DNA of 64,000 bases from Parabacteroides gordonii MS-1 = DSM 23371 (GTDB taxonomy: Bacteria > Bacteroidota > Bacteroidia > Bacteroidales > Tannerellaceae). Below the pieces are notes generated by a model. The model was not told the origin of the DNA, ran no database searches, and worked only from the letters and a program-made list of their open reading frames with translations. The stretch is from positions 1,601,075 through 1,665,074 of the forward strand of contig NZ_KQ033920.1 in NCBI RefSeq assembly GCF_000969825.1, read 5' to 3'. Position 1 is the first letter of the stretch. Each line of letters starts with the position of its first letter. The position numbers and the translations under genes were made by a program. Of this stretch, positions 1 to 64,000 are shown in pieces.

Positions 1-358
1 CAGCCATAATGAAGGTGGCCTTATATTTCTTATCGCCGGATGTTTTCATGACCAGTTCGCCCATTCTATCACAACGGGTAGCGGCCTCCACACCGGGGAT
101 CTCGGCTTTCATACCGGGAGCTACGCCGCCACTGACGCAGGGGAAACCGTCATGACTCTTATCTCCGATGCTAAAGTTCTCCTGGATAGCAAAAACGCGG
201 TCAGACTCGGGATAGAAATTATCGTACGACAACTCGAAACATACTTTGGCAATAAGTACCAACCCCATTGCCAGGCCTACGCCCAACGACAGTATCTTAA
301 TATCATTATGTCTGCCTTTCTTGAACAGGGTGCGGAAAGATATGTATAAATTCTTCAT
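1..358 (-). CDS. ABC transporter permease, MacB/FtsX-like (partial)
   Basis: This is the N-terminal 119 residues of an inner-membrane ABC permease; the rest lies beyond the left edge. It starts at the ATG ending at 358, giving MKNLYISFRTLFKK, then one hydrophobic segment (about residues 21-43). The periplasmic stretch after it (SYDNFYPESDRVFAIQ) is typical of the MacB_PCD domain in Bacteroidota FtsX/MacB permeases. It follows the HlyD-like gene (490-1740) and the TolC-like gene in the same direction, so it is probably the inner-membrane part of one tripartite efflux system, transcribed from the sigma-54 promoter at 3177-3193. Substrate cannot be told. The family call is firm; the exact subfamily is an inference from a fragment. 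Confidence 0.8.
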   Translation of the reverse strand, partial: MKNLYISFRTLFKKGRHNDIKILSLGVGLAMGLVLIAKVCFELSYDNFYPESDRVFAIQENFSIGDKSHDGFPCVSGGVAPGMKAEIPGVEAATRCDRMGELVMKTSGDKKYKATFIMA

Positions 359-410
359 TGTAACAGATTTGTTTTGTTATTGCTGACAGAAAACCAAGAT
401 GACCGGCCTT

Positions 411-484
411 GTAGGGGCGGGGTCTGCCCGCCCTCCCCGGTTTATCATATATTGTCACAAAGGGCGGGCAAACCCCGCCCCTAC
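411..484. repeat. GC-rich inverted repeat between export genes
   Basis: Two 24-bp arms (411-434 and 461-484) are inverted copies with a single mismatch, separated by 26 bp. The core is GTAGGGGCGGGGTYTGCCCG. It sits 5 bp after the stop of the HlyD-like gene and 53 bp before the next gene of the operon. It resembles the short GC-rich palindromic intergenic repeats (REP/MITE-like) that are dispersed in many bacterial genomes. It could fold in mRNA and lower expression of the downstream permease or protect the upstream message. No T-run follows, so it is not a classic terminator. Confidence 0.75.
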
Positions 485-489
485 CGTTG

Positions 490-1740
490 CTATTCCAATA
501 CCAACACCTCGTTATCTTTATAACTTTCGTAGCTCGATACGATTACCTTCTCGCCTGCTTCCAGACCTTCGATCACTTCATAATACTGCGGGTTCTGGCG
601 ACCGATCTTGATCTTGCGGCGATAAGCTTTCTTACCGTCCTTATCGAGTACGAAGATCCAGCTACCACCTGTGCTCTGGAAGAAGGTTCCGCGCGGGATA
701 ATGATGCTTTCGGTCGGCTGACCCAGTTCGAGGTTGATATAATAAGTTTGTCCGCTGCGGATATTGTCAGGACGTTCGCCGGTAAACACAAAGTCCGTGC
801 GGAACTTACCGTCGCGTACTTCCGGATACACCTTGCGTACGGCCAGTGCGAAACTGGTTCCCTGACGGTCGAAGGCTGCACTCAATCCCGGTTTGACACG
901 GTCGATATAATGTTCGTCGATCATGGCTTCCACCTTATAATCGGAAAGGTCGTTGATCTGTCCGATCTTCATACCGGCAGTCACGTTCTGTCCCAGCACG
1001 ACATCGAGTAGACCCAGTTCTCCGTTAATCTGTGAGCGGACATTCAGGTGTTCCTTCCGTTCATGAACCAACTGGATGTTACGGCGCATGTTAGCCAAAC
1101 TGGTTTCCATCTCTTCCATCTGGATGGTACGGGAAATCGAGTCCTGATATAAACGCTGCACAACGAGGTCATATTTCTTTGTCGCCAGTTCATAGTCTTC
1201 TTTCGCTTTCAGGTAATCTTCCTTGGCAATCAGGCTTTCTTCATACAATTTCTGCTGTTGGTGATAAGCACGGCGGGCACGGTTCATATCCACGTCCAGC
1301 TGGGCTTTTTCCAGTTGGTTGCTTAACTTATCCTGTTCCATTGCTACCTGGGTATTACGCAGGAAGTTCTGTTTTTCTGCCAACTGTGCTTCCGCATCCA
1401 GGATCTGAAGGTCGAGGCTGGAGTTGGAGAGACGTACAATTACATCGCCTTTCTTCACCTGGGCTCCTTCTTCCACTACTTTCTCCTGTACGATACCGCC
1501 TTCTTCCGGGCTTAACTGCACGACGGTGATTGGCTGTACCTGTCCGTCCACACGAACGAAATCATTGAACTGTTCACGTACCGCATTGCCGATGCTGATG
1601 CCGCGCGCATCTACTTTCAGAGTCGATGCATGATCGCCGAAGATGATCCAGCCTACCAATACAAGGAATAAAACGCCACCTGCTACATAAGGTAAATGTT
1701 TCTTCTGAATGCCTCTTTTCTTTTCTAATTGAATATCCAT
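490..1740 (-). CDS. HlyD/MacA-family periplasmic adaptor (membrane fusion protein)
   Basis: This 416-residue protein bridges an inner-membrane ABC transporter and an outer-membrane TolC channel. It has an N-terminal membrane anchor (about residues 18-36), a first lipoyl half (VQLSPEEGGIVQEKVVEEG), a long coiled-coil hairpin (about 115-235) whose tip reads KLYEESLIAKEDY, a second lipoyl half and a beta-barrel region (GTFFQSTGGSWIFVL). The order TolC-like, HlyD-like, ABC permease is that of MacAB-TolC-type exporters. It lies 50 bp after the TolC-like gene and so shares its sigma-54-dependent transcript. Cargo (drug, lipid or peptide) is not evident from sequence. Confidence 0.92.
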   Translation of the reverse strand: MDIQLEKKRGIQKKHLPYVAGGVLFLVLVGWIIFGDHASTLKVDARGISIGNAVREQFNDFVRVDGQVQPITVVQLSPEEGGIVQEKVVEEGAQVKKGDVIVRLSNSSLDLQILDAEAQLAEKQNFLRNTQVAMEQDKLSNQLEKAQLDVDMNRARRAYHQQQKLYEESLIAKEDYLKAKEDYELATKKYDLVVQRLYQDSISRTIQMEEMETSLANMRRNIQLVHERKEHLNVRSQINGELGLLDVVLGQNVTAGMKIGQINDLSDYKVEAMIDEHYIDRVKPGLSAAFDRQGTSFALAVRKVYPEVRDGKFRTDFVFTGERPDNIRSGQTYYINLELGQPTESIIIPRGTFFQSTGGSWIFVLDKDGKKAYRRKIKIGRQNPQYYEVIEGLEAGEKVIVSSYESYKDNEVLVLE

Positions 1741-1790
1741 GATTGTATGTTTTTATTTCTTTATTATCAGTATAATTATGTGCTTTGTTC

Positions 1791-3149
1791 TTAGTTTACA
1801 CCTTCGATTAAAGGTTTGCCTTTATAGTAATCGACGAGCTTACACTTCATCAGATACATCAGTTTCCGTTGCAGCAGGTCGGCTTTCGACAATAATAATG
1901 TATTGGCACTGGTTTGCAGGTCGATCGGGCTCATCAGGCCTTCTTCAAACTTACGGAAAGTAACCTGGTAAGCAATTTCATCGGCTTCTGCTTTCTTTTG
2001 CATCTGGATCGTTTCCTTTGCATAGCCCTCACGATCGAGAACAGCCTGTTCGATAGCTGTCTGCAACTGGCGAAGCACTTCCGTCTCCTGTTCCTGGGCG
2101 ATACGCATATTATTGCGTGCTTTGCGCAGGTTGGTCAGACGACTCAGTCCGTCGAAGAGCGGGAAGCTCAGGTTGAAAGCTATGTATTCGCCACGGTTAT
2201 TCTTAAATTGGCTACCGAAAGGAGTAACAGGTTCATAATCACTGGCTGTTTTATCGGCTTTTAAATCCTCAAAATAGTTAGTCGAAACACCGGCTGTAAA
2301 AGAAATACTCGGCAGCAGACGACCTTTATATACCAAATACTGCATCTTGGATGCTTTCAATTGCAGTTTAGCTTGCATGGCTGTCGGGTTATTTTCAGAA
2401 GCATAGTCATAAATCTCATCGATAGATTCCATCATGGAGGCATACGACTGGTCGAGCAACAAAGTATCGACATCCAGCTCCATATCGGAAGGAAAATTCA
2501 TATTCTGCTTCAAAGTAAGCACAGCGGCATCATATAAATTCTGCTGATGAGTCAGGTTATAGTCATTGGCGGCTACCTGGGCTTCGATCTGGGCTACGTC
2601 TGCTTTACCCTTCAATCCCAATTCTTCCTGCCGTTTGGTTCTATACAGGATACGACTGTTTTCTTCCAACTGTTCGGCGGCCAGCTTTACTGTCCCCCGA
2701 TAGTAGACAACATTCATAAATGCCTCCATCGTATTGATGGCCAAATCGTCCTTTTCTTTCTGGATATCGTTCATTCCCAATTGACGATTAGCCTTTGCCA
2801 TACGCCACTGATTGATTAACTGTCCCCCGTTAAAAATAGGAATAGAAACATTCAGACCATAAGAGTTATTAAAAGTCGACGTATTCTTATAAGTATTATC
2901 CTTCGGGTTGATAGAACGCCCGTAACTATACTGCGCTCCCACACTTGCACTCATAGAGGGGAAAAAGGATGCCACCGCCGAATTAAGATCCGCTTTATAA
3001 GAGTCGCTCGTATAAGCTTGTTTCTTCACTTTAGGGCTATTCTCAACGGCGTAATGCATACATTCATCCATTGTCCAGAGCTTTTCCTGGGCCATAGCAA
3101 CTGTTGCCAGGCTGAACGAAAGAACTGATGTCAATATTATCTGTTTCAT
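1791..3149 (-). CDS. TolC-family outer-membrane efflux protein
   Basis: This protein (about 452 residues) is an outer-membrane channel of the TolC/OEP family: a signal peptide (MKQIILTSVLSFSLATVAMA), then LWTMDECMHYAVENSPKVK, the usual opening helix of the family, and two long helical repeats. I start it at 3149, not at the in-frame ATG at 3170. The sigma-54 promoter at 3177-3193 predicts a transcript start near 3166, downstream of the 3170 codon, and the shorter form has a clean signal peptide. It is first in the export operon with the HlyD-like and ABC permease genes, and divergent from an NtrC-type regulator that probably controls it. Confidence 0.93.
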   Translation of the reverse strand: MKQIILTSVLSFSLATVAMAQEKLWTMDECMHYAVENSPKVKKQAYTSDSYKADLNSAVASFFPSMSASVGAQYSYGRSINPKDNTYKNTSTFNNSYGLNVSIPIFNGGQLINQWRMAKANRQLGMNDIQKEKDDLAINTMEAFMNVVYYRGTVKLAAEQLEENSRILYRTKRQEELGLKGKADVAQIEAQVAANDYNLTHQQNLYDAAVLTLKQNMNFPSDMELDVDTLLLDQSYASMMESIDEIYDYASENNPTAMQAKLQLKASKMQYLVYKGRLLPSISFTAGVSTNYFEDLKADKTASDYEPVTPFGSQFKNNRGEYIAFNLSFPLFDGLSRLTNLRKARNNMRIAQEQETEVLRQLQTAIEQAVLDREGYAKETIQMQKKAEADEIAYQVTFRKFEEGLMSPIDLQTSANTLLLSKADLLQRKLMYLMKCKLVDYYKGKPLIEGVN

Positions 3150-3176
3150 TTTTGTGTTATTTTCTGCCATAGAAAA

Positions 3177-3193
3177 GGCAAAGAGCGTGCCAA
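3177..3193 (-). promoter_or_regulatory. Sigma-54 (RpoN) promoter of the TolC-HlyD-ABC operon
   Basis: On the minus strand this reads TTGGCACGCTCTTTGCC. It matches the -24/-12 consensus (TGGCAC-N5-TTGC), with exactly 10 nt between the invariant GG and GC. The predicted start of transcription is near 3166, 17 nt before the chosen ATG. Sigma-54 promoters need an enhancer-binding ATPase, and one is encoded divergently at 3397-4749. Confidence 0.9.
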
Positions 3194-3247
3194 ACTACAT
3201 AAAACATTACTTATCAACAGATTGACAATTCGCCGGATTTTCCGAAG

Positions 3248-3335
3248 TGTAAAAAAATTAGACAGTGGTGTATAATTATTAGACAAACGGTGATAAACCG
3301 TTTCCTCCCTATTTTATCTGTCTAAATATTAGACA
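3248..3335. promoter_or_regulatory. Three 17-bp activator palindromes (TGTCTAA-N3-TTAGACA type)
   Basis: Three related sites lie at 3248-3264 (TGTAAAAAAATTAGACA), 3269-3285 (TGTATAATTATTAGACA) and 3319-3335 (TGTCTAAATATTAGACA, perfect arms). Centres lie about 90, 111 and 161 bp upstream of the predicted sigma-54 start; the first two are 21 bp apart, two helical turns. This is the expected layout of upstream activating sequences for an NtrC-type regulator. The last site also lies close to the promoter of the regulator gene itself, so it may serve autoregulation. The same motif recurs at 12037-12074. Confidence 0.82.
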
Positions 3336-3363
3336 CAGGTTAGGAAGTGTAAAACCGAACCTG

Positions 3364-3371
3364 TATCTTTG
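3364..3371 (+). promoter_or_regulatory. Bacteroidota housekeeping -7 element for the NtrC-type regulator
   Basis: TATCTTTG fits the TAnnTTTG -7 consensus of the Bacteroidota primary sigma factor and is followed by the regulator's ATG 25 bp later. No clear -33 TTTG is visible. Confidence 0.55.
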
Positions 3372-3396
3372 CACACATAAATACATTATTATTACA

Positions 3397-4749
3397 ATGG
3401 CTAAACAAGGCACCATACTGGTTGTAGACGACAACAAAGGGATTCTGACCGCAGTACAGATGCTGTTGGGAACCTGTTTTGAAAAAGTGATAACGATCTC
3501 CACACCCAACAAGATAAAGACGACATTACATAATGAAGATGTAGATGTGGTTTTGCTGGATATGAACTTCAGTGCCGGGATCAACACCGGAAATGAAGGA
3601 TTGTTCTGGCTTTCCGAAATAAAAAAGGAAGAGCCGTCCGTCCAGGTAGTTCTGTTCACCGCTTACGCCGATATCGACCTGGCAGTAAGGGGCATCAAGG
3701 AAGGAGCAACCGATTTCGTGGTGAAACCCTGGAATAACGCCAAGTTGCTGGAAACACTGAAGACCGCTTACGATATCCGGATGGCGAACCGCAAAGGTAT
3801 CCCGCACGAAAACGACAAGCAGGTCATATCCAAAGAAAGCGGTATGTTCTGGGGAGAAAGCAATGCCATGCAACAACTCCGCAACCTGATCGAGAAGGTA
3901 GCCAAGACGGATGCCAATATCCTCATCACCGGTGAGAACGGTACGGGTAAAGAGATGTTGGCTAGGGAGATCCATATACTCTCGAATCGCAAAAAAGAGG
4001 CTATGGTTCCGGTCGACATGGGAGCCATCACCGAGACCTTGTTCGAAAGCGAGCTGTTCGGCCACATGAAAGGAGCCTTTACGGATGCACGTGCCGACCG
4101 TCCCGGTAAATTCGAAGCGGCAAATAACGGTTCGCTGTTCCTGGATGAGATCGGTAACCTCTCCTATCATCTGCAAGCCAAATTATTGACGGCCCTGCAA
4201 CGCCGCAGCATCGTCCGCGTAGGCAGCAACACGCCTATCCCTATCAATATCCGCCTGATCTGTGCTACCAACCGCGATTTGCAGGAAATGGTACAGAAAG
4301 ACCAGTTCCGCGAAGACCTTTTGTACCGTATCAACACCATCCATGTGGAGATACCGTCTCTGCGCGAACGACCGGAAGATATTGTCCCGCTAACGGAGAT
4401 ATTCCTGGCCAAATACACCAACATCTACGGCAAGTCGACCATGCGGCTGAGTGCCGACGCCAAAGAGAAACTGAAACAACAACCCTGGTTCGGCAATATC
4501 CGCGAGTTGGAACATACCATCGAAAAGGCTGTGATCATCACAGATGGGGATACGCTGGAAAGTACCGACTTCGATTTTCCCCGTAAGAAAGATGCTCCGA
4601 TGAAAGAGGTTACTACACTGGAAGAAATGGAATACAACATGATCAAGAATGCCATGGATAAATACAACGGTAATCTGTCGCTTGTTGCAAGCCAGCTGGG
4701 TATTTCACGTCAGACACTGTACAATAAAATAAAACGTTACGAGATATAA
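3397..4749 (+). CDS. NtrC-family sigma-54-dependent response regulator
   Basis: This is a 450-residue enhancer-binding protein. It has a receiver domain (residues about 5-120, phosphoacceptor D55 in VVLLDMNF), a AAA+ domain with Walker A GENGTGKE, Walker B LFLDEIG, arginine-finger region FREDLLYR, and a C-terminal Fis-type helix-turn-helix (LVASQLGISRQTLYNKIKRY). The sigma-54 contact loop reads GAFTDA rather than the canonical GAFTGA. It overlaps its kinase gene by 1 nt (4749) and is divergent from the export operon. I infer that it binds the TGTCTAA-N3-TTAGACA sites between them and activates the sigma-54 promoter at 3177-3193. Confidence 0.95.
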   Translation: MAKQGTILVVDDNKGILTAVQMLLGTCFEKVITISTPNKIKTTLHNEDVDVVLLDMNFSAGINTGNEGLFWLSEIKKEEPSVQVVLFTAYADIDLAVRGIKEGATDFVVKPWNNAKLLETLKTAYDIRMANRKGIPHENDKQVISKESGMFWGESNAMQQLRNLIEKVAKTDANILITGENGTGKEMLAREIHILSNRKKEAMVPVDMGAITETLFESELFGHMKGAFTDARADRPGKFEAANNGSLFLDEIGNLSYHLQAKLLTALQRRSIVRVGSNTPIPINIRLICATNRDLQEMVQKDQFREDLLYRINTIHVEIPSLRERPEDIVPLTEIFLAKYTNIYGKSTMRLSADAKEKLKQQPWFGNIRELEHTIEKAVIITDGDTLESTDFDFPRKKDAPMKEVTTLEEMEYNMIKNAMDKYNGNLSLVASQLGISRQTLYNKIKRYEI

Positions 4750-6065
4750 TGTTAAAAGGCATTTATCATAGTCTCACCTTCCGTCTGGGCTTGTTTGGAA
4801 TACTGACAGTAGCCGGGACTTATTTGGCCATGAACCATAAATGGGAATGGTTCATCCTCCTTTCTATCGCCTGGCTCTATTCCGTACAGATGATGCGTAA
4901 TTTATTCAAGCGGAATGCCCAGAAGGTAGCATTCATGTTCGATGCGATAGACAACAGCGACTATGCCTTCCAATATGCCACCCGCGGGCGCTCGTCGAAC
5001 GACAAGCTGGTGAGCGAGTCATTGAACCGTATCACCCAGATTCTTTTCCAGGCGAAAGCGGATGCCGTACAAAAAGAAAAGTACTACGAGTTGATAATGA
5101 ACTCCGTGAATACCGGTATTATAGTCTTGGATGATATAGGAAATATCTTTCAAACCAACAACGAAGCTTTGCGTTTACTTGGTCTTTCCGTATTCACCCA
5201 CGTCAAGCAGTTGGCCCGCATAGACGAGAAACTGCAACAGACAATCACCGATATCCGTCCGGGAGACAAGCACCAGATCTCGTTTGTCAACGAACGCGGT
5301 ACCGTGAACCTGTCGATCCGCGTATCCGAAATGACCCTGCAGGACAAACACGTGCGTATCCTGGCTATCAACGATATCAACAGCGAGCTGGATGACAAGG
5401 AAATCGACTCGTGGATACGCCTTACCCGCGTACTGACACACGAAATCATGAACTCCGTCACCCCTATCACTTCCCTGAGCGACACGCTGCTTTCCCTGCA
5501 TGAAGATGCCGACAGCGAAATACGTAACGGACTGGAAGTGATCAGTACTACGGGGAAGACGTTGATATCGTTTGTCGAGTCTTACCGCAAATTCACGCAC
5601 ATCCCGACGCCCGAACCTTCGCTGTTCTATGTACAGAAATTCGCGGAAAGGATGATAAATCTGGCCCGCCATCACAACAATTACCCCAATATAACGATTA
5701 ATATAAGTATAGAACCGGCCGACCTGATCGTTTATGCCGACGAGAACCTGATCACCCAGGTCGTACTGAACCTGCTGAAGAACGGAATGCAGGCCATAGG
5801 CAGCGAACAACCGGACGGACGTATCGAACTGAAAGCTTATTGCAACCCGGATGAATCGGTAGTCATAGAGGTCAGCAACAACGGCCCCGTTATCCCACCG
5901 GAAGAGGCGGAACATATCTTTGTCCCGTTCTTCACCACCAAGGAAGGCGGAAGTGGTATCGGACTTTCCATCTCACGGCAGATCATGAGGCTTTCGGGGG
6001 GTAGTATTGCCCTGAAGAGCAATCCGGCTATCAACAAAACGTCGTTTATCCTGACATTCCCGTAA
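4749..6065 (+). CDS. NtrB-like sensor histidine kinase
   Basis: This 438-residue membrane kinase has two hydrophobic segments near the N terminus (about residues 11-45), a linker with a PAS-like part (MNSVNTGIIVLDDIGNIFQT), a HisKA dimerisation segment with the phosphorylated histidine at about residue 231 (LTHEIMNSVTPI), and a HATPase domain with N-box NLLKNGMQAI and G-box GGSGIGLSIS. Its start codon overlaps the stop of the regulator gene, so the two are co-translated and form a two-component pair. There is almost no periplasmic loop between the two membrane segments, so the signal is probably sensed in or near the membrane or in the cytoplasm. Confidence 0.93.
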   Translation: MLKGIYHSLTFRLGLFGILTVAGTYLAMNHKWEWFILLSIAWLYSVQMMRNLFKRNAQKVAFMFDAIDNSDYAFQYATRGRSSNDKLVSESLNRITQILFQAKADAVQKEKYYELIMNSVNTGIIVLDDIGNIFQTNNEALRLLGLSVFTHVKQLARIDEKLQQTITDIRPGDKHQISFVNERGTVNLSIRVSEMTLQDKHVRILAINDINSELDDKEIDSWIRLTRVLTHEIMNSVTPITSLSDTLLSLHEDADSEIRNGLEVISTTGKTLISFVESYRKFTHIPTPEPSLFYVQKFAERMINLARHHNNYPNITINISIEPADLIVYADENLITQVVLNLLKNGMQAIGSEQPDGRIELKAYCNPDESVVIEVSNNGPVIPPEEAEHIFVPFFTTKEGGSGIGLSISRQIMRLSGGSIALKSNPAINKTSFILTFP

Positions 6066-6094
6066 GAGGAAACGGATGCGGTTTCGGATGAACA

Positions 6095-6172
6095 GTCGAT
6101 CCCGACCGGAATGAGCACCTTATTCCGACCGAGAGCGACACTCGATTGCGACCGGAATAGAGTATCGATTGA
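6095..6172. repeat. Short imperfect repeats upstream of the Nramp transporter
   Basis: The gap between the kinase and the transporter holds related units, for example GACCGGAATGAG near 6099 and GACCGGAATAGAG near 6149, plus an inverted TATTCCG near 6121. TATTCCG and CGGAATA could pair into a hairpin of about 40 nt in the leader of the next gene. No promoter-like -7 element stands out. The function is unknown; a leader structure is one guess. Confidence 0.4.
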
Positions 6173-6199
6173 AAAGTAAACAAAAAGATAAGACAGAAT

Positions 6200-7453
6200 A
6201 TGAAACTTCTAGACAAACTCAAAATCAATCACAAACCCCGCTCAGGGGGATTAGACTTACTTAAATACATTGGCCCCGGACTATTGGTTACCGTCGGCTT
6301 CATCGATCCCGGAAACTGGGCGACCAACCTGGCTGCCGGGTCGGAATTCGGATATGCCCTGCTGTGGGTGGTTACTTTTTCTTCCATCATGCTGATCATT
6401 ATCCAACACAACGTAGCCCACCTCGGTATCGTTACCGGGCTCTGCTTGTCGGAAGCGACCAACAAATACATGCCGCGTATGCTCAGCCGCCCGATCCTCG
6501 GTTCGGCCATGCTGGCCAGTATATCCACCTCTCTGGCGGAAATCCTGGGTGGAGCCATTGCCCTTCGTATGCTGTTCGGTATGCCGATCAAGATAGGGGC
6601 AGTCATCATTACGATTGCCTGTCTGATCATGCTGCTCAGCAACACCTATAGCAAGATAGAACGTTGGATCATTATGTTCGTCTCCATCATCGGGCTCTCG
6701 TTCCTTTATGAACTGGCGCTGGTAGACGTCCATTGGGGGCAAGCGATACAGGGATGGGTAAAACCGTCGTTCCCGCCAAACTCGATGCTGATCATTATGA
6801 GCGTGCTCGGCGCCGTAGTGATGCCGCACAACCTGTTCCTGCACTCGGAAGTGATCCAGAGCCGCGAATGGAATCTGGAAGACGAGACGGTGATCAAGAA
6901 GCAATTGAAATACGAATTTTATGATACGCTCCTATCGATGGTTATCGGTTGGGCAATCAACTCGGCCATGATCATCCTGGCTGCCGCCACCTTCTTTAAA
7001 GAGAAAATCGCAGTCGAAGAACTGGATCAGGCACAACAGTTACTGGTACCTCTGGTAGGGAATAATGCGGGGGTCATATTTGCGGCCGCGTTATTGCTGG
7101 CAGGTATTTCATCAACCATCACATCGGGGATTGCCGGTGCTTCCATCTTTGCCGGATTCTACGGGGAGGCATATAACCATAAGGACTTACACTCCAAGTT
7201 AGGGGTTATCCTGTCATTCGTCCCGGCACTGCTTATCATCTTTCTGATCGGCGATCCTTTCAAAGGATTGATCCTCTCTCAAATGTTGTTAAGCGTACAG
7301 TTGCCGATCACGGTCTTTACGCAGGTATATCTTACTTCAAGCAGGAAAGTGATGGGGCAATACGTCAATTCCCGTTCGACCACCATCCTGTTGCTGTTGT
7401 TGGGAACAATGGTCACCGTATTGAACATCGCCCTGTTGATCAGCTTGTTTTAA
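6200..7453 (+). CDS. mntH: Nramp-family divalent metal (Mn2+/Fe2+) transporter
   Basis: This 417-residue inner-membrane protein has about 11 hydrophobic segments. It carries both Nramp signatures: DPGN at residues 36-39 (GFIDPGNWATN, first helix) and MPHN at 208-211 (GAVVMPHNLFLHS, sixth helix), the residues that bind Mn2+ or Fe2+ in structurally known homologues. Length is normal for bacterial MntH. It follows the kinase gene by 134 bp and may have separate control. No MntR or Fur box was recognised. Symbol is by family resemblance. Confidence 0.92.
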   Translation: MKLLDKLKINHKPRSGGLDLLKYIGPGLLVTVGFIDPGNWATNLAAGSEFGYALLWVVTFSSIMLIIIQHNVAHLGIVTGLCLSEATNKYMPRMLSRPILGSAMLASISTSLAEILGGAIALRMLFGMPIKIGAVIITIACLIMLLSNTYSKIERWIIMFVSIIGLSFLYELALVDVHWGQAIQGWVKPSFPPNSMLIIMSVLGAVVMPHNLFLHSEVIQSREWNLEDETVIKKQLKYEFYDTLLSMVIGWAINSAMIILAAATFFKEKIAVEELDQAQQLLVPLVGNNAGVIFAAALLLAGISSTITSGIAGASIFAGFYGEAYNHKDLHSKLGVILSFVPALLIIFLIGDPFKGLILSQMLLSVQLPITVFTQVYLTSSRKVMGQYVNSRSTTILLLLLGTMVTVLNIALLISLF

Positions 7454-7600
7454 AAAATTAATCCGGTTTGCCGGCATAACCATCGCACGCAGCCTTATAA
7501 ATGAGATAATGGCTATGGAAGTATTATGCTCTGTTCGATAAAATTAAGCCTCAAATACAGGAAAAAACTTGTATCGCTATGTAGCAAATAAAGAAATCGC

Positions 7601-7608
7601 TACCTTTG
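7601..7608 (+). promoter_or_regulatory. Bacteroidota -7 element for glnS
   Basis: TACCTTTG matches TAnnTTTG and sits 35 bp before the chosen glnS start. A longer reading frame opening at 7569 would begin upstream of this promoter, which argues for the start at 7644. Confidence 0.6.
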
Positions 7609-7643
7609 CTCCGTTAAAAAGAAATAACATATTCAGAACAGAT

Positions 7644-9392
7644 ATGAGCGATATCAGAACGAACGAAGAAGAAGGCAAAAAGAGCCTGAATTTTATTGAA
7701 GCAAATGTTGAGAAAGATCTGGCAGAAGGTAAAAACGGCGGACGCGTACAAACCCGTTTCCCACCCGAACCCAACGGTTACCTGCATATCGGACACGCCA
7801 AAGCCATTTGCCTGGACTTCGGCATGGCAGAACGTTACAACGGAGTTTGTAACCTTCGTTTCGACGACACCAATCCGGTAAAAGAAGATGTAGAGTATGT
7901 CGATGCAATAAAAGAAGATATAGAATGGCTCGGATTTCATTGGAACAACATCTATTATGCATCCGACTATTTCCAGCAGTTATGGGACTTTGCCATCCGT
8001 CTGATCAAGGAAGGAAAAGCCTATATCGACGAACAAAGTTCGGAAGTTATCGCCCAGCAGAAAGGAACCCCTACCCAACCGGGTATCAACAGTCCGTACC
8101 GCGACCGTCCTATCGAAGAGAACCTCGCGTTATTCAAGAAGATGAGCGACGGCGAAGTGGAAGAAGGTGCGATGGTATTGCGTGCTAAAATCGATATGGC
8201 GAATTCCAACATGCACTTCCGCGACCCGATCATCTACCGCGTGGTTACCTCAGCACACCATCACCGCACAGGCGATAAATGGAAAGTGTATCCGATGTAC
8301 GACTTCGCACATGGTCAGAGCGACTACTTCGAAGGCGTTACACACTCGCTTTGTACCTTGGAATTTGTGGTGCACCGCCCGTTGTACGACCTCTTCATCG
8401 ACTGGCTGAAAGAAGGCAAAGACCTGGACGATAACCGCCCCCGCCAGACTGAGTTCAATAAATTGAACCTGAGCTATACGCTGATGAGCAAACGCAACCT
8501 GCTCACGCTGGTAAAAGAGAAGCTGGTAGACGGTTGGGACGATCCCCGTATGCCGACAATCTGTGCTTTCCGCCGCCGTGGTTATTCCCCCGAGTCTATC
8601 CGCAAATTTGTAGACAAGATCGGTTATACGACCTATGATGCCCTCAACGAATTCGCTTTGTTGGAAAGTGCCGTACGTGAAGACCTGAATGCCCGTGCCA
8701 CACGTGTATCGGCCGTCCTCGATCCGGTCAGACTAATCATCACCAACTATCCGGAAGGAAAAGTGGAAGAGATGGAAGCGATCAACAACCCGGAAGATGA
8801 AACGGCAGGAACCCACCTGATCGAATTCAGCCGCGAGCTGTGGATGGAAAGAGAAGACTTCATGGAAGATGCACCGAAGAAGTTCTTCCGCATGACTCCG
8901 GGACAGGAAGTCCGCCTGAAGAATGCCTATATCGTGAAATGTACAGGCTGCAAAAAGAACGACGCCGGCGAAGTGGTGGAAGTATATTGCGAATACGATC
9001 CAAATACCAAGAGCGGTATGCCCGATAGCAACCGGAAGGTAAAAGGAACCCTGCACTGGTTGAGCTGTGCCCACAGTCTGCCCGCAGAAGTCCGCTTATA
9101 CGATCGTCTCTGGAAAGTAGAGAATCCACGCGACGAATTGGCCGCTATCCGCGAAGCAAAAGACTGTTCCGTTCTGGATGCGATGAAAGAGATCATCAAT
9201 CCGGACTCATTAAATATACTGACTAATTGTTACGTAGAGAAATATCTGGCAGATGCCAAACCGTATGATTACCTGCAATTCCAGCGTATCGGTTATTTCA
9301 ACGTAGACAAAGATTCGACGCCGGAAAAGCTTATCTTCAACCGCACCGTATCCCTGAAGGATACCTGGAGCAAGATGAAGGATAAAGCGTAA
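7644..9392 (+). CDS. glnS: Glutamine--tRNA ligase
   Basis: This enzyme charges tRNA-Gln with glutamine in the cytoplasm. The class I signatures are clear: RFPPEPNGYLHIGHAKA contains the HIGH motif and LMSKRNLL is the KMSKS-type loop. The C-terminal half has the two beta-barrels of GlnRS. The start at 7644 (MSDIRTNEEEG) gives 582 residues, close to the family norm; the longer in-frame start at 7569 would place the promoter inside the gene. Followed after 31 bp by a TPR gene in the same direction. Confidence 0.97.
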   Translation: MSDIRTNEEEGKKSLNFIEANVEKDLAEGKNGGRVQTRFPPEPNGYLHIGHAKAICLDFGMAERYNGVCNLRFDDTNPVKEDVEYVDAIKEDIEWLGFHWNNIYYASDYFQQLWDFAIRLIKEGKAYIDEQSSEVIAQQKGTPTQPGINSPYRDRPIEENLALFKKMSDGEVEEGAMVLRAKIDMANSNMHFRDPIIYRVVTSAHHHRTGDKWKVYPMYDFAHGQSDYFEGVTHSLCTLEFVVHRPLYDLFIDWLKEGKDLDDNRPRQTEFNKLNLSYTLMSKRNLLTLVKEKLVDGWDDPRMPTICAFRRRGYSPESIRKFVDKIGYTTYDALNEFALLESAVREDLNARATRVSAVLDPVRLIITNYPEGKVEEMEAINNPEDETAGTHLIEFSRELWMEREDFMEDAPKKFFRMTPGQEVRLKNAYIVKCTGCKKNDAGEVVEVYCEYDPNTKSGMPDSNRKVKGTLHWLSCAHSLPAEVRLYDRLWKVENPRDELAAIREAKDCSVLDAMKEIINPDSLNILTNCYVEKYLADAKPYDYLQFQRIGYFNVDKDSTPEKLIFNRTVSLKDTWSKMKDKA

Positions 9393-9423
9393 TAAACAAG
9401 ATAAAAGAGAATTTACCTGATAT

Positions 9424-10866
9424 ATGAAAGAAGATGATATTTCACGCCTGTTACAACGTTACCTGGATGCACACGAAAAAGGGAAAGAACCCTATTTCGA
9501 CGCAGATGAACTCAGCGACTTGTTGGACAGTTTTGAAGAATCGGATGATTATAAATACTTCGATGAAGTTTTAGCCTTAGGGCTAAAGCTCCATCCGGGT
9601 AATACGGATTTACAAATCAGGCAGTGCCGCTTTTATGTCTATAATGAAGATTATGACAGTGCGCTCGCTTTGATCGATTCTATTGCCGAAACCGACAACC
9701 AGGACCTGGACTTATTACGATTGGAATGTTTTTGCATGCTCGACGAATATGATAAAGTAGTCGAATTTACGGAAGACATCGCTGCACGGGATTGTGACTA
9801 TCTGGAATTAGCATTCGAGTACATCGCTCCCCTTTTAAGTGATATGGATATGGGTAAGGAAGCGCACGATTATATCAAACGCGGCATTGCCTTATTCCCG
9901 GACAATCTCACCCTGAAAGATGAGCTATGCTACAACCTGGAAATGGAGGGCGACATCGACGGTGCCATTGCCATATGCAACGAACTGATCGATAAAGATC
10001 CATACTCGCACGACTATTGGTTCTCGCTCGGACGCCTGTATTCTATCAAGTCGGAATTCGATAAAGCAATCGAAGCTTTCGACTTTGCCCTCACCTGCGA
10101 CGATTCGGATCCCGAACTGAAAATACTGAAAGCTTACTGCCTCTACATGAACGAAAATTATGAAAAGGCACTCGAAGTATATAAAGAGATAGAAAGCGAA
10201 TCGGATATGTCGGAACGTATCAAGCCGTTAATGGCAGAATGCTACATCAAACTGGAAGATTATGAAGGAGCATACGCGATGCTGAAAGACATCATCGGAA
10301 AGAAGGTCACAGCCAATGAGCCGGCAGCATACATTAATTATATCCGCTGCTGCACGGAAACCGACCGCGACCGGGAAGCGTCCAAAGCGCTCATAAAAGC
10401 TGTAGAGTTATTTCCGAGTAATGTCCGGATACTCTCCTTACTGGCATTGACTTACGTTGAGAACGGGGAAGATAAACTTGCTATCGAGACAACCGAACGG
10501 CTGTTCGACGTGTTGGATCAAGGAAGTGATTATCAACCGGAAGATTACGAAAGCCTGTTCCATGCCGGACAGTTCCTGTATATGAAGGGAGAAATAGAGA
10601 AAGCGCTCAAATACTACCATAAGGTGATAGAAGTCAACCCCGACATGCCTTATATACATCTTCATATGGCGATGGCTTATCTGGCAAAGGGAGATATGAG
10701 ACATTTCGGAGAACATTTCTCGCAGACCTCTCCGCAGGAACTGGTCGAATACCTGGAAAGCTCGGGGGTAGACTTCAGCGATGTGGAACAGCAACTGATG
10801 GGTAAACACATTCCACCGGAAGATCTGACAAAAGAATTCCTCAATAATAAAGACAACAACAATTAA
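9424..10866 (+). CDS. Tetratricopeptide-repeat protein
   Basis: This 480-residue acidic protein is built of about ten TPR units, for example DYWFSLGRLYSIKSEFDKAI and KALKYYHKVIEVNPDMPY. It has no signal peptide or membrane segment, so it is probably cytoplasmic and acts as a protein-binding scaffold. It abuts the DUF368 gene (its TAA ends at 10866 and the next ATG is 10867), which suggests a two-gene unit with coupled translation. The specific partner is not evident. Confidence 0.85.
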   Translation: MKEDDISRLLQRYLDAHEKGKEPYFDADELSDLLDSFEESDDYKYFDEVLALGLKLHPGNTDLQIRQCRFYVYNEDYDSALALIDSIAETDNQDLDLLRLECFCMLDEYDKVVEFTEDIAARDCDYLELAFEYIAPLLSDMDMGKEAHDYIKRGIALFPDNLTLKDELCYNLEMEGDIDGAIAICNELIDKDPYSHDYWFSLGRLYSIKSEFDKAIEAFDFALTCDDSDPELKILKAYCLYMNENYEKALEVYKEIESESDMSERIKPLMAECYIKLEDYEGAYAMLKDIIGKKVTANEPAAYINYIRCCTETDRDREASKALIKAVELFPSNVRILSLLALTYVENGEDKLAIETTERLFDVLDQGSDYQPEDYESLFHAGQFLYMKGEIEKALKYYHKVIEVNPDMPYIHLHMAMAYLAKGDMRHFGEHFSQTSPQELVEYLESSGVDFSDVEQQLMGKHIPPEDLTKEFLNNKDNNN

Positions 10867-11778
10867 ATGAACAGAAATCTAAAAGACTACGGTCTCTTAC
10901 TTTTGAAAGGCATGGGAATGGGGGCGGCAGATGTTGTCCCCGGTGTATCTGGTGGTACGATTGCCTTTATTGTAGGTATTTATGAAGAGCTGATCGATTC
11001 GATCAAAAGTATTAACGGAGCGAGTCTGAAATTACTTTTTACCGGTAAGATCGCTGCATTCTGGAAAGCGATCAATGCCAACTTCCTGCTATCGATCGTT
11101 GCCGGTATCGGCATCAGTATTTTCTCACTGGCAAAGCTCATCACCTGGTTGCTGGTGACACACCCTATCCTGGTATGGGCTTTCTTCTTCGGGTTGGTAC
11201 TGGCTTCTACCTGGTTTGTATCGAAGGATATCAAGCAATGGAACTGGAAATCGATCCTGTGCTTTATCATCGGAGCGGTCATCGCCTATTACATCACAGT
11301 GGCCACACCGGCTGAGACTCCCACCAACCTGTTCTTTATCTTCCTTTGCGGGGCGATCGCTATCTGTGCGATGATCCTGCCGGGTATTTCGGGTAGTTTC
11401 ATCCTTGTTTTGCTGGGTAAATACTTCTACATTATGGAAGCTGTAAAGACATTCAATATACCGGTGATGCTCGTTTTCATTTGCGGAGCAGTGCTGGGTA
11501 TCACCTCTTTTTCACGCATCCTATCATTTGCCTTGCGCAGATTTCATGACACGACGATCGCCGTACTGGCCGGATTTATGCTGGGTTCGCTGAATAAAGT
11601 ATGGCCGTGGAAAGAAACGATAGAAACATATACAGACAGTCACGGTGTTATCAAACCGCTGGTAGAGGCAAATATCCTGCCCGATCAGTTGGTATGGGAA
11701 GCTGTCGGATTAATGATCTTTGGCTTTGCCATCGTATATTTCCTTGAAAAGTTATCCATGAAGGAAGCTAAGGCTTAA
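10867..11778 (+). CDS. DUF368 membrane protein, PopT-type undecaprenyl-phosphate translocase candidate
   Basis: This 303-residue polytopic inner-membrane protein has about 8-9 hydrophobic segments and opens with the DUF368 hallmark GMGMGAADVVPGVSGGTIAF, repeated in related form in the second half (MILPGISGSFILVLLGKY), as expected from an inverted-repeat fold. DUF368 proteins have recently been implicated in recycling undecaprenyl phosphate across the membrane. That role here is by family, not seen in the sequence. Transcription probably ends at the terminator 11871-11910. Confidence 0.88.
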   Translation: MNRNLKDYGLLLLKGMGMGAADVVPGVSGGTIAFIVGIYEELIDSIKSINGASLKLLFTGKIAAFWKAINANFLLSIVAGIGISIFSLAKLITWLLVTHPILVWAFFFGLVLASTWFVSKDIKQWNWKSILCFIIGAVIAYYITVATPAETPTNLFFIFLCGAIAICAMILPGISGSFILVLLGKYFYIMEAVKTFNIPVMLVFICGAVLGITSFSRILSFALRRFHDTTIAVLAGFMLGSLNKVWPWKETIETYTDSHGVIKPLVEANILPDQLVWEAVGLMIFGFAIVYFLEKLSMKEAKA

Positions 11779-11817
11779 AAAAGAAATCTCTTCCCTATGC
11801 TCACGCACGGAGAAGAG
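11779..11817 (-). terminator. Leftward intrinsic terminator
   Basis: On the minus strand a stem (CTCTTC at 11817-11812 pairing with GAAGAG at 11793-11788, extendable by GG/CC) is followed by ATTTCTTTTTT. The T-run exists only on the minus strand, so it ends a leftward transcript, although no leftward gene is annotated upstream of it within the gap. Confidence 0.65.
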
Positions 11818-11859
11818 CTCGGTCTCTCGCCAAAGAGAACCTCATCAATTATGTTAACC

Positions 11860-11940
11860 TTATAGGTTATAAAGGGAGCGATTCGCCAAGAGTAGCTCCC
11901 TTTTCTTGTTGAAAACACACATTATTATAGTTTTGTTCAT
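11860..11940 (-). CDS. Possible 26-residue small protein
   Basis: The frame starts 16 nt after the predicted sigma-54 start and encodes a short basic peptide beginning MNKTIIMCVFNKKRE and ending at TAA at 11860-11862. A GGAA lies about 9 nt before the ATG. It overlaps the hairpin that ends the rightward DUF368 transcript. It may be no more than chance; nothing in it is recognised. Confidence 0.2.
   Translation of the reverse strand: MNKTIIMCVFNKKRELLLANRSLYNL
11871..11910 (+). terminator. Intrinsic terminator of the glnS/TPR/DUF368 unit
   Basis: A 9-bp stem (AAAGGGAGC at 11871-11879 with GCTCCCTTT at 11895-11903) is followed by TCTTGTT on the plus strand. It lies about 95 bp after the DUF368 stop. 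Confidence 0.75.
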
Positions 11941-11966
11941 TCGTATTCCGGCAGCGCCATCTATAA

Positions 11967-11983
11967 TACAAATGGCGTGCCAA
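11967..11983 (-). promoter_or_regulatory. Sigma-54-like promoter reading leftward into the gap
   Basis: The minus strand reads TTGGCACGCCATTTGTA. The -24 part is perfect and the spacing is right, but the -12 part has GT in place of GC, so it may be weak. It shares TTGGCACGCC with the promoter at 19101-19117. No annotated gene lies in its path before 11778. Confidence 0.6.
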
Positions 11984-12036
11984 AAGCCTATACATCTATT
12001 TATCAACCATATACTATTTCAACATCAACCAGGCTA

Positions 12037-12074
12037 TGTCAAATAATTAGACACCGACGTCTAATTATTTGACA
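12037..12074. promoter_or_regulatory. Paired activator palindromes in a 38-bp inverted repeat
   Basis: Two 17-bp sites, 12037-12053 (TGTCAAATAATTAGACA) and 12058-12074 (CGTCTAATTATTTGACA), have centres exactly 21 bp apart. Together they form a perfect 16-bp inverted repeat (12037-12052 with 12059-12074) around 6 bp. Motif and spacing copy the sites at 3248-3285, so the same NtrC-type regulator (3397-4749) is the likely ligand. They lie about 90-110 bp upstream of the predicted start of the leftward transcript near 11956, and 13 bp beyond the end of the permease gene at 12087. Confidence 0.78.
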
Positions 12075-12086
12075 ATCTAAATCAAT

Positions 12087-13481
12087 TTATCTCACATCAT
12101 ACCTTGTAAAGAAATAAAAACAAGCCATGAACAGCACGGCAATCGTAACGATCATCGCAATCAGGTAACCACTGATAAACTCGATACGCTGACTGAAAGA
12201 GGCGATCTGTTCCTGGTATTGCGGAATCTGATCGATAGCGACAGGTTTCTTACTGGTGGAAAAATCTTCTTTTGGATTATACCAATGCGGGCTATCGGCA
12301 TCTTTCGCATCCACATCTTTGAACCATTGTAAAAACTGTTCCTGAAAAGCATGCAGGTCATTCCAGTTCTTCTGGAAACGCAGATAACCGCCCCCCAGAA
12401 ATGCCTCATTCATATAATCAAACTGCGCAATCGGTGAAAGTAATGTGAAATTACGGGTCTGCTCGAACTGACGGAATTGTTGCAGGTAATAAGCATCATT
12501 ATACATCTTATCACTATTCATCAGGTTAGTCTGATTCTTCGCACGTAACTCATGCCGGGGATAAAATGCATCCATACCATTGGATGACCAACTTCCTGCC
12601 GGTGCGTTACGGTTAATATCATTAGACGCCTCCTGACGTTTCTGAGCCACTTCGTCCGATGTCGGTATGCTGAATAACTTCTTTGCCCAGAATACAGAAG
12701 TATTGGGAATGATAACTGCAGCAAACAACCAGAAACAAAGGGAAATAAGCAAGCTAATATTGGAATAGCGCGTAACCACCGACGAAAGCAAACCAAAGAC
12801 GGCAAAAGTAGTGATGAATAAGAAGCTGATCAACATAAACCCAGCAGTCTCGATCAGAAAGTTTCCGTTCAACTGCACCTGACCGGAAACAGCCAGAATA
12901 AGCAAACTGATTATTATGCCAATCAACTCCATGAGTCCTACCACTGTAACGATACTCAACAGCTTGCTGCACAGGAAAGTCCGGCGAGGTACGGCATTTG
13001 AAAAGACCAAAGCCAACGTCCTCTCCTCTTTCTCCCCCGAAATGGCATCAAATGCAAAAAGCAAAGTAATAAAGCTCAGGAACATGGAAACAATAAACGC
13101 CCAACTCAAGCTATCCGTACGGACCAGGAGAGGATTATTACTATCGTGACGTACCGAATAATCAAACACATTATAAGCGCTGTAAGTGATACGATTAGGC
13201 AAATAGCTTTCCTTGCAATCGGCTATTACACTGTTTTCTCGCGGAGAGATGATAAAACTATTCCTTGCTGTCGCCACTCTTGAGATATTTTCAGAGAGTT
13301 TGCCCAACGTCTCCTGCTGTGCTACGCTATACTTGGCATAGTTATCATGCATATCCTTAAAAGAAGAAGCAAATGAGATACTACCCAACGTAAACACCAA
13401 CACAACAATCACAAAAGAGACCTGAAAGCGCAGACTATACAGATAGTTCTGCAATTCACGTATATATAAAGTTGTAAACAT
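12087..13481 (-). CDS. ABC-2 type permease with large periplasmic insert (second permease)
   Basis: This 464-residue inner-membrane protein has one N-terminal hydrophobic segment (about 20-40), a long hydrophilic loop, five further segments, including one after FAFDAISGEKEERTLALVFS (the coupling motif of ABC-2 permeases), a second long hydrophilic stretch and a final C-terminal helix ending ACFYFFTRYDVR. The shape is that of the DUF3526-containing permeases. It ends with almost the same residues as its neighbour (MKYDVR), pointing to a duplicated pair that forms a heterodimer. It is last in the five-gene export operon, 15 bp after the first permease. Confidence 0.88.
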   Translation of the reverse strand: MFTTLYIRELQNYLYSLRFQVSFVIVVLVFTLGSISFASSFKDMHDNYAKYSVAQQETLGKLSENISRVATARNSFIISPRENSVIADCKESYLPNRITYSAYNVFDYSVRHDSNNPLLVRTDSLSWAFIVSMFLSFITLLFAFDAISGEKEERTLALVFSNAVPRRTFLCSKLLSIVTVVGLMELIGIIISLLILAVSGQVQLNGNFLIETAGFMLISFLFITTFAVFGLLSSVVTRYSNISLLISLCFWLFAAVIIPNTSVFWAKKLFSIPTSDEVAQKRQEASNDINRNAPAGSWSSNGMDAFYPRHELRAKNQTNLMNSDKMYNDAYYLQQFRQFEQTRNFTLLSPIAQFDYMNEAFLGGGYLRFQKNWNDLHAFQEQFLQWFKDVDAKDADSPHWYNPKEDFSTSKKPVAIDQIPQYQEQIASFSQRIEFISGYLIAMIVTIAVLFMACFYFFTRYDVR

Positions 13482-13496
13482 AACTGTATTTATTTA

Positions 13497-15032
13497 TTAT
13501 CTGACATCATATTTCATAAACGACGCAACTGTTCCGATCAACAACACGATCGCCAACCCAAGCAAAGCACATAAGCGTCCCAGCGCATCACCTAAAGTAG
13601 CCGAAAGTGTTACCGGTTGAGGGATATAACGGGGAACACCGCTCGTATCCAGATACGGAAATTCAGAATTACTTCTACCATATTTCTTCCATGTTGCTTC
13701 ATCTCCCAGATCTACTTCCGCCTGTGTTGGAAATTCGTCCAAGGGCTGACCGGTAAAATAAGCAGTAGACTCAAACAGCTTTTGATCCTTAAAATAGGTA
13801 ATAACATTCTCCCTATATTTACGCAGACTTTCCATATATTTAAGGAAACTGCTCACATCGGTACGGCACAGAGCATCCGTCGTCTGGTCGAACAATTCGG
13901 AAGGTGACAACCAGGCGATAGCCTGTTGTAACCGTTGCTGACGTACCAGTCCGTCCAGATAATTCCGTTGCAAGGCCCATTTCTTATCCGCATTATTCAA
14001 CATGACAGGTGTTGCCCAAATCTGCATCTGCTGATGGAACAAAGGGGTTTCACGAGGCCCACCGGCAAGCTCCAGATATTCCGGTCCATCGCCAGTACAG
14101 TTATTATAACTCAAATATTTCATATTAATCCTTTGGGATGCACGCGGCCATTCTTCCATATATTCTTTATGATAAGTATCGTCATAGTTTTTCATAATTG
14201 CCTGTACGTTATCATACAAAGGAGCTTTTGAAATGCCCTGTGCCAGGTAAGTCGCAATATTAGGCATCAGGAAAAGGAACCATATCCAGCATAGCAAGCT
14301 GATAATAATGGAAGAAGACGAATGTGTCACCCGGCTGGAAATGAACATTCCCAACAAAAGAAATACCATCATATAAATAATCGATGTCAGCAGGAGCAGT
14401 ATTAACCCGCCCCAATCGGATACGGAAAATGAAATTTCAGGATTAACCACTATAATGAGGCAAGCCAGCAGATAACAAAACAACAAGATAGGTAACAACG
14501 TAAGTATCAATCCTAATAATTTCCCCATTAGGAAGGATACGCGGCTTACCTGTCCTGTAAAAGTCAACTTCATCGTCCCGTCTTCCCGCTCCCGGGTGAT
14601 GGCATCATACGAAAAGACGAGTGCCAGCAACGAGATCAGAATAGCGATCACTTTAGAGAAGTCGATCGAGAAAAAGGCATTCAGAGACGGGTTATCGCGG
14701 GTGAGTGTATGTCCTTCGGGAAACAACGGATATTCCCAGAAAGCAACCTTCACCTTATTGCCGACATTATTGATAATACCTGTACTGAATATACTCAGCG
14801 GCTCCGGCTCCTGCACAACAGTAGGACGTACGTGTGACCATACCCGGCTCTCTTTCATTTCTCTATCCGCCTGTGCCTGCTCTATCTTATAGACACGCAC
14901 CTGGTTCTGATAATTATCCACACTGACGATCACCGTAAACGGTATCACCAGCAGACACAGCACAAACCCTATAATAAACCTGACCGACAACAAGTTCAGC
15001 AGGAAATCTTTCTTTGCTATTAACCAAATCAT
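13497..15032 (-). CDS. ABC-2 type permease with large periplasmic insert (first permease)
   Basis: This 511-residue paralogue of the next gene has an N-terminal hydrophobic segment (about 17-36), a hydrophilic domain, membrane segments with FSYDAITREREDGTMKLTFT (coupling region), a long extracytoplasmic domain (about 275-475) and a terminal helix. It belongs to the ABC-2/DUF3526-like group. It lies 30 bp after the ATPase gene and 15 bp before the second permease, so the two probably form a heterodimeric transmembrane unit. The large periplasmic domain may contact the adaptor-like protein encoded at 15828-17267; that is inference. Confidence 0.88.
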   Translation of the reverse strand: MIWLIAKKDFLLNLLSVRFIIGFVLCLLVIPFTVIVSVDNYQNQVRVYKIEQAQADREMKESRVWSHVRPTVVQEPEPLSIFSTGIINNVGNKVKVAFWEYPLFPEGHTLTRDNPSLNAFFSIDFSKVIAILISLLALVFSYDAITREREDGTMKLTFTGQVSRVSFLMGKLLGLILTLLPILLFCYLLACLIIVVNPEISFSVSDWGGLILLLLTSIIYMMVFLLLGMFISSRVTHSSSSIIISLLCWIWFLFLMPNIATYLAQGISKAPLYDNVQAIMKNYDDTYHKEYMEEWPRASQRINMKYLSYNNCTGDGPEYLELAGGPRETPLFHQQMQIWATPVMLNNADKKWALQRNYLDGLVRQQRLQQAIAWLSPSELFDQTTDALCRTDVSSFLKYMESLRKYRENVITYFKDQKLFESTAYFTGQPLDEFPTQAEVDLGDEATWKKYGRSNSEFPYLDTSGVPRYIPQPVTLSATLGDALGRLCALLGLAIVLLIGTVASFMKYDVR

Positions 15033-15062
15033 AATATATTATGTATTATATCGTTTGTACTC

Positions 15063-15782
15063 TTATTCTATGACAGCTTCCTGCATATAATCCAGATAGA
15101 TACGTTCCAGGTCGTCCTGAAGGAATTCTTCACGGCTGCGAAGCATCACCAGACGGCCTTCCTTCATGATACCGACGCGATCGGCTACCGCTTTGGCACG
15201 GAAGAGGTCGTGGGTACACATCAGGATACTCTTTCCGGCGTTACGCAGGTTGATCAGTATCTGCATCAATTCAGCTGCACTCTTAGGGTCGAGGCCGGTG
15301 GTCGGTTCGTCCATCACGATATTGTCGGCATCCTTGATGATGGCGATTGCCAGACCTACTTTCTGTCGCATACCTTTGGAGAAGGTCTTCAGTTTACGTT
15401 CGAAGGCTTCTTCCTGAAGGCCGACACGGCGCATGACGTTATAATAGTCCGTCTTTGTCAGGTTCGGCTTCCCTCCCAGACGGGCGAAGAAGTCGAGGTT
15501 CTGACGGGCGGTGAAGTTGCCGTACAACATCACATTCTCGGAAACGAAAGCAACGTGGTTCTTTGTTTCCAACGGGTTTTCCATTACGTCGATGCCGTCT
15601 ATCAGGGCATGGCCGGAAGTAGGTTCGATAAAATTTAGGAAGATATTGATAGAAGTGGTCTTCCCCGCCCCGTTGGCACCCAGTAAAAAGAATATTTCAC
15701 CCGGTTTGATTTCCAGGTTCAGTGAATCAAGGGCCAGGTTGCCGTCTTCATATCTCTTTGTCAAATCGATTGCTTGTAGCAT
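15063..15782 (-). CDS. ABC transporter ATP-binding protein
   Basis: This 239-residue cytoplasmic ATPase is of the CcmA/NatA type that serves ABC-2 permeases. It has Walker A LLGANGAGKTTS, a signature helix FSKGMRQKVGLA (in place of LSGGQ), Walker B with NIVMDEPTTGLDP, and the H-loop (CTHDLF). It lies between the adaptor-like gene and the two permease genes, with short gaps, and powers export through them. Confidence 0.95.
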   Translation of the reverse strand: MLQAIDLTKRYEDGNLALDSLNLEIKPGEIFFLLGANGAGKTTSINIFLNFIEPTSGHALIDGIDVMENPLETKNHVAFVSENVMLYGNFTARQNLDFFARLGGKPNLTKTDYYNVMRRVGLQEEAFERKLKTFSKGMRQKVGLAIAIIKDADNIVMDEPTTGLDPKSAAELMQILINLRNAGKSILMCTHDLFRAKAVADRVGIMKEGRLVMLRSREEFLQDDLERIYLDYMQEAVIE

Positions 15783-15827
15783 AGTGTTCTTATTTTTATT
15801 TGTTCTTATTCTGTAATTATATATTGC

Positions 15828-17267
15828 TTACCGTTTGCTAAGCTTCATGCCGAACCAAACGATTCCCCCGACAAAGCCGATGAGCAACAAGATCAGGAAG
15901 ATGGTTCCGATGATGGAAGTGGAAGCATTTACCTGGATACGGACAGTCTTGTCTTCGGTATCCACCTTGCGGTTATCGGCCATAGCTTCGGTCTTGATCT
16001 TTACTTCCTGGGCACCTACTCCACCGTCCGACGGCGGGATGATGGTTACCTTCACGGTCAGTTCCTTTTCCGGTTCGAGACTGCTGATCACATCCGGTTC
16101 GATACGGGTATCCCATCCCAGAGGCTTCTCTGTTGTCAGCTTGATGTTATCCAGGCGGCGGGTTCCTCCGTTGCGGACGGTCACGTCCATAGCCACTTCT
16201 TTTCCGACAGTCGTTTCATGATAGAGGTTGTTTGCACGCACTTCGATCTTTCCTTTTCCACGGGGGATGATCTCCAGGTTTTCGCTTCCGGCCTTTTCAC
16301 CGTTGGCGGCGGAGACTGTCTGTACCTGGAATTTTATCGGTTTGTCGATCACTACCTGCTGATCGTCGCGATCCGGCAGATAGACTTGCAAAGATAACTT
16401 CTTTATGTTTACCCCCTGTGCAAATTTGATCTGAGTCACTTTACTTTCGCCATCGGTAAAGTCATAGCTTATCTGGCGCGGCAGATCGAGGATCTCCAGG
16501 CGGTAGACATCATCCGAGGTAGAGAAACGTTCGAGGGTCAGGTCGTAGGTCGCCTTGCTGCTCAGGTCAGTTTCCTGGCTGAACTGCATAGACGAGATAT
16601 CGATCACGTTCACACTGGCATCCTTCTTCAGATAGATATTCTTTTCATCTTTCCGGTTGTTGTAATTCAGCGCCACCGTCAGGTTCTCGGCATCCTTCAG
16701 CAGTTCAAAGTCGGCAGTCGCCACCTTTCCCAACTTGATAAACGGGACACGGAACTCGTAGGGAGAACCGATAATCGTTTTCGACTCGTTATCTACTAAC
16801 GATACATATATATTATATATTTTACCGGAACGCATTTCGGGAGTGAATACGTCGAAGTGTTCCTGAAACTGGTTCAGGTACTCCTCATTTCCTTCGAGGG
16901 CACTCTTCAACGTGATCTTCACCTTTCGCTCGCCCCGCTGATCCTGATACTTCACGGCACGTTCTACGGTGATGTAACTCTGTTGCGAGATCAGTTTAAG
17001 GATCAGCTTCTGATAGTCTACCTCCTTACTCAGCAGCTCATTCTTCGAGCGGTTGAAGTCGTTGGCAGAGATGGCTTTTTCATTGTACAACTTCGTGTCG
17101 TTCTGATACTTCTGTTTGGCCACTTCATAATCGGCACGCGTCTTCTTCAGGTCGAGCAACAGGGCTGCTTCGCTATTCTCCTGTGCCCGGACGCCGAACG
17201 ACAGCATCAGGAAAGCCAGCAATACTGGCAGTGTTTGAATCATTTGTTTAATCATTGTCGTATTCAT
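15828..17267 (-). CDS. Anchored periplasmic protein with HlyD-like hairpin tip and NEW3-like domains
   Basis: This 479-residue protein has a signal peptide (cleaved near GVRA-Q), an alpha-helical hairpin segment (about 35-98), several beta-sandwich segments, one like a NEW3 domain (about 350-445, VAMDVTVRNGGTRRLDNIKL), and a C-terminal membrane helix (about 452-473). The hairpin tip KLYNEKAISANDF closely resembles the tip of the HlyD-like protein at 490-1740 (KLYEESLIAKEDY) and the TolC-contacting tip of classical adaptors. Standing between a TolC-like gene and an ABC ATPase, it takes the place of a membrane fusion protein. That role is inference; the lipoyl halves of true adaptors are absent. 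A start at the second Met (17255) is also possible. Confidence 0.8.
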   Translation of the reverse strand: MNTTMIKQMIQTLPVLLAFLMLSFGVRAQENSEAALLLDLKKTRADYEVAKQKYQNDTKLYNEKAISANDFNRSKNELLSKEVDYQKLILKLISQQSYITVERAVKYQDQRGERKVKITLKSALEGNEEYLNQFQEHFDVFTPEMRSGKIYNIYVSLVDNESKTIIGSPYEFRVPFIKLGKVATADFELLKDAENLTVALNYNNRKDEKNIYLKKDASVNVIDISSMQFSQETDLSSKATYDLTLERFSTSDDVYRLEILDLPRQISYDFTDGESKVTQIKFAQGVNIKKLSLQVYLPDRDDQQVVIDKPIKFQVQTVSAANGEKAGSENLEIIPRGKGKIEVRANNLYHETTVGKEVAMDVTVRNGGTRRLDNIKLTTEKPLGWDTRIEPDVISSLEPEKELTVKVTIIPPSDGGVGAQEVKIKTEAMADNRKVDTEDKTVRIQVNASTSIIGTIFLILLLIGFVGGIVWFGMKLSKR

Positions 17268-17350
17268 TATATATATATTTATCTTTCCGATAGGGAACTT
17301 CTAACTCAAAAGCGCCCTGTAACTAGTATTTTTCTCCTATATTCTTTTGC

Positions 17351-17434
17351 TTTTGAGCATGCTCAAAATTAATTTCGGGCTTGCTAAAAATCAATTTCGA
17401 GCTAGCTCAAAATTAAATTCATGCATGCTCAAAA
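17351..17434. repeat. Four operator-like palindromes at exact 22-bp spacing
   Basis: Four 18-bp units begin at 17351, 17373, 17395 and 17417. The first is a perfect palindrome (TTTTGAGCATGCTCAAAA), the third almost so (TTTCGAGCTAGCTCAAAA), and the second and fourth are degenerate. They lie in the 224-bp gap between the TolC-like gene and the adaptor-like gene. Spacing near two helical turns suggests cooperative binding by a dimeric regulator on one face of DNA. No sigma-54 promoter was found between this array and the gene at 17267. Confidence 0.75.
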
Positions 17435-17491
17435 GTATACTTCCTTGTATATTTTGAACTAATAAGTCACTATCCGAGAATTAGTTGTTGC

Positions 17492-19024
17492 CTACTTTCC
17501 GGCTAGTTCCTTATCTTCTGGCATGAAACTGCGGTTATGTTCGAAGTCATACATCGTCTTCCGGTTCAGGTCGGCTACTGACAACCGGTAGGTGATATAA
17601 CTGTCTATATAAGCCAGTTGCACCTGCGAAAGACGCTCCTGCTCGATAGAAAGTTCCTGGCTCGTCATGTCTCCGTTCTCGAAACGCATCTGGCTGATAC
17701 GGTAACTCTGTACGGCTACTTCCTGGTTACGGCGGTTGATGCGGTAACGCTTCTCGGCTTCATACACGCTGCGTACTATTTCGCGGATTTCCTGTTCGAT
17801 GGTTCTTTTGGTGTTGTCGAGGTTCAGTTCGCGTTGTTTCAGGCGGACTTGTTCGCGGCGTACCTGGTTCTTGGCACGTCCCCAGTCCATCAGCGGGTAA
17901 GAGACGGTCAGGGCGATACCACGGTTGGAAGGGCGGTCGCGCATATTATCGAACGACGAACCGACCAACTGGCCTACCGATCCTTCTCCCCGCGTACTCA
18001 ATCCCGTAAAGTCGTAATAGGCGGAGATATTTCCTTTGAACTCCCGTTCGCGTTTGGCGCGTTTCACTTCGATGGCTTGCAGTTCGATGTCCAGGTTGTC
18101 TTCCTGTATCTCCATACGGTTGCGCAACGCCTCATCGATGGCCTGTTGCATGTCGACGATAAAAGCTTCAAACTCCATATCCGCTTTCAGGTCGATTTCC
18201 TCTTTCAGATCAAGACCAATCAGCAGTTTGAACTGGTCTTTGGCTGTCGACAGTTTGCCTTCGCTTTCCATCACGCGGGCTTCATCCTGTGCCACGGTGA
18301 TCTCGGCGATCAGCATTTCCCCTTCGGGAAGGTTGCCTGTTTCCTGTTTCAGCTTGGTGATGCGGTAGGCTTCGCGGGAGTTGGCCAGGCGGTCTTGGTT
18401 GATCTTATGCTCGTAAGCCAGTTTGTACACGTTGTAGAAACCTTCGGTTACATTATATACAATATTCATCTGTACACGGGTGAAATAGCAGGTGCTCTTC
18501 CGGAAGTCGAGTTCGGCCACCTTCATATTCTCTTTCAGCTTATTGGCGGTGAAGATCGGCTGGTTGAAGGACAGGGCGAAACGGCTGTACACCTGGTCGC
18601 GTTCCAGTTCTTCGTAATCCTTTTGTGAAAGCGTGGTACGGTAATTCTCCCAATACATTTTAGAAGACAGGGCAAAGTTACCGCCGGTGGGCAATACATA
18701 CGTGAAGTTCAGGTTTCCTCCCACCTGCAGGGAACCGGTAGAGTTATACACCGGCAGACCGTCGGCCTGCGACACCTCCGTCAGTTCTTCCGTCCACGAG
18801 GGAGTAAAGAGGCTGAAGTCGAGCATCGGCTTGAACTGCGCTTTCGTGTAGAGGTAAGAGTAGCGGGTGGCGTCCATGTCCTCCTTGTAGTATTTCACCG
18901 TATAGCTTTCGCCCAGGGCAATACGGATGGCCTCATCATAGGTGATCGTCCGGAGGTTTTCCGTCTCCGCATGTCCCGCCAGGGCGAACCCTATTAATAA
19001 AGATGCTAACAAATTTCTTTTCAT
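17492..19024 (-). CDS. TolC-family outer-membrane efflux protein
   Basis: This 510-residue outer-membrane channel starts with a signal peptide (MKRNLLASLLIGFALAGHA), then TITYDEAIRIALGESYTVK, the first helix of the OEP family, and two helical repeats (for example TLVEQEIREIVRSV-like coiled segments late in the protein). It is first in the export operon that continues through the adaptor-like protein, ATPase and two permeases. Transcription is from the sigma-54 promoter at 19101-19117, giving a leader of about 65 nt that contains one TGGGTAA-type palindrome. It is only distantly like the TolC protein at 1791-3149. Confidence 0.92.
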   Translation of the reverse strand: MKRNLLASLLIGFALAGHAETENLRTITYDEAIRIALGESYTVKYYKEDMDATRYSYLYTKAQFKPMLDFSLFTPSWTEELTEVSQADGLPVYNSTGSLQVGGNLNFTYVLPTGGNFALSSKMYWENYRTTLSQKDYEELERDQVYSRFALSFNQPIFTANKLKENMKVAELDFRKSTCYFTRVQMNIVYNVTEGFYNVYKLAYEHKINQDRLANSREAYRITKLKQETGNLPEGEMLIAEITVAQDEARVMESEGKLSTAKDQFKLLIGLDLKEEIDLKADMEFEAFIVDMQQAIDEALRNRMEIQEDNLDIELQAIEVKRAKREREFKGNISAYYDFTGLSTRGEGSVGQLVGSSFDNMRDRPSNRGIALTVSYPLMDWGRAKNQVRREQVRLKQRELNLDNTKRTIEQEIREIVRSVYEAEKRYRINRRNQEVAVQSYRISQMRFENGDMTSQELSIEQERLSQVQLAYIDSYITYRLSVADLNRKTMYDFEHNRSFMPEDKELAGK

Positions 19025-19046
19025 ATTATATCGAATTAAATCTTTC

Positions 19047-19218
19047 CGGGTAACACATTACCCAATTATCGTTATTTGTTCCTTTATACGCCTATAGTAA
19101 GGCAAACGGCGTGCCAAAACAGCAATCGGTTGATTATACATCGCTTACGGAAACGGGTAACTTTTTACTCATGGGTAAGCGGGAAGAGCCTTACCCAAAT
19201 TGGGTAATTCTTTACCCA
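19047..19218. promoter_or_regulatory. TGGGTAA-N4-TTACCCA activator palindromes flanking a sigma-54 promoter
   Basis: Three 18-bp sites are seen: 19047-19064 (CGGGTAACACATTACCCA), 19154-19171 (CGGGTAACTTTTTACTCA) and 19201-19218 (TGGGTAATTCTTTACCCA, perfect). Extra half-sites lie at 19172-19178 and 19191-19197. The upstream sites are about 73 and 120 bp before the predicted sigma-54 start near 19089; the first is inside the leader. The motif differs from the TGTCTAA type, so a different regulator is expected. The nearby NtrC-type protein at 22917-24287 is the best candidate. Confidence 0.78.
19101..19117 (-). promoter_or_regulatory. Sigma-54 promoter of the TolC/NEW3/ABC operon
   Basis: The minus strand reads TTGGCACGCCGTTTGCC, a perfect -24/-12 match with 10 nt between GG and GC. 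The predicted start is near 19089, about 65 nt before the TolC-like ATG. Confidence 0.9.
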
Positions 19219-19288
19219 TTCAGGGATATTTCAGAAGATAATACAATCTATTCAGCAGAAAATTATAATCCGGACACGGGAAAAGCCA

Positions 19289-19296
19289 TATCTTTG
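19289..19296 (+). promoter_or_regulatory. Bacteroidota -7 element for the GH92 gene
   Basis: TATCTTTG matches TAnnTTTG and lies 27 bp before the GH92 ATG. The -33 element is not clear. Confidence 0.55.
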
Positions 19297-19322
19297 CCCA
19301 ACGATATTAAACAAGTAATACC

Positions 19323-21623
19323 ATGAATATAAAACAAGTAGCCCGTTATACCTTTTTATCCCTGACACTATTCACTACGTTGGTTTCTGCCGGGACGAAA
19401 GAGCCTGTCGATTATGTGGATATGTTTATCGGCACCTCCAATTCCCGATGGATGCTGGGGCCTTATGCCCAGGAACCGTTCGGTATGGTGCAACTCGGCC
19501 CGGACAACCAGGGAAACGTTTGGATGGGCGGATACGAATATGCCATCAACAGCGTCTCCGGCTTCAGTCACCTGCATGCCTGGACGATGGGCGGACTGAT
19601 GATCATGCCGACAACGGCCGACCTCGCCCTGTCGAACCCTTCGGTGGATTCCCCTTACAAGGGTGCGAATGCCGGTTACCATTCCCGTATCCTGAAAGAG
19701 ACGGAAAAAGCCTCACCGGGATATTATTCCGTCTATCTGTACGACCATGAAGTGAAAGCGGAACTTTCCGCCACCACCCGTTGCGGCATCCATCGTTACA
19801 CCTTCCCCGAAAGAAAGGAATCGAGAATACTGATTGACCTCCTCTTCCCTACCGAATGGGATTACGGGTTCAGCGTAAAAGATGCATGCATCACCAAAGT
19901 AAGTAATACGGAACTGGAAGGGTATGCCGACTGTCAATCAGGCCCGTGGAGCAGTTGGAACAAATACAAACTGCATTTCATCGTCCGCTTCAGCAAACCG
20001 TTCTCCCAACTGAACGGCTGGAATGAAGGGGAAGAAAAAGAGAATATACAAGCGATAGCCGGAAAGAACGACATCGGAGTCTATGCCCTTTACAACACAG
20101 AAGAAGGGGAAAGTATAACCGTCTCCACAGGCTTATCGCTGGTCAGTATCGAGCAAGCCCGTTTGAATATGGAGACAGAACTGGCACCTTTGCAATACGA
20201 CTTCGACCGCGTAGCGTCACAAACCCGCAATAAATGGAACGAACTGCTCGGCAAAATCGAGATTGAAGGAGAGAACGAAGTGGATAAAACCAAGTTCTAC
20301 ACCAACCTCTACCGTGCCTATGCCGGCAAGCAAACCTGGAACGACGTGAACGGACAATACTGCGATGCCTGCGAAAACGTGCAACAACTGGATCACGGCA
20401 ATATGTACGGCGGCGATGCTTTCTGGAACAGTTTCTGGAACCTCAACGGACTCTGGTCTATCCTCTCGCCCCGCATTGTAGACGATTGGGTGACCACCCA
20501 ACTGGAAATGTTCAAACATACCGGATGGACAAGCAAAGGGCCGGCCGGACTGGAGTATTCCGGCATCATGGAAGGTTCGCACGAAACCGCCCTCCTGGTG
20601 GCCGCTTACCAGAAAGGCATACGCAAAGACGGGGAAGAGATCTACAAAGCGGTAGTAAAGAATGTAACGGAACCCGGCATCAACCATCCTTGTGGCGGCA
20701 ATTGCGGCAATCCTCTACTCGACGTTTACATCAAGCAGGGTTATATGCCGATGGAAAAGGGTGTCGTTTCCAAAACACTCGATTATGCCTACGACGACTG
20801 GTGCGTCTCGCAACTGGCCTTTGCCCTCGGCAAGAAGAAGGAAGGGAAAGCCCTGTTGGCACGTTCCATGAACTACAAGAATGTATTCCATCCGGAGAAG
20901 AAGTTCGTTATGCGCCGCGACAGCCTGGGTAACTGGGATGCGGACTTCGATGTCTTTTCCAACAAAGGGTTCATCGAAGGGAACAGCTGGCAATATTCCT
21001 GGTATGTGCCGCATGATGTGCCGGGGTTAGTCGGTTTTCTGGGTAAAGACCTGTTCAACAGCCGCCTGGAAGAGGGCTTTATCAAGTCGGAAAAGCATAA
21101 GTTTGCCGCACATGTATTCGACCGTACGACGGGGCAGTCTGCCGAATTCTATATCAACCAGGGGAACGAAGTGAATCTGTGTACACCGTTCCTGTTCAAT
21201 TATTCCGGCAAACCGTGGCTGGCGCAGAAATGGTCGCGTGCCATCCTGGACAGTTTCTACGGCTCCACACCCTATCACGGCTGGGAAGGGGATGAAGACG
21301 AAGGACAGATGGGCGGCTGGTATGTGATGAGTGCCCTGGGCTTCTTCGAAATGAACGGCGGCGCTTCCCTTCAACCGGAACTGGAACTGACCAGCCCGCT
21401 GTTCAACAAAGTCACCATCCATTTAGACCCGGATTATTATAAGGGAAAGACCTTTACGATCGAAGCCCGCAACAACTCGAAAGAAAACATCTATATCCAA
21501 AAAGCGTATCTGAACGGCAAAGAATTAAAACATCCCCGGATACCTTTTGCCGCCATTGCCGCCGGTGGAGAACTGGTACTCGAGATGGGCGATCAGCCGG
21601 CGTACGGGTGTTTTAAAGATTAA
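19323..21623 (+). CDS. Glycoside hydrolase family 92, exo-alpha-mannosidase
   Basis: This 766-residue secreted or periplasmic enzyme has a signal peptide (about residues 1-23) and the conserved GH92 blocks: VDYVDMFIGTSNSRWMLGP at the start, NMYGGDAFWNSFWNLNGLW in the middle, and GDEDEGQMGGWYVMSALGFF near residue 660, which carries the acidic catalytic residues in this family. GH92 enzymes are Ca2+-dependent exo-mannosidases that trim host N-glycans or fungal mannan; linkage cannot be told. It stands alone, not in a SusCD locus, between the export operon and a two-component pair. Confidence 0.93.
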   Translation: MNIKQVARYTFLSLTLFTTLVSAGTKEPVDYVDMFIGTSNSRWMLGPYAQEPFGMVQLGPDNQGNVWMGGYEYAINSVSGFSHLHAWTMGGLMIMPTTADLALSNPSVDSPYKGANAGYHSRILKETEKASPGYYSVYLYDHEVKAELSATTRCGIHRYTFPERKESRILIDLLFPTEWDYGFSVKDACITKVSNTELEGYADCQSGPWSSWNKYKLHFIVRFSKPFSQLNGWNEGEEKENIQAIAGKNDIGVYALYNTEEGESITVSTGLSLVSIEQARLNMETELAPLQYDFDRVASQTRNKWNELLGKIEIEGENEVDKTKFYTNLYRAYAGKQTWNDVNGQYCDACENVQQLDHGNMYGGDAFWNSFWNLNGLWSILSPRIVDDWVTTQLEMFKHTGWTSKGPAGLEYSGIMEGSHETALLVAAYQKGIRKDGEEIYKAVVKNVTEPGINHPCGGNCGNPLLDVYIKQGYMPMEKGVVSKTLDYAYDDWCVSQLAFALGKKKEGKALLARSMNYKNVFHPEKKFVMRRDSLGNWDADFDVFSNKGFIEGNSWQYSWYVPHDVPGLVGFLGKDLFNSRLEEGFIKSEKHKFAAHVFDRTTGQSAEFYINQGNEVNLCTPFLFNYSGKPWLAQKWSRAILDSFYGSTPYHGWEGDEDEGQMGGWYVMSALGFFEMNGGASLQPELELTSPLFNKVTIHLDPDYYKGKTFTIEARNNSKENIYIQKAYLNGKELKHPRIPFAAIAAGGELVLEMGDQPAYGCFKD

Positions 21624-21648
21624 TTGCTCTTTATTCGTCTGCTTTTTA

Positions 21649-21656
21649 TACTTTTG
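21649..21656 (+). promoter_or_regulatory. Bacteroidota -7 element for the second kinase gene
   Basis: TACTTTTG matches TAnnTTTG and lies 20 bp before the ATG at 21676. It supports that start over the in-frame ATG at 21547, which lies inside the GH92 gene. Confidence 0.6.
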
Positions 21657-21675
21657 TACAAAGATCAGAAACAAT

Positions 21676-22920
21676 ATGCCACTATTTAAGAAGAACGAAC
21701 AAGCCGCACAGCCGAACCTGGAGCTACTGCTTTCGGAGTTTAACCGGTCGCTGGCACTGATCGTCGACAAACAGTTACTTATCGGCAATATCGTTGCCAA
21801 AGTAAAACAGATATGCCCCGTGGAAAGTATTTATATCTTCCTGCGGGATGAGAATACAGGCAAGTACAGGCAGCAGAACGAGGCAAAGAACAAACCTGTG
21901 ACGCTGACCGGCCGGAGCCGGTTGGTCAACTGGCTGTCGGTAAACGAAAAACATCTGATCGTATCCGAGCATCCGGACATTATCGATTATTTCCCGGAAG
22001 AAGAGCAGGAAGCCATACGGCAGCTGGGCTCCGAACTGATCTTTCCCCTTAAAGTGATGAACCAGACAAACGGCACCATCTTCATAGGAAAGAAAAATGA
22101 CGGCACCCGCTTTACCGAACAGGAACTGAACCTGCTCTCCATCCTGATCAACCAGGCGAACTTTGCGATCGAACATGCTTCGCTATACGAGATACAAACG
22201 GAACGCCTGAAGAAGATGTACCGCACCGACCGTCTGGCTACGCTCGGCGAACTGGCTGCCGGAGCCGCCCACGAAATACGGAACCCGCTGACGGCTATCC
22301 GCAGCACGATCCAGTATCTGAGCAAAGACTTCAGTAGCGATCCGGCAAAAAGCGAAATGATGACGGAGCTGATCTCCGAAGTGGAACGTATCAACAAAAT
22401 CGTACAAGGCCTGCTGTCGTTTGCCCGTCCGTCAGCCCTCGATGCTTCGGAGGTAAACATCGAGCAACTGATCAACCAGACGCTTCTGCTGGTGACGAAT
22501 ACCTTACGCAAACAGAATATAGAAGTAGAATTCGAATACTTCACCGACAACACGACCATACAGGCCGATGCGGAACAGCTGAAACAGGTTTTTCTCAACA
22601 TCATCCTCAACGCTGTCGAGGCAATGAACCGGAATACTCCCGACCGCTCGCGTACATTAATAATAAGTATAGAGAAAGGGGCTCCCATCAACCCTCATTC
22701 CCGTTACCTGATCATTTCGTTCGAAGACACCGGAAGGGGCATCGAACAGAAAGACATCGAGAATGTATTCAACCCTTTCTTCACGACAAAAGAGGAAGGA
22801 ACCGGACTCGGCCTTGCCATCTGTTACGGTATCATCAACCGGCATGAGGGCGAGATAGAAGTAAAAAGCACGCCCGGCAAAGGCACTTGTATGAATGTAA
22901 AACTACCGCAACGTATATGA
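21676..22920 (+). CDS. GAF-domain sensor histidine kinase (NtrB-like)
   Basis: This cytoplasmic kinase of 414 residues has a GAF domain (about 20-180), a HisKA segment with the phosphorylated histidine at about residue 199 (GAAHEIRNPLTAIR), and a HATPase domain (NIILNAVEAMN, then GTGLGLAICYGI). It has no membrane segment, so it senses an internal or relayed signal. The start at 21676 (MPLFKKNEQ) fits the promoter; the longer frame runs back into the GH92 gene. It overlaps the regulator gene by 4 nt (ATGA), forming a two-component pair. Confidence 0.93.
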   Translation: MPLFKKNEQAAQPNLELLLSEFNRSLALIVDKQLLIGNIVAKVKQICPVESIYIFLRDENTGKYRQQNEAKNKPVTLTGRSRLVNWLSVNEKHLIVSEHPDIIDYFPEEEQEAIRQLGSELIFPLKVMNQTNGTIFIGKKNDGTRFTEQELNLLSILINQANFAIEHASLYEIQTERLKKMYRTDRLATLGELAAGAAHEIRNPLTAIRSTIQYLSKDFSSDPAKSEMMTELISEVERINKIVQGLLSFARPSALDASEVNIEQLINQTLLLVTNTLRKQNIEVEFEYFTDNTTIQADAEQLKQVFLNIILNAVEAMNRNTPDRSRTLIISIEKGAPINPHSRYLIISFEDTGRGIEQKDIENVFNPFFTTKEEGTGLGLAICYGIINRHEGEIEVKSTPGKGTCMNVKLPQRI

Positions 22921-24287
22921 AAGCAAAAATAGTAGTGGCCGACGACGAACCGCGCATCTGTAAAATGATCTGCCGCCTGCTCACGGACGAAGGATATGAT
23001 GTGATGCCTGTCGAAAACGGACGGGAAGCAGTGGAAGCGCTCCTCTCCTTCCAGCCCGACGTTATCTTACTGGATCAGCAGATGCCCGTCATGACCGGAG
23101 TGGAAGCATTGGAAGAGATCAAACAAATAGCCCCCAACCAGGTCGTCCTTTTTGTAACGGCTTTCGGCTCTATCTCGCTGGCGGTCGACGCTGTAAAGAA
23201 AGGGGCTTACGACTTTATAGAGAAGCCTTTCGACAACGATAAACTACTACTCACCGTAGGTCGTGCCGTCGAACATAGCCGGATGAAAGGAGAAATATCG
23301 AACCTGAAAAAGAGCCTGGGCGAAAAGAAAAGTGCCGTCATCGGAGACAACACCGGCCTGAAGCAGGTAATGACACAGGTGCGCCGGGTGGCGGAAACCA
23401 ATGCGACAGTGCTGATACACGGCGAAAGCGGAACCGGAAAGGAATTGATTGCCCGTGCCGTACACGACAACAGCCTTCGCAGCCAGGGCCCGTTTGTGGC
23501 TATCAACTGCGGGGCAATCCCTCTTACCTTGATGGAAAGCGAGCTGTTCGGACACGAACGCGGCGCCTTTACCGACGCCAAAGAAGCCAAAGCCGGCACT
23601 TTCGAACGGGCGGACGGTGGCACGCTGTTCCTCGATGAAGTAGGCGAACTGCCTTTGGATGCACAGGTCAAACTGCTTCGCGTATTGGAAGAACGGAGAA
23701 TTACCCGCATCGGTGGAAAGAAAGCCATTCCGGTAGACGTCCGCATCGTAACGGCTACCAACCGCAACCTGGACGATGAGGTAAAGAACGGGCATTTCCG
23801 GCTCGATCTGCTCTATCGCCTGAATGTGTTTACCCTGATCCTTCCGCCCCTGCGCGAGAGGAAAGAAGATATTCCCCTGCTGACCAATTTCTTTATCCGC
23901 AAATATAACCGGACGCTGAGCCTCGACGTACAATCCGTCAGCCCCGAAGCAATAAGCCTGCTTACGTCTTACGACTGGCCCGGCAACGTGCGCGACCTGG
24001 AGAATGCGATACAGAGTTCAATGATACTTTGTACAGGTGGCGTGATCCGTCCCGAACATCTGCCCGACCGGATAAAAGGATATGAGTTAGCCGAAGCACA
24101 GACCGTAAGCGGAAACAGCGGAAACAGTATCCGGGAGATCAATGCACAGATGGAGAAAGAGCTTATTATTGAAGCCCTGAAAAAGCATAACTTCAATCGT
24201 ACCCTGACAGCAGAGGCTCTCAATATCAGCCGGAAGACATTGTTTAACAAAATGAAGCGTTATGGGCTGTCGTCGGATGAAAATTGA
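22917..24287 (+). CDS. NtrC-family sigma-54-dependent response regulator
   Basis: This protein of 456 residues has a receiver domain with phosphoacceptor D53 (VILLDQQMP), AAA+ domain with Walker A GESGTGKE and Walker B LFLDEVG, and a Fis-type C-terminal helix-turn-helix (TAEALNISRKTLFNKMKRYG). The sigma-54 loop reads GAFTDA, as in the other regulator here. Start at 22917 gives MKAKIVVADDEP, and overlaps the kinase stop. I infer control of the TGGGTAA-type sites and the export operon at 12087-19024, because it is the closest enhancer-binding protein and the GH92 gene is all that lies between. Confidence 0.94.
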   Translation: MKAKIVVADDEPRICKMICRLLTDEGYDVMPVENGREAVEALLSFQPDVILLDQQMPVMTGVEALEEIKQIAPNQVVLFVTAFGSISLAVDAVKKGAYDFIEKPFDNDKLLLTVGRAVEHSRMKGEISNLKKSLGEKKSAVIGDNTGLKQVMTQVRRVAETNATVLIHGESGTGKELIARAVHDNSLRSQGPFVAINCGAIPLTLMESELFGHERGAFTDAKEAKAGTFERADGGTLFLDEVGELPLDAQVKLLRVLEERRITRIGGKKAIPVDVRIVTATNRNLDDEVKNGHFRLDLLYRLNVFTLILPPLRERKEDIPLLTNFFIRKYNRTLSLDVQSVSPEAISLLTSYDWPGNVRDLENAIQSSMILCTGGVIRPEHLPDRIKGYELAEAQTVSGNSGNSIREINAQMEKELIIEALKKHNFNRTLTAEALNISRKTLFNKMKRYGLSSDEN

Positions 24288-24361
24288 CACTGCGCCTTTG
24301 CTATTCATTGGCTATCTGTCATTGTTACGAGGAATGATCTATTAAAAAACAAAACATCCCC

Positions 24362-24391
24362 TTGTTTTTATAACATTAGTTCTTAACTTTG
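24362..24391 (+). promoter_or_regulatory. Promoter of the 2-oxoacid oxidoreductase operon
   Basis: A TTG-type -33 element (TTGTTTT, from 24363) and a -7 element TAACTTTG (24384-24391) are about 18-19 bp apart, a good fit to the Bacteroidota housekeeping promoter. The first gene starts at 24428. Confidence 0.7.
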
Positions 24392-24427
24392 CCATCCTAC
24401 ACGACATAAAACATAATTAGTTATACT

Positions 24428-24655
24428 ATGGCAAAAATAAAAGGAGCGGTAGTTGTCAACCAAGAGCGCTGCAAAGGATGCAACTTATGTGTGGTTTCCT
24501 GTCCGAGCGATGTATTGGAATTACACCCGCGTGAAGTGAATAACAAAGGGTACCATTATGTGTACATGAAAAACCCTGATGCTTGCATCGGTTGCGCCAG
24601 TTGCGGATTAGTTTGTCCGGACGGTTGTTTAACCATCTACAAAGTAAAAATATAA
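24428..24655 (+). CDS. 2-oxoacid:ferredoxin oxidoreductase, ferredoxin (delta) subunit
   Basis: This 75-residue protein carries two [4Fe-4S] motifs, CKGCNLCVVSCP and CIGCASCGLVCP, and passes electrons from the oxidoreductase to free ferredoxin. It is the first gene of a compact operon with the alpha, beta and gamma subunits, the usual order in Bacteroidales for the Vor/Kor-type enzyme. Whether the substrate is branched-chain 2-oxoacids (Vor) or 2-oxoglutarate (Kor) cannot be settled from sequence by eye. Confidence 0.93.
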   Translation: MAKIKGAVVVNQERCKGCNLCVVSCPSDVLELHPREVNNKGYHYVYMKNPDACIGCASCGLVCPDGCLTIYKVKI

Positions 24656-24662
24656 AACAGAT

Positions 24663-25742
24663 ATGGCAGAAGAGATAAAATTAATGAAGGGGAATGAAGC
24701 CATTGCACATGCAGCTATCCGCTACGGTGCTGACGGATACTTCGGTTACCCCATCACTCCGCAGTCGGAGATCCTGGAAACCCTGATGGCTGAAATGCCC
24801 TGGGAAACTACCGGAATGGTAGTACTGCAAGCCGAAAGCGAGGTTGCGGCAATCAATATGGTATATGGCGGTGCCGGTACCGGCAAACGTGTAATGACTT
24901 CATCATCCAGCCCCGGTATCAGCTTGAAGCAGGAAGGTATTTCCTATATTGCAGGTGCCGAGTTGCCTTGCCTGATCGTTAACGTGATGCGTGGCGGCCC
25001 CGGTCTGGGAACAATCCAACCCAGCCAGGCAGACTACTTCCAGACTGTAAAAGGGGGTGGACACGGCGACTACCGCCTGATCACGCTCGCTCCTTCTTCC
25101 GTACAGGAAATGGCGGATTTCGTAGGACTGGGTTTCGACCTGGCCTTCAAATATAACAACCCGGCTATTATCCTGGCAGACGGTATCATCGGCCAGATGA
25201 TGGAAAAAGTGGTTATGCCTCCTTTCCGTCCCCGCAAGACAGAAGCCGAAATCATCGCCGAATGTCCGTGGGCAGCACAGGGTAAGCTGAAAAGCCGCAA
25301 GCCGAACGTGATCACTTCACTGGAGCTCGACCCGGCCAAGATGGAAGAGAACAACATCCGCTTCCAGGCTAAATATCGCAAAATTGAAGAAAACGAAGTA
25401 CGTTACGAAGAGTTCCATTGCGACGATGCGGAATACCTGCTGGTTGCTTTCGGTTCTTCCGCCCGTATTTGCCAGAAAGTGGTGGAGATCGCTCGTGCGG
25501 AAGGCATCAAACTCGGTTTGTTGCGTCCGATCACTTTATGGCCGTTCCCGACAAATGCTATTGCCGCTTATGCCGATAAGGTAAAGGGTATGCTTTCTGT
25601 CGAACTGAATGCAGGTCAGATGGTAGAAGATATCCGCCTGGCTGTAAACGGGAAAATAAAGGTTGAACACTTCGGCCGCCTGGGTGGTATCGTGTTTACT
25701 CCGGATGAAGTACTGAATGCGTTGAAAGAAAAGTTATTTTAA
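24663..25742 (+). CDS. vorB: 2-oxoacid:ferredoxin oxidoreductase, alpha subunit (VorB-like)
   Basis: This 359-residue subunit has the pyrimidine-binding and transketolase C-terminal domains of the enzyme that oxidatively decarboxylates 2-oxoacids to acyl-CoA with reduction of ferredoxin. Conserved parts include AIRYGADGYFGYPITPQSEI near the start, TSSSSPGISLKQEG and VNVMRGGPGLGTIQPSQADY. It begins 7 bp after the ferredoxin gene. The symbol follows the common annotation of this family in Bacteroidales; specificity is an inference. Confidence 0.88.
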   Translation: MAEEIKLMKGNEAIAHAAIRYGADGYFGYPITPQSEILETLMAEMPWETTGMVVLQAESEVAAINMVYGGAGTGKRVMTSSSSPGISLKQEGISYIAGAELPCLIVNVMRGGPGLGTIQPSQADYFQTVKGGGHGDYRLITLAPSSVQEMADFVGLGFDLAFKYNNPAIILADGIIGQMMEKVVMPPFRPRKTEAEIIAECPWAAQGKLKSRKPNVITSLELDPAKMEENNIRFQAKYRKIEENEVRYEEFHCDDAEYLLVAFGSSARICQKVVEIARAEGIKLGLLRPITLWPFPTNAIAAYADKVKGMLSVELNAGQMVEDIRLAVNGKIKVEHFGRLGGIVFTPDEVLNALKEKLF

Positions 25743-25747
25743 TTTGT

Positions 25748-25918
25748 ATGATACGCGGAAGTAAAACTGATAGTATATTAACAGCCCTGTTCATGGTATT
25801 GGCGGCAGCAGCGATCATCTGCTACTTCGCCGTCGACGACCGCCATGTATTCTTATATTGCGGCGGCGCAGCCATCTGCTTCAGACTGGTTCAATATCTA
25901 CTGAGATTTATTAGATAA
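25748..25918 (+). CDS. Small two-helix membrane protein in the oxidoreductase operon
   Basis: A 56-codon frame (ATG at 25748, TAA at 25916) fills the gap between the alpha and beta subunit genes. It encodes a basic start (MIRGSKTDS), a hydrophobic segment (LTALFMVLAAAAIICYFAV), a DDRH turn, and a second hydrophobic segment with a basic end. The fit of the frame to the gap, 5 bp after one gene and 13 bp before the next, supports a real gene. Function is unknown; it might tether the enzyme to the membrane. Confidence 0.7.
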   Translation: MIRGSKTDSILTALFMVLAAAAIICYFAVDDRHVFLYCGGAAICFRLVQYLLRFIR

Positions 25919-25931
25919 TTTAGCAACAATT

Positions 25932-26696
25932 ATGGAACTCAACGAAATAATTAAACCGGAGAATCTGGTCTACACAAAGCCGGAATTGATGAACGATAAT
26001 CCCATGCACTACTGCCCCGGTTGCAGCCACGGTGTCATACATAAGCTGATCGCCGAAGTGATCGCCGATATGGGAATGGAAGAAAAAACAATCGGTATCT
26101 CCCCGGTAGGATGTGCCGTATTCGCTTATAACTATCTGGATATCGACTGGATAGAAGCAGCTCACGGACGTGCTCCTGCCATCGCATCGGCTATCAAACG
26201 CCTGAATCCGGAAAAGATGATCTTCACCTATCAGGGTGACGGTGACCTGGCCGCTATCGGTACAGCCGAAACGATCCATGCTGCCAACCGTGGCGAAAAC
26301 ATCGTGATCGTATTCGTGAACAATGCTATCTATGGTATGACAGGCGGCCAGATGGCTCCTACTACATTGGAAGGCATGCCTACCGCCACTTGTCCGTACG
26401 GCCGTAATATCGCCCTGAACGGTTATCCGCTGAAGATCGGCGATCTGCTGGCTCAACTGGAAGGAACCTGCCTGGTTACCCGCCAGAGCGTACAGACTGC
26501 CGCTGCCGTTCGTAAGGCGAAGAAAATGCTTCGCAAAGCCTTCGAAAACTCTATGGCCGGTAAAGGTACTTCGGTTGTCGAATTCGTTTCCACCTGTTCA
26601 TCCGGCTGGAAGATGACGCCCGAAAAGTCGAATACCTGGATGGAAGAAAACATGTTCCCCTTCTACCCGCTGGGCGACCTTAAGAATAAAGAATAA
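25932..26696 (+). CDS. 2-oxoacid:ferredoxin oxidoreductase, thiamine diphosphate-binding beta subunit
   Basis: This 254-residue subunit binds thiamine diphosphate: HYCPGCSHG near residue 30 is the family start, and the GDGD-containing stretch TYQGDGDLAAIGTAE with the following NNAIYGMTGGQ forms the diphosphate and Mg2+ site. It works with the alpha, gamma and ferredoxin subunits encoded next to it. Length is normal. Confidence 0.93.
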   Translation: MELNEIIKPENLVYTKPELMNDNPMHYCPGCSHGVIHKLIAEVIADMGMEEKTIGISPVGCAVFAYNYLDIDWIEAAHGRAPAIASAIKRLNPEKMIFTYQGDGDLAAIGTAETIHAANRGENIVIVFVNNAIYGMTGGQMAPTTLEGMPTATCPYGRNIALNGYPLKIGDLLAQLEGTCLVTRQSVQTAAAVRKAKKMLRKAFENSMAGKGTSVVEFVSTCSSGWKMTPEKSNTWMEENMFPFYPLGDLKNKE

Positions 26697-26712
26697 GTAA
26701 TACAAGAACGAC

Positions 26713-27255
26713 ATGAAACAAGAAATTATTATAGCAGGCTTTGGCGGACAAGGCGTTCTGTCGATGGGTAAGATACTTGCTTATTCCGGACTGATGGAAG
26801 GTAAGGAAGTCAGCTGGATGCCTTCATACGGCCCCGAACAACGGGGCGGTACAGCCAACGTAACCGTTATCCTGAGCGACGACCCGATCAGCTCTCCGAT
26901 CCTGAATGAATACGATATAGCCATCATTCTGAACCAACCTTCGATGGATAAGTTCGAAAGCAAGGTGAAACCGGGCGGTATCCTGATCTACGACGGATAT
27001 GGAATACATACACCGGTTAAGCGTACCGACATTGGCGTTTACCGTGTGGATGCAATGGATGCTGCTACCGAAATGAAGAATGAGAAAGCATTCAACATGC
27101 TTATCCTGGGCGGTTTATTAAAAATTGTTCCGATGGTAAAACTTGAAAATGTACTGTTGGGGTTAAAGAAGTCTTTGCCCGAACGCCATCACAAGCTGAT
27201 CCCGATGAACGAAGCTGCCATAAAGAAAGGTATGGAGATCATACAGAAAATGTAA
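26713..27255 (+). CDS. 2-oxoacid:ferredoxin oxidoreductase, gamma subunit
   Basis: This 180-residue subunit has the family's opening glycine motif, IIIAGFGGQGVLSMGKILAY, and WMPSYGPEQRGGTANVTV, and completes the four-subunit enzyme. It is the last gene of the operon, followed after 22 bp by a strong terminator. Confidence 0.93.
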   Translation: MKQEIIIAGFGGQGVLSMGKILAYSGLMEGKEVSWMPSYGPEQRGGTANVTVILSDDPISSPILNEYDIAIILNQPSMDKFESKVKPGGILIYDGYGIHTPVKRTDIGVYRVDAMDAATEMKNEKAFNMLILGGLLKIVPMVKLENVLLGLKKSLPERHHKLIPMNEAAIKKGMEIIQKM

Positions 27256-27277
27256 TCTTGCAAAAAGAATATAAAGA

Positions 27278-27312
27278 GGGGCGTTTCTTTCGCAGGAACG
27301 CCCTTTTGTTTT
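27278..27312 (+). terminator. Intrinsic terminator of the oxidoreductase operon
   Basis: A 7-bp GC-rich stem (GGGCGTT at 27279-27285 with AACGCCC at 27297-27303) is followed by TTTTGTTTT. Its T-run runs directly into the promoter of the next gene. Confidence 0.85.
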
Positions 27313-27319
27313 ATCTTTG
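27312..27319 (+). promoter_or_regulatory. Bacteroidota -7 element for the porin gene
   Basis: TATCTTTG lies 7 bp before the porin ATG at 27326, which would give a very short leader or leaderless message. It overlaps the T-run of the preceding terminator. Confidence 0.5.
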
Positions 27320-27325
27320 CAACCC

Positions 27326-29461
27326 ATGAAGCATTGCTTATACATATTATTGTTGCTGATAGTATCTGCCACAACCGTTCTGGCTCAACGAGGAGCCGGC
27401 AAGGCAGATCAACGGGGAGGAAGAGGACAACGCGGTGGCTTCTCTCTGTCAAATCTTTCTTCATCACAGAAAGAGATACCGGACAGTTTACTGGTTGCAG
27501 ACAGCACCACGCTGAATTCCAAGCGTCTCGTCGCTTACCGTCTTACGCCGCTCCTGGGTGAACCCTACGTGGCTCCACTGGATACCAATAAGCTGAACTT
27601 CGGTAATACAACGCTGGTCGAAAGTAAATCGTTAGCCGTAGGATACCTGGCCAATCTGGGATCTCCTGCACAGACAAAGATCTTTTCCGAACGGAAAGAG
27701 GCCCGCGACTTCATCTTCGCCGATGCATACGATTACTACATCACGACACCGGAGAATGCCTATTTCTACAACACAAAAATCCCTTATACCAATATTATGT
27801 ACACCACCGCCGGCGGTAGTACCAACAAGGAAGAACAGCTGAAAGGTACGATGACCATGAACTTCGGCAAGAAGATCAACGTGGGTGGCGACCTTGACTA
27901 CATATACGGACGGGGACATTATAAAGATAACGGGGATAAACTGTTAAGCTACCGTCTCTTCGGTAGTTACCAGACCGACCGTTACGAAATGCATGCTTAC
28001 CTGAGCAACTTCAACTTCGTGAATTATGAGAACGGCGGTATGGCGAACGACTCGACGATCAACCATCCGGACGAATATTTCCCGGAAGGACGTCCTTCCG
28101 ATACCAAATCGTACGATGTCCGTTATCAGGCAAGCGCCTGGAACCGTGTGCGCGGCAAACGATATTTCCTTACTCAACGCTATAATCTCGGATTTACCCG
28201 CGAACTGGAAGAAGCCGACGAAGAAGGAAACGTGCAGGAAGTATTCGTACCCGTATCCAGTATCATTCATACAATCGATTACGAAGACAACCGCCGTCGT
28301 TTCATTTCCCATAGTTCACTGCTCGACTCCGCTTATGTAGTCAAGGACGGTAACCAAAGTTTCCCCCGCATCTACGGACTGGGAGCGACACTGAACGACC
28401 TGACCTCTTCATGGAATTTAAAAAACACGATCGGGCTTTCTCTCCGGGAAGGATTTCAGGACTGGGCAAAATTCGGACTGACTGCCTTCCTTACTTTAGA
28501 AAAGCGCCGGTTCAAACTGGAGCCCAAGATAGAAGGATTACGTTATGGAGAATATGGCAGAGGCCCCCATTTCACGGTCGATAATTTCGACCTTAGCAGC
28601 CTGCCGAAAGACAAGATATACGACGAGTTTTCCACCTATATCGGAGCGGAACTGTCTAAACGCATGGGAAGCATCCTGACCTATAATGCCCGTGGCGAGC
28701 TCTGCCTTATTGGTAGCGATGTCGGAGAATTCCGCGCTACCGGTAATCTACAAACCCGTTTCAAGCTATTCAAGAAAGATGCAACGATCAGGGCGAACGC
28801 TTATATCAAAAACGTAACACCTGCCTTTTATATACGTCATAACCACTCCCGTTACTTCTGGTGGGACAATGACGATTTTAAAAAGATACAACAGATATAT
28901 GCGGGTGGAGAAATCGACCTCGAATCGACCGGAACGAACTTGTCGGCCGGAGTGGAAAGCATTCAGAATTATATCTTCTTCAATAAAACGGGAATGCCCG
29001 AACAACACGGAAGTAATCTGCAGGTGGTAAGTGCCCGCCTTAAACAGAACTTCCGTTATCGCGCTTTCGGTTGGGAAAACGAGGTGTGCTGGCAGATGAG
29101 TAGCGATAACGAGGTGCTGCCTCTTCCTAAGTTCAGTGCTTACTCCAATATGTATCTGGCTGCCAAAGTAGCAAAAGTATTGACCGTACAGATCGGAGCC
29201 AACGTATATTACAATACAGCGTATTATGCTCCTTACTACGAACCGGCTACCCAGCAATTCCAGGTTCAGGACGAAGTGAAAGTAGGTAATTATCCCCTGA
29301 TCAATGCCTACGTGAATTTCCACCTGAAACAGGCTCGCTTCTTCATTATGGCTTACAACTTGAGTAGTAAATTTGTTGAGCCGAACTATTTCTCGCTGTC
29401 ACATTACCCGCTGAACCCGATGGTGTTGAAGATGGGTATTGCCGTTACATTCAATAATTAA
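27326..29461 (+). CDS. Putative outer-membrane porin (Porin_10 type)
   Basis: This protein of 711 residues has a signal peptide (MKHCLYILLLLIVSATTVLA), a short Gly/Arg-rich stretch (RGAGKADQRGGRGQRGG), and a long region of alternating polar and hydrophobic strands rich in Tyr and Phe, ending in a strand with aromatic residues (MVLKMGIAVTFNN), as outer-membrane barrels do. It matches the Bacteroidota 'putative porin' family by recall of its sequence style. The start at 27326 replaces an upstream TTG that overlaps the promoter. Substrate is unknown. It precedes the binding-protein gene by 6 bp. Confidence 0.85.
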   Translation: MKHCLYILLLLIVSATTVLAQRGAGKADQRGGRGQRGGFSLSNLSSSQKEIPDSLLVADSTTLNSKRLVAYRLTPLLGEPYVAPLDTNKLNFGNTTLVESKSLAVGYLANLGSPAQTKIFSERKEARDFIFADAYDYYITTPENAYFYNTKIPYTNIMYTTAGGSTNKEEQLKGTMTMNFGKKINVGGDLDYIYGRGHYKDNGDKLLSYRLFGSYQTDRYEMHAYLSNFNFVNYENGGMANDSTINHPDEYFPEGRPSDTKSYDVRYQASAWNRVRGKRYFLTQRYNLGFTRELEEADEEGNVQEVFVPVSSIIHTIDYEDNRRRFISHSSLLDSAYVVKDGNQSFPRIYGLGATLNDLTSSWNLKNTIGLSLREGFQDWAKFGLTAFLTLEKRRFKLEPKIEGLRYGEYGRGPHFTVDNFDLSSLPKDKIYDEFSTYIGAELSKRMGSILTYNARGELCLIGSDVGEFRATGNLQTRFKLFKKDATIRANAYIKNVTPAFYIRHNHSRYFWWDNDDFKKIQQIYAGGEIDLESTGTNLSAGVESIQNYIFFNKTGMPEQHGSNLQVVSARLKQNFRYRAFGWENEVCWQMSSDNEVLPLPKFSAYSNMYLAAKVAKVLTVQIGANVYYNTAYYAPYYEPATQQFQVQDEVKVGNYPLINAYVNFHLKQARFFIMAYNLSSKFVEPNYFSLSHYPLNPMVLKMGIAVTFNN

Positions 29462-29467
29462 TACAGT

Positions 29468-30295
29468 ATGAAATCGCGGAAGTTACTGGTGGTCTATATG
29501 ATCTTGCTGGCAGTCGTCCTGGTTGCCATGTTTCAGTTGTTTCAGTTCAACAAAGAAAAACCGGTTCTTCCCAGAGACTATCCTGAAATAAAGAAAGAGG
29601 GCATCCTGCGCATCGTGACGGAATACAACCAGTCAGGATATTATGTGGCCGGAGATACGATCGAAGGTTTCCAGTACGAACTGAGCCAGGCTATTGCCAA
29701 ACTGTCCGGGCTGGAAGTGCAGACCCATCTGGAAATGAGCCTTGCCGAAAGTTTCCGGGAGTTGTCCGACAATACATGCGATGTGATTGCACGCAACATT
29801 CCTATCACCAGCGATATAAAAGAGAACTATTTGTTTACCGAACCGATCGTTCTCAACAAACAGGTACTGGTACAACGCACGGAAGAAGCGAATAATGGTA
29901 TCCAACCGATCCGTAACCAGTTGGATCTGGCACAAAAGACCTTATATATACCCAAAGACTCACCGGCCAGACTGCGTCTGCAAAACCTGGCACATGAGAT
30001 AGGCGACACGATTTATGTCGAGGAAGATGAGCTTTATTCCAGCGAACAACTGGCTATTATGGTTGCCAAGGGAGATATCGACTACGCCGTATGCGACCTG
30101 CAGATAGCCAAGATATCCAAAGAGAATCTGCCCGAAATAGATATCGATACCGATATCAGTTTCACGCAACTTCAGTCATGGGCAGTCCGTAAAGACTCCC
30201 CTATCCTGCTGGACAGCCTGAACAGCTGGCTTTCACAAATAAAGGAAAGCGGCTTGTATAAGCAAATATACAAGCGCTATTATGGGAATAAGTAA
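29468..30295 (+). CDS. Membrane-anchored periplasmic solute-binding-like protein
   Basis: This 275-residue protein has one N-terminal hydrophobic anchor (about residues 7-24) and a type II binding-protein fold of the SBP_bac_3 group: GILRIVTEYNQSGYYV, then GFQYELSQAIAKLSGLEV, and VAKGDIDYAVCDL. It resembles the binding domain of the lytic transglycosylase MltF but lacks the catalytic domain. It lies 6 bp after the porin gene and converges on the kinase gene with 4 bp between stops. No ABC permease is adjacent, so a sensing role or a role with the porin is possible. Confidence 0.82.
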   Translation: MKSRKLLVVYMILLAVVLVAMFQLFQFNKEKPVLPRDYPEIKKEGILRIVTEYNQSGYYVAGDTIEGFQYELSQAIAKLSGLEVQTHLEMSLAESFRELSDNTCDVIARNIPITSDIKENYLFTEPIVLNKQVLVQRTEEANNGIQPIRNQLDLAQKTLYIPKDSPARLRLQNLAHEIGDTIYVEEDELYSSEQLAIMVAKGDIDYAVCDLQIAKISKENLPEIDIDTDISFTQLQSWAVRKDSPILLDSLNSWLSQIKESGLYKQIYKRYYGNK

Positions 30296-30299
30296 TTAC

Positions 30300-31865
30300 T
30301 CAATCGTGTGAGGGCAGAATAAACGAGAAGGTGGAACCTTCGCCCAACTTAGACTCCACATGGATCGAACCGCCCATTTTAGTAACCAGTCCGTTACAGA
30401 TGGCAAGACCGAGTCCGATACCTTCCACGTAGTCATTGATCTTTACGAAGCGGTTAAACAAGCTCTGCAATTTATCTTCCGCAATCCCCATACCGGTATC
30501 TTTCACATAAAATTTCAGGCGGCCGTCTTCCAGCGCTTTATATCCCATCGTGATACTTCCCTCTTTCGTATTCTTGATCGCATTGTTAATCAGGTTATTG
30601 ATAAGCTGCAACAAACGGATCTGGTCTGTGCCGAACGTACATTTGTCCAGCCCTTTTTCCAGTTTTAATACCACACCTTTCGGCATACGGGGTTTTACGG
30701 AAGCATAAGTTATATCCATCATTTCATTCAGATCGACCGGGACGTAACTGATCTTTATAGCATCCGCTTCGATCTTCGACAGATCGAGAATATCGTTGAT
30801 CAACTGCATAAGCAAGAGGTTGTTCGCCTTGATGATCTCATAATACGACATCCGTTCTTCATCTGTATCCGCAAACGCCATCATTTCTGAAAAACCGGTA
30901 ATAGCATTCAGCGGGGTACGGATCTCGTGGCTCATGTCCGCCAGGTACTTCGATTTCATTTTATCGGCTACCTCCGCCTTCGCACGGGCTTCTTCCAGAG
31001 AGAGTGCCTGCCCTTTACGATCCTGTATATTGATCGAACAACCCAGGATAACCGAAGGACGTCCCTTTTCGTCACGTTCATACACATATGCAGACGCTTC
31101 ACGCCAGTGATAATCTGTATTTCCGTTATATTTTACCCGGACTTCAAACTTTACTTCCGACATTTTACCGGAACACATCTTACGCAAAAGATCCCAATAG
31201 TTCTCCTGATCTTCGGGATGCACATTACTTATATACTCCGGCCAGGATATCGCTTCCTGTATATCACGATGGCCTTCATTACCATTCAAGAGTATTCTTG
31301 TATCCGCGTATTCATCCGTACTGTCCGGATTAACGAATATGGAGCAAGTATGTATATCGCTCGACTGCAAGGCCAGTTTTGTCAGGGTCTGCGCTCTTTT
31401 AAACGCATTTTCTATTGCGTTCTTTGCAGTTATATCACGCCAGAAAGCAAGCAAAAGGGTTTTCCCATTGCTCAAGGATATCGGGAATTTTGTGACTTCG
31501 ATATCTTTGATTTCACCTGCCGGAGTCTGCACCTTTCCGTGAAACTCTACCGTCTTTCCGGTATCGATCACTTCGCGGTCGATCTCACAACGTATCTCGG
31601 CAGACAACAAAGTATCGTAATTCACATCGGAATCATCATGTCCTTCTATCAGGGAAGCATTAATTCCCGTAATATCTTCCATGAACTTATTCCAATAAAG
31701 ATAATTGAAATTATTACTTGCATCCTTTACAAATACCCCTAAAGGTAAATGATCCAGAATAGTATTCAATAGTTCGCGAATACTACCCTGTTCCTTTAAA
31801 GTTAACTCTGACGGAAGATCGTCAAGACCATCATTAATCCCCATATCACTTGCTCTTTTTATCAA
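30300..31865 (-). CDS. PAS-domain sensor histidine kinase
   Basis: This protein of up to 521 residues has two PAS domains (about 35-145 and 165-285; HPEDQENYWDLL and the PAC-like YHWREASAYVYERDEKGRP), a HisKA segment with the histidine at about residue 313 (DMSHEIRTPLNAI), and a HATPase domain (NNLINNAIKNT, GIGLGLAICNGL). There are no membrane segments and no attached receiver, so it is a soluble kinase; its partner is not nearby. A TATCTTTA -7-like element at 31875-31882 would place the transcript start almost at the ATG at 31865, so the in-frame ATG at 31844 may be the real start. Confidence 0.9.
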   Translation of the reverse strand: MIKRASDMGINDGLDDLPSELTLKEQGSIRELLNTILDHLPLGVFVKDASNNFNYLYWNKFMEDITGINASLIEGHDDSDVNYDTLLSAEIRCEIDREVIDTGKTVEFHGKVQTPAGEIKDIEVTKFPISLSNGKTLLLAFWRDITAKNAIENAFKRAQTLTKLALQSSDIHTCSIFVNPDSTDEYADTRILLNGNEGHRDIQEAISWPEYISNVHPEDQENYWDLLRKMCSGKMSEVKFEVRVKYNGNTDYHWREASAYVYERDEKGRPSVILGCSINIQDRKGQALSLEEARAKAEVADKMKSKYLADMSHEIRTPLNAITGFSEMMAFADTDEERMSYYEIIKANNLLLMQLINDILDLSKIEADAIKISYVPVDLNEMMDITYASVKPRMPKGVVLKLEKGLDKCTFGTDQIRLLQLINNLINNAIKNTKEGSITMGYKALEDGRLKFYVKDTGMGIAEDKLQSLFNRFVKINDYVEGIGLGLAICNGLVTKMGGSIHVESKLGEGSTFSFILPSHD

Positions 31866-32026
31866 AATCGGGCATAAAGATATTTATTTTTATTATACTT
31901 AACCAGAAAGCAGACGATAAATCAACGCCTGCAATAAAAAAAAGCGTATTTATAACAAGAGTACTACCTTCTGTTATAGAAATTGACAAATAATATTTAC
32001 CTTTACGGTGAATTTAATGATAGAAG

Positions 32027-33322
32027 ATGAGATTTGACGAATTGGATTTAGAGGAGGCTGTATTGGATGGCCTCGATGCTATGAATTTTCAGGAAACTAC
32101 TCCTGTACAGGAATTAACGATTCCGGTTATTTTAGAAGGGAAAGATATCATTGCTTGTGCGCAGACCGGTACGGGGAAAACCGCTGCTTACGTATTGCCG
32201 TTGATTAACGAGTTAAGCAAAGGTAATCATCCTGACAATGCCATTAATGCGATCATTATGGCTCCTACCCGCGAATTAGCCCAACAGATCGACCAGCAGA
32301 TCGAAGGATTTACCTATTTCGTGCCGGTATCGGCCGTTGCCGTATATGGCGGAACCGACGGTATTGCGTGGGAACAACAGAAACGAGGTATGGAAATGGG
32401 GGCCGACATCGTGATCGCCACCCCTGGACGTTTGTTATCGCATATCAAACTGGGTTCGGTCGATCTTTCGAAAGTATCTTTCTTTGTTCTCGATGAAGCC
32501 GACCGTATGCTGGACATGGGATTTTACGACGACATTATGCAGGTGTATAAGCAACTGCCTGATTACTGTCAGACAATCATGTTCTCCGCTACCATGCCCC
32601 CCAAAATACGGACATTAGCAAAAACCATCCTCAAAGATCCCGAAGAAGTCAAAATCGCCATCTCCCGTCCCCCCGAGTCGATCATGCAGACTGCTTATAT
32701 ATGCTACGACCCGCAAAAGATCAAGATACTGGAAGACCTGTTCCAGCAAAGCCGTCCGCAACGTGTCATTATATTCTCATCCTCCAAGATGAAGGTGAAG
32801 GAACTTGCCTCTACCCTGAAACGGATGAAGTTCAACGTAGCCGCCATGCATTCCGACCTGGAGCAGACGCAGCGCGAGGAAGTAATGAAGGAATTCAAAA
32901 ACGGACGCATCGATATACTGGTAGCAACGGATGTCGTATCACGCGGCATCGACATCAACGACATCAAACTGGTTGTCAACTTCGACATACCTCACGACCC
33001 GGAAGATTATGTACACCGTATCGGCCGTACCGCCCGCGGAACCGGAGGCGAAGGATTGGCTATCACCTTTATCAGCCTGGAAGAACAAGCCCAGTTCAAA
33101 CGCATCGAGAATTTTCTGGAAAAGGAAGTATATAAGATACCCATCGACCCGAAGTTCGGGGAAGCTCCACTATACGAACCTGAAAAGTACGGCAATATGC
33201 GTCGCGGACGCGGACGTCCACGTAAAGAGGGAAACACAGGAGGTAAGAAATCCGGATACCAACGCTCCGGAAGGAACTCCAATAATGGTAACCGCCGCGG
33301 AAGACCCAGAAAAGAATCTTAA
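32027..33322 (+). CDS. DEAD-box RNA helicase with AT-hook-like tail
   Basis: This 431-residue helicase has all core motifs: Q motif (TTPVQELTIPVI), Walker A AQTGTGKT, PTRELAQQ, TPGR, DEAD in VLDEADRMLD, SAT, and HRIGRTARG. It unwinds RNA, likely in ribosome assembly or cold adaptation, as in the RhlE-like group. The C-terminal 45 residues are basic and of low complexity and hold two RGRPRK motifs (MRRGRGRPRKEG and RRGRPRKES), a DNA-binding AT-hook signature that is unusual in this family. A terminator follows directly. Confidence 0.93.
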   Translation: MRFDELDLEEAVLDGLDAMNFQETTPVQELTIPVILEGKDIIACAQTGTGKTAAYVLPLINELSKGNHPDNAINAIIMAPTRELAQQIDQQIEGFTYFVPVSAVAVYGGTDGIAWEQQKRGMEMGADIVIATPGRLLSHIKLGSVDLSKVSFFVLDEADRMLDMGFYDDIMQVYKQLPDYCQTIMFSATMPPKIRTLAKTILKDPEEVKIAISRPPESIMQTAYICYDPQKIKILEDLFQQSRPQRVIIFSSSKMKVKELASTLKRMKFNVAAMHSDLEQTQREEVMKEFKNGRIDILVATDVVSRGIDINDIKLVVNFDIPHDPEDYVHRIGRTARGTGGEGLAITFISLEEQAQFKRIENFLEKEVYKIPIDPKFGEAPLYEPEKYGNMRRGRGRPRKEGNTGGKKSGYQRSGRNSNNGNRRGRPRKES

Positions 33323-33332
33323 TCGCATAAAG

Positions 33333-33370
33333 AAGGGATGTTCGTTTCAACGACATCCCTTTCCTTTTTA
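33333..33370 (+). terminator. Intrinsic terminator of the DEAD-box helicase gene
   Basis: A 9-bp stem (AAGGGATGT at 33333-33341 with ACATCCCTT at 33353-33361) is followed by TCCTTTTTA. It lies between two convergent genes. Confidence 0.85.
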
Positions 33371-33376
33371 TGCTAA

Positions 33377-36300
33377 CTATCTGTAGATAGAAACTTTCCG
33401 CCGAACATACCGTCCATCTTCATACAACTCTGCCAGATAAACACCATTCGGGAGAAAACTGATCGCTCTGTCGCCCGACAACTTTAATTCTTGCAGTAAC
33501 TGCCCGTTCATACGGTATATCCTCAAAACAGAATGAGCCGTAACAGGATGGATATACAAACAACTACCGACGCTATACAATCGGGCCTTGCCATCTACAG
33601 TTATTATTTCGAGGTCTGTAGGAATACTGAAAGTCGCAACTAACAACGAGTCGGTTTTCACCTCACGAAACAAATAGCTGCCGGGGACACCAATCGGCTT
33701 CAGTTCTTTCTCCGTACCCACTTCCACTTTTTCCAGCACACCATTCTTCTCCGTATGAATAATAAACTGATGATTACTGCCCTCCGGCACACGTACACAG
33801 CAAGGGGTAACAAAACCACCTTTACCTACCATCCGGGATTTCAGCGTATAGACAGGTATACCGACATTGCAGAAGACAACCTCAACAGTCATGTTACATT
33901 GAATATTCCTCAGATTATATCGCGTAACAGTTCCTACACTGTTTCCATTCACACGTACATCCGCCAACTGCTGGCTATGCCCCGGGCTAATTTCAAAGTT
34001 CAAGCTTCCACCCTTTTGTACAACAGTCGTACCCGGCGTAACCGTTCCCAGTCCTGTACTGCGTACCCAGACAGTAAATTTGCTTGGTCCCGGATTGGGA
34101 ATATCCGGAATGCCCGGATTACCGGGTTCGGGATCAGGATCGGGGTTCGGTTCAGGATCAGGGTCGGGACCGGGAGGATAAGATGTCCGGACAAACAGAG
34201 CCTCTATCCGGGCAGAGGTATACATTTCCCTGACTACCACCCCTTGGTTGGCCAATGCTTCCACAGTATAATCAGTCCCGCCGATCGATAACTTCTCAAA
34301 ACGGAAATATGTATTGGCTTTTGCCTCGATACGTATTTTTGTACCGGAAGTAACAATACTTCCGGAAGCAAGCGTTTCCCCATTATCATCCGATCTCACA
34401 ACAAGTGTTCCACCTGCCGATTGTCCATACGTGATAACGACCGGTTGCGGTTTCGGCAATATTTCGACAGCTACATTCGTCATTACCGGAAAGAAATTCT
34501 CCGCATCGGATGAAGTAAACCGAACCGGATATTCTGAATTTCCGGTTACTACTGTTTTAGGGGCATTCCATACGAAATACCCCGGCACTGTCCCGAATCC
34601 GTCAGCTTCAGCCAAACCTCCTTCCAGTACGGCATCTTCCAACATCGCTCCGGCAACCAACATACCTACCATCGGAGATGTCACGATTTTCGGTGTCGCT
34701 TTCTCTATAGTCAATGAAGAAACAGCCTGATAAGCCAGCCAGGTATCGTCTTCTTTGCGACTGACAATAACCTGATAACTCCCTGCATCTGTCGGGATGA
34801 CTGCTTTATCGTTTTTATCCCGATATTCTACCTGCCAACCTCTTACTGCCGGAGTAGACGATACCGATACCTGTTTCGATCTGCCATCATACACCAACGA
34901 TACCGGCGGAGTGATCTTCACCTGTAATCCAGCATCAGGTGAAGCAGGATCCTTCTTCTTCTCAAAACGAGCAACAACGGCCAGATCAGTTGCTATTGGC
35001 AAAGTATACGGATTACTATTGTAAAGCGTTCCATTAATATCAAAACCATTGAATCGATATCCGGCATCGGCATTCGCCTTCAGAGTCAAAGCCATACCAT
35101 CATAAAAGACAGTCCCCTCAGGGCAAAGCAGATCGCCGTTATATAATTGTGCCTTTCCCCGACCTTCAGTAGTCAGTGTCACCTTACGACTCACTCCCGG
35201 TTTGCCAGCCACCTGCAAATAGACTTTCCCGGTAGCCACATTATAGTTCTTCCGGTCGACCGGGATAAAGAGGATATCCTGATAGCCGGAGACTGTTACC
35301 GTCACCTTCTTATCCGTTGCCGCAGGATTACTCCAGGAAAAAAAACCATCTACTTTTTTCGATAGCCAGATAGCCGATCCTCCGTCCAGCGTTGCCGTCG
35401 TATTGGCAAGCGGCCCCGCCACTTGCTCTTCTTGATAATCTATTTTAGTAATCTGAGGGGTGGCACGGCGAATAGTCAAACCTCCCTTTATCAGTTGTTC
35501 AAAAGCAGTAAAACGTTCATCCGCCGGACGATTCAATTTAACATCATACACACCGGCATCACGCGGAACAGCCACCCGGCCGTTCTGATAATAGGAAACC
35601 AAGATGTCATCGGTTATGCCACCGGGAAGTGTACGCACTACAAAAGAGTGCATATCACGATTATAAACCACCTCCTGAGGATCGAGGTCGATACCCAGCC
35701 GAGCATCCGGATCCGGATTTTCAGGATCGGGGTTCGTACCGATCTCCCCATCTTTATCGAATGAAGCGCTCAACACCAGATCTTCCGTCAAGCTCACGTT
35801 GCGACTGACGGTTATATCCTGCCCTCCGGCCATTATACGTGTCAGGCTATATCCTTCGTTCGGCGTAGCTTTCACCACAACCACCGTCCCGTAAAGATAC
35901 CGTTCACCCGAAACCACCGCATTTCCATCTATCGATGCTTCGAGCACACCCCCTTCCGGTGCCCGAACGACAATGGGGAATGTATTCTGTTCCAGTCCCT
36001 GTGCAAAAGTAACCTGACCGTTCACTTCATAGACAGCCGTATTCATACCTCCGGCAGTAAGAAAATCCACCGGATTGCCGTTGGCCGTGAGTGAGACCAG
36101 CCGTTGCGTATTGGTATTGGCTACCAGCAACGTCAACATTGTTCCCTTTGCCACCTCACTACCGCTGGGAACTGTGTTGTTCCCCTCTTTCACGATCAGC
36201 GGAGCAGCATACGTTATTGTATAAGGGCCGTCCGGCTCTTCTGCGGCATCTTTAAAACGGATACCCAATGAAACATCACCGGTTACCGCCAGCTTGTTTC

Positions 36301-37540
36301 CCGACAAGGCGGAAGCCGGATCCACTTCGTACGCCTCGAAAAGTTTTCCTGCGGTAGCCGTATTACCCAAAGTCAAGACCGTACCGTAATCATAAGAAGC
36401 CGTTGCCGCCGCTGTCCCGTTTATGGTCAACGTACCTATCGAAACATCCGGGGCGGTCACTGTAACGGTAAATTGTTCGACAGCAAACGCCGCTCCAATG
36501 GAGATATCCTTCTTTACTGTCACCGTCGTACCGGAAAGCACATCCGAAGGTTCGACTGTATAGGCTGTAAACTCATGTCCGGTAGCCGCTTCTTCTGAGA
36601 GTTCCAGCCGTGTGCCGTATTCCAACCGGTGCGTACCAGGCAACAGTGCCGTCTGTCCATTTGTAACCGTCAGCTTACCGCCGTCCGGACTTTTCACGGT
36701 AACAACACAAACGATCTTTTCTATGACAGCTTTCAACTTTACATCGCCGTCAACAATGAAGCTATTCCCCTTCAGCAACGCCCCGTTGACGGTCAAGGCA
36801 GAAAGCCGGTAGCCTTCATCCGGGGTAACGGTCATTTCCAATTCAGTTCCATACGGGACGATACCGCCTTGTCCAACATCGGAAGTACCTCCGTTTTCTT
36901 TCTTTTTTACCGTCAGCGTACCATGCTCTATTGCATCCCATTCCACCAGGCAATCAATACCTTTGAATTCGACCACTATCGTATGGTTCGCAATAACCCC
37001 GGTAAGGACGAAAGGCGAAGCCGTTCCCTGCGAAGTTCCGTCCAGCTTAATATCGGCAATCTCATACCCCACATCCGGTGTAATGGTAAACGCCTGGCTC
37101 CCTCCTTTGGGAACCTGCGCAAAAGTCGGAACGATGCTTCCCCCTTTTCCGGCCGAAGCCGTCAGGTCGAAACGGACCGGAGTGAAAGCGGCTGTCAATG
37201 TATGATTTGCCGTTATATTTATAAATGTATACGTATAGGAAGTACTTCCCGCGATAACCGCATCGGTCAGCGGAGTCCCGTCTACCAGAATGCTACCTAT
37301 TTCATACCCGGAGGCCGCAGCAATGGTAAAAGCCCGGTCGGTTCCCCCCTTGACGGTCACTTTCCCGTCGGTATCCCCAGTGGGAGAAATGGTTCCCCCT
37401 GTGACCTGTGTCACTGTTATCGTCTTTTCCCCGGTAGACGGGCCGTCGGGACCGTCGGGGCCTACCACCTCTTGTGCCCGGGTACCTACTGAAAGAAGCA
37501 GCAGGCACAACAAGACTATATGTCGGATATATTGTTTCAT
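33377..37540 (-). CDS. Giant secreted protein with bacterial-repeat and MBG-like domains
   Basis: This 1387-residue exported protein has a signal peptide (about 1-22, ending VGTRA). It then has a series of about 75-residue beta units of the 'Bacterial repeat' (Flg_new_2-like) type: GYEIGSILVDGTPL, NHTLTAAF, GYRLSALTVNGALL. Two MBG-like domains lie in the second half (about 640-790 and 895-1040). Near residue 1120 is a Pro/Asp-rich linker (DPDPEPNPDPDPEPG), and the last 70 residues (VLRIYRMNGQLLQEL, ending RRKVSIYR) look like a type IX secretion-type sorting domain. It is third of three giant tandem genes, 24 bp from the one before. An adhesive or surface role is inferred. Confidence 0.8.
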   Translation of the reverse strand: MKQYIRHIVLLCLLLLSVGTRAQEVVGPDGPDGPSTGEKTITVTQVTGGTISPTGDTDGKVTVKGGTDRAFTIAAASGYEIGSILVDGTPLTDAVIAGSTSYTYTFINITANHTLTAAFTPVRFDLTASAGKGGSIVPTFAQVPKGGSQAFTITPDVGYEIADIKLDGTSQGTASPFVLTGVIANHTIVVEFKGIDCLVEWDAIEHGTLTVKKKENGGTSDVGQGGIVPYGTELEMTVTPDEGYRLSALTVNGALLKGNSFIVDGDVKLKAVIEKIVCVVTVKSPDGGKLTVTNGQTALLPGTHRLEYGTRLELSEEAATGHEFTAYTVEPSDVLSGTTVTVKKDISIGAAFAVEQFTVTVTAPDVSIGTLTINGTAAATASYDYGTVLTLGNTATAGKLFEAYEVDPASALSGNKLAVTGDVSLGIRFKDAAEEPDGPYTITYAAPLIVKEGNNTVPSGSEVAKGTMLTLLVANTNTQRLVSLTANGNPVDFLTAGGMNTAVYEVNGQVTFAQGLEQNTFPIVVRAPEGGVLEASIDGNAVVSGERYLYGTVVVVKATPNEGYSLTRIMAGGQDITVSRNVSLTEDLVLSASFDKDGEIGTNPDPENPDPDARLGIDLDPQEVVYNRDMHSFVVRTLPGGITDDILVSYYQNGRVAVPRDAGVYDVKLNRPADERFTAFEQLIKGGLTIRRATPQITKIDYQEEQVAGPLANTTATLDGGSAIWLSKKVDGFFSWSNPAATDKKVTVTVSGYQDILFIPVDRKNYNVATGKVYLQVAGKPGVSRKVTLTTEGRGKAQLYNGDLLCPEGTVFYDGMALTLKANADAGYRFNGFDINGTLYNSNPYTLPIATDLAVVARFEKKKDPASPDAGLQVKITPPVSLVYDGRSKQVSVSSTPAVRGWQVEYRDKNDKAVIPTDAGSYQVIVSRKEDDTWLAYQAVSSLTIEKATPKIVTSPMVGMLVAGAMLEDAVLEGGLAEADGFGTVPGYFVWNAPKTVVTGNSEYPVRFTSSDAENFFPVMTNVAVEILPKPQPVVITYGQSAGGTLVVRSDDNGETLASGSIVTSGTKIRIEAKANTYFRFEKLSIGGTDYTVEALANQGVVVREMYTSARIEALFVRTSYPPGPDPDPEPNPDPDPEPGNPGIPDIPNPGPSKFTVWVRSTGLGTVTPGTTVVQKGGSLNFEISPGHSQQLADVRVNGNSVGTVTRYNLRNIQCNMTVEVVFCNVGIPVYTLKSRMVGKGGFVTPCCVRVPEGSNHQFIIHTEKNGVLEKVEVGTEKELKPIGVPGSYLFREVKTDSLLVATFSIPTDLEIITVDGKARLYSVGSCLYIHPVTAHSVLRIYRMNGQLLQELKLSGDRAISFLPNGVYLAELYEDGRYVRRKVSIYR

Positions 37541-37564
37541 TATAATATATTATACTTGATGTTA

Positions 37565-40500
37565 TTATTCTGTTACATAAATCTTTGTCCGGTCGACGAT
37601 ATACAGTCCGGCAGCCAATGGCAACCGGGTCGTTCCCACCGGCACGCTCTCAACCCGGTGCAGCCGGCCGTCGAGCGTACAGACACGGATAAGCGTTTCC
37701 GTCGCGGTTGTTATCCATACGCATCCCTTTCCTCCGCTTATACGCAGGCAGTCGGCTACCGGTACAGGTTTTTCATTGCCGGTCGGCAGGCCTGCCATAC
37801 GCAGCGTAGCATGCGTTGCCACCGTCTGGTCGTCGGTCAACAGATAGCTGCTGAAGGGCGGTACCTCCATCGTGCTGCCGGTCGAAGCCATCTGCCGTTC
37901 ATATTCCGTTCCTACTCCATTGAGCTGATAGAAAGGAAGATCCAGCGTATGGGTATAAAGTACACCGGTCGACTGTTGCCGGTATTCGCTCTGTGCAGGT
38001 TTCTCCGGAGCAAGTGGATGACGGTTCAGAAACTGGTTGGGGGGAGAAACAAACAAAACGGCCATATCAGGATCGCTATGGGTGGTTAGTCCTTCCGGCA
38101 CGGCAATGATATAGCCTTTGTTTGCCTCCACCCGCTCTTCGACGACATATTGGAACGAGTCGTCGCCGGCAAGGGTTCGCAGCCAAAAGTGTCCACCCGT
38201 ACCTGAGATCAGATAAGGAGAGAGAGCCACCGGGCGGCCATCTATTATTGCAGTAATACTGCGCGGCTCATAAGGTAACGAAAAGCCCTCCCACCTCTCT
38301 TCTACTGCAAAGGTACGATGATAAACAATCCCTGCCGTTGCCACTACCGGATCATCACATTTCAATTGCGAACCGTTACCCAACGTAAGCCGATGGAGTG
38401 TATTCAAGTCGCTGCCGGCTTCAATAATCAGGGTCTTCCCGGGAGCTACTACCACGTTGCAATCTTTATTCGTCGCATCCGTCCAGATAGCATCCGCATC
38501 GATACTCACCAAACGGTAAGCCTTTTGGTTGGTATTATGGTCAGGCAGAGAGGGAATCAGTGTCGTTTCATAGACTTCTCCGTTCACCGTCAACTGCAGG
38601 TCTTCCTCTACGGTTATAGCCGGAAGCCACAGACAAGCACCGCCTTCGTATAGCAGTACCTTCTGTTGTTCACCGCCGGCAACCCGCTCACACACCACTT
38701 CATCCAACGAAGCGGCAGAAGGCAAGCCTTCCACCGTCAGGCGATACACCTCTTTTCCATCGCGAACAATCGTACCACTCAGTTTCACTTCTTCGGAAAT
38801 ATAGACCCGACCATTCAACAGAAGCGTGCCATAAAGAAACCCTTTATCGGCAGTTCCTCCCTGGTCGTTGATCATCAATGTTGCAGCGGCAGACACATCG
38901 AATGCAGCATCGGCAGTCGCCGACAAACGTTTACCATTCATATCGACCACTACATTTTCATTTATTTTCTGCACTCCCCGTAATGCCTGGTCTGCCACCA
39001 ACTGGATCGTTCCTCCTCCGACCGTCTGTACCGCAGCCAGCGCAGAAGCAAACGACGGATAGTATTGCGAACCGACCTTTGCCACATTGCTACCGGCTTC
39101 CATATCGAACCGGTTGTTGTGGGTTGCCTGTATCAGAATATCAGTCAGCGTGCAAGTCTTGCCGACAGTCCCCGTCAAGGTTGCTGTCAGATCGTGCGTA
39201 CCTCCCTCCACCTCCAACCAACCATAGGCTACCGCCTGTCCGGTTGTATTTGTTTTACCCGGAAAGAAAAGCGTACCGCTTTGGGCATAATAGCTCCAGG
39301 TTCCGTTGTTCGCACCTGCCGGTAAGAAAAATGCCGTACGATATACAGTCTGATTACTCAGTGTAACCATACCCGGCAAAGAGACGGAACTTTCCACACA
39401 AACACCGGCAGTTACACTGAAATTACCCGACAGGCTTCCCTTTTCCGTACTGCTGTATATATCGAGCGTGCCAGTTCCTGTCGTTGTGAAACCGGTAGCT
39501 GCCGGCATTTCAAGTGTATAATCCTCCAGATCCAATTTCAGTTCTGTGCCATCGGCTATCGTCACCGATGTCGCCAGCTTCGTACTTTGCTGCAACACGA
39601 TTTCATCCCCATCCGTAGCAGCAGCAAAGGCAGCGGCAAGGGAAGTATAAGGCGTCGTACCGATTCGTGCAACCACGGCCGGCTCATTGACAACGACTGT
39701 ATTACCATGCGAGACAATCACCTGCACACCGCCGGCAGTATAAGAATTGCCATCGGCAACCAATGTCAGTGTCTCCGGTTGCACACTGGCAGGCAACCAA
39801 AGACAAGCCACTTTATCTTTTATATAGCAGGCAACATCGGCAGCCGTACCCAGGCTATAAGTTGCCGGCCCATCCACGTCGGCAGTCGTATTCAGAGTAA
39901 CCAATACGCGATAAAGCTGCATTTTACTTTCACTCAACACCATACCGATATTTGCGGCTGCCACATCTTTACCGATATAAATATTTCCTTTGATACGGAA
40001 CGTACCCGTAATGCGTCCGGTCCCGCGATCGGCATCACAGATGCTCAGACAAGCACCCGGTTCCGACGCATCGAGCATACAGTTCTCGCCGGTCAAGGTA
40101 TGGCCATCCAGATGCAATTCGGTCTTCACATTCGCATCACCTTTATGGCTATGATCGGTCTCACCGCTCAGGGAAACATCACGCTGCAACCACAACTGGC
40201 TGCCGTCCATCTTTCCGGCAGCTTCCAATCCCTCATGAAAAGTGGCATAAAAAGTCCCGGTATCGGTACCCGGTGTCTCGGTAGCCGAATAAAGTACAAC
40301 TTCGCTATCACCTGTGTGCAAGTCGATATTGTTATCATGGTTTGCCTGTATAACAACATTATCCTTCAGAAGATTCGTCCCGCCGATGGTCAGGGAAAAG
40401 CGGGAAGCCACATGGGCTGGCAACCAGAGATAGGCTACCGGAGTTGCCCCCTCTATCAATGCCTTTGCCAGCACATCCGTATCGGCTCCATAGGTATAAG

Positions 40501-41602
40501 TCAACGGAGTGCCATCGATGGTTCCGTCGGGTAGCACCAGGCGAGTACGGTAAACCTGCTTACCGGCTTTCATCACAGCAGCCGTCAACTGCACCGTACG
40601 GTCGGCCACCACATCGCCTTCAACAGTAAAGCTTCCGGCCAGGCTGCCGCTTTTTACGCGTAACCGCTTACCGGCATCTACCGTGAAGCCTGCGGAAGCC
40701 GAAGCCGTCAATTCCCAGTTGTTCAGAGAGAACTCCGTATCAGCAACCGTTTGAACCTTCTCTTTCAGTGAAGTGTTAGCCAGCAACCGGATCGTTCCCT
40801 CTGCCGTCAAAACATTAAAAGCTCCCTCCAGAGTCAGGTGGGTAGTGGTTGTCGCCGGGCTCCCTTGAGTCACTTCCGCCACATTTGCAACCACGTCATC
40901 CGACTTTTCGCTGCTTGCGGCATTCTCCGCATGTTGGGTAACCGTCACCGGAGCGGTGGCATATATCTGCGATGTTGCACTTCCGGTGGGAGTATATGTA
41001 AAGGTAGTCCGCAATGCTGCCATGCTATGCGGCAACCAGAGACACAGGTATTTACCCTGCCGTGCATAGCGGGTCACACGGGTATTCCCGTAAGTCACCC
41101 CGCTAACCGCACCCTCCGCCTCATTACCCGGTAACTCCACCAGTACCCGGTACAGATTTTGCCGGGGCGTACCGGCGATTACACCTACCCCCGTCATCCG
41201 GACATCGGTTCCCGCAAACAGATTTCCGCTCCCCTCCAGGATGAAAGAACCGGAAAGAGTTCCCTTTTTTACAACCAACGTCTTACCGTCGGCAATCTTT
41301 AACTCCGTGCCCGAGGCGCACGTCAACATGTAGTTTTCAAGAATAAGACTTGTAGTAAACTTCACGTCGAGAGCGGAAGCAACATCCTGAATGATCCCGA
41401 TCAGCAGCGTTATTTCTTTACCGTCGACAGTTACCGCTTCAAAGGCTTTTGCCAACGAAGTATATTCCATCCCGTCCATCTTGGCGACTTTCCAATTGAG
41501 ATCAGGCCCGTCATCGGGATCCACCCACTGTGCCCGGCAGGGATGCAGGGCGGCAATGAGCAGGAGCACGGTTGTTAATAACCGGATTATTTGTCTATAC
41601 AT
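37565..41602 (-). CDS. Giant secreted beta-repeat protein (five modules)
   Basis: This 1345-residue protein has a signal peptide ending near ALHPCRA-Q and about five modules of roughly 180-200 residues. Each begins like ARIGTTPYTSLAAAFAAA, continues with LKLDLEDYTL and SLSGNFSV segments of right-handed beta-helix style, then YRTxxxLP, a CLWLP block, and ends with a His-Asn motif before the next module. The C-terminal 250 residues (WEGFSLPYE...GYIIAVPE...GLYIVDRTK) are clearly related to those of the 41631-49052 protein, and end like a sorting domain. It lies 28 bp after that gene and forms one transcript with it. Function is unknown; adhesin or matrix protein is the best guess. Confidence 0.82.
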   Translation of the reverse strand: MYRQIIRLLTTVLLLIAALHPCRAQWVDPDDGPDLNWKVAKMDGMEYTSLAKAFEAVTVDGKEITLLIGIIQDVASALDVKFTTSLILENYMLTCASGTELKIADGKTLVVKKGTLSGSFILEGSGNLFAGTDVRMTGVGVIAGTPRQNLYRVLVELPGNEAEGAVSGVTYGNTRVTRYARQGKYLCLWLPHSMAALRTTFTYTPTGSATSQIYATAPVTVTQHAENAASSEKSDDVVANVAEVTQGSPATTTTHLTLEGAFNVLTAEGTIRLLANTSLKEKVQTVADTEFSLNNWELTASASAGFTVDAGKRLRVKSGSLAGSFTVEGDVVADRTVQLTAAVMKAGKQVYRTRLVLPDGTIDGTPLTYTYGADTDVLAKALIEGATPVAYLWLPAHVASRFSLTIGGTNLLKDNVVIQANHDNNIDLHTGDSEVVLYSATETPGTDTGTFYATFHEGLEAAGKMDGSQLWLQRDVSLSGETDHSHKGDANVKTELHLDGHTLTGENCMLDASEPGACLSICDADRGTGRITGTFRIKGNIYIGKDVAAANIGMVLSESKMQLYRVLVTLNTTADVDGPATYSLGTAADVACYIKDKVACLWLPASVQPETLTLVADGNSYTAGGVQVIVSHGNTVVVNEPAVVARIGTTPYTSLAAAFAAATDGDEIVLQQSTKLATSVTIADGTELKLDLEDYTLEMPAATGFTTTGTGTLDIYSSTEKGSLSGNFSVTAGVCVESSVSLPGMVTLSNQTVYRTAFFLPAGANNGTWSYYAQSGTLFFPGKTNTTGQAVAYGWLEVEGGTHDLTATLTGTVGKTCTLTDILIQATHNNRFDMEAGSNVAKVGSQYYPSFASALAAVQTVGGGTIQLVADQALRGVQKINENVVVDMNGKRLSATADAAFDVSAAATLMINDQGGTADKGFLYGTLLLNGRVYISEEVKLSGTIVRDGKEVYRLTVEGLPSAASLDEVVCERVAGGEQQKVLLYEGGACLWLPAITVEEDLQLTVNGEVYETTLIPSLPDHNTNQKAYRLVSIDADAIWTDATNKDCNVVVAPGKTLIIEAGSDLNTLHRLTLGNGSQLKCDDPVVATAGIVYHRTFAVEERWEGFSLPYEPRSITAIIDGRPVALSPYLISGTGGHFWLRTLAGDDSFQYVVEERVEANKGYIIAVPEGLTTHSDPDMAVLFVSPPNQFLNRHPLAPEKPAQSEYRQQSTGVLYTHTLDLPFYQLNGVGTEYERQMASTGSTMEVPPFSSYLLTDDQTVATHATLRMAGLPTGNEKPVPVADCLRISGGKGCVWITTATETLIRVCTLDGRLHRVESVPVGTTRLPLAAGLYIVDRTKIYVTE

Positions 41603-41630
41603 TATATATATATGTTACTGGTTTATACTT

Positions 41631-44600
41631 TTAATACTTTACGATCACCTTTGTACTGTTTACGATGTAGAATCCGCCGGCAAGCGGGATCTCGGTCTGT
41701 CCGACTCCGACACGCAGGGCACGCACCAAACTGCCGTCGAAACGGTAGATAAAAACATCCTCTTCCTTCTGTGCCTCCACCACCACGCAGCCGCGGCGGG
41801 TATGGATACGCAAATTTTCAGGAAGGGAAGGAATTACCACATCCGTAGCCGTCCCGATACGCAACGTTGGCAATACGGTTGTCGTATTGACATCCGCCAG
41901 CAGATAGCCACGGAACGGATCGACGGTAACGGCGGAGGGCAAAGGCTGTTCCAGTTCGAATGCATCGCCGGAAGCATTCAGCAAATAGCAAGCCTCCTTC
42001 ACCTCCAGGCGGTCGAACGTGCCGTTGGCATAAGAAGCAAAACCGCTTGCCGGTTTCACTGCCGTCACCTTGTCGCGGCGCAGCAACTGGTTGGGGCCCG
42101 AGACAAACGTTATCTCCTTATTCGCCCATACCGTCGGTACCGCCATCAGGTAAGAGACATTCGCCGTCATTTCGGTTGTGCTGACGTTTTGCAGCTTACC
42201 TTCCGCACTCATCGTCTTCAGCCAGAAATTACCGGCCGTACCCGTGCCCGTTGCCGGAGTGAGCAGTATAGTTCGGGAAGTACCCGAAGCGGGATCGCTC
42301 TCTTCGGTGGTAATACGTGTCGTTGTAAACGGCAAGGCCACCGACTCCCATTGGTTGGCATCTACGAACGAACGTACATACCGGATACCCTCTTCGGCAA
42401 TCACCATACCAGCCGTAGCCGACGTTTTCACCAAGGCACCGTCACGGATAGTCAGGCGGTGTAAGGTAGTAGTACCCGTCACGTTTTCGAGCGAAAGTTC
42501 GGCATCCCCGGCCAGTACCAGGTTTGTATTGGCATAAGCCGCCTGCCAGGTATGCGAACCGGAACCCAATACGACCCGTTTGTAGGCAGTCAGCTCCGTA
42601 TTATGATTATCGAGATCAGTCGGCACAGTCGCCTCATAAGTGTCACTTCCCTGAGGAATTAGCAGGTCATATGTCAGAGCAGCCGATTCGAGCCAATGGC
42701 ACTGCATGACCGCTGCGGCATCCGGTCCCACTTTCACCAGCGTACGGTAGCACTCTTTATTGTCTTTGTTAAGTACGATACCGGCTACCTTCACATCGCT
42801 TCCGGCCTTTACGCTGCCCTCGCCATTAAGACGGATCGTTCCGAGCAGCGAGCCCTGCACAATTGTCAGCACCTTACCGGCAGCCACACTGAAGCCGCTG
42901 TTGCCGGAAGTATAACTAAACCCACCCAGGTCGAGGGTCAGACTTTTCTGTATATCCTGCACGGAAGAGAGCGACACATCCTTCAGCAGTCTCACCGTTC
43001 CCCCTTCCATAGCGGCAGCCAGTGCCGAAGCCAGCGAAGCGAACGATTTATCGCCCACCTTCGCCACCGGGTCGTTGCCGCCTGTCAGGTCGAGTTCATT
43101 GCCGTGGGTGGATGCGATGATGACGTTATTGAGGGCATACTCCACATCTCCCGCCGTTACGGTCAACGCCTGCATGGTGTTTGAAGAAGGGAGCCAGAGG
43201 CAAGCCACATTCTCCTGAATATTCGTGCAGGTAGCCGTAATATCTCCATAAGTATAATTGAACGAGGTCGTTCCGGCGGGTAGCGTCAGGAACGTGCGCC
43301 AAACCGTTTTCCCAGCTGCGCTTACCCGTGCATTGTTCATAATGACACTACTTTTCATATATACGTTGCCATCGATGGCGACAGCCCCTTCCAGTGTTCC
43401 GTCCCGTAGGGTCAGTAGATGGCTGCCCGCATCCAAGGTCAATCCTTCCGTAGCGGTTATCAACCGGTTGTTGTCGAGCGAGATCGTTGCATCGCTCCGT
43501 GCTTCCAGCGCCCCGCCGAGTCCGGTGAGATCCTTACGCAACACCACTGTTTCACCGGCGGTGGCCAGCGTCAAGGCTTCGGACAGCGTATCGTAAATAT
43601 CGTCGCCGATAGCTGCGATGCCTTCCACATAGGTTACAGTAAGCGGATTCACGTGGGTAGGTGTTATGATGATACCGGTGGCGAGATAAGTATCCGTACC
43701 CGCCTCGGCAGAGAAATTGACCGGTTGATTGACCGGCTGCATCCACAAGCAAAGTTCGCCGCTTTCAGAACTCTTCACCCGGCCAGTCTGATCACTGCAA
43801 TCATACACGACCGATGCCGTGACCGGCAGCCCGCTCACATTCACCCGGTAAGCCGGTGAAGTATTCAGATACACCTTACTCGTCGCTTCCATATTTACCG
43901 AACGATCTACCTGTAGATTGCCGTTGCTATAGATCGAACCGGCAGCAGACGAAATGATCGTAAAGCCGACCGACACGCTTCCGTTTCCGGTTATCCGCAG
44001 GTTGGCCGATTCAGGAACAGTTATCTGGGCATCCGCCGAAGAGGTGATGCTATAATCACCGGTTTCGAGTGTCACCGAACCGCTGATGCTGACAGCATTT
44101 TCCAGGACGGCATTCTTCAACACGATCACCGTCTTGCCCGCCGCATCGTTCAGCGCCTCCGCCAGTTTGCGGTATTTCTTGCCGTTACGTATCTGCGCTA
44201 CGTCGCTCACACCGTATGTTTCCAGATTGAAGTGGTCGGGGTTGACGGTTATGTTTTCTGTTTTATAGGCTTTGCTTCCCAATGTAAAGGTAAGCGTGCC
44301 CGCCATCGTTTCGGGAAACCAGAGACAGGCCACACCATTGCGTACCATGAACTGACCGGAAGAGACCATCGTACCATCGCTGGTGGTGAACGCATACGTA
44401 TGTTCACCGGTCGGGATCGTGGCCGGCAAGTCGGTTACAAGCAAACGGTAAAGAAGACCGTCCGCCTTATCGGTCACCTTGCCGATATGATCGCCGGTAA
44501 TGCCCTGGCCGATATACATCAATCCGCCGTCGAGTGACAGAGGCGCTTCCAGTTCGCCCGTCCCGGTCTTGCTGGTGACGGTCAGTTGTCCTCCGCTACC

Positions 44601-47600
44601 GATCGTCAGGGCGGGAGGCGTAGCAGGCGTGAGTGATGAAGGGGTCAGGCCGTATTTACCCAGTTCGATTGTCACACGACGGGTCAGCGTCAAAGCTGTT
44701 TCAAGCGAAGAAGTCTTCAGCAGTTCGATGGTCTGTCCTTCTTCCGACAGAGCGTCAAAAGCCGCTTCGACAGTGGCATATTCGGTTACGCCGATACGGG
44801 CGGCATTGCTGCTGCCGCCTATTGTCATATCGTTATCATGGCTGTTGGCAGAAACGATATAACCGGTCACAACCTTATTCTCGCTTCCTACAGTAAATGC
44901 ATATTCCTCTTTACTGTCGTTATTTTGCGGTAGCCACAAACAGGTTTCATCATTGATCACCGGATAGGTTACGCCGGCATAAATTATTTCGGCAAGGTCG
45001 TCACCGGCATAACGAGTGTTGACCATCGTACGCCAGTAAGCCACGTCTTTCACTCCATCGCGTATCACCGTCCCGTTCAAACGGATGGAACTGGGTATAA
45101 ACAACTGCCCGGTACCTTTCAGGTCGACATCGACCGTCATTGTTCCTTTCATCCCGACCGTTTCATCATAGAAACGGATACGGGCACCGTCGGCAACAGT
45201 CAACTGTCCTCCCGAAGCGGAAGTGATATTCTTGCCGTCCAGATTGACCAGGAAGCTGCCCGCCATCGTCTGATTGCCGGAAACAGATACCCCGGTAAGC
45301 AAATAAAGCGCCACATCGGTATGATGCAACTCGACGGAAGCCTTCCGCGCACTCTCCAAAGCCTCTTTCAGCGTATTGTAAGCCTGGTTGATACTTCCGT
45401 TACCATAAGTAACACGTGCTACCACCCCGACAGGGCTTGCAGGAATCGCTTCGGTACGTTGCGTCACCGTAGTAATTCCTCCGGCGGTATATTCCGTGCT
45501 CGAACCACCGCTGCCACCTACCGTAAAACGCAGTTCCTCGCTCTTACCGTAGTCGGGCAGCCAAAGGCAAGCCAGACCGTTGTGCAGGAAGAAAGGTACA
45601 TTCTGTTTCTGCCCGTAACTATACGTATATGTATTGGTTTCGCCTACCGGCAGTTCTTTCACCAGCGTACGGAACACGGCTTCGCCGCCTACCATCACCA
45701 CAGCATCGGTCAAAGGCACTACACCGTCGATAAACACGTCGCCCACAATGCGGAACGTATTCTTTATATTTCCTTTTCCGGTAATATTCAGGTAAGCACC
45801 GCTTGCCGAAGCATCGAATGATACGGCCGAACCGTTTTGGGCAGCAATCTCGAAGCTTTGCAGATTGAGCGTAACCTCCGTATTAGCAGGTACGGTCTGC
45901 ACGGTACTCAGATTATCGATACGGGTCAGCAGTGCCAGACTGTAACGCGATAGCGCATCGGGCGTACCCGCCTGCATTTCGTTGAAGGCATCCTGCAGGT
46001 TACCGTAGGAGTTTACTTCACGGGTATTGAGGTTGGTTACTTCGATCACGATCGGTGCCACATTGCGGTCGTGGGGTTCCACCTTGGCTACTTCGACTTC
46101 TTTTTTCTCGTAGCTGACAGGATGCGTCAGGGTTACCACCGTTTTCGGATCGCTCAGGGGTTGCTCCGGTTGCCAGCAATAGACCTTGCCTGCTTCGTCG
46201 GGCATCGCACGGAAAGGAGCCGGATCGGCATCCGTATAAGTACAATCGTATGGCTGTCCAGGTTCAAGGCCGGTGGTGACGGAGACTTTATAGAGCGTTT
46301 TACCTGATTTGTTTGTCGGGCGGCTACCATCGGTATATCCGGCATCCACGCTGCCGGCAAGTATTTTCTGCGTGCCTCCTTCGATAGAGTTATCGGCTGT
46401 CCGCAGGCCGTCGTCGTCGACCCGCCGGGTTACGATCGTTCCGCCTGCTATCGTCATCTGCGCACCGCTCTCTACAGAGATAGCCGGGCTTGCCTTATCG
46501 CCATAGGCACCTCCGTAAGCCTCGAGCTTGCCGTAACCGTCGGCAGCCGTGCTCCAGGTAAGGGCGGAAGAAGAAGCCGTCAGTTGTGCGGCGGGAAAAG
46601 AAACGCCACCGTTATAGCCGCCTTCCAGTCTGTTGGTGCCTTTCAGTTCGATATCGGCTGCTCCTTCGATACACAAGGCGGCTTTCGTCTGGGGTTTGAT
46701 ATTGGTTTCATTTAATGTGAGATAGGCTGTGCCCGTACCTCCTCCCGCGACTGTCAGTGCATGGTCTTTTCCCTTATCGGAAACAGCCTCACCGAATATA
46801 GGCAGACGGTTATCTAATGTACTACCGACAGTAGCCGTATATTTTTGTGCAGTCCCATACCTTACCGTTTGCTCGGCATCGGCGGGAGTGATCGTTACGT
46901 TGCCTTTACTTATATCTACATAAGGATAAGCATCGGCTTTATTATCATGGTTTTCATTTACCGATAATGTAGCCGTGGCAATCAGCTCGCTTCCTTCCGC
47001 CGAACCATCATAAAGAGTGAAGCTTTTGGAAGATTTACTTGCCGGCAACCAAAGGCAGTTTTTACCCGTATCTTTCTTTCCGGCAGGATAATATTCATTC
47101 CCGTTCCAACTATATCCCAGATATCCTGTAATACCCTCAGGCTCTTTGTCTACCCAGGTACGAAAAACCTTCTCACCTCCCATATAGAGTGATTTGCTCA
47201 ACTTATCATCGAGTAGCTCGGTATACAGATTTTGTATCTCAAATACGCCGACCAGACTACCAGCACCAGATAATTCCAGCATGCCACTACCGGTACATCC
47301 CAAATGGTCAGTTGCATCAGAAGTCAGAGTAAAACCATTCAAGTTTAATTCTATAGAAATTTTACTTGTTAAATCTGCCCCCCTCTTTTTATTCCAATAG
47401 GTTGTACCGTAAGTCGTATAATTCTTTTGTAAGGAGATGACATCTACACCATCTCTTGTAACATCTTTAAATGCGTCTTCCAATGATACGTACGGTCCTT
47501 TAAAGATATTATTAATTCTAGCTGCAACATATTGGGTGAAATTGATAGGTGTATTATGTTGCGATACTGTTATCTTTGTTGATTTGTAAAGTTCATTCAC

Positions 47601-49052
47601 ATTTTTAGGATTCTGAATATTGATATATTGATCGGTATACTTGCGTATCCACATATACGCCTTCTTTCCATCCAAGTATTTTGCATGAGTCCGCGTTTCA
47701 CGATCTGGGAACCCTCCATTCCATTTACACCAATCTTCCAGAGGACTCATCCATACATCAAAACCAGTAACAGAGGGCTCGAGTGTTGCTGTACAATACC
47801 ATACAGAGCCATCATAGTCAACAACATCCCAATCAGCCAAATTTCCCAGGTTATCAGCATCCACGTATACTGGTCCATTCACACAGATACTATTTTGAAT
47901 TTGCATGTTTTTCAGTTTGAGCGGTCCACTAGGTGAAAAGATAAATCCATTAGAAATAAATTTCTTTTCATTCCCGTCTAATGTTATTGACGGACCTTCA
48001 TAAGTTCCCGTATAAGTATAATTGCTTACATTTAAACAAAGTGTAGAACCAGAAGGTATAGTAGAATTAACAAGCGACTTATAATATGTTCCTTTCTGAT
48101 CGTATACTTGCCCCATCTTGGTGGTATGTGTCCAAGAATTCGATATTGTTCCTGAAGGAATTCCCGCAATTTCAAAATAATCCCATTCAGAAAATGCTTT
48201 TTGTATATACACATGGTATTTAGAACCATTTTCATAATATATTTTACCCTTGGTTCCATCACTTAATTTAAAATCATTCCAGCTACCTGATGTTGGTTTT
48301 ATATCTGTATCACTAAAATCAGGGGTAAAGTATCCCCCTTGCTTAGGGACTAGAAAAGTGCCATAATATGTTATAGATGCCCATCCGATGATAGATGGTT
48401 TAGAAACCTGTATTTCTTCTTTGTATATGTAATCTACGTAAACATATGCTCCATTCTTGATATTAAGATTTCCTCCTTTAAACCTTTTACTATCCCAACA
48501 AAGACCTCCTATTCCCGGTGCTTTATAGTCGTTATAATATCCTCCATTTGCATAGACCTGAATAGGTCCTTCGATATTTAAGGTTGTTTTATCTCCAGTG
48601 ACCCCTATGCCGGCAACTATTGCCCAACTACTTCCGGCACCTTTACAGTTCAACCAAGCCGGATTTTTCGGATCTTTCGATTTTATGGTAAAGGTATTCC
48701 CCGCTTGTCCGGGATTTCTGGTCGCAACATTCAAATCAATACCAGCAGTACTCCACTCACCTTTAACTGATCGGCCGAACAATTCATTATGTCCTTCAAA
48801 ATAAAGTGTTACATTCATATTATCGGCATCTGCACAGATAGCACCTCCTGTAACGTTCTTGAAATAATATGTGCCGCTCTTATTAATCCTCAGGCCATAC
48901 TCCCCATTTGCCCCCAAATTACCAGTGTATGTTCTTCCCGGTACAGCATAATTCTTCTGACCCCACACCTCAGAAGGTCCTCCTATCAAAAACAAAAAAA
49001 GCAACATAATCATCTGCTGCTTACCATATTTTTTCCAATTAAATCTATGCAT
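41631..49052 (-). CDS. Giant secreted beta-repeat protein (about eight modules)
   Basis: This protein of about 2470 residues is the largest of the three. I start it at 49052 (MHRFNWKKYGKQQ), which gives a normal signal peptide ending EVWG; in-frame ATGs at 49061 and 49085 would only lengthen the n-region. The first 500 residues are AT-richer at DNA level and differ from the rest (GTYYFKNVTGGAI, beta-helix-like). Then follow about eight copies of the module with the A-x-IG-xxxY start, YRTLV and CLWLP blocks and a His-Asn end. One section (about 750-950) resembles the carbohydrate-binding beta-helix of DUF4353-type proteins. The C-terminal domain matches the next gene. Role unknown. Confidence 0.82.
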   Translation of the reverse strand: MHRFNWKKYGKQQMIMLLFLFLIGGPSEVWGQKNYAVPGRTYTGNLGANGEYGLRINKSGTYYFKNVTGGAICADADNMNVTLYFEGHNELFGRSVKGEWSTAGIDLNVATRNPGQAGNTFTIKSKDPKNPAWLNCKGAGSSWAIVAGIGVTGDKTTLNIEGPIQVYANGGYYNDYKAPGIGGLCWDSKRFKGGNLNIKNGAYVYVDYIYKEEIQVSKPSIIGWASITYYGTFLVPKQGGYFTPDFSDTDIKPTSGSWNDFKLSDGTKGKIYYENGSKYHVYIQKAFSEWDYFEIAGIPSGTISNSWTHTTKMGQVYDQKGTYYKSLVNSTIPSGSTLCLNVSNYTYTGTYEGPSITLDGNEKKFISNGFIFSPSGPLKLKNMQIQNSICVNGPVYVDADNLGNLADWDVVDYDGSVWYCTATLEPSVTGFDVWMSPLEDWCKWNGGFPDRETRTHAKYLDGKKAYMWIRKYTDQYINIQNPKNVNELYKSTKITVSQHNTPINFTQYVAARINNIFKGPYVSLEDAFKDVTRDGVDVISLQKNYTTYGTTYWNKKRGADLTSKISIELNLNGFTLTSDATDHLGCTGSGMLELSGAGSLVGVFEIQNLYTELLDDKLSKSLYMGGEKVFRTWVDKEPEGITGYLGYSWNGNEYYPAGKKDTGKNCLWLPASKSSKSFTLYDGSAEGSELIATATLSVNENHDNKADAYPYVDISKGNVTITPADAEQTVRYGTAQKYTATVGSTLDNRLPIFGEAVSDKGKDHALTVAGGGTGTAYLTLNETNIKPQTKAALCIEGAADIELKGTNRLEGGYNGGVSFPAAQLTASSSALTWSTAADGYGKLEAYGGAYGDKASPAISVESGAQMTIAGGTIVTRRVDDDGLRTADNSIEGGTQKILAGSVDAGYTDGSRPTNKSGKTLYKVSVTTGLEPGQPYDCTYTDADPAPFRAMPDEAGKVYCWQPEQPLSDPKTVVTLTHPVSYEKKEVEVAKVEPHDRNVAPIVIEVTNLNTREVNSYGNLQDAFNEMQAGTPDALSRYSLALLTRIDNLSTVQTVPANTEVTLNLQSFEIAAQNGSAVSFDASASGAYLNITGKGNIKNTFRIVGDVFIDGVVPLTDAVVMVGGEAVFRTLVKELPVGETNTYTYSYGQKQNVPFFLHNGLACLWLPDYGKSEELRFTVGGSGGSSTEYTAGGITTVTQRTEAIPASPVGVVARVTYGNGSINQAYNTLKEALESARKASVELHHTDVALYLLTGVSVSGNQTMAGSFLVNLDGKNITSASGGQLTVADGARIRFYDETVGMKGTMTVDVDLKGTGQLFIPSSIRLNGTVIRDGVKDVAYWRTMVNTRYAGDDLAEIIYAGVTYPVINDETCLWLPQNNDSKEEYAFTVGSENKVVTGYIVSANSHDNDMTIGGSSNAARIGVTEYATVEAAFDALSEEGQTIELLKTSSLETALTLTRRVTIELGKYGLTPSSLTPATPPALTIGSGGQLTVTSKTGTGELEAPLSLDGGLMYIGQGITGDHIGKVTDKADGLLYRLLVTDLPATIPTGEHTYAFTTSDGTMVSSGQFMVRNGVACLWFPETMAGTLTFTLGSKAYKTENITVNPDHFNLETYGVSDVAQIRNGKKYRKLAEALNDAAGKTVIVLKNAVLENAVSISGSVTLETGDYSITSSADAQITVPESANLRITGNGSVSVGFTIISSAAGSIYSNGNLQVDRSVNMEATSKVYLNTSPAYRVNVSGLPVTASVVYDCSDQTGRVKSSESGELCLWMQPVNQPVNFSAEAGTDTYLATGIIITPTHVNPLTVTYVEGIAAIGDDIYDTLSEALTLATAGETVVLRKDLTGLGGALEARSDATISLDNNRLITATEGLTLDAGSHLLTLRDGTLEGAVAIDGNVYMKSSVIMNNARVSAAGKTVWRTFLTLPAGTTSFNYTYGDITATCTNIQENVACLWLPSSNTMQALTVTAGDVEYALNNVIIASTHGNELDLTGGNDPVAKVGDKSFASLASALAAAMEGGTVRLLKDVSLSSVQDIQKSLTLDLGGFSYTSGNSGFSVAAGKVLTIVQGSLLGTIRLNGEGSVKAGSDVKVAGIVLNKDNKECYRTLVKVGPDAAAVMQCHWLESAALTYDLLIPQGSDTYEATVPTDLDNHNTELTAYKRVVLGSGSHTWQAAYANTNLVLAGDAELSLENVTGTTTLHRLTIRDGALVKTSATAGMVIAEEGIRYVRSFVDANQWESVALPFTTTRITTEESDPASGTSRTILLTPATGTGTAGNFWLKTMSAEGKLQNVSTTEMTANVSYLMAVPTVWANKEITFVSGPNQLLRRDKVTAVKPASGFASYANGTFDRLEVKEACYLLNASGDAFELEQPLPSAVTVDPFRGYLLADVNTTTVLPTLRIGTATDVVIPSLPENLRIHTRRGCVVVEAQKEEDVFIYRFDGSLVRALRVGVGQTEIPLAGGFYIVNSTKVIVKY

Positions 49053-49129
49053 AATATCCATATCGTTAAAAGCCAAGACCCGCACCGGAAGAACACGATC
49101 AAACAGCCTCTCCTCAACCGGTCTTTTAT

Positions 49130-49137
49130 CAAAAATA
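49130..49137 (-). promoter_or_regulatory. Candidate -7 element for the giant-gene operon
   Basis: TATTTTTG on the minus strand matches TAnnTTTG and lies in the 64-97 bp gap between the HU-like gene and the first giant gene. The -33 element is weak. Confidence 0.4.
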
Positions 49138-49149
49138 CCCTATCTAAAC

Positions 49150-49437
49150 TTATTTATCTTCGTTGAGCGCTTTGAGAAAAGCGTTTCCCGGCCGGAATTT
49201 CACGGTGTATCGGGAAGGGATCGTTTTCGGTTCTCCTGTTTTCGGATTGCGTCCGGGACGTTCGGCCTGCCAAACGGAACGGAAGGTGCCGAAATTTTGC
49301 AGTACCATCATTTGGTCGACAGCTACAGCTTCCATTGTTTTTCGGATGAAACAATCGATCACAAGACGTACCTGTTGCTCTTTAAGACCTGTTTCATCGG
49401 CAAGCTGCCGGATGAGTTGTTGTTTGTTCATTGTCAT
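49150..49437 (-). CDS. HU/IHF-family DNA-binding protein
   Basis: This 95-residue protein folds as an HU-type DNA-bending dimer: MNKQQLIRQLADETGLKE for the N-terminal helices, FGTFRSVWQAERPGRNPKTG for the start of the DNA-gripping arms, then VKFRPGNAFLKALN. The arm sequence is normal for HU. A second Met two codons in (49431) may be the real start. It lies between the DUF4469 gene and the giant genes, all leftward. It could be a chromosomal architectural protein or a local regulator. Confidence 0.93.
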   Translation of the reverse strand: MTMNKQQLIRQLADETGLKEQQVRLVIDCFIRKTMEAVAVDQMMVLQNFGTFRSVWQAERPGRNPKTGEPKTIPSRYTVKFRPGNAFLKALNEDK

Positions 49438-49461
49438 ATTCTTTTAATTGATTTGTTTCAA

Positions 49462-49583
49462 TGGTTCCTGCCAGTGCAACCGCCTTGGTTCCTGCCGGTG
49501 CAACCGCCCTTTCGCGGTAGTGGGAACGCCCCGGTTCCTGCTAGAGGAACGCCGGGGTTCCCGATGCCGCAACCGTGGCATCG
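49462..49583. repeat. Tandem 24-bp repeat and GC-rich hairpins
   Basis: Two perfect-length 24-bp units abut at 49462-49485 and 49486-49509 (TGGTTCCTGCCRGTGCAACC core), differing at two positions. Further GGAACGCC/GGTTCC partial copies follow to 49560, and a hairpin (CGATGCC at 49562-49568 with GGCATCG at 49577-49583) sits 5 bp after the end of the DUF4469 gene. The whole block lies between that gene and the HU-like gene, so it may act on a shared mRNA. Confidence 0.7.
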
Positions 49584-49587
49584 AATT

Positions 49588-50343
49588 TTATTCTATTACG
49601 GGACGATCGTCCTCGCCACTTTCACCAGTACCGATAAAGACAGTAGTAGACACGGAACGGGGCGATTTACGCAAGGCGTTTTTACCCTTCATATATTGGT
49701 TTGTAATAGTCAGTTCGTATTCGCCATCTGTCAGTTCGGAAGGAACGATAAAGATCAGTTTGCCGGGATCGTTGGTACTGAACATGTCGCTACCAAGGGT
49801 TACCACCGCATCGGTAGTCGTATTCCGGAAAGTGATTCCTACTGCCGGATCATCGCCTATCACGCGAAGGTAGGCTCCATAAACGGCGAAATTGCGTCCG
49901 GGTGTCATGCTACCGTCGGTCATACCGTTGCTACGGTCTTCCACTCCGGTGATATACATTACGTCAGCTTTCTCGCCTTCAATTACAATTTCAGTTTTAG
50001 TAATCTCTTCGCGGATCACCTTGTCCTGGATGAAAGAGACGTAGATTCCGTTCTTTTCAGGGTTCCAGAGGCCTTTTTCTATAATTCCCGTAAAACGGGG
50101 TATGGCATGGAACAATCCGGTATTGACGCTGAAGCCATTCATCAGGAAGCGTGCCACGATACGTTCATAGAGTGTAACTACATGTACAAGAGTCTCTTGC
50201 CGTAGACCTGTATCTTCTTCACGCATTTCTTTGTAGATCTCATCATGCCCTGCATTCCCCGCGGATTCGAGTACCAAAATCCGATCTTTCGGATCTGTCG
50301 TTAAGCTGTTATCTGCCAGCCATCCTCTTAATTTGTTTTGCAT
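49588..50343 (-). CDS. DUF4469 protein with HU-like N-terminal domain
   Basis: This 251-residue protein begins with MQNKLRGWLADNSLTTDPKDR and has an HU-like DNA-binding domain in its first ~130 residues (ETLVHVVTLYERIVARFLMNG), then an Ig-like DUF4469 domain (YLRVIGDDPAVGITFRNTTT, then TDGEYELTITNQY). The pairing of this family with a small HU gene is common in Bacteroidales. Its role is unknown; binding to DNA or to nucleoprotein is the family-based guess. The upstream gap has the 40-bp palindrome. Confidence 0.85.
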   Translation of the reverse strand: MQNKLRGWLADNSLTTDPKDRILVLESAGNAGHDEIYKEMREEDTGLRQETLVHVVTLYERIVARFLMNGFSVNTGLFHAIPRFTGIIEKGLWNPEKNGIYVSFIQDKVIREEITKTEIVIEGEKADVMYITGVEDRSNGMTDGSMTPGRNFAVYGAYLRVIGDDPAVGITFRNTTTDAVVTLGSDMFSTNDPGKLIFIVPSELTDGEYELTITNQYMKGKNALRKSPRSVSTTVFIGTGESGEDDRPVIE

Positions 50344-50406
50344 ACCAGTGTTTATTATGGAGTTTTGTTAGATCTCCGGTTAATAATCGACCGTTTTGTC
50401 AAAATC

Positions 50407-50446
50407 AAAATGACTAGAAAAAACGATCGTTTTTTCTAGTCATTTT
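50407..50446. repeat. Perfect 40-bp palindrome with a nearby partial copy
   Basis: The arms 50407-50426 and 50427-50446 are exact inverse copies with no spacer (core AAACGATCGTTT, outer AAAATGACTAG). A related partial copy, AAAACGATCCTTTTTTCTAG with CCATTTT, lies at 50562-50587, and a shorter AAAACGATT near 50638. The palindrome is 64 bp upstream of the DUF4469 gene. The T-run is inside the stem, so it is not a normal terminator. A regulator site, or a cruciform-forming element, are possible. The rest of the gap 50344-50711 is AT-rich with no gene seen. Confidence 0.8.
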
Positions 50447-50711
50447 CGTGGAGGTGTCATCTTCTCCGTCATTTATTCTAAATAACTTGATTATTAGAGG
50501 TTAATAAACATCTGAAAAATTTGGTCGGTATTCTAAAAAAGCCTAGTTTTGCAGACAAATTAAAACGATCCTTTTTTCTAGCCATTTTGATTATTCGTGC
50601 TTCTTTCGTATCATTTCTATTTTGAATAAAACGATTCTTTAAACAATCAGGTATTTTTTTCTTTGAGAATATATAAAAGTCTATCAATGAAGATGTTTAA
50701 GTATATATAAA

Positions 50712-50749
50712 TAAAAAAAGGAGATATACCCTAAAGTATACCTCCTTTA
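50712..50749 (-). terminator. Intrinsic terminator of rho
   Basis: On the minus strand AAAGGAG with GTATAC, a short loop, and the paired GTATA and CTCCTTT are followed by TTTTATTT. It lies 21 bp after the rho stop. Confidence 0.8.
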
Positions 50750-50769
50750 ATAACATATAGCTTCTTTGT

Positions 50770-52785
50770 TTATCCGTTCATAGAAGCCAGGAACTCCATA
50801 TTGTCGTAAGTCTGTTCCATACGTTTCTTTACAAACTCCATTGCTTCGAGCGAGTTCATATCCGACAGATACTTGCGGAGGATCCACATACGGTTCAATG
50901 TACTTTCATCCTGCAACAGGTCGTCGCGACGAGTACTTGAAGCAGTGATATCGACAGCCGGATAGATACGTTTGTTCGACAGTTTGCGGTCGAGCTGCAA
51001 TTCCATGTTACCTGTACCCTTGAATTCTTCAAAGATAACATCATCCATCTTGGAGCCTGTTTCAGTCAACGCTGTAGCCAGGATCGTCAGGCTACCGCCG
51101 TTTTCGATGTTACGAGCTGCACCGAAGAAACGTTTCGGCTTCTGCAGGGCATTCGCATCCACACCGCCGGAAAGAACCTTACCGGATGCAGGCTGAACGG
51201 TATTATAAGCACGTGCAAGACGTGTGATAGAGTCTAACAGGATTACTACATCGTGGCCACATTCCACCATACGTTTTGCCTTGTTCAGAACGATTTCGGC
51301 AATCTTCACGTGGCGTTCTGCCGGTTCGTCGAAAGTAGAAGCGATCACTTCGGCATCTACGCTGCGAGCCATGTCGGTTACTTCCTCCGGACGTTCGTCG
51401 ATCAGCAGGACGATCATGTACACTTCCGGATGGTTGGCTGCGATTGCGTTAGCGATATCTTTCAGCAACATGGTCTTACCGGTCTTGGGCTGTGCCACGA
51501 TCAAACCACGCTGTCCTTTACCGATCGGCGAGAACAAGTCTACAACGCGAACGGAAATATTATCATTCACCTTCGGAGCCTTACGTGCGGTAAGCATGAA
51601 TTTTTCGTCGGGGAAAAGCGGTGTCAGGTGATCGAAAGGAACGCGGTCGCGTACGTCTTCCGGCGAACGGCCGTTGATCTTGTCCACTTTTACCAGCGGG
51701 AAATATTTTTCACCTTCCTTCGGAGGACGGATAGCACCTTCCACCACGTCGCCTGTCTTCAAACCAAACAGTTTGATCTGCGACTGCGATACGTAGATAT
51801 CATCCGGAGAAGTCAGGTAGTTATAATCAGAAGAACGCAGGAAACCATAACCATCCTGCATCATTTCCAATACGCCGGTTCCTGTCAGGATACCATCAAA
51901 TTCGTATTGTTTTTCCTGCGGTGCATTGTTATTATTGTTGCGCTGGTTGTTGTGGTTGTTCTGATTATTCTGATTGTTCTGTCTGTTGTTAGGACGAGGA
52001 GTGTTTTGCTGCTGCGGTTGCGGAGCGGCTTCCTTTTCAGGCTGTGCTGCCTTTTCCTGTGGTTGCGGCTTGGCTGGTGAAGGAGAGAACGGGAAGAGCT
52101 GGTCGAGAACCGATTTTGTATCGGGATGTCTGAACACCACTCTTTTTGGTTCGTTTTCCGACGCCGGAGCCTCGTTTGCAGGAGCTTCAGGAGCCGGTAC
52201 TGCCGGAACTTCAGGTGCTGCTTCCACTACAGGCAACTCTTCGGGAGCACCTTCCACAACAACCGGAGGTAACAATGGTTTTTCCACTGCCGGGACTTCC
52301 GCCGCAACAGTCTGGGTAGCTTTTGAAACTACCACCTCGTCCGTATCGTTAGCAGGAGCAACCGCACCGGCTACTTTTTCCTTTTTCTCGATACGAACTC
52401 TTTTCTTACGATCAGGTTGTTCCTTCTTTTCTGCAGCAACTGCTACTTTCTTTTCCTCTACGGGTTTTGCCGCTTCCGGAGCCGGAGCTGCTGCAACGTC
52501 TTCTGTTTTCGCTGCTTTCACTTTGCTTTCAGCCTTAGGAGCTTTGGCTGCCGCCGTTTTAGGTGTTTTCTTCGCTTTCGTCTGCTTTTCAGCTTTCTTA
52601 GCCTCTTTTTCTTTCTCCTTTTCTGCCTGTTGACCTGCATAAGAGATAGCTTGCTCATCAAGAATACGGTAAACAAGTTCTTCTTTTTTCAAAGAACTTA
52701 TTTTCTTAATTCCCAACTCTTCCGCTATACTCTGCAATTCAGGAAGGAGTTTTTCATTTAGTTCTAGAATGTTATATTTCTGCAT
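50770..52785 (-). CDS. rho: Transcription termination factor Rho with long disordered insertion
   Basis: This 671-residue ATP-driven RNA translocase ends untranslated transcripts. It has the Rho N-terminal helix domain (residues 1-50), a Lys/Ala/Glu/Pro-rich disordered stretch (about 60-260), an Asn/Gln-rich run (about 264-292), the RNA-binding OB fold ([15 protein letters not shown]) and the ATPase core (AQPKTGKT near 430, [31 protein letters not shown]). E. coli Rho is 419 residues; the excess is the insertion. In Bacteroides thetaiotaomicron such an insertion drives Rho condensates and gut fitness. The gene has its own promoter and terminator. Confidence 0.97.
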
Positions 52786-52954
52786 ATTGAGAAGTGAGTA
52801 ATAAAAACGGTAGACGATAAAAGATTGTACAACACGTGCTTACCGCTATCATTGTATCTTAATAGTTTTTGATAATAAATAAATTTCAATGTAAATAACC
52901 GGATTGTTTAGCTAATTTGAATCATTAGTAACACATCTGCGGAGTAAATCTTTG

Positions 52955-52962
52955 CAAATGTA
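52955..52962 (-). promoter_or_regulatory. Bacteroidota -7 element for rho
   Basis: TACATTTG (minus strand) matches TAnnTTTG and predicts a start near 52949, giving a leader of about 160 nt. A long leader is compatible with autoregulated termination, as known for rho in other bacteria. Confidence 0.5.
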
Positions 52963-52975
52963 AGAACATTTTTAG

Positions 52976-54316
52976 TTATTCTATTATTTTTGTCGAAAAA
53001 AAATTCACAACCAGCACACTCTTAGTCTCTTTGTCGACACAAAAGCGATTATCAGAGCGCTCTCCCACAATCCAGAGAATGTTTTCGCCGCTACAGAGAA
53101 GCCATGTCTGCTCTTTGTCTATACGGCTGAATTTATGATCTGAAAAATAATCGCTCAGTTTCTTACGGCCTTTCATTCCAAAAGGAATAAACCAGTCTCC
53201 TTCTTTCCATTTACGAAGTGTCAGGGGAAAAGAAAGTTTGTCGTAATCAAAATAAGCGATATGTTTATCCTTTCGGATATTGAAGTCACTATTAATAACA
53301 ATCTTCTGGAAAGAAAGTTCAATAGGGCCACGCCAGATATCCTCCAGAACATCGTCGGCGGTAAAGGTATATTCCTGTATTTCTTCCTTACCGACCGGAG
53401 AAAGCAACAGGTATTCGCGGTCTTTCAGCAACCGGTAATCGGACGAATAAAACATCTTGCCGGGTTCTTTTGCCAGCGAACGGAATATATCATCGGCCAC
53501 CTGCCGGGTAAAGCCATATGGTTTCAGCAACTCGTACAGAATAGTTGCAGGCGAAGGATAGTCCGTCAGCCGGGCTATCGGAATACGGTCTCCCTCCTCC
53601 ACCAATTGTCTGCGGGCTTCTTCCACGACATACAGATAGATAGCTTCTGTTTCGGCCAGATGATCGGCTGTACGTGCGATAGAGGCCTTTACGGATGGAT
53701 TCAGCTCTTCCAGTAAAGGAAGCACGCGGAGACGGATAAAATTACGCGTATAGGCATCCGACAAGTTCGTGCTGTCAGTTACATACGGCAAATGCTGCTC
53801 TTCCAGCCAGGCCAGTATCTCGCTGCGGCTGACTGTCAGCAAAGGGCGCACCACATAACCGTTCTTCGGACGGATACCTCCCAGCCCACGGATACCTGTA
53901 CCACGAATCAGGTTCAATAAGACAGTCTCCACGCTGTCATCGCGATGATGGGCAACTGCGATAGCTTGTGCACCCAGACGTTGCCGCATCTCCTCAAACC
54001 AGTTATAACGTAGTTCGCGGGCTGCCATCTCGATGGAAAGGCTGTGTTCGGCGGCATAAGCCGTTGTATCAAAATCTATCTTATGGAAAGGGACGCCCAG
54101 GTTACGGGCTGTTTCTCCGGCAAATTCTTCATCGCGGATAGACTCGTCGCCACGCAAATGAAAATTACAATGCAATGCAATACAGGTATAATCGAGCTGC
54201 ACGAGCAAACTCAGCAAAGCGACCGAGTCGGCTCCTCCGCTGAATCCGACCAGAACGGGAGCGTCACCGGCCAGCAACTGCTGTTTCTCTATGTATGCAC
54301 GAACGATATTCCTCAT
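52976..54316 (-). CDS. tilS: tRNA(Ile)-lysidine synthase
   Basis: This 446-residue enzyme modifies C34 of the tRNA-Ile CAU anticodon to lysidine, so that it reads AUA codons. The PP-loop motif SGGADSVALL lies at residues 25-34, followed by the usual HCNFHLRGDES and RYNWFEEM. The C-terminal domain (KEGDWFIPFGMKGRKKLSDYF) is intact. It is transcribed leftward and separated from the preceding operon by a strong hairpin terminator. Confidence 0.95.
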   Translation of the reverse strand: MRNIVRAYIEKQQLLAGDAPVLVGFSGGADSVALLSLLVQLDYTCIALHCNFHLRGDESIRDEEFAGETARNLGVPFHKIDFDTTAYAAEHSLSIEMAARELRYNWFEEMRQRLGAQAIAVAHHRDDSVETVLLNLIRGTGIRGLGGIRPKNGYVVRPLLTVSRSEILAWLEEQHLPYVTDSTNLSDAYTRNFIRLRVLPLLEELNPSVKASIARTADHLAETEAIYLYVVEEARRQLVEEGDRIPIARLTDYPSPATILYELLKPYGFTRQVADDIFRSLAKEPGKMFYSSDYRLLKDREYLLLSPVGKEEIQEYTFTADDVLEDIWRGPIELSFQKIVINSDFNIRKDKHIAYFDYDKLSFPLTLRKWKEGDWFIPFGMKGRKKLSDYFSDHKFSRIDKEQTWLLCSGENILWIVGERSDNRFCVDKETKSVLVVNFFSTKIIE

Positions 54317-54329
54317 TTGCCATATAAAA

Positions 54330-54368
54330 TTATGGCTTTAGCCAAACATATTTCAGCTAAAGCCATAA
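54330..54368 (-). terminator. Terminator with 13-bp perfect stem
   Basis: TTATGGCTTTAGC (54330-54342) pairs perfectly with GCTAAAGCCATAA (54356-54368). On the minus strand it is followed by TTTTAT, and on the plus strand by GCTTTTTATTT, so it may work both ways. It ends the aspS-nif3-zinc ribbon unit. Confidence 0.85.
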
Positions 54369-54392
54369 GCTTTTTATTTACTGTGTCAGTAT

Positions 54393-55157
54393 TTATTCTT
54401 CTACACCAGCCAGTTCCGGGTCGATCATGATACGTCCGCAATATTCGCAAACGATCACTTTCTTACGCAACTTGATATCCATCTGTTTCTGGGGCGGGAT
54501 CTTGTTGAAGCAACCACCGCAGGCATCACGCTGGATATAAACCACAGCCAAACCATTACGTGCACCCTTACGGATACGTTTGAATGCTGTAAGCAAACGC
54601 GGTTCGATCGTAGTTTCCAGTTTCTTAGCCTTTTCGCGCAGTCTTTCTTCTTCCTGCTTCGTTTCAGAGATGATCTCTTCCAGCTCGCTTTTCTTCTGAA
54701 CCAGGTCAGCCTTACGGCCGTCCAGTCTTTCAGTCAACTGAGCGATCTCTTCTTTCTTATGACTTATTGATTCACCGAATTCGCGGATTTTCTTTTCAGA
54801 AAACTCAATTTCAAGTCCCTGGAATTCGATTTCTTTTGACAAGTTATCAAATTCGCGGTTGTTGCGCACGTTATCCAGTTGCGATTTATATCTCTCGATC
54901 AGACCGGTAGACTCAGTGATTCTGTGTTTCTGTTCAACAACAGCATTCTCATAATCCTGGATCTCCGTCTGATAGTTCTGAAGACGGGTTTCCAATCCTG
55001 CGATCTCATCTTCCAAGTCCTGAACTTCCAGGGGAAGCTCTCCACGAAGCGTTTTGATCTTATCAATTTCAGTCATCATCGTCTGAAGTTGATACAGCGT
55101 AGAAAGCTTTTCTTCAACTGTATACTCTTTTTCAGCTGATTGTTTATCTGTAGCCAT
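54393..55157 (-). CDS. Coiled-coil protein with C-terminal C4 zinc ribbon
   Basis: This 254-residue protein has a coiled coil over most of its length (about 15-180) and a zinc ribbon at the end with paired cysteines, CGGCF and CEYCGRI, expected to bind one Zn2+. It belongs to the DUF164/C4-type zinc ribbon family, widespread next to the Nif3-like gene. Here only one base separates it from that gene (55159), so the two proteins are co-translated and probably act together, perhaps on nucleic acid. Confidence 0.9.
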   Translation of the reverse strand: MATDKQSAEKEYTVEEKLSTLYQLQTMMTEIDKIKTLRGELPLEVQDLEDEIAGLETRLQNYQTEIQDYENAVVEQKHRITESTGLIERYKSQLDNVRNNREFDNLSKEIEFQGLEIEFSEKKIREFGESISHKKEEIAQLTERLDGRKADLVQKKSELEEIISETKQEEERLREKAKKLETTIEPRLLTAFKRIRKGARNGLAVVYIQRDACGGCFNKIPPQKQMDIKLRKKVIVCEYCGRIMIDPELAGVEE

Positions 55158-55158
55158 T

Positions 55159-56256
55159 CTATAAATATTTTACCGGGTTTGAATTAACATTCGAAAAATG
55201 TACGGCAAAGGTAGGGAATTTTTTCGATATTATGTTATAAAAGATGTCTTTTGTACATACTTCAGACTCATAATGGCCTATTACAGCCAGCAATATGCGG
55301 TCTTCGACATCGTAAAAGTCATTGTATTTAGCTTCTCCGGTGATGAATACATCCGCCCCGTAGGCGATTGCGTCCTTTACCAGAAAAGCACCGCTGCCAC
55401 CACATAGTGCCACCTCTCGTATCGGCTTACCTGTAAAGGCTGAATGCTTTACGCAACCTACCTGGAACAGGTCTTTTATCCGTTGCAGGAAATTCAGTTC
55501 GTCCTCTTCCTCCGGCAACTCTCCCACTACACCGGAACCTACCTGATCCCAGGTGTTATTCAACGGGTAGAAATCGAAAACCGGCTCTTCATACGGATGA
55601 ACGGAAAGCAAGGCACGGGTAATGGTCGACTTGCGGAAAGCAGGCAATATCGTTTCGATACGTATCTCACGCTCTACATGCAACTCTCCCACTTCGCCAC
55701 AAAACGGATTCGTACCCTCGCCGGCACGGAAAGTTCCTTTGCCTGCCAGATTGAAACTGCACGAGTCATAAGCCCCGACCGTTCCGGCACCGGCATTGAA
55801 CAAAGTCGTCCGCACCAGTTCCGCATACGCTTCGGGCACGAAAGTAACCAGTTTCAGCAAGGCGCCTTTTTGCGGGCTCAGCACACGTACGTTTTCCAGT
55901 CCGATCAGTTCGGCCAGGCGGAAGTTTACACCTCCGGCTGCATTATCGAGGTTGGTATGGGCGGCATAAATCACCAGATCGTATTTGCATGCCTTCATCA
56001 TACACCGCTCGATATAACTGGAGCCTGTCAATGATTTAAATGCTTTAAAGGCTAAAGGATGATGAGAAATGATCAGATTGCAACCCAACTCTATTGCCTC
56101 GTCGACCACCTCTTCGGTAACATCGAGACAAAGCAACACACCAGTGGTAGACTGGTTGACGTCACCCACCTGTACACCTGTATTGTCCCAGCTTTCCTGC
56201 AAGGGTAGCGGAGCGTATTGCTCTATTTCTTTCAAAACATCCTTTATCCGTAGCAT
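55159..56256 (-). CDS. Nif3-like dinuclear metal-centre protein
   Basis: This 365-residue protein is the long Nif3/DUF34 form. It has the metal ligands in NLIISHHPLAFK and AAHTNLDNA near the start, and VIGHYESE near the end, split by a PII/CutA-like insert of about 100 residues. The family forms hexameric toroids with two metal ions per subunit; GTP cyclohydrolase I type 2 and DNA-repair roles have been proposed but none is settled. It follows aspS by 12 bp. Confidence 0.92.
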   Translation of the reverse strand: MLRIKDVLKEIEQYAPLPLQESWDNTGVQVGDVNQSTTGVLLCLDVTEEVVDEAIELGCNLIISHHPLAFKAFKSLTGSSYIERCMMKACKYDLVIYAAHTNLDNAAGGVNFRLAELIGLENVRVLSPQKGALLKLVTFVPEAYAELVRTTLFNAGAGTVGAYDSCSFNLAGKGTFRAGEGTNPFCGEVGELHVEREIRIETILPAFRKSTITRALLSVHPYEEPVFDFYPLNNTWDQVGSGVVGELPEEEDELNFLQRIKDLFQVGCVKHSAFTGKPIREVALCGGSGAFLVKDAIAYGADVFITGEAKYNDFYDVEDRILLAVIGHYESEVCTKDIFYNIISKKFPTFAVHFSNVNSNPVKYL

Positions 56257-56268
56257 ATAGATATCTTT

Positions 56269-58026
56269 TTATTCTTTTACGTCTACCTTCAGGCACAACT
56301 CATCCAGCTGCACGTCGTCGATAACAGACGGAGCATCGAGCATGACATCGCGGCCTGAATTGTTTTTCGGGAATGCGATACAGTCGCGGATAGAATCGAG
56401 TCCGGCAAACAGAGACACCCAACGATCCAGACCATAAGCCAGACCACCGTGAGGAGGCGCCCCGTATTTGAATGCGTTCATCAGGAAGCCGAACTGAGAC
56501 TGGGCTCTTTCTTCGGTGAATCCCAGCAAACGGAACATCTTATCCTGCAATTTGCTGTCGTGGATACGGATAGAACCTCCACCCACTTCAACACCATTGA
56601 TAACCATATCGTAAGCATTGGCACGTACGGCACCGGTATCACTATCCAGCAACGGAATATCTTCCGGCTTCGGTGAAGTGAACGGATGGTGCATAGCATA
56701 GAAACGCTGATCTTCTTCGCTCCACTCAAACAGCGGGAAGTCGATCACCCACAGGCATACGAATTTATTCTTATCACGCAGGCCCAACTGACCGGCTACT
56801 TCAAGACGCAATTCGCAAAGCTGTTTGCGTGTTTTCATCGCATTGTCGCCCGAAAGGATCAGGATCAGGTCGCCCGGTTTTGCACCGAAAGCTTCCTTCA
56901 TCTGCTGCAATGTTTCCTGTGTATAGAATTTGTCTACGCTTGACTTCACGCTGCCATCGGCTTCCACGCGGGCATATACCATACCCTTCGCTCCTACCTG
57001 CGGGCGTTTAACGAATTCAGTCAGCGCATCCAGTTGTTTACGTGTATAGGTAGCTGCTCCTTCCACACAGATACCGCCTACATAAGCTGCATCATCGAAT
57101 ACGGAGAAACCATAACCTTTCATGATATCCATCAGTTCGACAAACTTCATGTCGAAACGCAGGTCAGGCTTATCGCTACCATAATATTTCATAGCATCGT
57201 GCCAGGTCATACGCTGGAACGGCTCTTTGATCTCGATACCGCGAATTACCTTGAACAGGTGTTTTGCCATACCTTCGAAGATATTCAGCACATCTTCCTG
57301 TTCAACGAAACTCATCTCACAGTCGATCTGTGTAAATTCCGGCTGACGGTCGGCACGCAGGTCTTCGTCGCGGAAACATTTTACAATCTGGAAATAACGG
57401 TCGAAGCCGGAAACCATCAGCAACTGTTTCAAAGTCTGAGGCGACTGAGGCAATGCATAGAACTGTCCCGGGTTCATGCGGGAAGGAACAACGAAGTCGC
57501 GCGCACCTTCCGGTGTCGAGTTAACAAGAACCGGTGTTTCTACTTCCAGGAAACCTTGCTTATCGAGATAGTTGCGCACTTCGAATGCCATACGGTGACG
57601 CAGTTCCAGATTGGCACGAACGGTATTACGACGCAAGTCCAGGTAACGGTATTTCATACGCAGGTCGTCGCCTCCGTCGGTTTCATCTTCGATAGTGAAA
57701 GGAGGAGTTACGGCTGCATTCAGGATATTCAGCTCCGAAACGATCAGTTCGATCTCCCCTGTCGGGATATTGTTGTTCTTGCTCGAACGTTCTCTTACTG
57801 TTCCTGTAACCTGGATCACATACTCACGTCCCAGTTTGTTTGCCTTTTCACAAAGTGCGGCGTCTACTTCCTGGTTGAAAACCAGCTGAGTTATACCATA
57901 ACGATCGCGGAGGTCGACAAATGTCATACCACCCATCTTACGAGTCTTCTGCACCCATCCGGCCAATGTAACCACCAGACCTTCGTCTGCCAGGCGCAAG
58001 TTTCCACAAGTTCTTGTTCTATACAT
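56269..58026 (-). CDS. aspS: Aspartate--tRNA ligase
   Basis: This 585-residue class II synthetase charges tRNA-Asp. It has the N-terminal OB fold ([18 protein letters not shown]), motif 2 ([18 protein letters not shown]), the bacterial GAD insertion domain and motif 3 ([11 protein letters not shown]). Length and layout are normal for the bacterial type. It leads the unit aspS, nif3-like, zinc ribbon, with the terminator at 54330-54368. Confidence 0.97.
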
Positions 58027-58056
58027 CTTTTTAAAGATTTATTCTGTTTTAATGTG

Positions 58057-58064
58057 CAAAGATA
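58057..58064 (-). promoter_or_regulatory. Bacteroidota -7 element for aspS
   Basis: TATCTTTG on the minus strand matches TAnnTTTG, 31 bp before the aspS ATG. Confidence 0.6.
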
Positions 58065-58100
58065 ATCATATTTCTATATCCAGCATGACTGAAGAGTATG

Positions 58101-58604
58101 TTAGTCGTCATTTCTGCAAATTTCGTAACCTCCTATCTTAAATTCCCCCATCAGGAGAAGGAACTCATAGAAATCGTCTACTTCCGGTCGGGAGTGGCAA
58201 AGATAATTGTCTAATGTTTCTAATTTGTAGGGATAGTGGAAGGCAAGTAAGAGGCTTGAGGCCATCTGATGGTATTTGGGGCGACCGTGGCGACCGGCTT
58301 TTTCAAGGACGTAGAACATAAGAGTAAACAGGTCAGGATTGTGGAGCGTATAGCGCAACTTGCCTAAAGGGGTGTGATGGAGCAGGTAATCGATATAAAG
58401 CTCGCGGTCATGTTTCAGGTATTTGTCTACATACTTACGGAACGGGCCGGGAAGGTTGTCGTAATAACCGAAGGCCAAACGACAAAGTTTGAGACGGCAT
58501 TCCCTACGGAGGGGTTCTTCGAAAGTTTTCAACTTGGCGTCGAATGACGCAGAAGTAGGTGTGTTGCCAAATAGCAACTGCAATTCTTTTAATAGCTTTT
58601 TCAT
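58101..58604 (-). CDS. Hypothetical alpha-helical protein
   Basis: This 167-residue protein has no signal peptide and is rich in Leu, Tyr and basic residues (EPLRRECRLKLCRLAFGYYD, DRELYIDYLLHHTPLGKLRY). Predicted from composition to be mostly helical and cytoplasmic. I do not recognise it. It lies between aspS and a decayed fimbrillin gene, 26 bp after the latter. Codon use looks like the housekeeping genes, so it is probably a genuine gene. Confidence 0.6.
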   Translation of the reverse strand: MKKLLKELQLLFGNTPTSASFDAKLKTFEEPLRRECRLKLCRLAFGYYDNLPGPFRKYVDKYLKHDRELYIDYLLHHTPLGKLRYTLHNPDLFTLMFYVLEKAGRHGRPKYHQMASSLLLAFHYPYKLETLDNYLCHSRPEVDDFYEFLLLMGEFKIGGYEICRNDD

Positions 58605-58630
58605 GATATGTGGTATCGAAGAGAAAAGGT

Positions 58631-59361
58631 TTAGCTCTCCGATACCACATTCTTCGCATCAGAATCAACACCACCCGCTTTTGAAACAGCACAATAGGTA
58701 AATCCGGCATCCTCTAGAGGACAAATACTGGTTGTATATATTATTGGTGTCATAACCAGCAAAGAAAATTGATGCTTAAAGTTCAGCGTAAGAGTCACTT
58801 TCTCTATGTCGGTGGCATTAGCAACACTGGCTGCTATCATCAAGTCGCTGGCGGCATAATTTGCCGCATCACTTTGGTCGGCGGCCGGTTGAAGATGCTC
58901 ATTATTAACCAACGAAGAAACAATCTCATTTGTTGCTTGTAAGGGATCTATTGTAATCCTCTCTTTATATGGAGAATAGGCAATATAAGTTACCCCTCGT
59001 AATAATAAATTTTAGAATCTATTGGCAGACTCCAACGGGTTGTACCATCTTCCGCTACGGTATATGTTAGTCTCATGTTATCGATGTTGTCTACTATTGC
59101 ATCATTCTTTATTGCAAAAAGACCGATAGCATTCCCATCACTAAATGTCGTCTTATATCCTTCAGTCATCGTACGTGTCAGAGGCACATCGGTTTGTTCA
59201 GGATTACTAAAATCACTTTTTGTAGCACAGATAGTTTGAACTACAGGATGTGCCGCATTACTACCGACACTGCCTATTACTTCTTCGTTTGTGCACCCGC
59301 TTCCTACAAGCAGAGTAGCCAGAAAGCTGATGCCGATAAGTAGTTGTTTTGTATATTTCAT
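58631..59361 (-). pseudogene. Fimbrillin-family lipoprotein, frameshifted and truncated
   Basis: The N-terminal part (start at 59361, MKYTKQLLIGISFLATLL, then lipoprotein cysteine in GSGC) reads to a TAA at 58990. The next frame continues the same protein without a gap (GVTYIAYSPYKERITIDP, then VEKVTLTLNFKHQFSLLV-like sequence) to a TAA at 58631. A single missing G in a GGGG run (58993-58996) explains it. Fimbrillin/Mfa-like proteins are usually above 300 residues, and the 243-odd residues here end early, so the gene is also truncated. It could be phase-variable rather than dead, or a sequencing error in a homopolymer. Confidence 0.72.
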
Positions 59362-59430
59362 TGTTTCCATTATCTATTCATTTACTATATTATCCGCGTT
59401 ATCCGTCTACTCCTCGCCGTCTACACTACC

Positions 59431-59778
59431 TTATGTATATACATTGTCGATGAGCTTAGCTTCGTAGGACAATACTTTTTCTGCCACAAGCCGGTTATAA
59501 ACAGCCTTCAAAGTCCTTAGATAAGTGGAAATGGTATTCAGGCTTTTGCCATATCCTTTCATCCACTCTTCATACTCTTTCAACCTGCCGGGCGTAAATA
59601 CTTCGTCTACCTCTATCGGCACCGCTTCGCCGCCCGAAAAATCCATAAAGGACTTCAGCGCATACCGGTATGTATGGGCTGCCGGTCGTTTCCTGTCCCT
59701 TTCCAGTTTTGAAATGACCGTTTTCATGTAAATTGTTAAATCCATTTTTCCTGTTCTTTTTATGTTTTTACTCTCCAA
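59431..59778 (-). pseudogene. Tyrosine recombinase, N-terminal domain only
   Basis: This 115-residue frame has only the SAM-like core-binding domain of a Bacteroidales tyrosine recombinase (AAHTYRYALKSFMDF, then LNTISTYLRTLKAVYNRLV). The catalytic domain with its Arg/His/Arg/Tyr residues is missing: translation stops after NVYT, just where such proteins normally go on to VYTG. It lies next to the decayed fimbrillin gene, as fimbrial loci often carry such recombinases. A -7-like TATCTTTG lies at 59842-59849. Confidence 0.7.
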
Positions 59779-59849
59779 ATGTCAGGATTTCAGATCTTTT
59801 ACTAACACACAAATCCGGTTTTTGGTTGCTTGGGGACAGCACAAAGATA

Positions 59850-60053
59850 TTTTGGAACGTTTCCAGGAGGAAAAGGAAAAATCATCCAGATGATTTTTTT
59901 AGCTATCCAAAATTGAAGAGAAAAAGGATAAAGAACATCGGGAGTTAAGAGGCAAAATACATGTTTTCCTCTCTGGAGAAGTCCATTTTATAGATGTTAA
60001 GAAGATAGCAAAATTCTTATTTCTTTTCCTAATTACTGACAAGGATAAGAAAA
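59850..60053. other. AT-rich gap without a gene
   Basis: With the promoter region to its left this leaves about 270 bp (59779-60053) without a supportable gene. It is AT-rich, has A-runs and small direct repeats (AGGAAAA), and marks a change from the normal base composition to its left to the AT-rich segment on its right. I see no tRNA or clear attachment site. Confidence 0.4.
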
Positions 60054-60344
60054 TCATTCAAATGATCTATCTAATCTATATACAAAATGATAAAATAGCT
60101 CAATGCTATGATCCATTTTGTCATACCTTAACTCCGCGAGAACAGCATATACCCTGAAGAATATAGAATTTATCACATCCTGTTCATAGAAAAGGTTGCT
60201 ATATTGACATTTTGATTTTCGCGGAGGCATAGACACAGCAAGCCGGCGGATAATACCAGCCAGATATGATTCGTACACCCGCGTAAAAGCGTCAGCGACC
60301 TTCTTCAGGAATAGTCGCTTGGCAAAAAACTCAGGATATTTCAT
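60054..60344 (-). CDS. Hypothetical small protein
   Basis: This 96-residue frame is basic and aromatic (MKYPEFFAKRLFLKKVADAF, RRLAVSMPPRKSKCQY). I do not recognise it. It is divergent from the MazG-like gene across an 80-bp gap. It may be a short real gene, or the remnant of one; nothing in the context decides. Confidence 0.35.
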   Translation of the reverse strand: MKYPEFFAKRLFLKKVADAFTRVYESYLAGIIRRLAVSMPPRKSKCQYSNLFYEQDVINSIFFRVYAVLAELRYDKMDHSIELFYHFVYRLDRSFE

Positions 60345-60393
60345 ATAAAATATAATTTATTTTATCAATTAGGTATAATCCCAACTAATTACT

Positions 60394-60401
60394 TATATTT
60401 G
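60394..60401 (+). promoter_or_regulatory. Bacteroidota -7 element for the MazG-like gene
   Basis: TATATTTG matches TAnnTTTG, 23 bp before the ATG at 60425. Confidence 0.5.
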
Positions 60402-60424
60402 TTGAAACTTATAGACTTTAAAGC

Positions 60425-60754
60425 ATGATAACATTTGAAGAACTTATAGATATCATCGTAAAATTCAGAGATGAGAGAGATTGGGAGCAGTTTCACAATG
60501 CCAAAGATCTAGCATTAGCATTATCTATCGAGGCTGCAGAATTAAATCAACTATTCCTTTGGAAATCCCCAGAAGAAGCAAATGTAGAGAAAATAAAAGA
60601 GGAATTAGCAGATATCCTAAATTATGCACTATTAATTGCCAACAAATATGGTTTTGATGTTTCTCAAATTATACTTGATAAAATAAAAAAAAACGCGGAA
60701 AAGTATCCTGTTGACAAAGCTAAAGGATCCTCGAAAAAGTATAACGAACTATAA
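60425..60754 (+). CDS. MazG-like nucleotide pyrophosphohydrolase
   Basis: This 109-residue protein has the all-alpha NTP-pyrophosphatase signature: E36-x2-E39 (SIEAAELNQ) and E60-x2-D63 (EELADILNY), which bind Mg2+ and the nucleotide triphosphate. Family members hydrolyse (d)NTPs to the monophosphate, and small stand-alone forms often sit in defence loci. The gene is AT-rich compared with the housekeeping genes. It is followed after 10 bp by a nuclease-helicase-like gene, so the two form an operon. Confidence 0.88.
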   Translation: MITFEELIDIIVKFRDERDWEQFHNAKDLALALSIEAAELNQLFLWKSPEEANVEKIKEELADILNYALLIANKYGFDVSQIILDKIKKNAEKYPVDKAKGSSKKYNEL

Positions 60755-60764
60755 ATTAAAATCC

Positions 60765-62009
60765 ATGATTGCTAAAAGAGTAATATATCAAGAACCTCAA
60801 TCCATATTTTTCAAAGATGTAATGACTAATACATTTGTAGATAAAATGATAAAAACTGCAATGTACTACAACATAAACCCCAGTGATTCAGAAGTAAGAT
60901 CTTGGGGTAATAATGCCCCTAAGATAAAAGATCTACTTGAATTAAGTGGAATTACAGATTCTTATATAACATTCGAGCATTTAGTTCCATACAATATGAA
61001 ACGCATTGATTGTATTTTGTATGGTAGAAACTTATTGGGTCAAGGAAATGTCGTTCACATCGAACTAAAACAGTGGAGTAATAAAGGAGTCCAAGCTGCA
61101 ATATCTGAAGGGAATTTTAACATTGATGAAATATCAGATGTAACATATAAAGTACAAGCATATACAGGTAGAGGTAATCGATTAGTAGCCCATCCATCTC
61201 AACAAGTAAGAGGTTATAATGATTATCTAACGGGATTCATTGAGGTATTAAGCAATAAAGAACTTCTTATTGAAGGCATTGCATATTGCTATAATTATCG
61301 TAAAAACGTAAAGCCAAATGCATTATATGATGCAAGGTATGATGAACTTCAAAAAACATACAAAACATATGCTGGAGACGAAGTTCAAGAATTAGCAAAA
61401 CGCTTACAGAGCGCTTTAGGAAGGGGGGATGGTTTGACTATTTTCAATAAAATGATAAATAGCCCCATACGCCCATCTAAAAAATTACTCGAATCTGCAG
61501 CAAGTCTGATTCATGAAGGTAATTCATCGGAATTTGCTTTAATCGAAGAACAAATCATTGCTCGCAATGTTATACTTGACAAAATACGTAAAATAGGCAA
61601 GAAAAAAAGTGTAATTATCGTAAAAGGAGGTCCAGGCACAGGTAAAACAGTCATTGCCTTGCACATACTTTCCATATTGGCGAAACACAAGAAAAAGTAT
61701 AACATCCATTATGCAACAAAGTCAAAACCATTATTGGAAGGCATTAAATATCGATTACCTCGCGGTAGTAAAGCTAAATATTTATTCTCAAACATTACTC
61801 AGTTTCTTCCTGCAAATTTTGAAAGAGACAGTTTGGATGTATTGCTGGTAGACGAAGCTCACCGTATCTCAAATAATGCAAACAATCAATATACACCATC
61901 CAACAAACGAACAAACCTCTCACAAATACAAACAATTGTAAGAGCATCTAAAATATCCGTGTGCGCCCGTAAAGGTTGCATCGTAAACATCTCTTTGGCA
62001 AGAGATTAG
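60765..62009 (+). CDS. PD-(D/E)XK-like nuclease fused to DUF2075 helicase, split by an intron
   Basis: The reading frame has 414 codons, of which 399 belong to the gene. The N-terminal part has a PD-(D/E)XK-like core (D82 in RIDCIL, E100-x-K102 in HIELKQW). The C-terminal part is DUF2075, with Walker A GGPGTGKT (288-295) and Walker B LLVDEAHRI (about 359-367). After KISV the gene is interrupted at 61960 by a group II intron (GTGCGCC start); the last codons to the TAG at 62007 are intron. The rest of the gene should lie beyond the window. The ATG at 60765 follows the MazG-like stop; an in-frame ATG at 60711 lies inside that gene. A defence role is inferred. Confidence 0.8.
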   Translation: MIAKRVIYQEPQSIFFKDVMTNTFVDKMIKTAMYYNINPSDSEVRSWGNNAPKIKDLLELSGITDSYITFEHLVPYNMKRIDCILYGRNLLGQGNVVHIELKQWSNKGVQAAISEGNFNIDEISDVTYKVQAYTGRGNRLVAHPSQQVRGYNDYLTGFIEVLSNKELLIEGIAYCYNYRKNVKPNALYDARYDELQKTYKTYAGDEVQELAKRLQSALGRGDGLTIFNKMINSPIRPSKKLLESAASLIHEGNSSEFALIEEQIIARNVILDKIRKIGKKKSVIIVKGGPGTGKTVIALHILSILAKHKKKYNIHYATKSKPLLEGIKYRLPRGSKAKYLFSNITQFLPANFERDSLDVLLVDEAHRISNNANNQYTPSNKRTNLSQIQTIVRASKISVCARKGCIVNISLARD

Positions 62010-64000
62010 GAAAGTGTTCTTTGAAAATAACCTATCATCAGCCGACTTATCTGTTTTCGGGAAAACTTAACCGAGCAGGGAGTGTAGCATGTCGGAAAAG
62101 TCATAAGTCAGTTAGTTACCAAACTGCGACTGAATGGCGAGATGAAAAGATAGATATGAGGATAAAGTCCGAATTGATTAAACGATAGTCCGAGTGGTTC
62201 CCCTTTAGGCTATGGCGTAAGGTAACTATCAATCGCCATATCGTGATACTACTTCAGTGTATAGGTATGAATGTAGCAAGAACTTATCACGACACAACCG
62301 CAGTAAGCGAGTGAAGGACGGAAGTCGTATCCGACAATCTATCATGCCAACAGTTACGATGTAATAAACGGGGATTACCTATCCCGAAGTGCCGAAAGGC
62401 TATTAGGTTTGACCTATGAAAATTCGGAGTGGTAACGGAGCTTCCATAGTAGTCCGAGCAAGGTAACGCCTTGTACATGGCGAAGGGAAGCAGCTAATTA
62501 TTAATACAATTAACGGAAAATGTGAGAGACATTATGAGAAGTCCAGAAAGAGTATTAAACAGTCTATCAGAACACAGTAAGGATGTAAGCTACAAGTTTG
62601 AACGTCTTTACAGAATTTTGTTCAATGAGGAAATGTTCTATGTTGCCTATCAGCACATCTACGCCAAAGAGGGCAACATGACTAAAGGTTCGGACGGTCA
62701 GACCATTGACAACATGAGCCTGAAACGAATTGAAAAGTTGATTGATACGTTAAAAGATGAAACGTACCAGCCCCAACCGTCAAAGAGGGTGTACATACCG
62801 AAGAAAAACGGTAAGAAAAGACCTCTTGGCGTACCGACTTTCAATGACAAGTTAATACAAGAAGTAGTAAGAATGGTATTGGAAGCCATATACGAGGGAA
62901 ATTTTGAATACACCTCGCATGGGTTTCGACCCAATCGAAGCTGCCATACTGCATTAACTCACATCCAAAAGGAGTTTAGCGGTGCAAAGTGGTTTGTAGA
63001 GGGAGATATAAAAGGTTTCTTTGATAATATAAGCCATGATGTATTAATAAACATACTCAAGGAGCGCATTGCGGACGAACGCTTCATACGCTTAGTACGC
63101 AAGTTTTTGAAAGCGGGATATATCGAAGAATGGCAATTCCACAATACTTACAGTGGCACACCGCAAGGGGGTATCATCAGCCCGATATTGGCTAATATAT
63201 ACCTTGACAAGCTGGATAAGTATATAAAGGAATACATAGCCAAATTCGATAAAGGGAAGAAACGAAAATTCAGTAGAGAAAGTTTGGACTTCGGCAATGC
63301 AAGAAAACGTATTGTGCGAAGATTGAAGTCCGTAAAAGACGAAAGGCAAAGGGTAAAGCTAATCCTTGAACTGAAAGCAATAGAACAAGGACGGGCTAAA
63401 TATCCCAATGGCGAAGAAATGGATGCCGATTACAGGAGAATGAAATATGCGAGATATGCAGATGATTTTCTCGTGGGAATTATCGGAAGTAAGCAAGATG
63501 CGCAACAGATAAAGGGAGATATTAAAAACTTCCTTGCTGATAAACTGGCATTGGAACTGTCTGATGAAAAGACACTTGTCACCCATACCGAAAGACCTGC
63601 CAAGTTTCTCGGATATGAAATTACTGTAAGAAAGTCCAACGACCAAAGACGTGATAAACGGGGTAGATTAAGAAGAACCTATGGTAAAAGGGTCTGCTTG
63701 AATGTCAGTATGGAAACTGTCCGTAAAAAACTGTTCGATTGGGGAGTCTTGGAAATGACAAACCGTAACGGAAAGGAAATATGGAAACCGAAATGTAAAT
63801 CGGGACTGATATTCAATGACGACCTTGAAATCCTTGATAGCTATAATCGGGAAATCGTGGGTTTCTATAATTACTACTCCATAGCCAACAACTGTGCCCA
63901 TGCCTTGAATAATTTCAAGTACATCATGGAATACAGCATGTACAAAACGTTTGCAGGCAAATATAAGTGCCGCACACGCAAGGTAAACAAGAAATATCGT
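61961..64000 (+). mobile_element. Group II intron (5' part; runs off the window)
   Basis: The element starts with GTGCGCCC, the usual 5' end of a bacterial group II intron, right after KISV of the DUF2075 gene. A structured non-coding stretch of about 570 nt (domains I-III) follows, then a reverse transcriptase gene. It is in the same strand as the host gene, so splicing could restore the message. The 3' end and the downstream exon lie beyond 64000. Confidence 0.85.
62534..64000 (+). CDS. ltrA: Group II intron reverse transcriptase/maturase (partial)
   Basis: The window holds 489 codons, with no stop before its end. The order is normal: fingers (RVYIPKKNGKKRPLGVPTFN), then GFRPNRSCHTAL, EGDIKGFFDNISH, the TPQGGIISPILANIYLD block, an insertion, the YADD catalytic motif in YARYADDFLVG, and the start of the maturase (X) domain. 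The start is taken at the ATG at 62534; an in-frame GTG at 62522 is possible. It both helps the intron splice and copies it to new sites. Whether a D/En domain follows cannot be seen. Confidence 0.93.
   Translation, partial: MRSPERVLNSLSEHSKDVSYKFERLYRILFNEEMFYVAYQHIYAKEGNMTKGSDGQTIDNMSLKRIEKLIDTLKDETYQPQPSKRVYIPKKNGKKRPLGVPTFNDKLIQEVVRMVLEAIYEGNFEYTSHGFRPNRSCHTALTHIQKEFSGAKWFVEGDIKGFFDNISHDVLINILKERIADERFIRLVRKFLKAGYIEEWQFHNTYSGTPQGGIISPILANIYLDKLDKYIKEYIAKFDKGKKRKFSRESLDFGNARKRIVRRLKSVKDERQRVKLILELKAIEQGRAKYPNGEEMDADYRRMKYARYADDFLVGIIGSKQDAQQIKGDIKNFLADKLALELSDEKTLVTHTERPAKFLGYEITVRKSNDQRRDKRGRLRRTYGKRVCLNVSMETVRKKLFDWGVLEMTNRNGKEIWKPKCKSGLIFNDDLEILDSYNREIVGFYNYYSIANNCAHALNNFKYIMEYSMYKTFAGKYKCRTRKVNKKYR

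Follow-up and report, generated by a model that had tools for sequence, protein, structure and literature searches.

A probable ABC-2 export operon of Parabacteroides gordonii with a putative TolC-docking adaptor composed of a PAP-type hairpin and an Ig-like/NEW3 body

Results

A five-gene operon for a TolC-family protein, an adaptor-like protein and an ABC-2 transporter

The window, a stretch of 64,000 nucleotides of the Parabacteroides gordonii genome (contig C2, 1601075-1665074, in the 6.79-Mb genome), contains an operon of five genes on the minus strand, transcribed in the order of outer membrane protein, adaptor, ABC ATPase, permease 1 and permease 2. The first gene (17492-19024) encodes a TolC-family outer membrane protein (OEP) with two stretches of PF02321 (E 1.5e-36), in which both loops that we presume, from TolC anatomy, to be the periplasmic tips carry a glycine in 41/41 aligned OEPs. 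The second gene, a single ORF at 15828-17267, encodes the adaptor-like protein of 479 aa, of which full-length homologues occur in genomes of the phylum, order and family; the boundaries given in the first-pass annotation are right, while the strand is corrected here to minus. In the ABC ATPase (15063-15782; PF00005, E 9e-27), pattern matching located the Walker A, Walker B and H-loop motifs, and the signature SKGMRQK was read by eye; its top subfamily model is DrrA, with a score under the cut-off, followed by GldA. The two ABC-2 permeases are encoded at 13497-15032 (PF12679, E 9.6e-29) and 12087-13481 (PF12679, E 6.7e-29). These Pfam matches bear out the first-pass annotation in placing TolC-family, ATPase and ABC-2 permease genes beside the adaptor gene. 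They also amend its description of two DUF3526-like permeases, as both proteins belong to PF12679 but only the one at 13497-15032 carries DUF3526 (PF12040, E 2e-10).

Elsewhere in the window, a second OEP and a classical HlyD-type adaptor, both on the minus strand, stand back to back with genes for another response regulator of the sigma-54 type and for a sensor protein with PAS and HATPase domains (490-6065), and three consecutive, very long minus-strand ORFs of 1387, 1345 and 2484 aa occupy 33377-49085.

Domain architecture of the adaptor-like protein

The N-terminal segment of the adaptor (residues 1-28; 17184-17267, minus strand as for all parts of this gene) resembles a cleavable signal peptide by eye, with a presumed cleavage between VRA and QE. 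AlphaFold2 modelling of the adaptor with 38 sequences (mean pLDDT 84.5, pTM 0.52) gave an alpha-helical hairpin of the type seen in periplasmic adaptor proteins (PAPs) at the start of the mature protein (residues 33-96; 16980-17171), with helices at 33-62 and 68-96 and a turn at 63-67, so that the hairpin expected from the first-pass annotation is indeed modelled when the protein is predicted alone. Three beta domains, extending to about residue 450, are predicted between the hairpin and a C-terminal helix. Domain 1 (residues 97-219; 16611-16979) is a beta-sandwich with generic Ig-like and beta-sandwich structure matches at Z about 8, and domain 2 (residues 220-338; 16254-16610) is Ig-like according to the AlphaFold2 model and structure search. 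Domain 3 (residues 339-450; 15918-16253) is an Ig-like domain of the NEW3 family, as evidenced by a PF10633 match to residues 353-425 (E 6e-13; 49.2 bits against a cut-off of 24.4) and by a structural match to the Micromonospora sialidase 2ber (Z 12.7, rmsd 1.9, 99 residues). PF10633 was detected at E<=1 in 38/38 family members scanned. The relative arrangement of these domains is not fixed by the model, given the pTM of 0.52.

The chain ends in a hydrophobic helix (residues 452-478; 15834-15914), which is taken for a transmembrane anchor. A hydrophobic stretch lies at the C-terminus in 80 of 82 sequences and in the mid-region in one, in agreement with the C-terminal anchor proposed at first. 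The NEW3-like body proposed together with it holds as far as a beta-sandwich/Ig-like body is concerned, but NEW3 domains in the plural do not, as Pfam gives one PF10633 domain only.

Pfam gave the window protein no lipoyl or HlyD match at E<=1, and neither family is among those listed (25 of 43) for the 38 members. Structure searches of the adaptor list Ig-like and beta-sandwich folds, which does not exclude a fold that is not listed; similarly, a lipoyl or barrel fold is not among the structure matches listed for domain 1, which proves nothing about its absence. According to a 2026 review (PMC13328181), the usual PAP plan comprises four domains, and its frame is made up of lipoyl, barrel and membrane-proximal domains. 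In PAPs the hairpin interrupts the lipoyl domain, and body segments both precede and follow it in the chain. PAPs are anchored to the inner membrane at the N-terminus, by a transmembrane helix, a lipid or a signal that stays uncleaved, and they assemble as hexamers on the pump. In the window protein, helix 1 is preceded by only about four residues after the presumed signal peptide, and the open frame extends only 11 codons further upstream. The body part that precedes the hairpin in PAPs therefore has no place in the chain, and by its full architecture the adaptor is not a PAP, though it may well work like one.

Likeness of the hairpin to PAP hairpins

A profile restricted to the hairpin (A2; 26 rows, residues 31-99) was searched against the P. 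gordonii genome, giving 21 places with E<=10, including the query itself. Nineteen of the other 20 fall in HlyD/PAP genes (two of them in the same gene) that were located independently of the profile with the HlyD_D23 family, PF16576, whose matched span makes up 0.28% of the genome; the remaining place is a TolC-family ORF, as judged by eye. In a control set of 30 loci with PAP genes, the forward profile matched 15/30 at E<0.01, while the reversed profile matched 0/30 (its hits were two ORFs outside this set), and 20 heptad-phase column shuffles likewise gave 0/30 each. The likeness of the hairpin to PAPs thus exceeds chance.

Searches of PDB sequences with the hairpin profile pointed the same way, as PAPs account for 14 of the 21 distinct sequences found at E<=1, including the best nine, and several of these are E. 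coli AcrA or MacA in variant form; CLF1 and AMA1 sequences make up the remaining seven. A profile of the full-length adaptor gave nine matches at E<=10, of which seven are PAPs, matched on the hairpin in every case. NCBIfam adaptor models match the hairpin below their cut-offs only (CzcB-type, E 8e-4; HlyD-type, E 0.007). The first-pass annotation had noted a resemblance to the HlyD-like protein of the window (490-1740), which is present but weak (E 0.05 and 0.58). Weak matches to OEP in 5/38 members and to SHOCT in 6/38 indicate that other helix pairs look similar.

A structure search with the whole adaptor model was swamped by Ig-like chains (integrins, complement and ciliary proteins) and was uninformative on the hairpin, and the hairpin and domain 1 were therefore folded (mean pLDDT 84.5, pTM 0.63) and searched separately. 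The separate hairpin model aligned with MexA (6iok_J) at Z 10.7 and an rmsd of 0.8 A over 63 residues without a gap, and gapless alignments span both helices of MexA and of AcrA. The best 12 of 50 structure matches listed are PAP hairpins, largely from MexA and AcrA entries. In Foldseek, for which rows with an rmsd >10 A were excluded as evidence, a beta-glucosidase took rank 1 and PAPs ranks 2 to 4. Given this result and the caution of the structure tool that Z values under about 13 are common among long helices, the structural match supports kinship with PAPs without proving it.

The motif RxxxLxxxxxxS is the TolC-binding motif of PAPs, with T in place of S in HlyD, and HlyD mutants of the motif lost TolC binding (PMC3391258). 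The motif is not absolute among PAPs, as CvaA has no recognisable one (PMC4446572). In the HMMER alignment, R, L and S of AcrA correspond to N56, L60 and S67 of the window protein, whose tip motif reads N-x3-L-x6-S (residues 56-67; 17067-17102, minus strand). The tip sequence highlighted in the first-pass annotation, KLYNEKAISANDF, covers residues 59-71, and its assignment as a conserved hairpin tip is upheld by profile, structure and motif register alike. The adaptor thus has the alpha-helical hairpin with a TolC-binding tip motif that is characteristic of PAPs, albeit with asparagine in place of the arginine.

Clades of homologues and their gene neighbourhoods

Full-length homologues are patchily distributed, occurring in 23/296 genomes sampled from the phylum, 5/198 from the order and 15/123 from the family, with the genome of P. 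gordonii counted each time; the closest named homologues come from Parabacteroides (94% and 92%). A contig scan gave 147 relatives, of which 80 were kept, representing 78 distinct loci. Their records are titled Bacteroidota, Balneola, Ignavibacteria, KSB1, Zixibacteria, Krumholzibacteria, Aminicenantes, Acidobacteria and others, where many are metagenome-assembled genomes and the titles may mislead. In a FastTree tree of 79 sequences with a midpoint root, from which the fragments L083, L095 and L105 were left out, 43 sequences including the window protein form clade A (support 0.925), and 34 fall on the other side of the root (31 of clade B and three others). Two sequences fall beside clade A, L113 with a linked OEP gene and L104 without.

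In clade A, an OEP gene lies no more than 0.8 kb upstream of the adaptor gene in 40/40 readable loci, so that ABC pump, adaptor and TolC-family duct are encoded together. No OEP gene was found beside the adaptor in any of the 31 readable loci of clade B and the three others. The profile used for this search was grown from the OEP of the window, and a very distant OEP in clade B could escape it; it did recover two unlike OEPs, that at 1791-3170 of the window (E 8e-12) and one in L188 (E 1e-28). Downstream sequence of at least 5 kb was available for 28 clade-A loci, counting that of the window. ATPase and permease genes follow the adaptor in 26/28, no downstream ATPase gene being seen on the strand of the adaptor in the other two (L086 and L096), and extra permease genes lie between adaptor and ATPase in 9/28. 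The constant five-gene order anticipated in the first-pass annotation is strictly kept in 17/28 of these loci, but the other 11 deviate.

The neighbourhoods of clade B are different from those of clade A on the upstream side. An ATPase and two permeases follow the adaptor in all 25 loci whose downstream sequence reaches 4.5 kb or more, whereas directly upstream stands a gene for a PDZ protein in 25/28 readable loci and an OEP in none. The PDZ protein, as in L112 (7094-7894), L125 (7179-7970) and L130 (7143-7985), contains one or two Pfam PDZ stretches and, by eye, a signal peptide, and might pair with the hairpin in the periplasm. A divergent histidine kinase gene lies upstream in 22/24 loci. 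OEP-family matches were found somewhere in all 12 genomes searched (11 of clade B, one of clade A), so that a duct encoded elsewhere could serve clade B. In three further genomes (L140-L142), permease genes are located upstream of the adaptor gene, and no OEP was found within 18-19 kb. Homologues without TolC or ABC genes had been named beforehand as evidence against an export system; the 31 readable loci in which no TolC-family gene was found beside the adaptor count partly against it on the side of TolC, but the ABC genes do not.

The tip motif was compared across 82 sequences including the window protein; L095 has none of its three letters, and L105 is without the first one. Among the 36 sequences outside clade A in which all three can be read, the motif opens with R in 34/36 and is exactly RLS or RLT in 27/36 (22 and 5, respectively). 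In the 44 clade-A sequences, the first position is N in 43 and K in one, L is kept in all 44 and S in 42. The TolC-binding motif is therefore best preserved away from the window, and the clade of the window has lost the arginine; that this is the very clade with linked TolC genes speaks against a docking role. Coevolution of the R-to-N change with a private OEP was considered and dropped, since the change follows one branch of the tree. Being a single event on a FastTree tree with a midpoint root, the coincidence of the two is a correlation; moreover, R in the motif goes together with a linked OEP in L113, whose record is titled Aminicenantes.

Promoter elements and a nearby two-component system

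A sigma-54-like promoter, TGGCACGCCGTTTGCC, matching 10/11 consensus positions, is located 92 nt before the OEP start codon (19101-19116, minus strand). Sites scoring at least 9 were found in 10/39 clade-A promoter regions, compared to 2% of random 430-bp stretches. Two exact copies of the palindrome GGGTAA-N4-TTACCC, at 19048-19063 and, further upstream, at 19202-19217, are the sole exact copies in the 6.8-Mb genome. The exact palindrome is present in 20/39 clade-A promoters; the promoters with either element include several close relatives. These modest shares speak against the regulatory reading given below. In nine other genomes, 11/14 copies of the palindrome sit at the operon promoter, as compared by hand from the coordinates, where only the scarcity of the palindrome elsewhere is informative because the genomes were chosen for a palindrome-bearing operon promoter. 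A reversed-pattern control gave one match, in one of the nine genomes.

On the plus strand, the window encodes a GAF-containing histidine kinase (21676-22920; PF00512, PF02518 and GAF), in which no hydrophobic stretch was found, and a sigma-54 response regulator of the NtrC type (22887-24287; PF00158, E 1.5e-71), which may act on the GGGTAA-N4-TTACCC sites. A GH92 glycosidase gene (19323-21623) stands between the operon and these likely regulators in the window. The survey of regulators covered 27 clade-A loci picked for length, plus the window, and 23 clade-B loci. BLAST clusters place a kinase in 24/28 clade-A and 20/23 clade-B loci and a regulator in 23/28 and 19/23, respectively, figures in which unrelated kinases may be mixed because the clusters were made by single linkage. 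One study (PMC12316311) names FtsX-type ABC permeases in Bacteroidia, and the word TolC does not occur in its text.

A hairpin-less NEW3 operon in the same genome

Another operon on contig C2, at about 307.8-310.7 kb (L143 8797-11671), encodes a NEW3 protein, an ABC ATPase and a PF12679 permease. This NEW3 protein has three PF10633 stretches, and no hairpin was seen in it. By eye, no OEP is among the ORFs of the surrounding 19-kb stretch, three of which were domain-scanned. Residues 318-475 of the window adaptor match the protein (E 4e-5), and similar partial matches of the C-terminal part occur in other genomes of the phylum sample (E down to 5.5e-10). The two operons are alike in this NEW3 match and in the ATPase and PF12679 permease genes downstream, and the C2 operon differs in having no hairpin, no OEP and one permease gene only. 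A NEW3-ABC system of this hairpin-less kind is likely to have gained a hairpin together with domain 1, this direction being our reading of the comparison, and acquisition of a private TolC gene in clade A would form part of the simplest history.

Discussion

Gene linkage, domain searches and structural modelling together suggest that the operon probably encodes an ABC-2-type tripartite exporter, whose non-canonical adaptor would dock on TolC. Its inner membrane pump would consist of the ATPase and both permeases, and in it ATP hydrolysis would drive the permease pair to move or extract the substrate, by analogy with MacAB-TolC and YbhFSR. The adaptor, presumably as an oligomer, would link the pump to the TolC-family duct, with the hairpin tip likely docking on it. 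The nearby NtrC-type two-component system may turn the operon on from the sigma-54 promoter via the GGGTAA-N4-TTACCC sites. No neighbouring gene indicates the substrate, and our guess, by analogy, would be a small amphipathic or envelope-damaging compound. The distinct tripartite export system put forward in the first-pass annotation gains from the hairpin, the body and the gene linkage, but linkage to TolC is constant in clade A only.

This last point leaves room for another role, in which the NEW3 protein would be an accessory or substrate-handling subunit of the ABC-2 transporter, its hairpin would serve for oligomerisation or bind another periplasmic partner such as the clade-B PDZ protein, and the TolC linkage of clade A would be a later and separate addition. 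The PDZ gene, directly upstream in 25/28 readable clade-B loci where no OEP is found, fits such a role, as does the hairpin-less NEW3 protein of the same genome, whose gene likewise stands ahead of ATPase and permease genes and, by eye, has no OEP gene in its surroundings. We nevertheless consider it rather unlikely, since the R-L-S/T register is best kept in exactly clade B, the hairpin can be superposed gaplessly on MexA and AcrA along both helices, and OEP-family matches were present in every one of the 12 genomes searched. With kinase clusters near 24/28 clade-A and 20/23 clade-B loci, a further view is that sensing or detoxification is the main task of the complex, which would signal transport to the two-component system next to it in the manner of BceAB-type modules. 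Three clade-B kinases with two hydrophobic stretches each would suit this role, but the window kinase has none and consists of GAF, HisKA and HATPase domains only, and transcriptional control alone accounts for the adjacency, making a reporting function very unlikely.

It is less probable still that the hairpin arose by convergence, or from a helix pair of an OEP, and merely resembles those of PAPs. The weak OEP (5/38) and SHOCT (6/38) matches among members and the one OEP, judged by eye, among the 20 genome places speak for this view. Against it, PAPs prevail in open searches (19/20 genome places; 14/21 PDB sequences including the best nine), the TolC-binding motif is in register, and reversed and shuffled profiles recovered 0/30 PAP loci. 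The tripartite exporter with a docking hairpin is thus the reading that we prefer.

An ABC pump, a TolC-family duct and a hairpin adaptor are common to this system and to MacA-MacB-TolC and YbhG-YbhFSR-TolC. YbhFSR comprises one ATPase and two membrane components, with the adaptor gene in the operon and TolC as the likely duct (PMC7190983). Unlike MacA and YbhG, the window adaptor has an Ig-like/NEW3 body, a hairpin at the mature N-terminus and a hydrophobic anchor at the C-terminus, and the permeases that go with it, compared to those of MacAB and YbhFSR, are PF12679/DUF3526 proteins. BesA of Borrelia also departs from the standard PAP domain set (PMC4446572) but represents the reverse case, as it lacks the hairpin (PMC4446572), which the window adaptor keeps on another body. 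No such hairpin-on-NEW3 protein is described in the sections consulted of the 2026 review of PAPs (PMC13328181), and nothing on a hairpin-NEW3 adaptor system was found in searches of the open-access PMC literature, which does not establish its absence from print.

On balance, we lean slightly towards a second architectural class of TolC-docking adaptor, spread over several phyla by record title, in which an ABC-2 exporter gained a PAP hairpin on its NEW3 subunit and would build its conduit without a lipoyl ring, one clade having a private TolC gene and N for the R of the motif. The occurrence of N for R alongside a private TolC gene poses a question of specificity, to be treated with caution as it looks like a single event on the tree. 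A family that shares only the hairpin with PAPs would separate TolC docking from pump coupling and would offer a natural domain swap for testing whether the tip alone opens the duct. If this holds true, nature has built the connectors of TolC pumps in more than one way.
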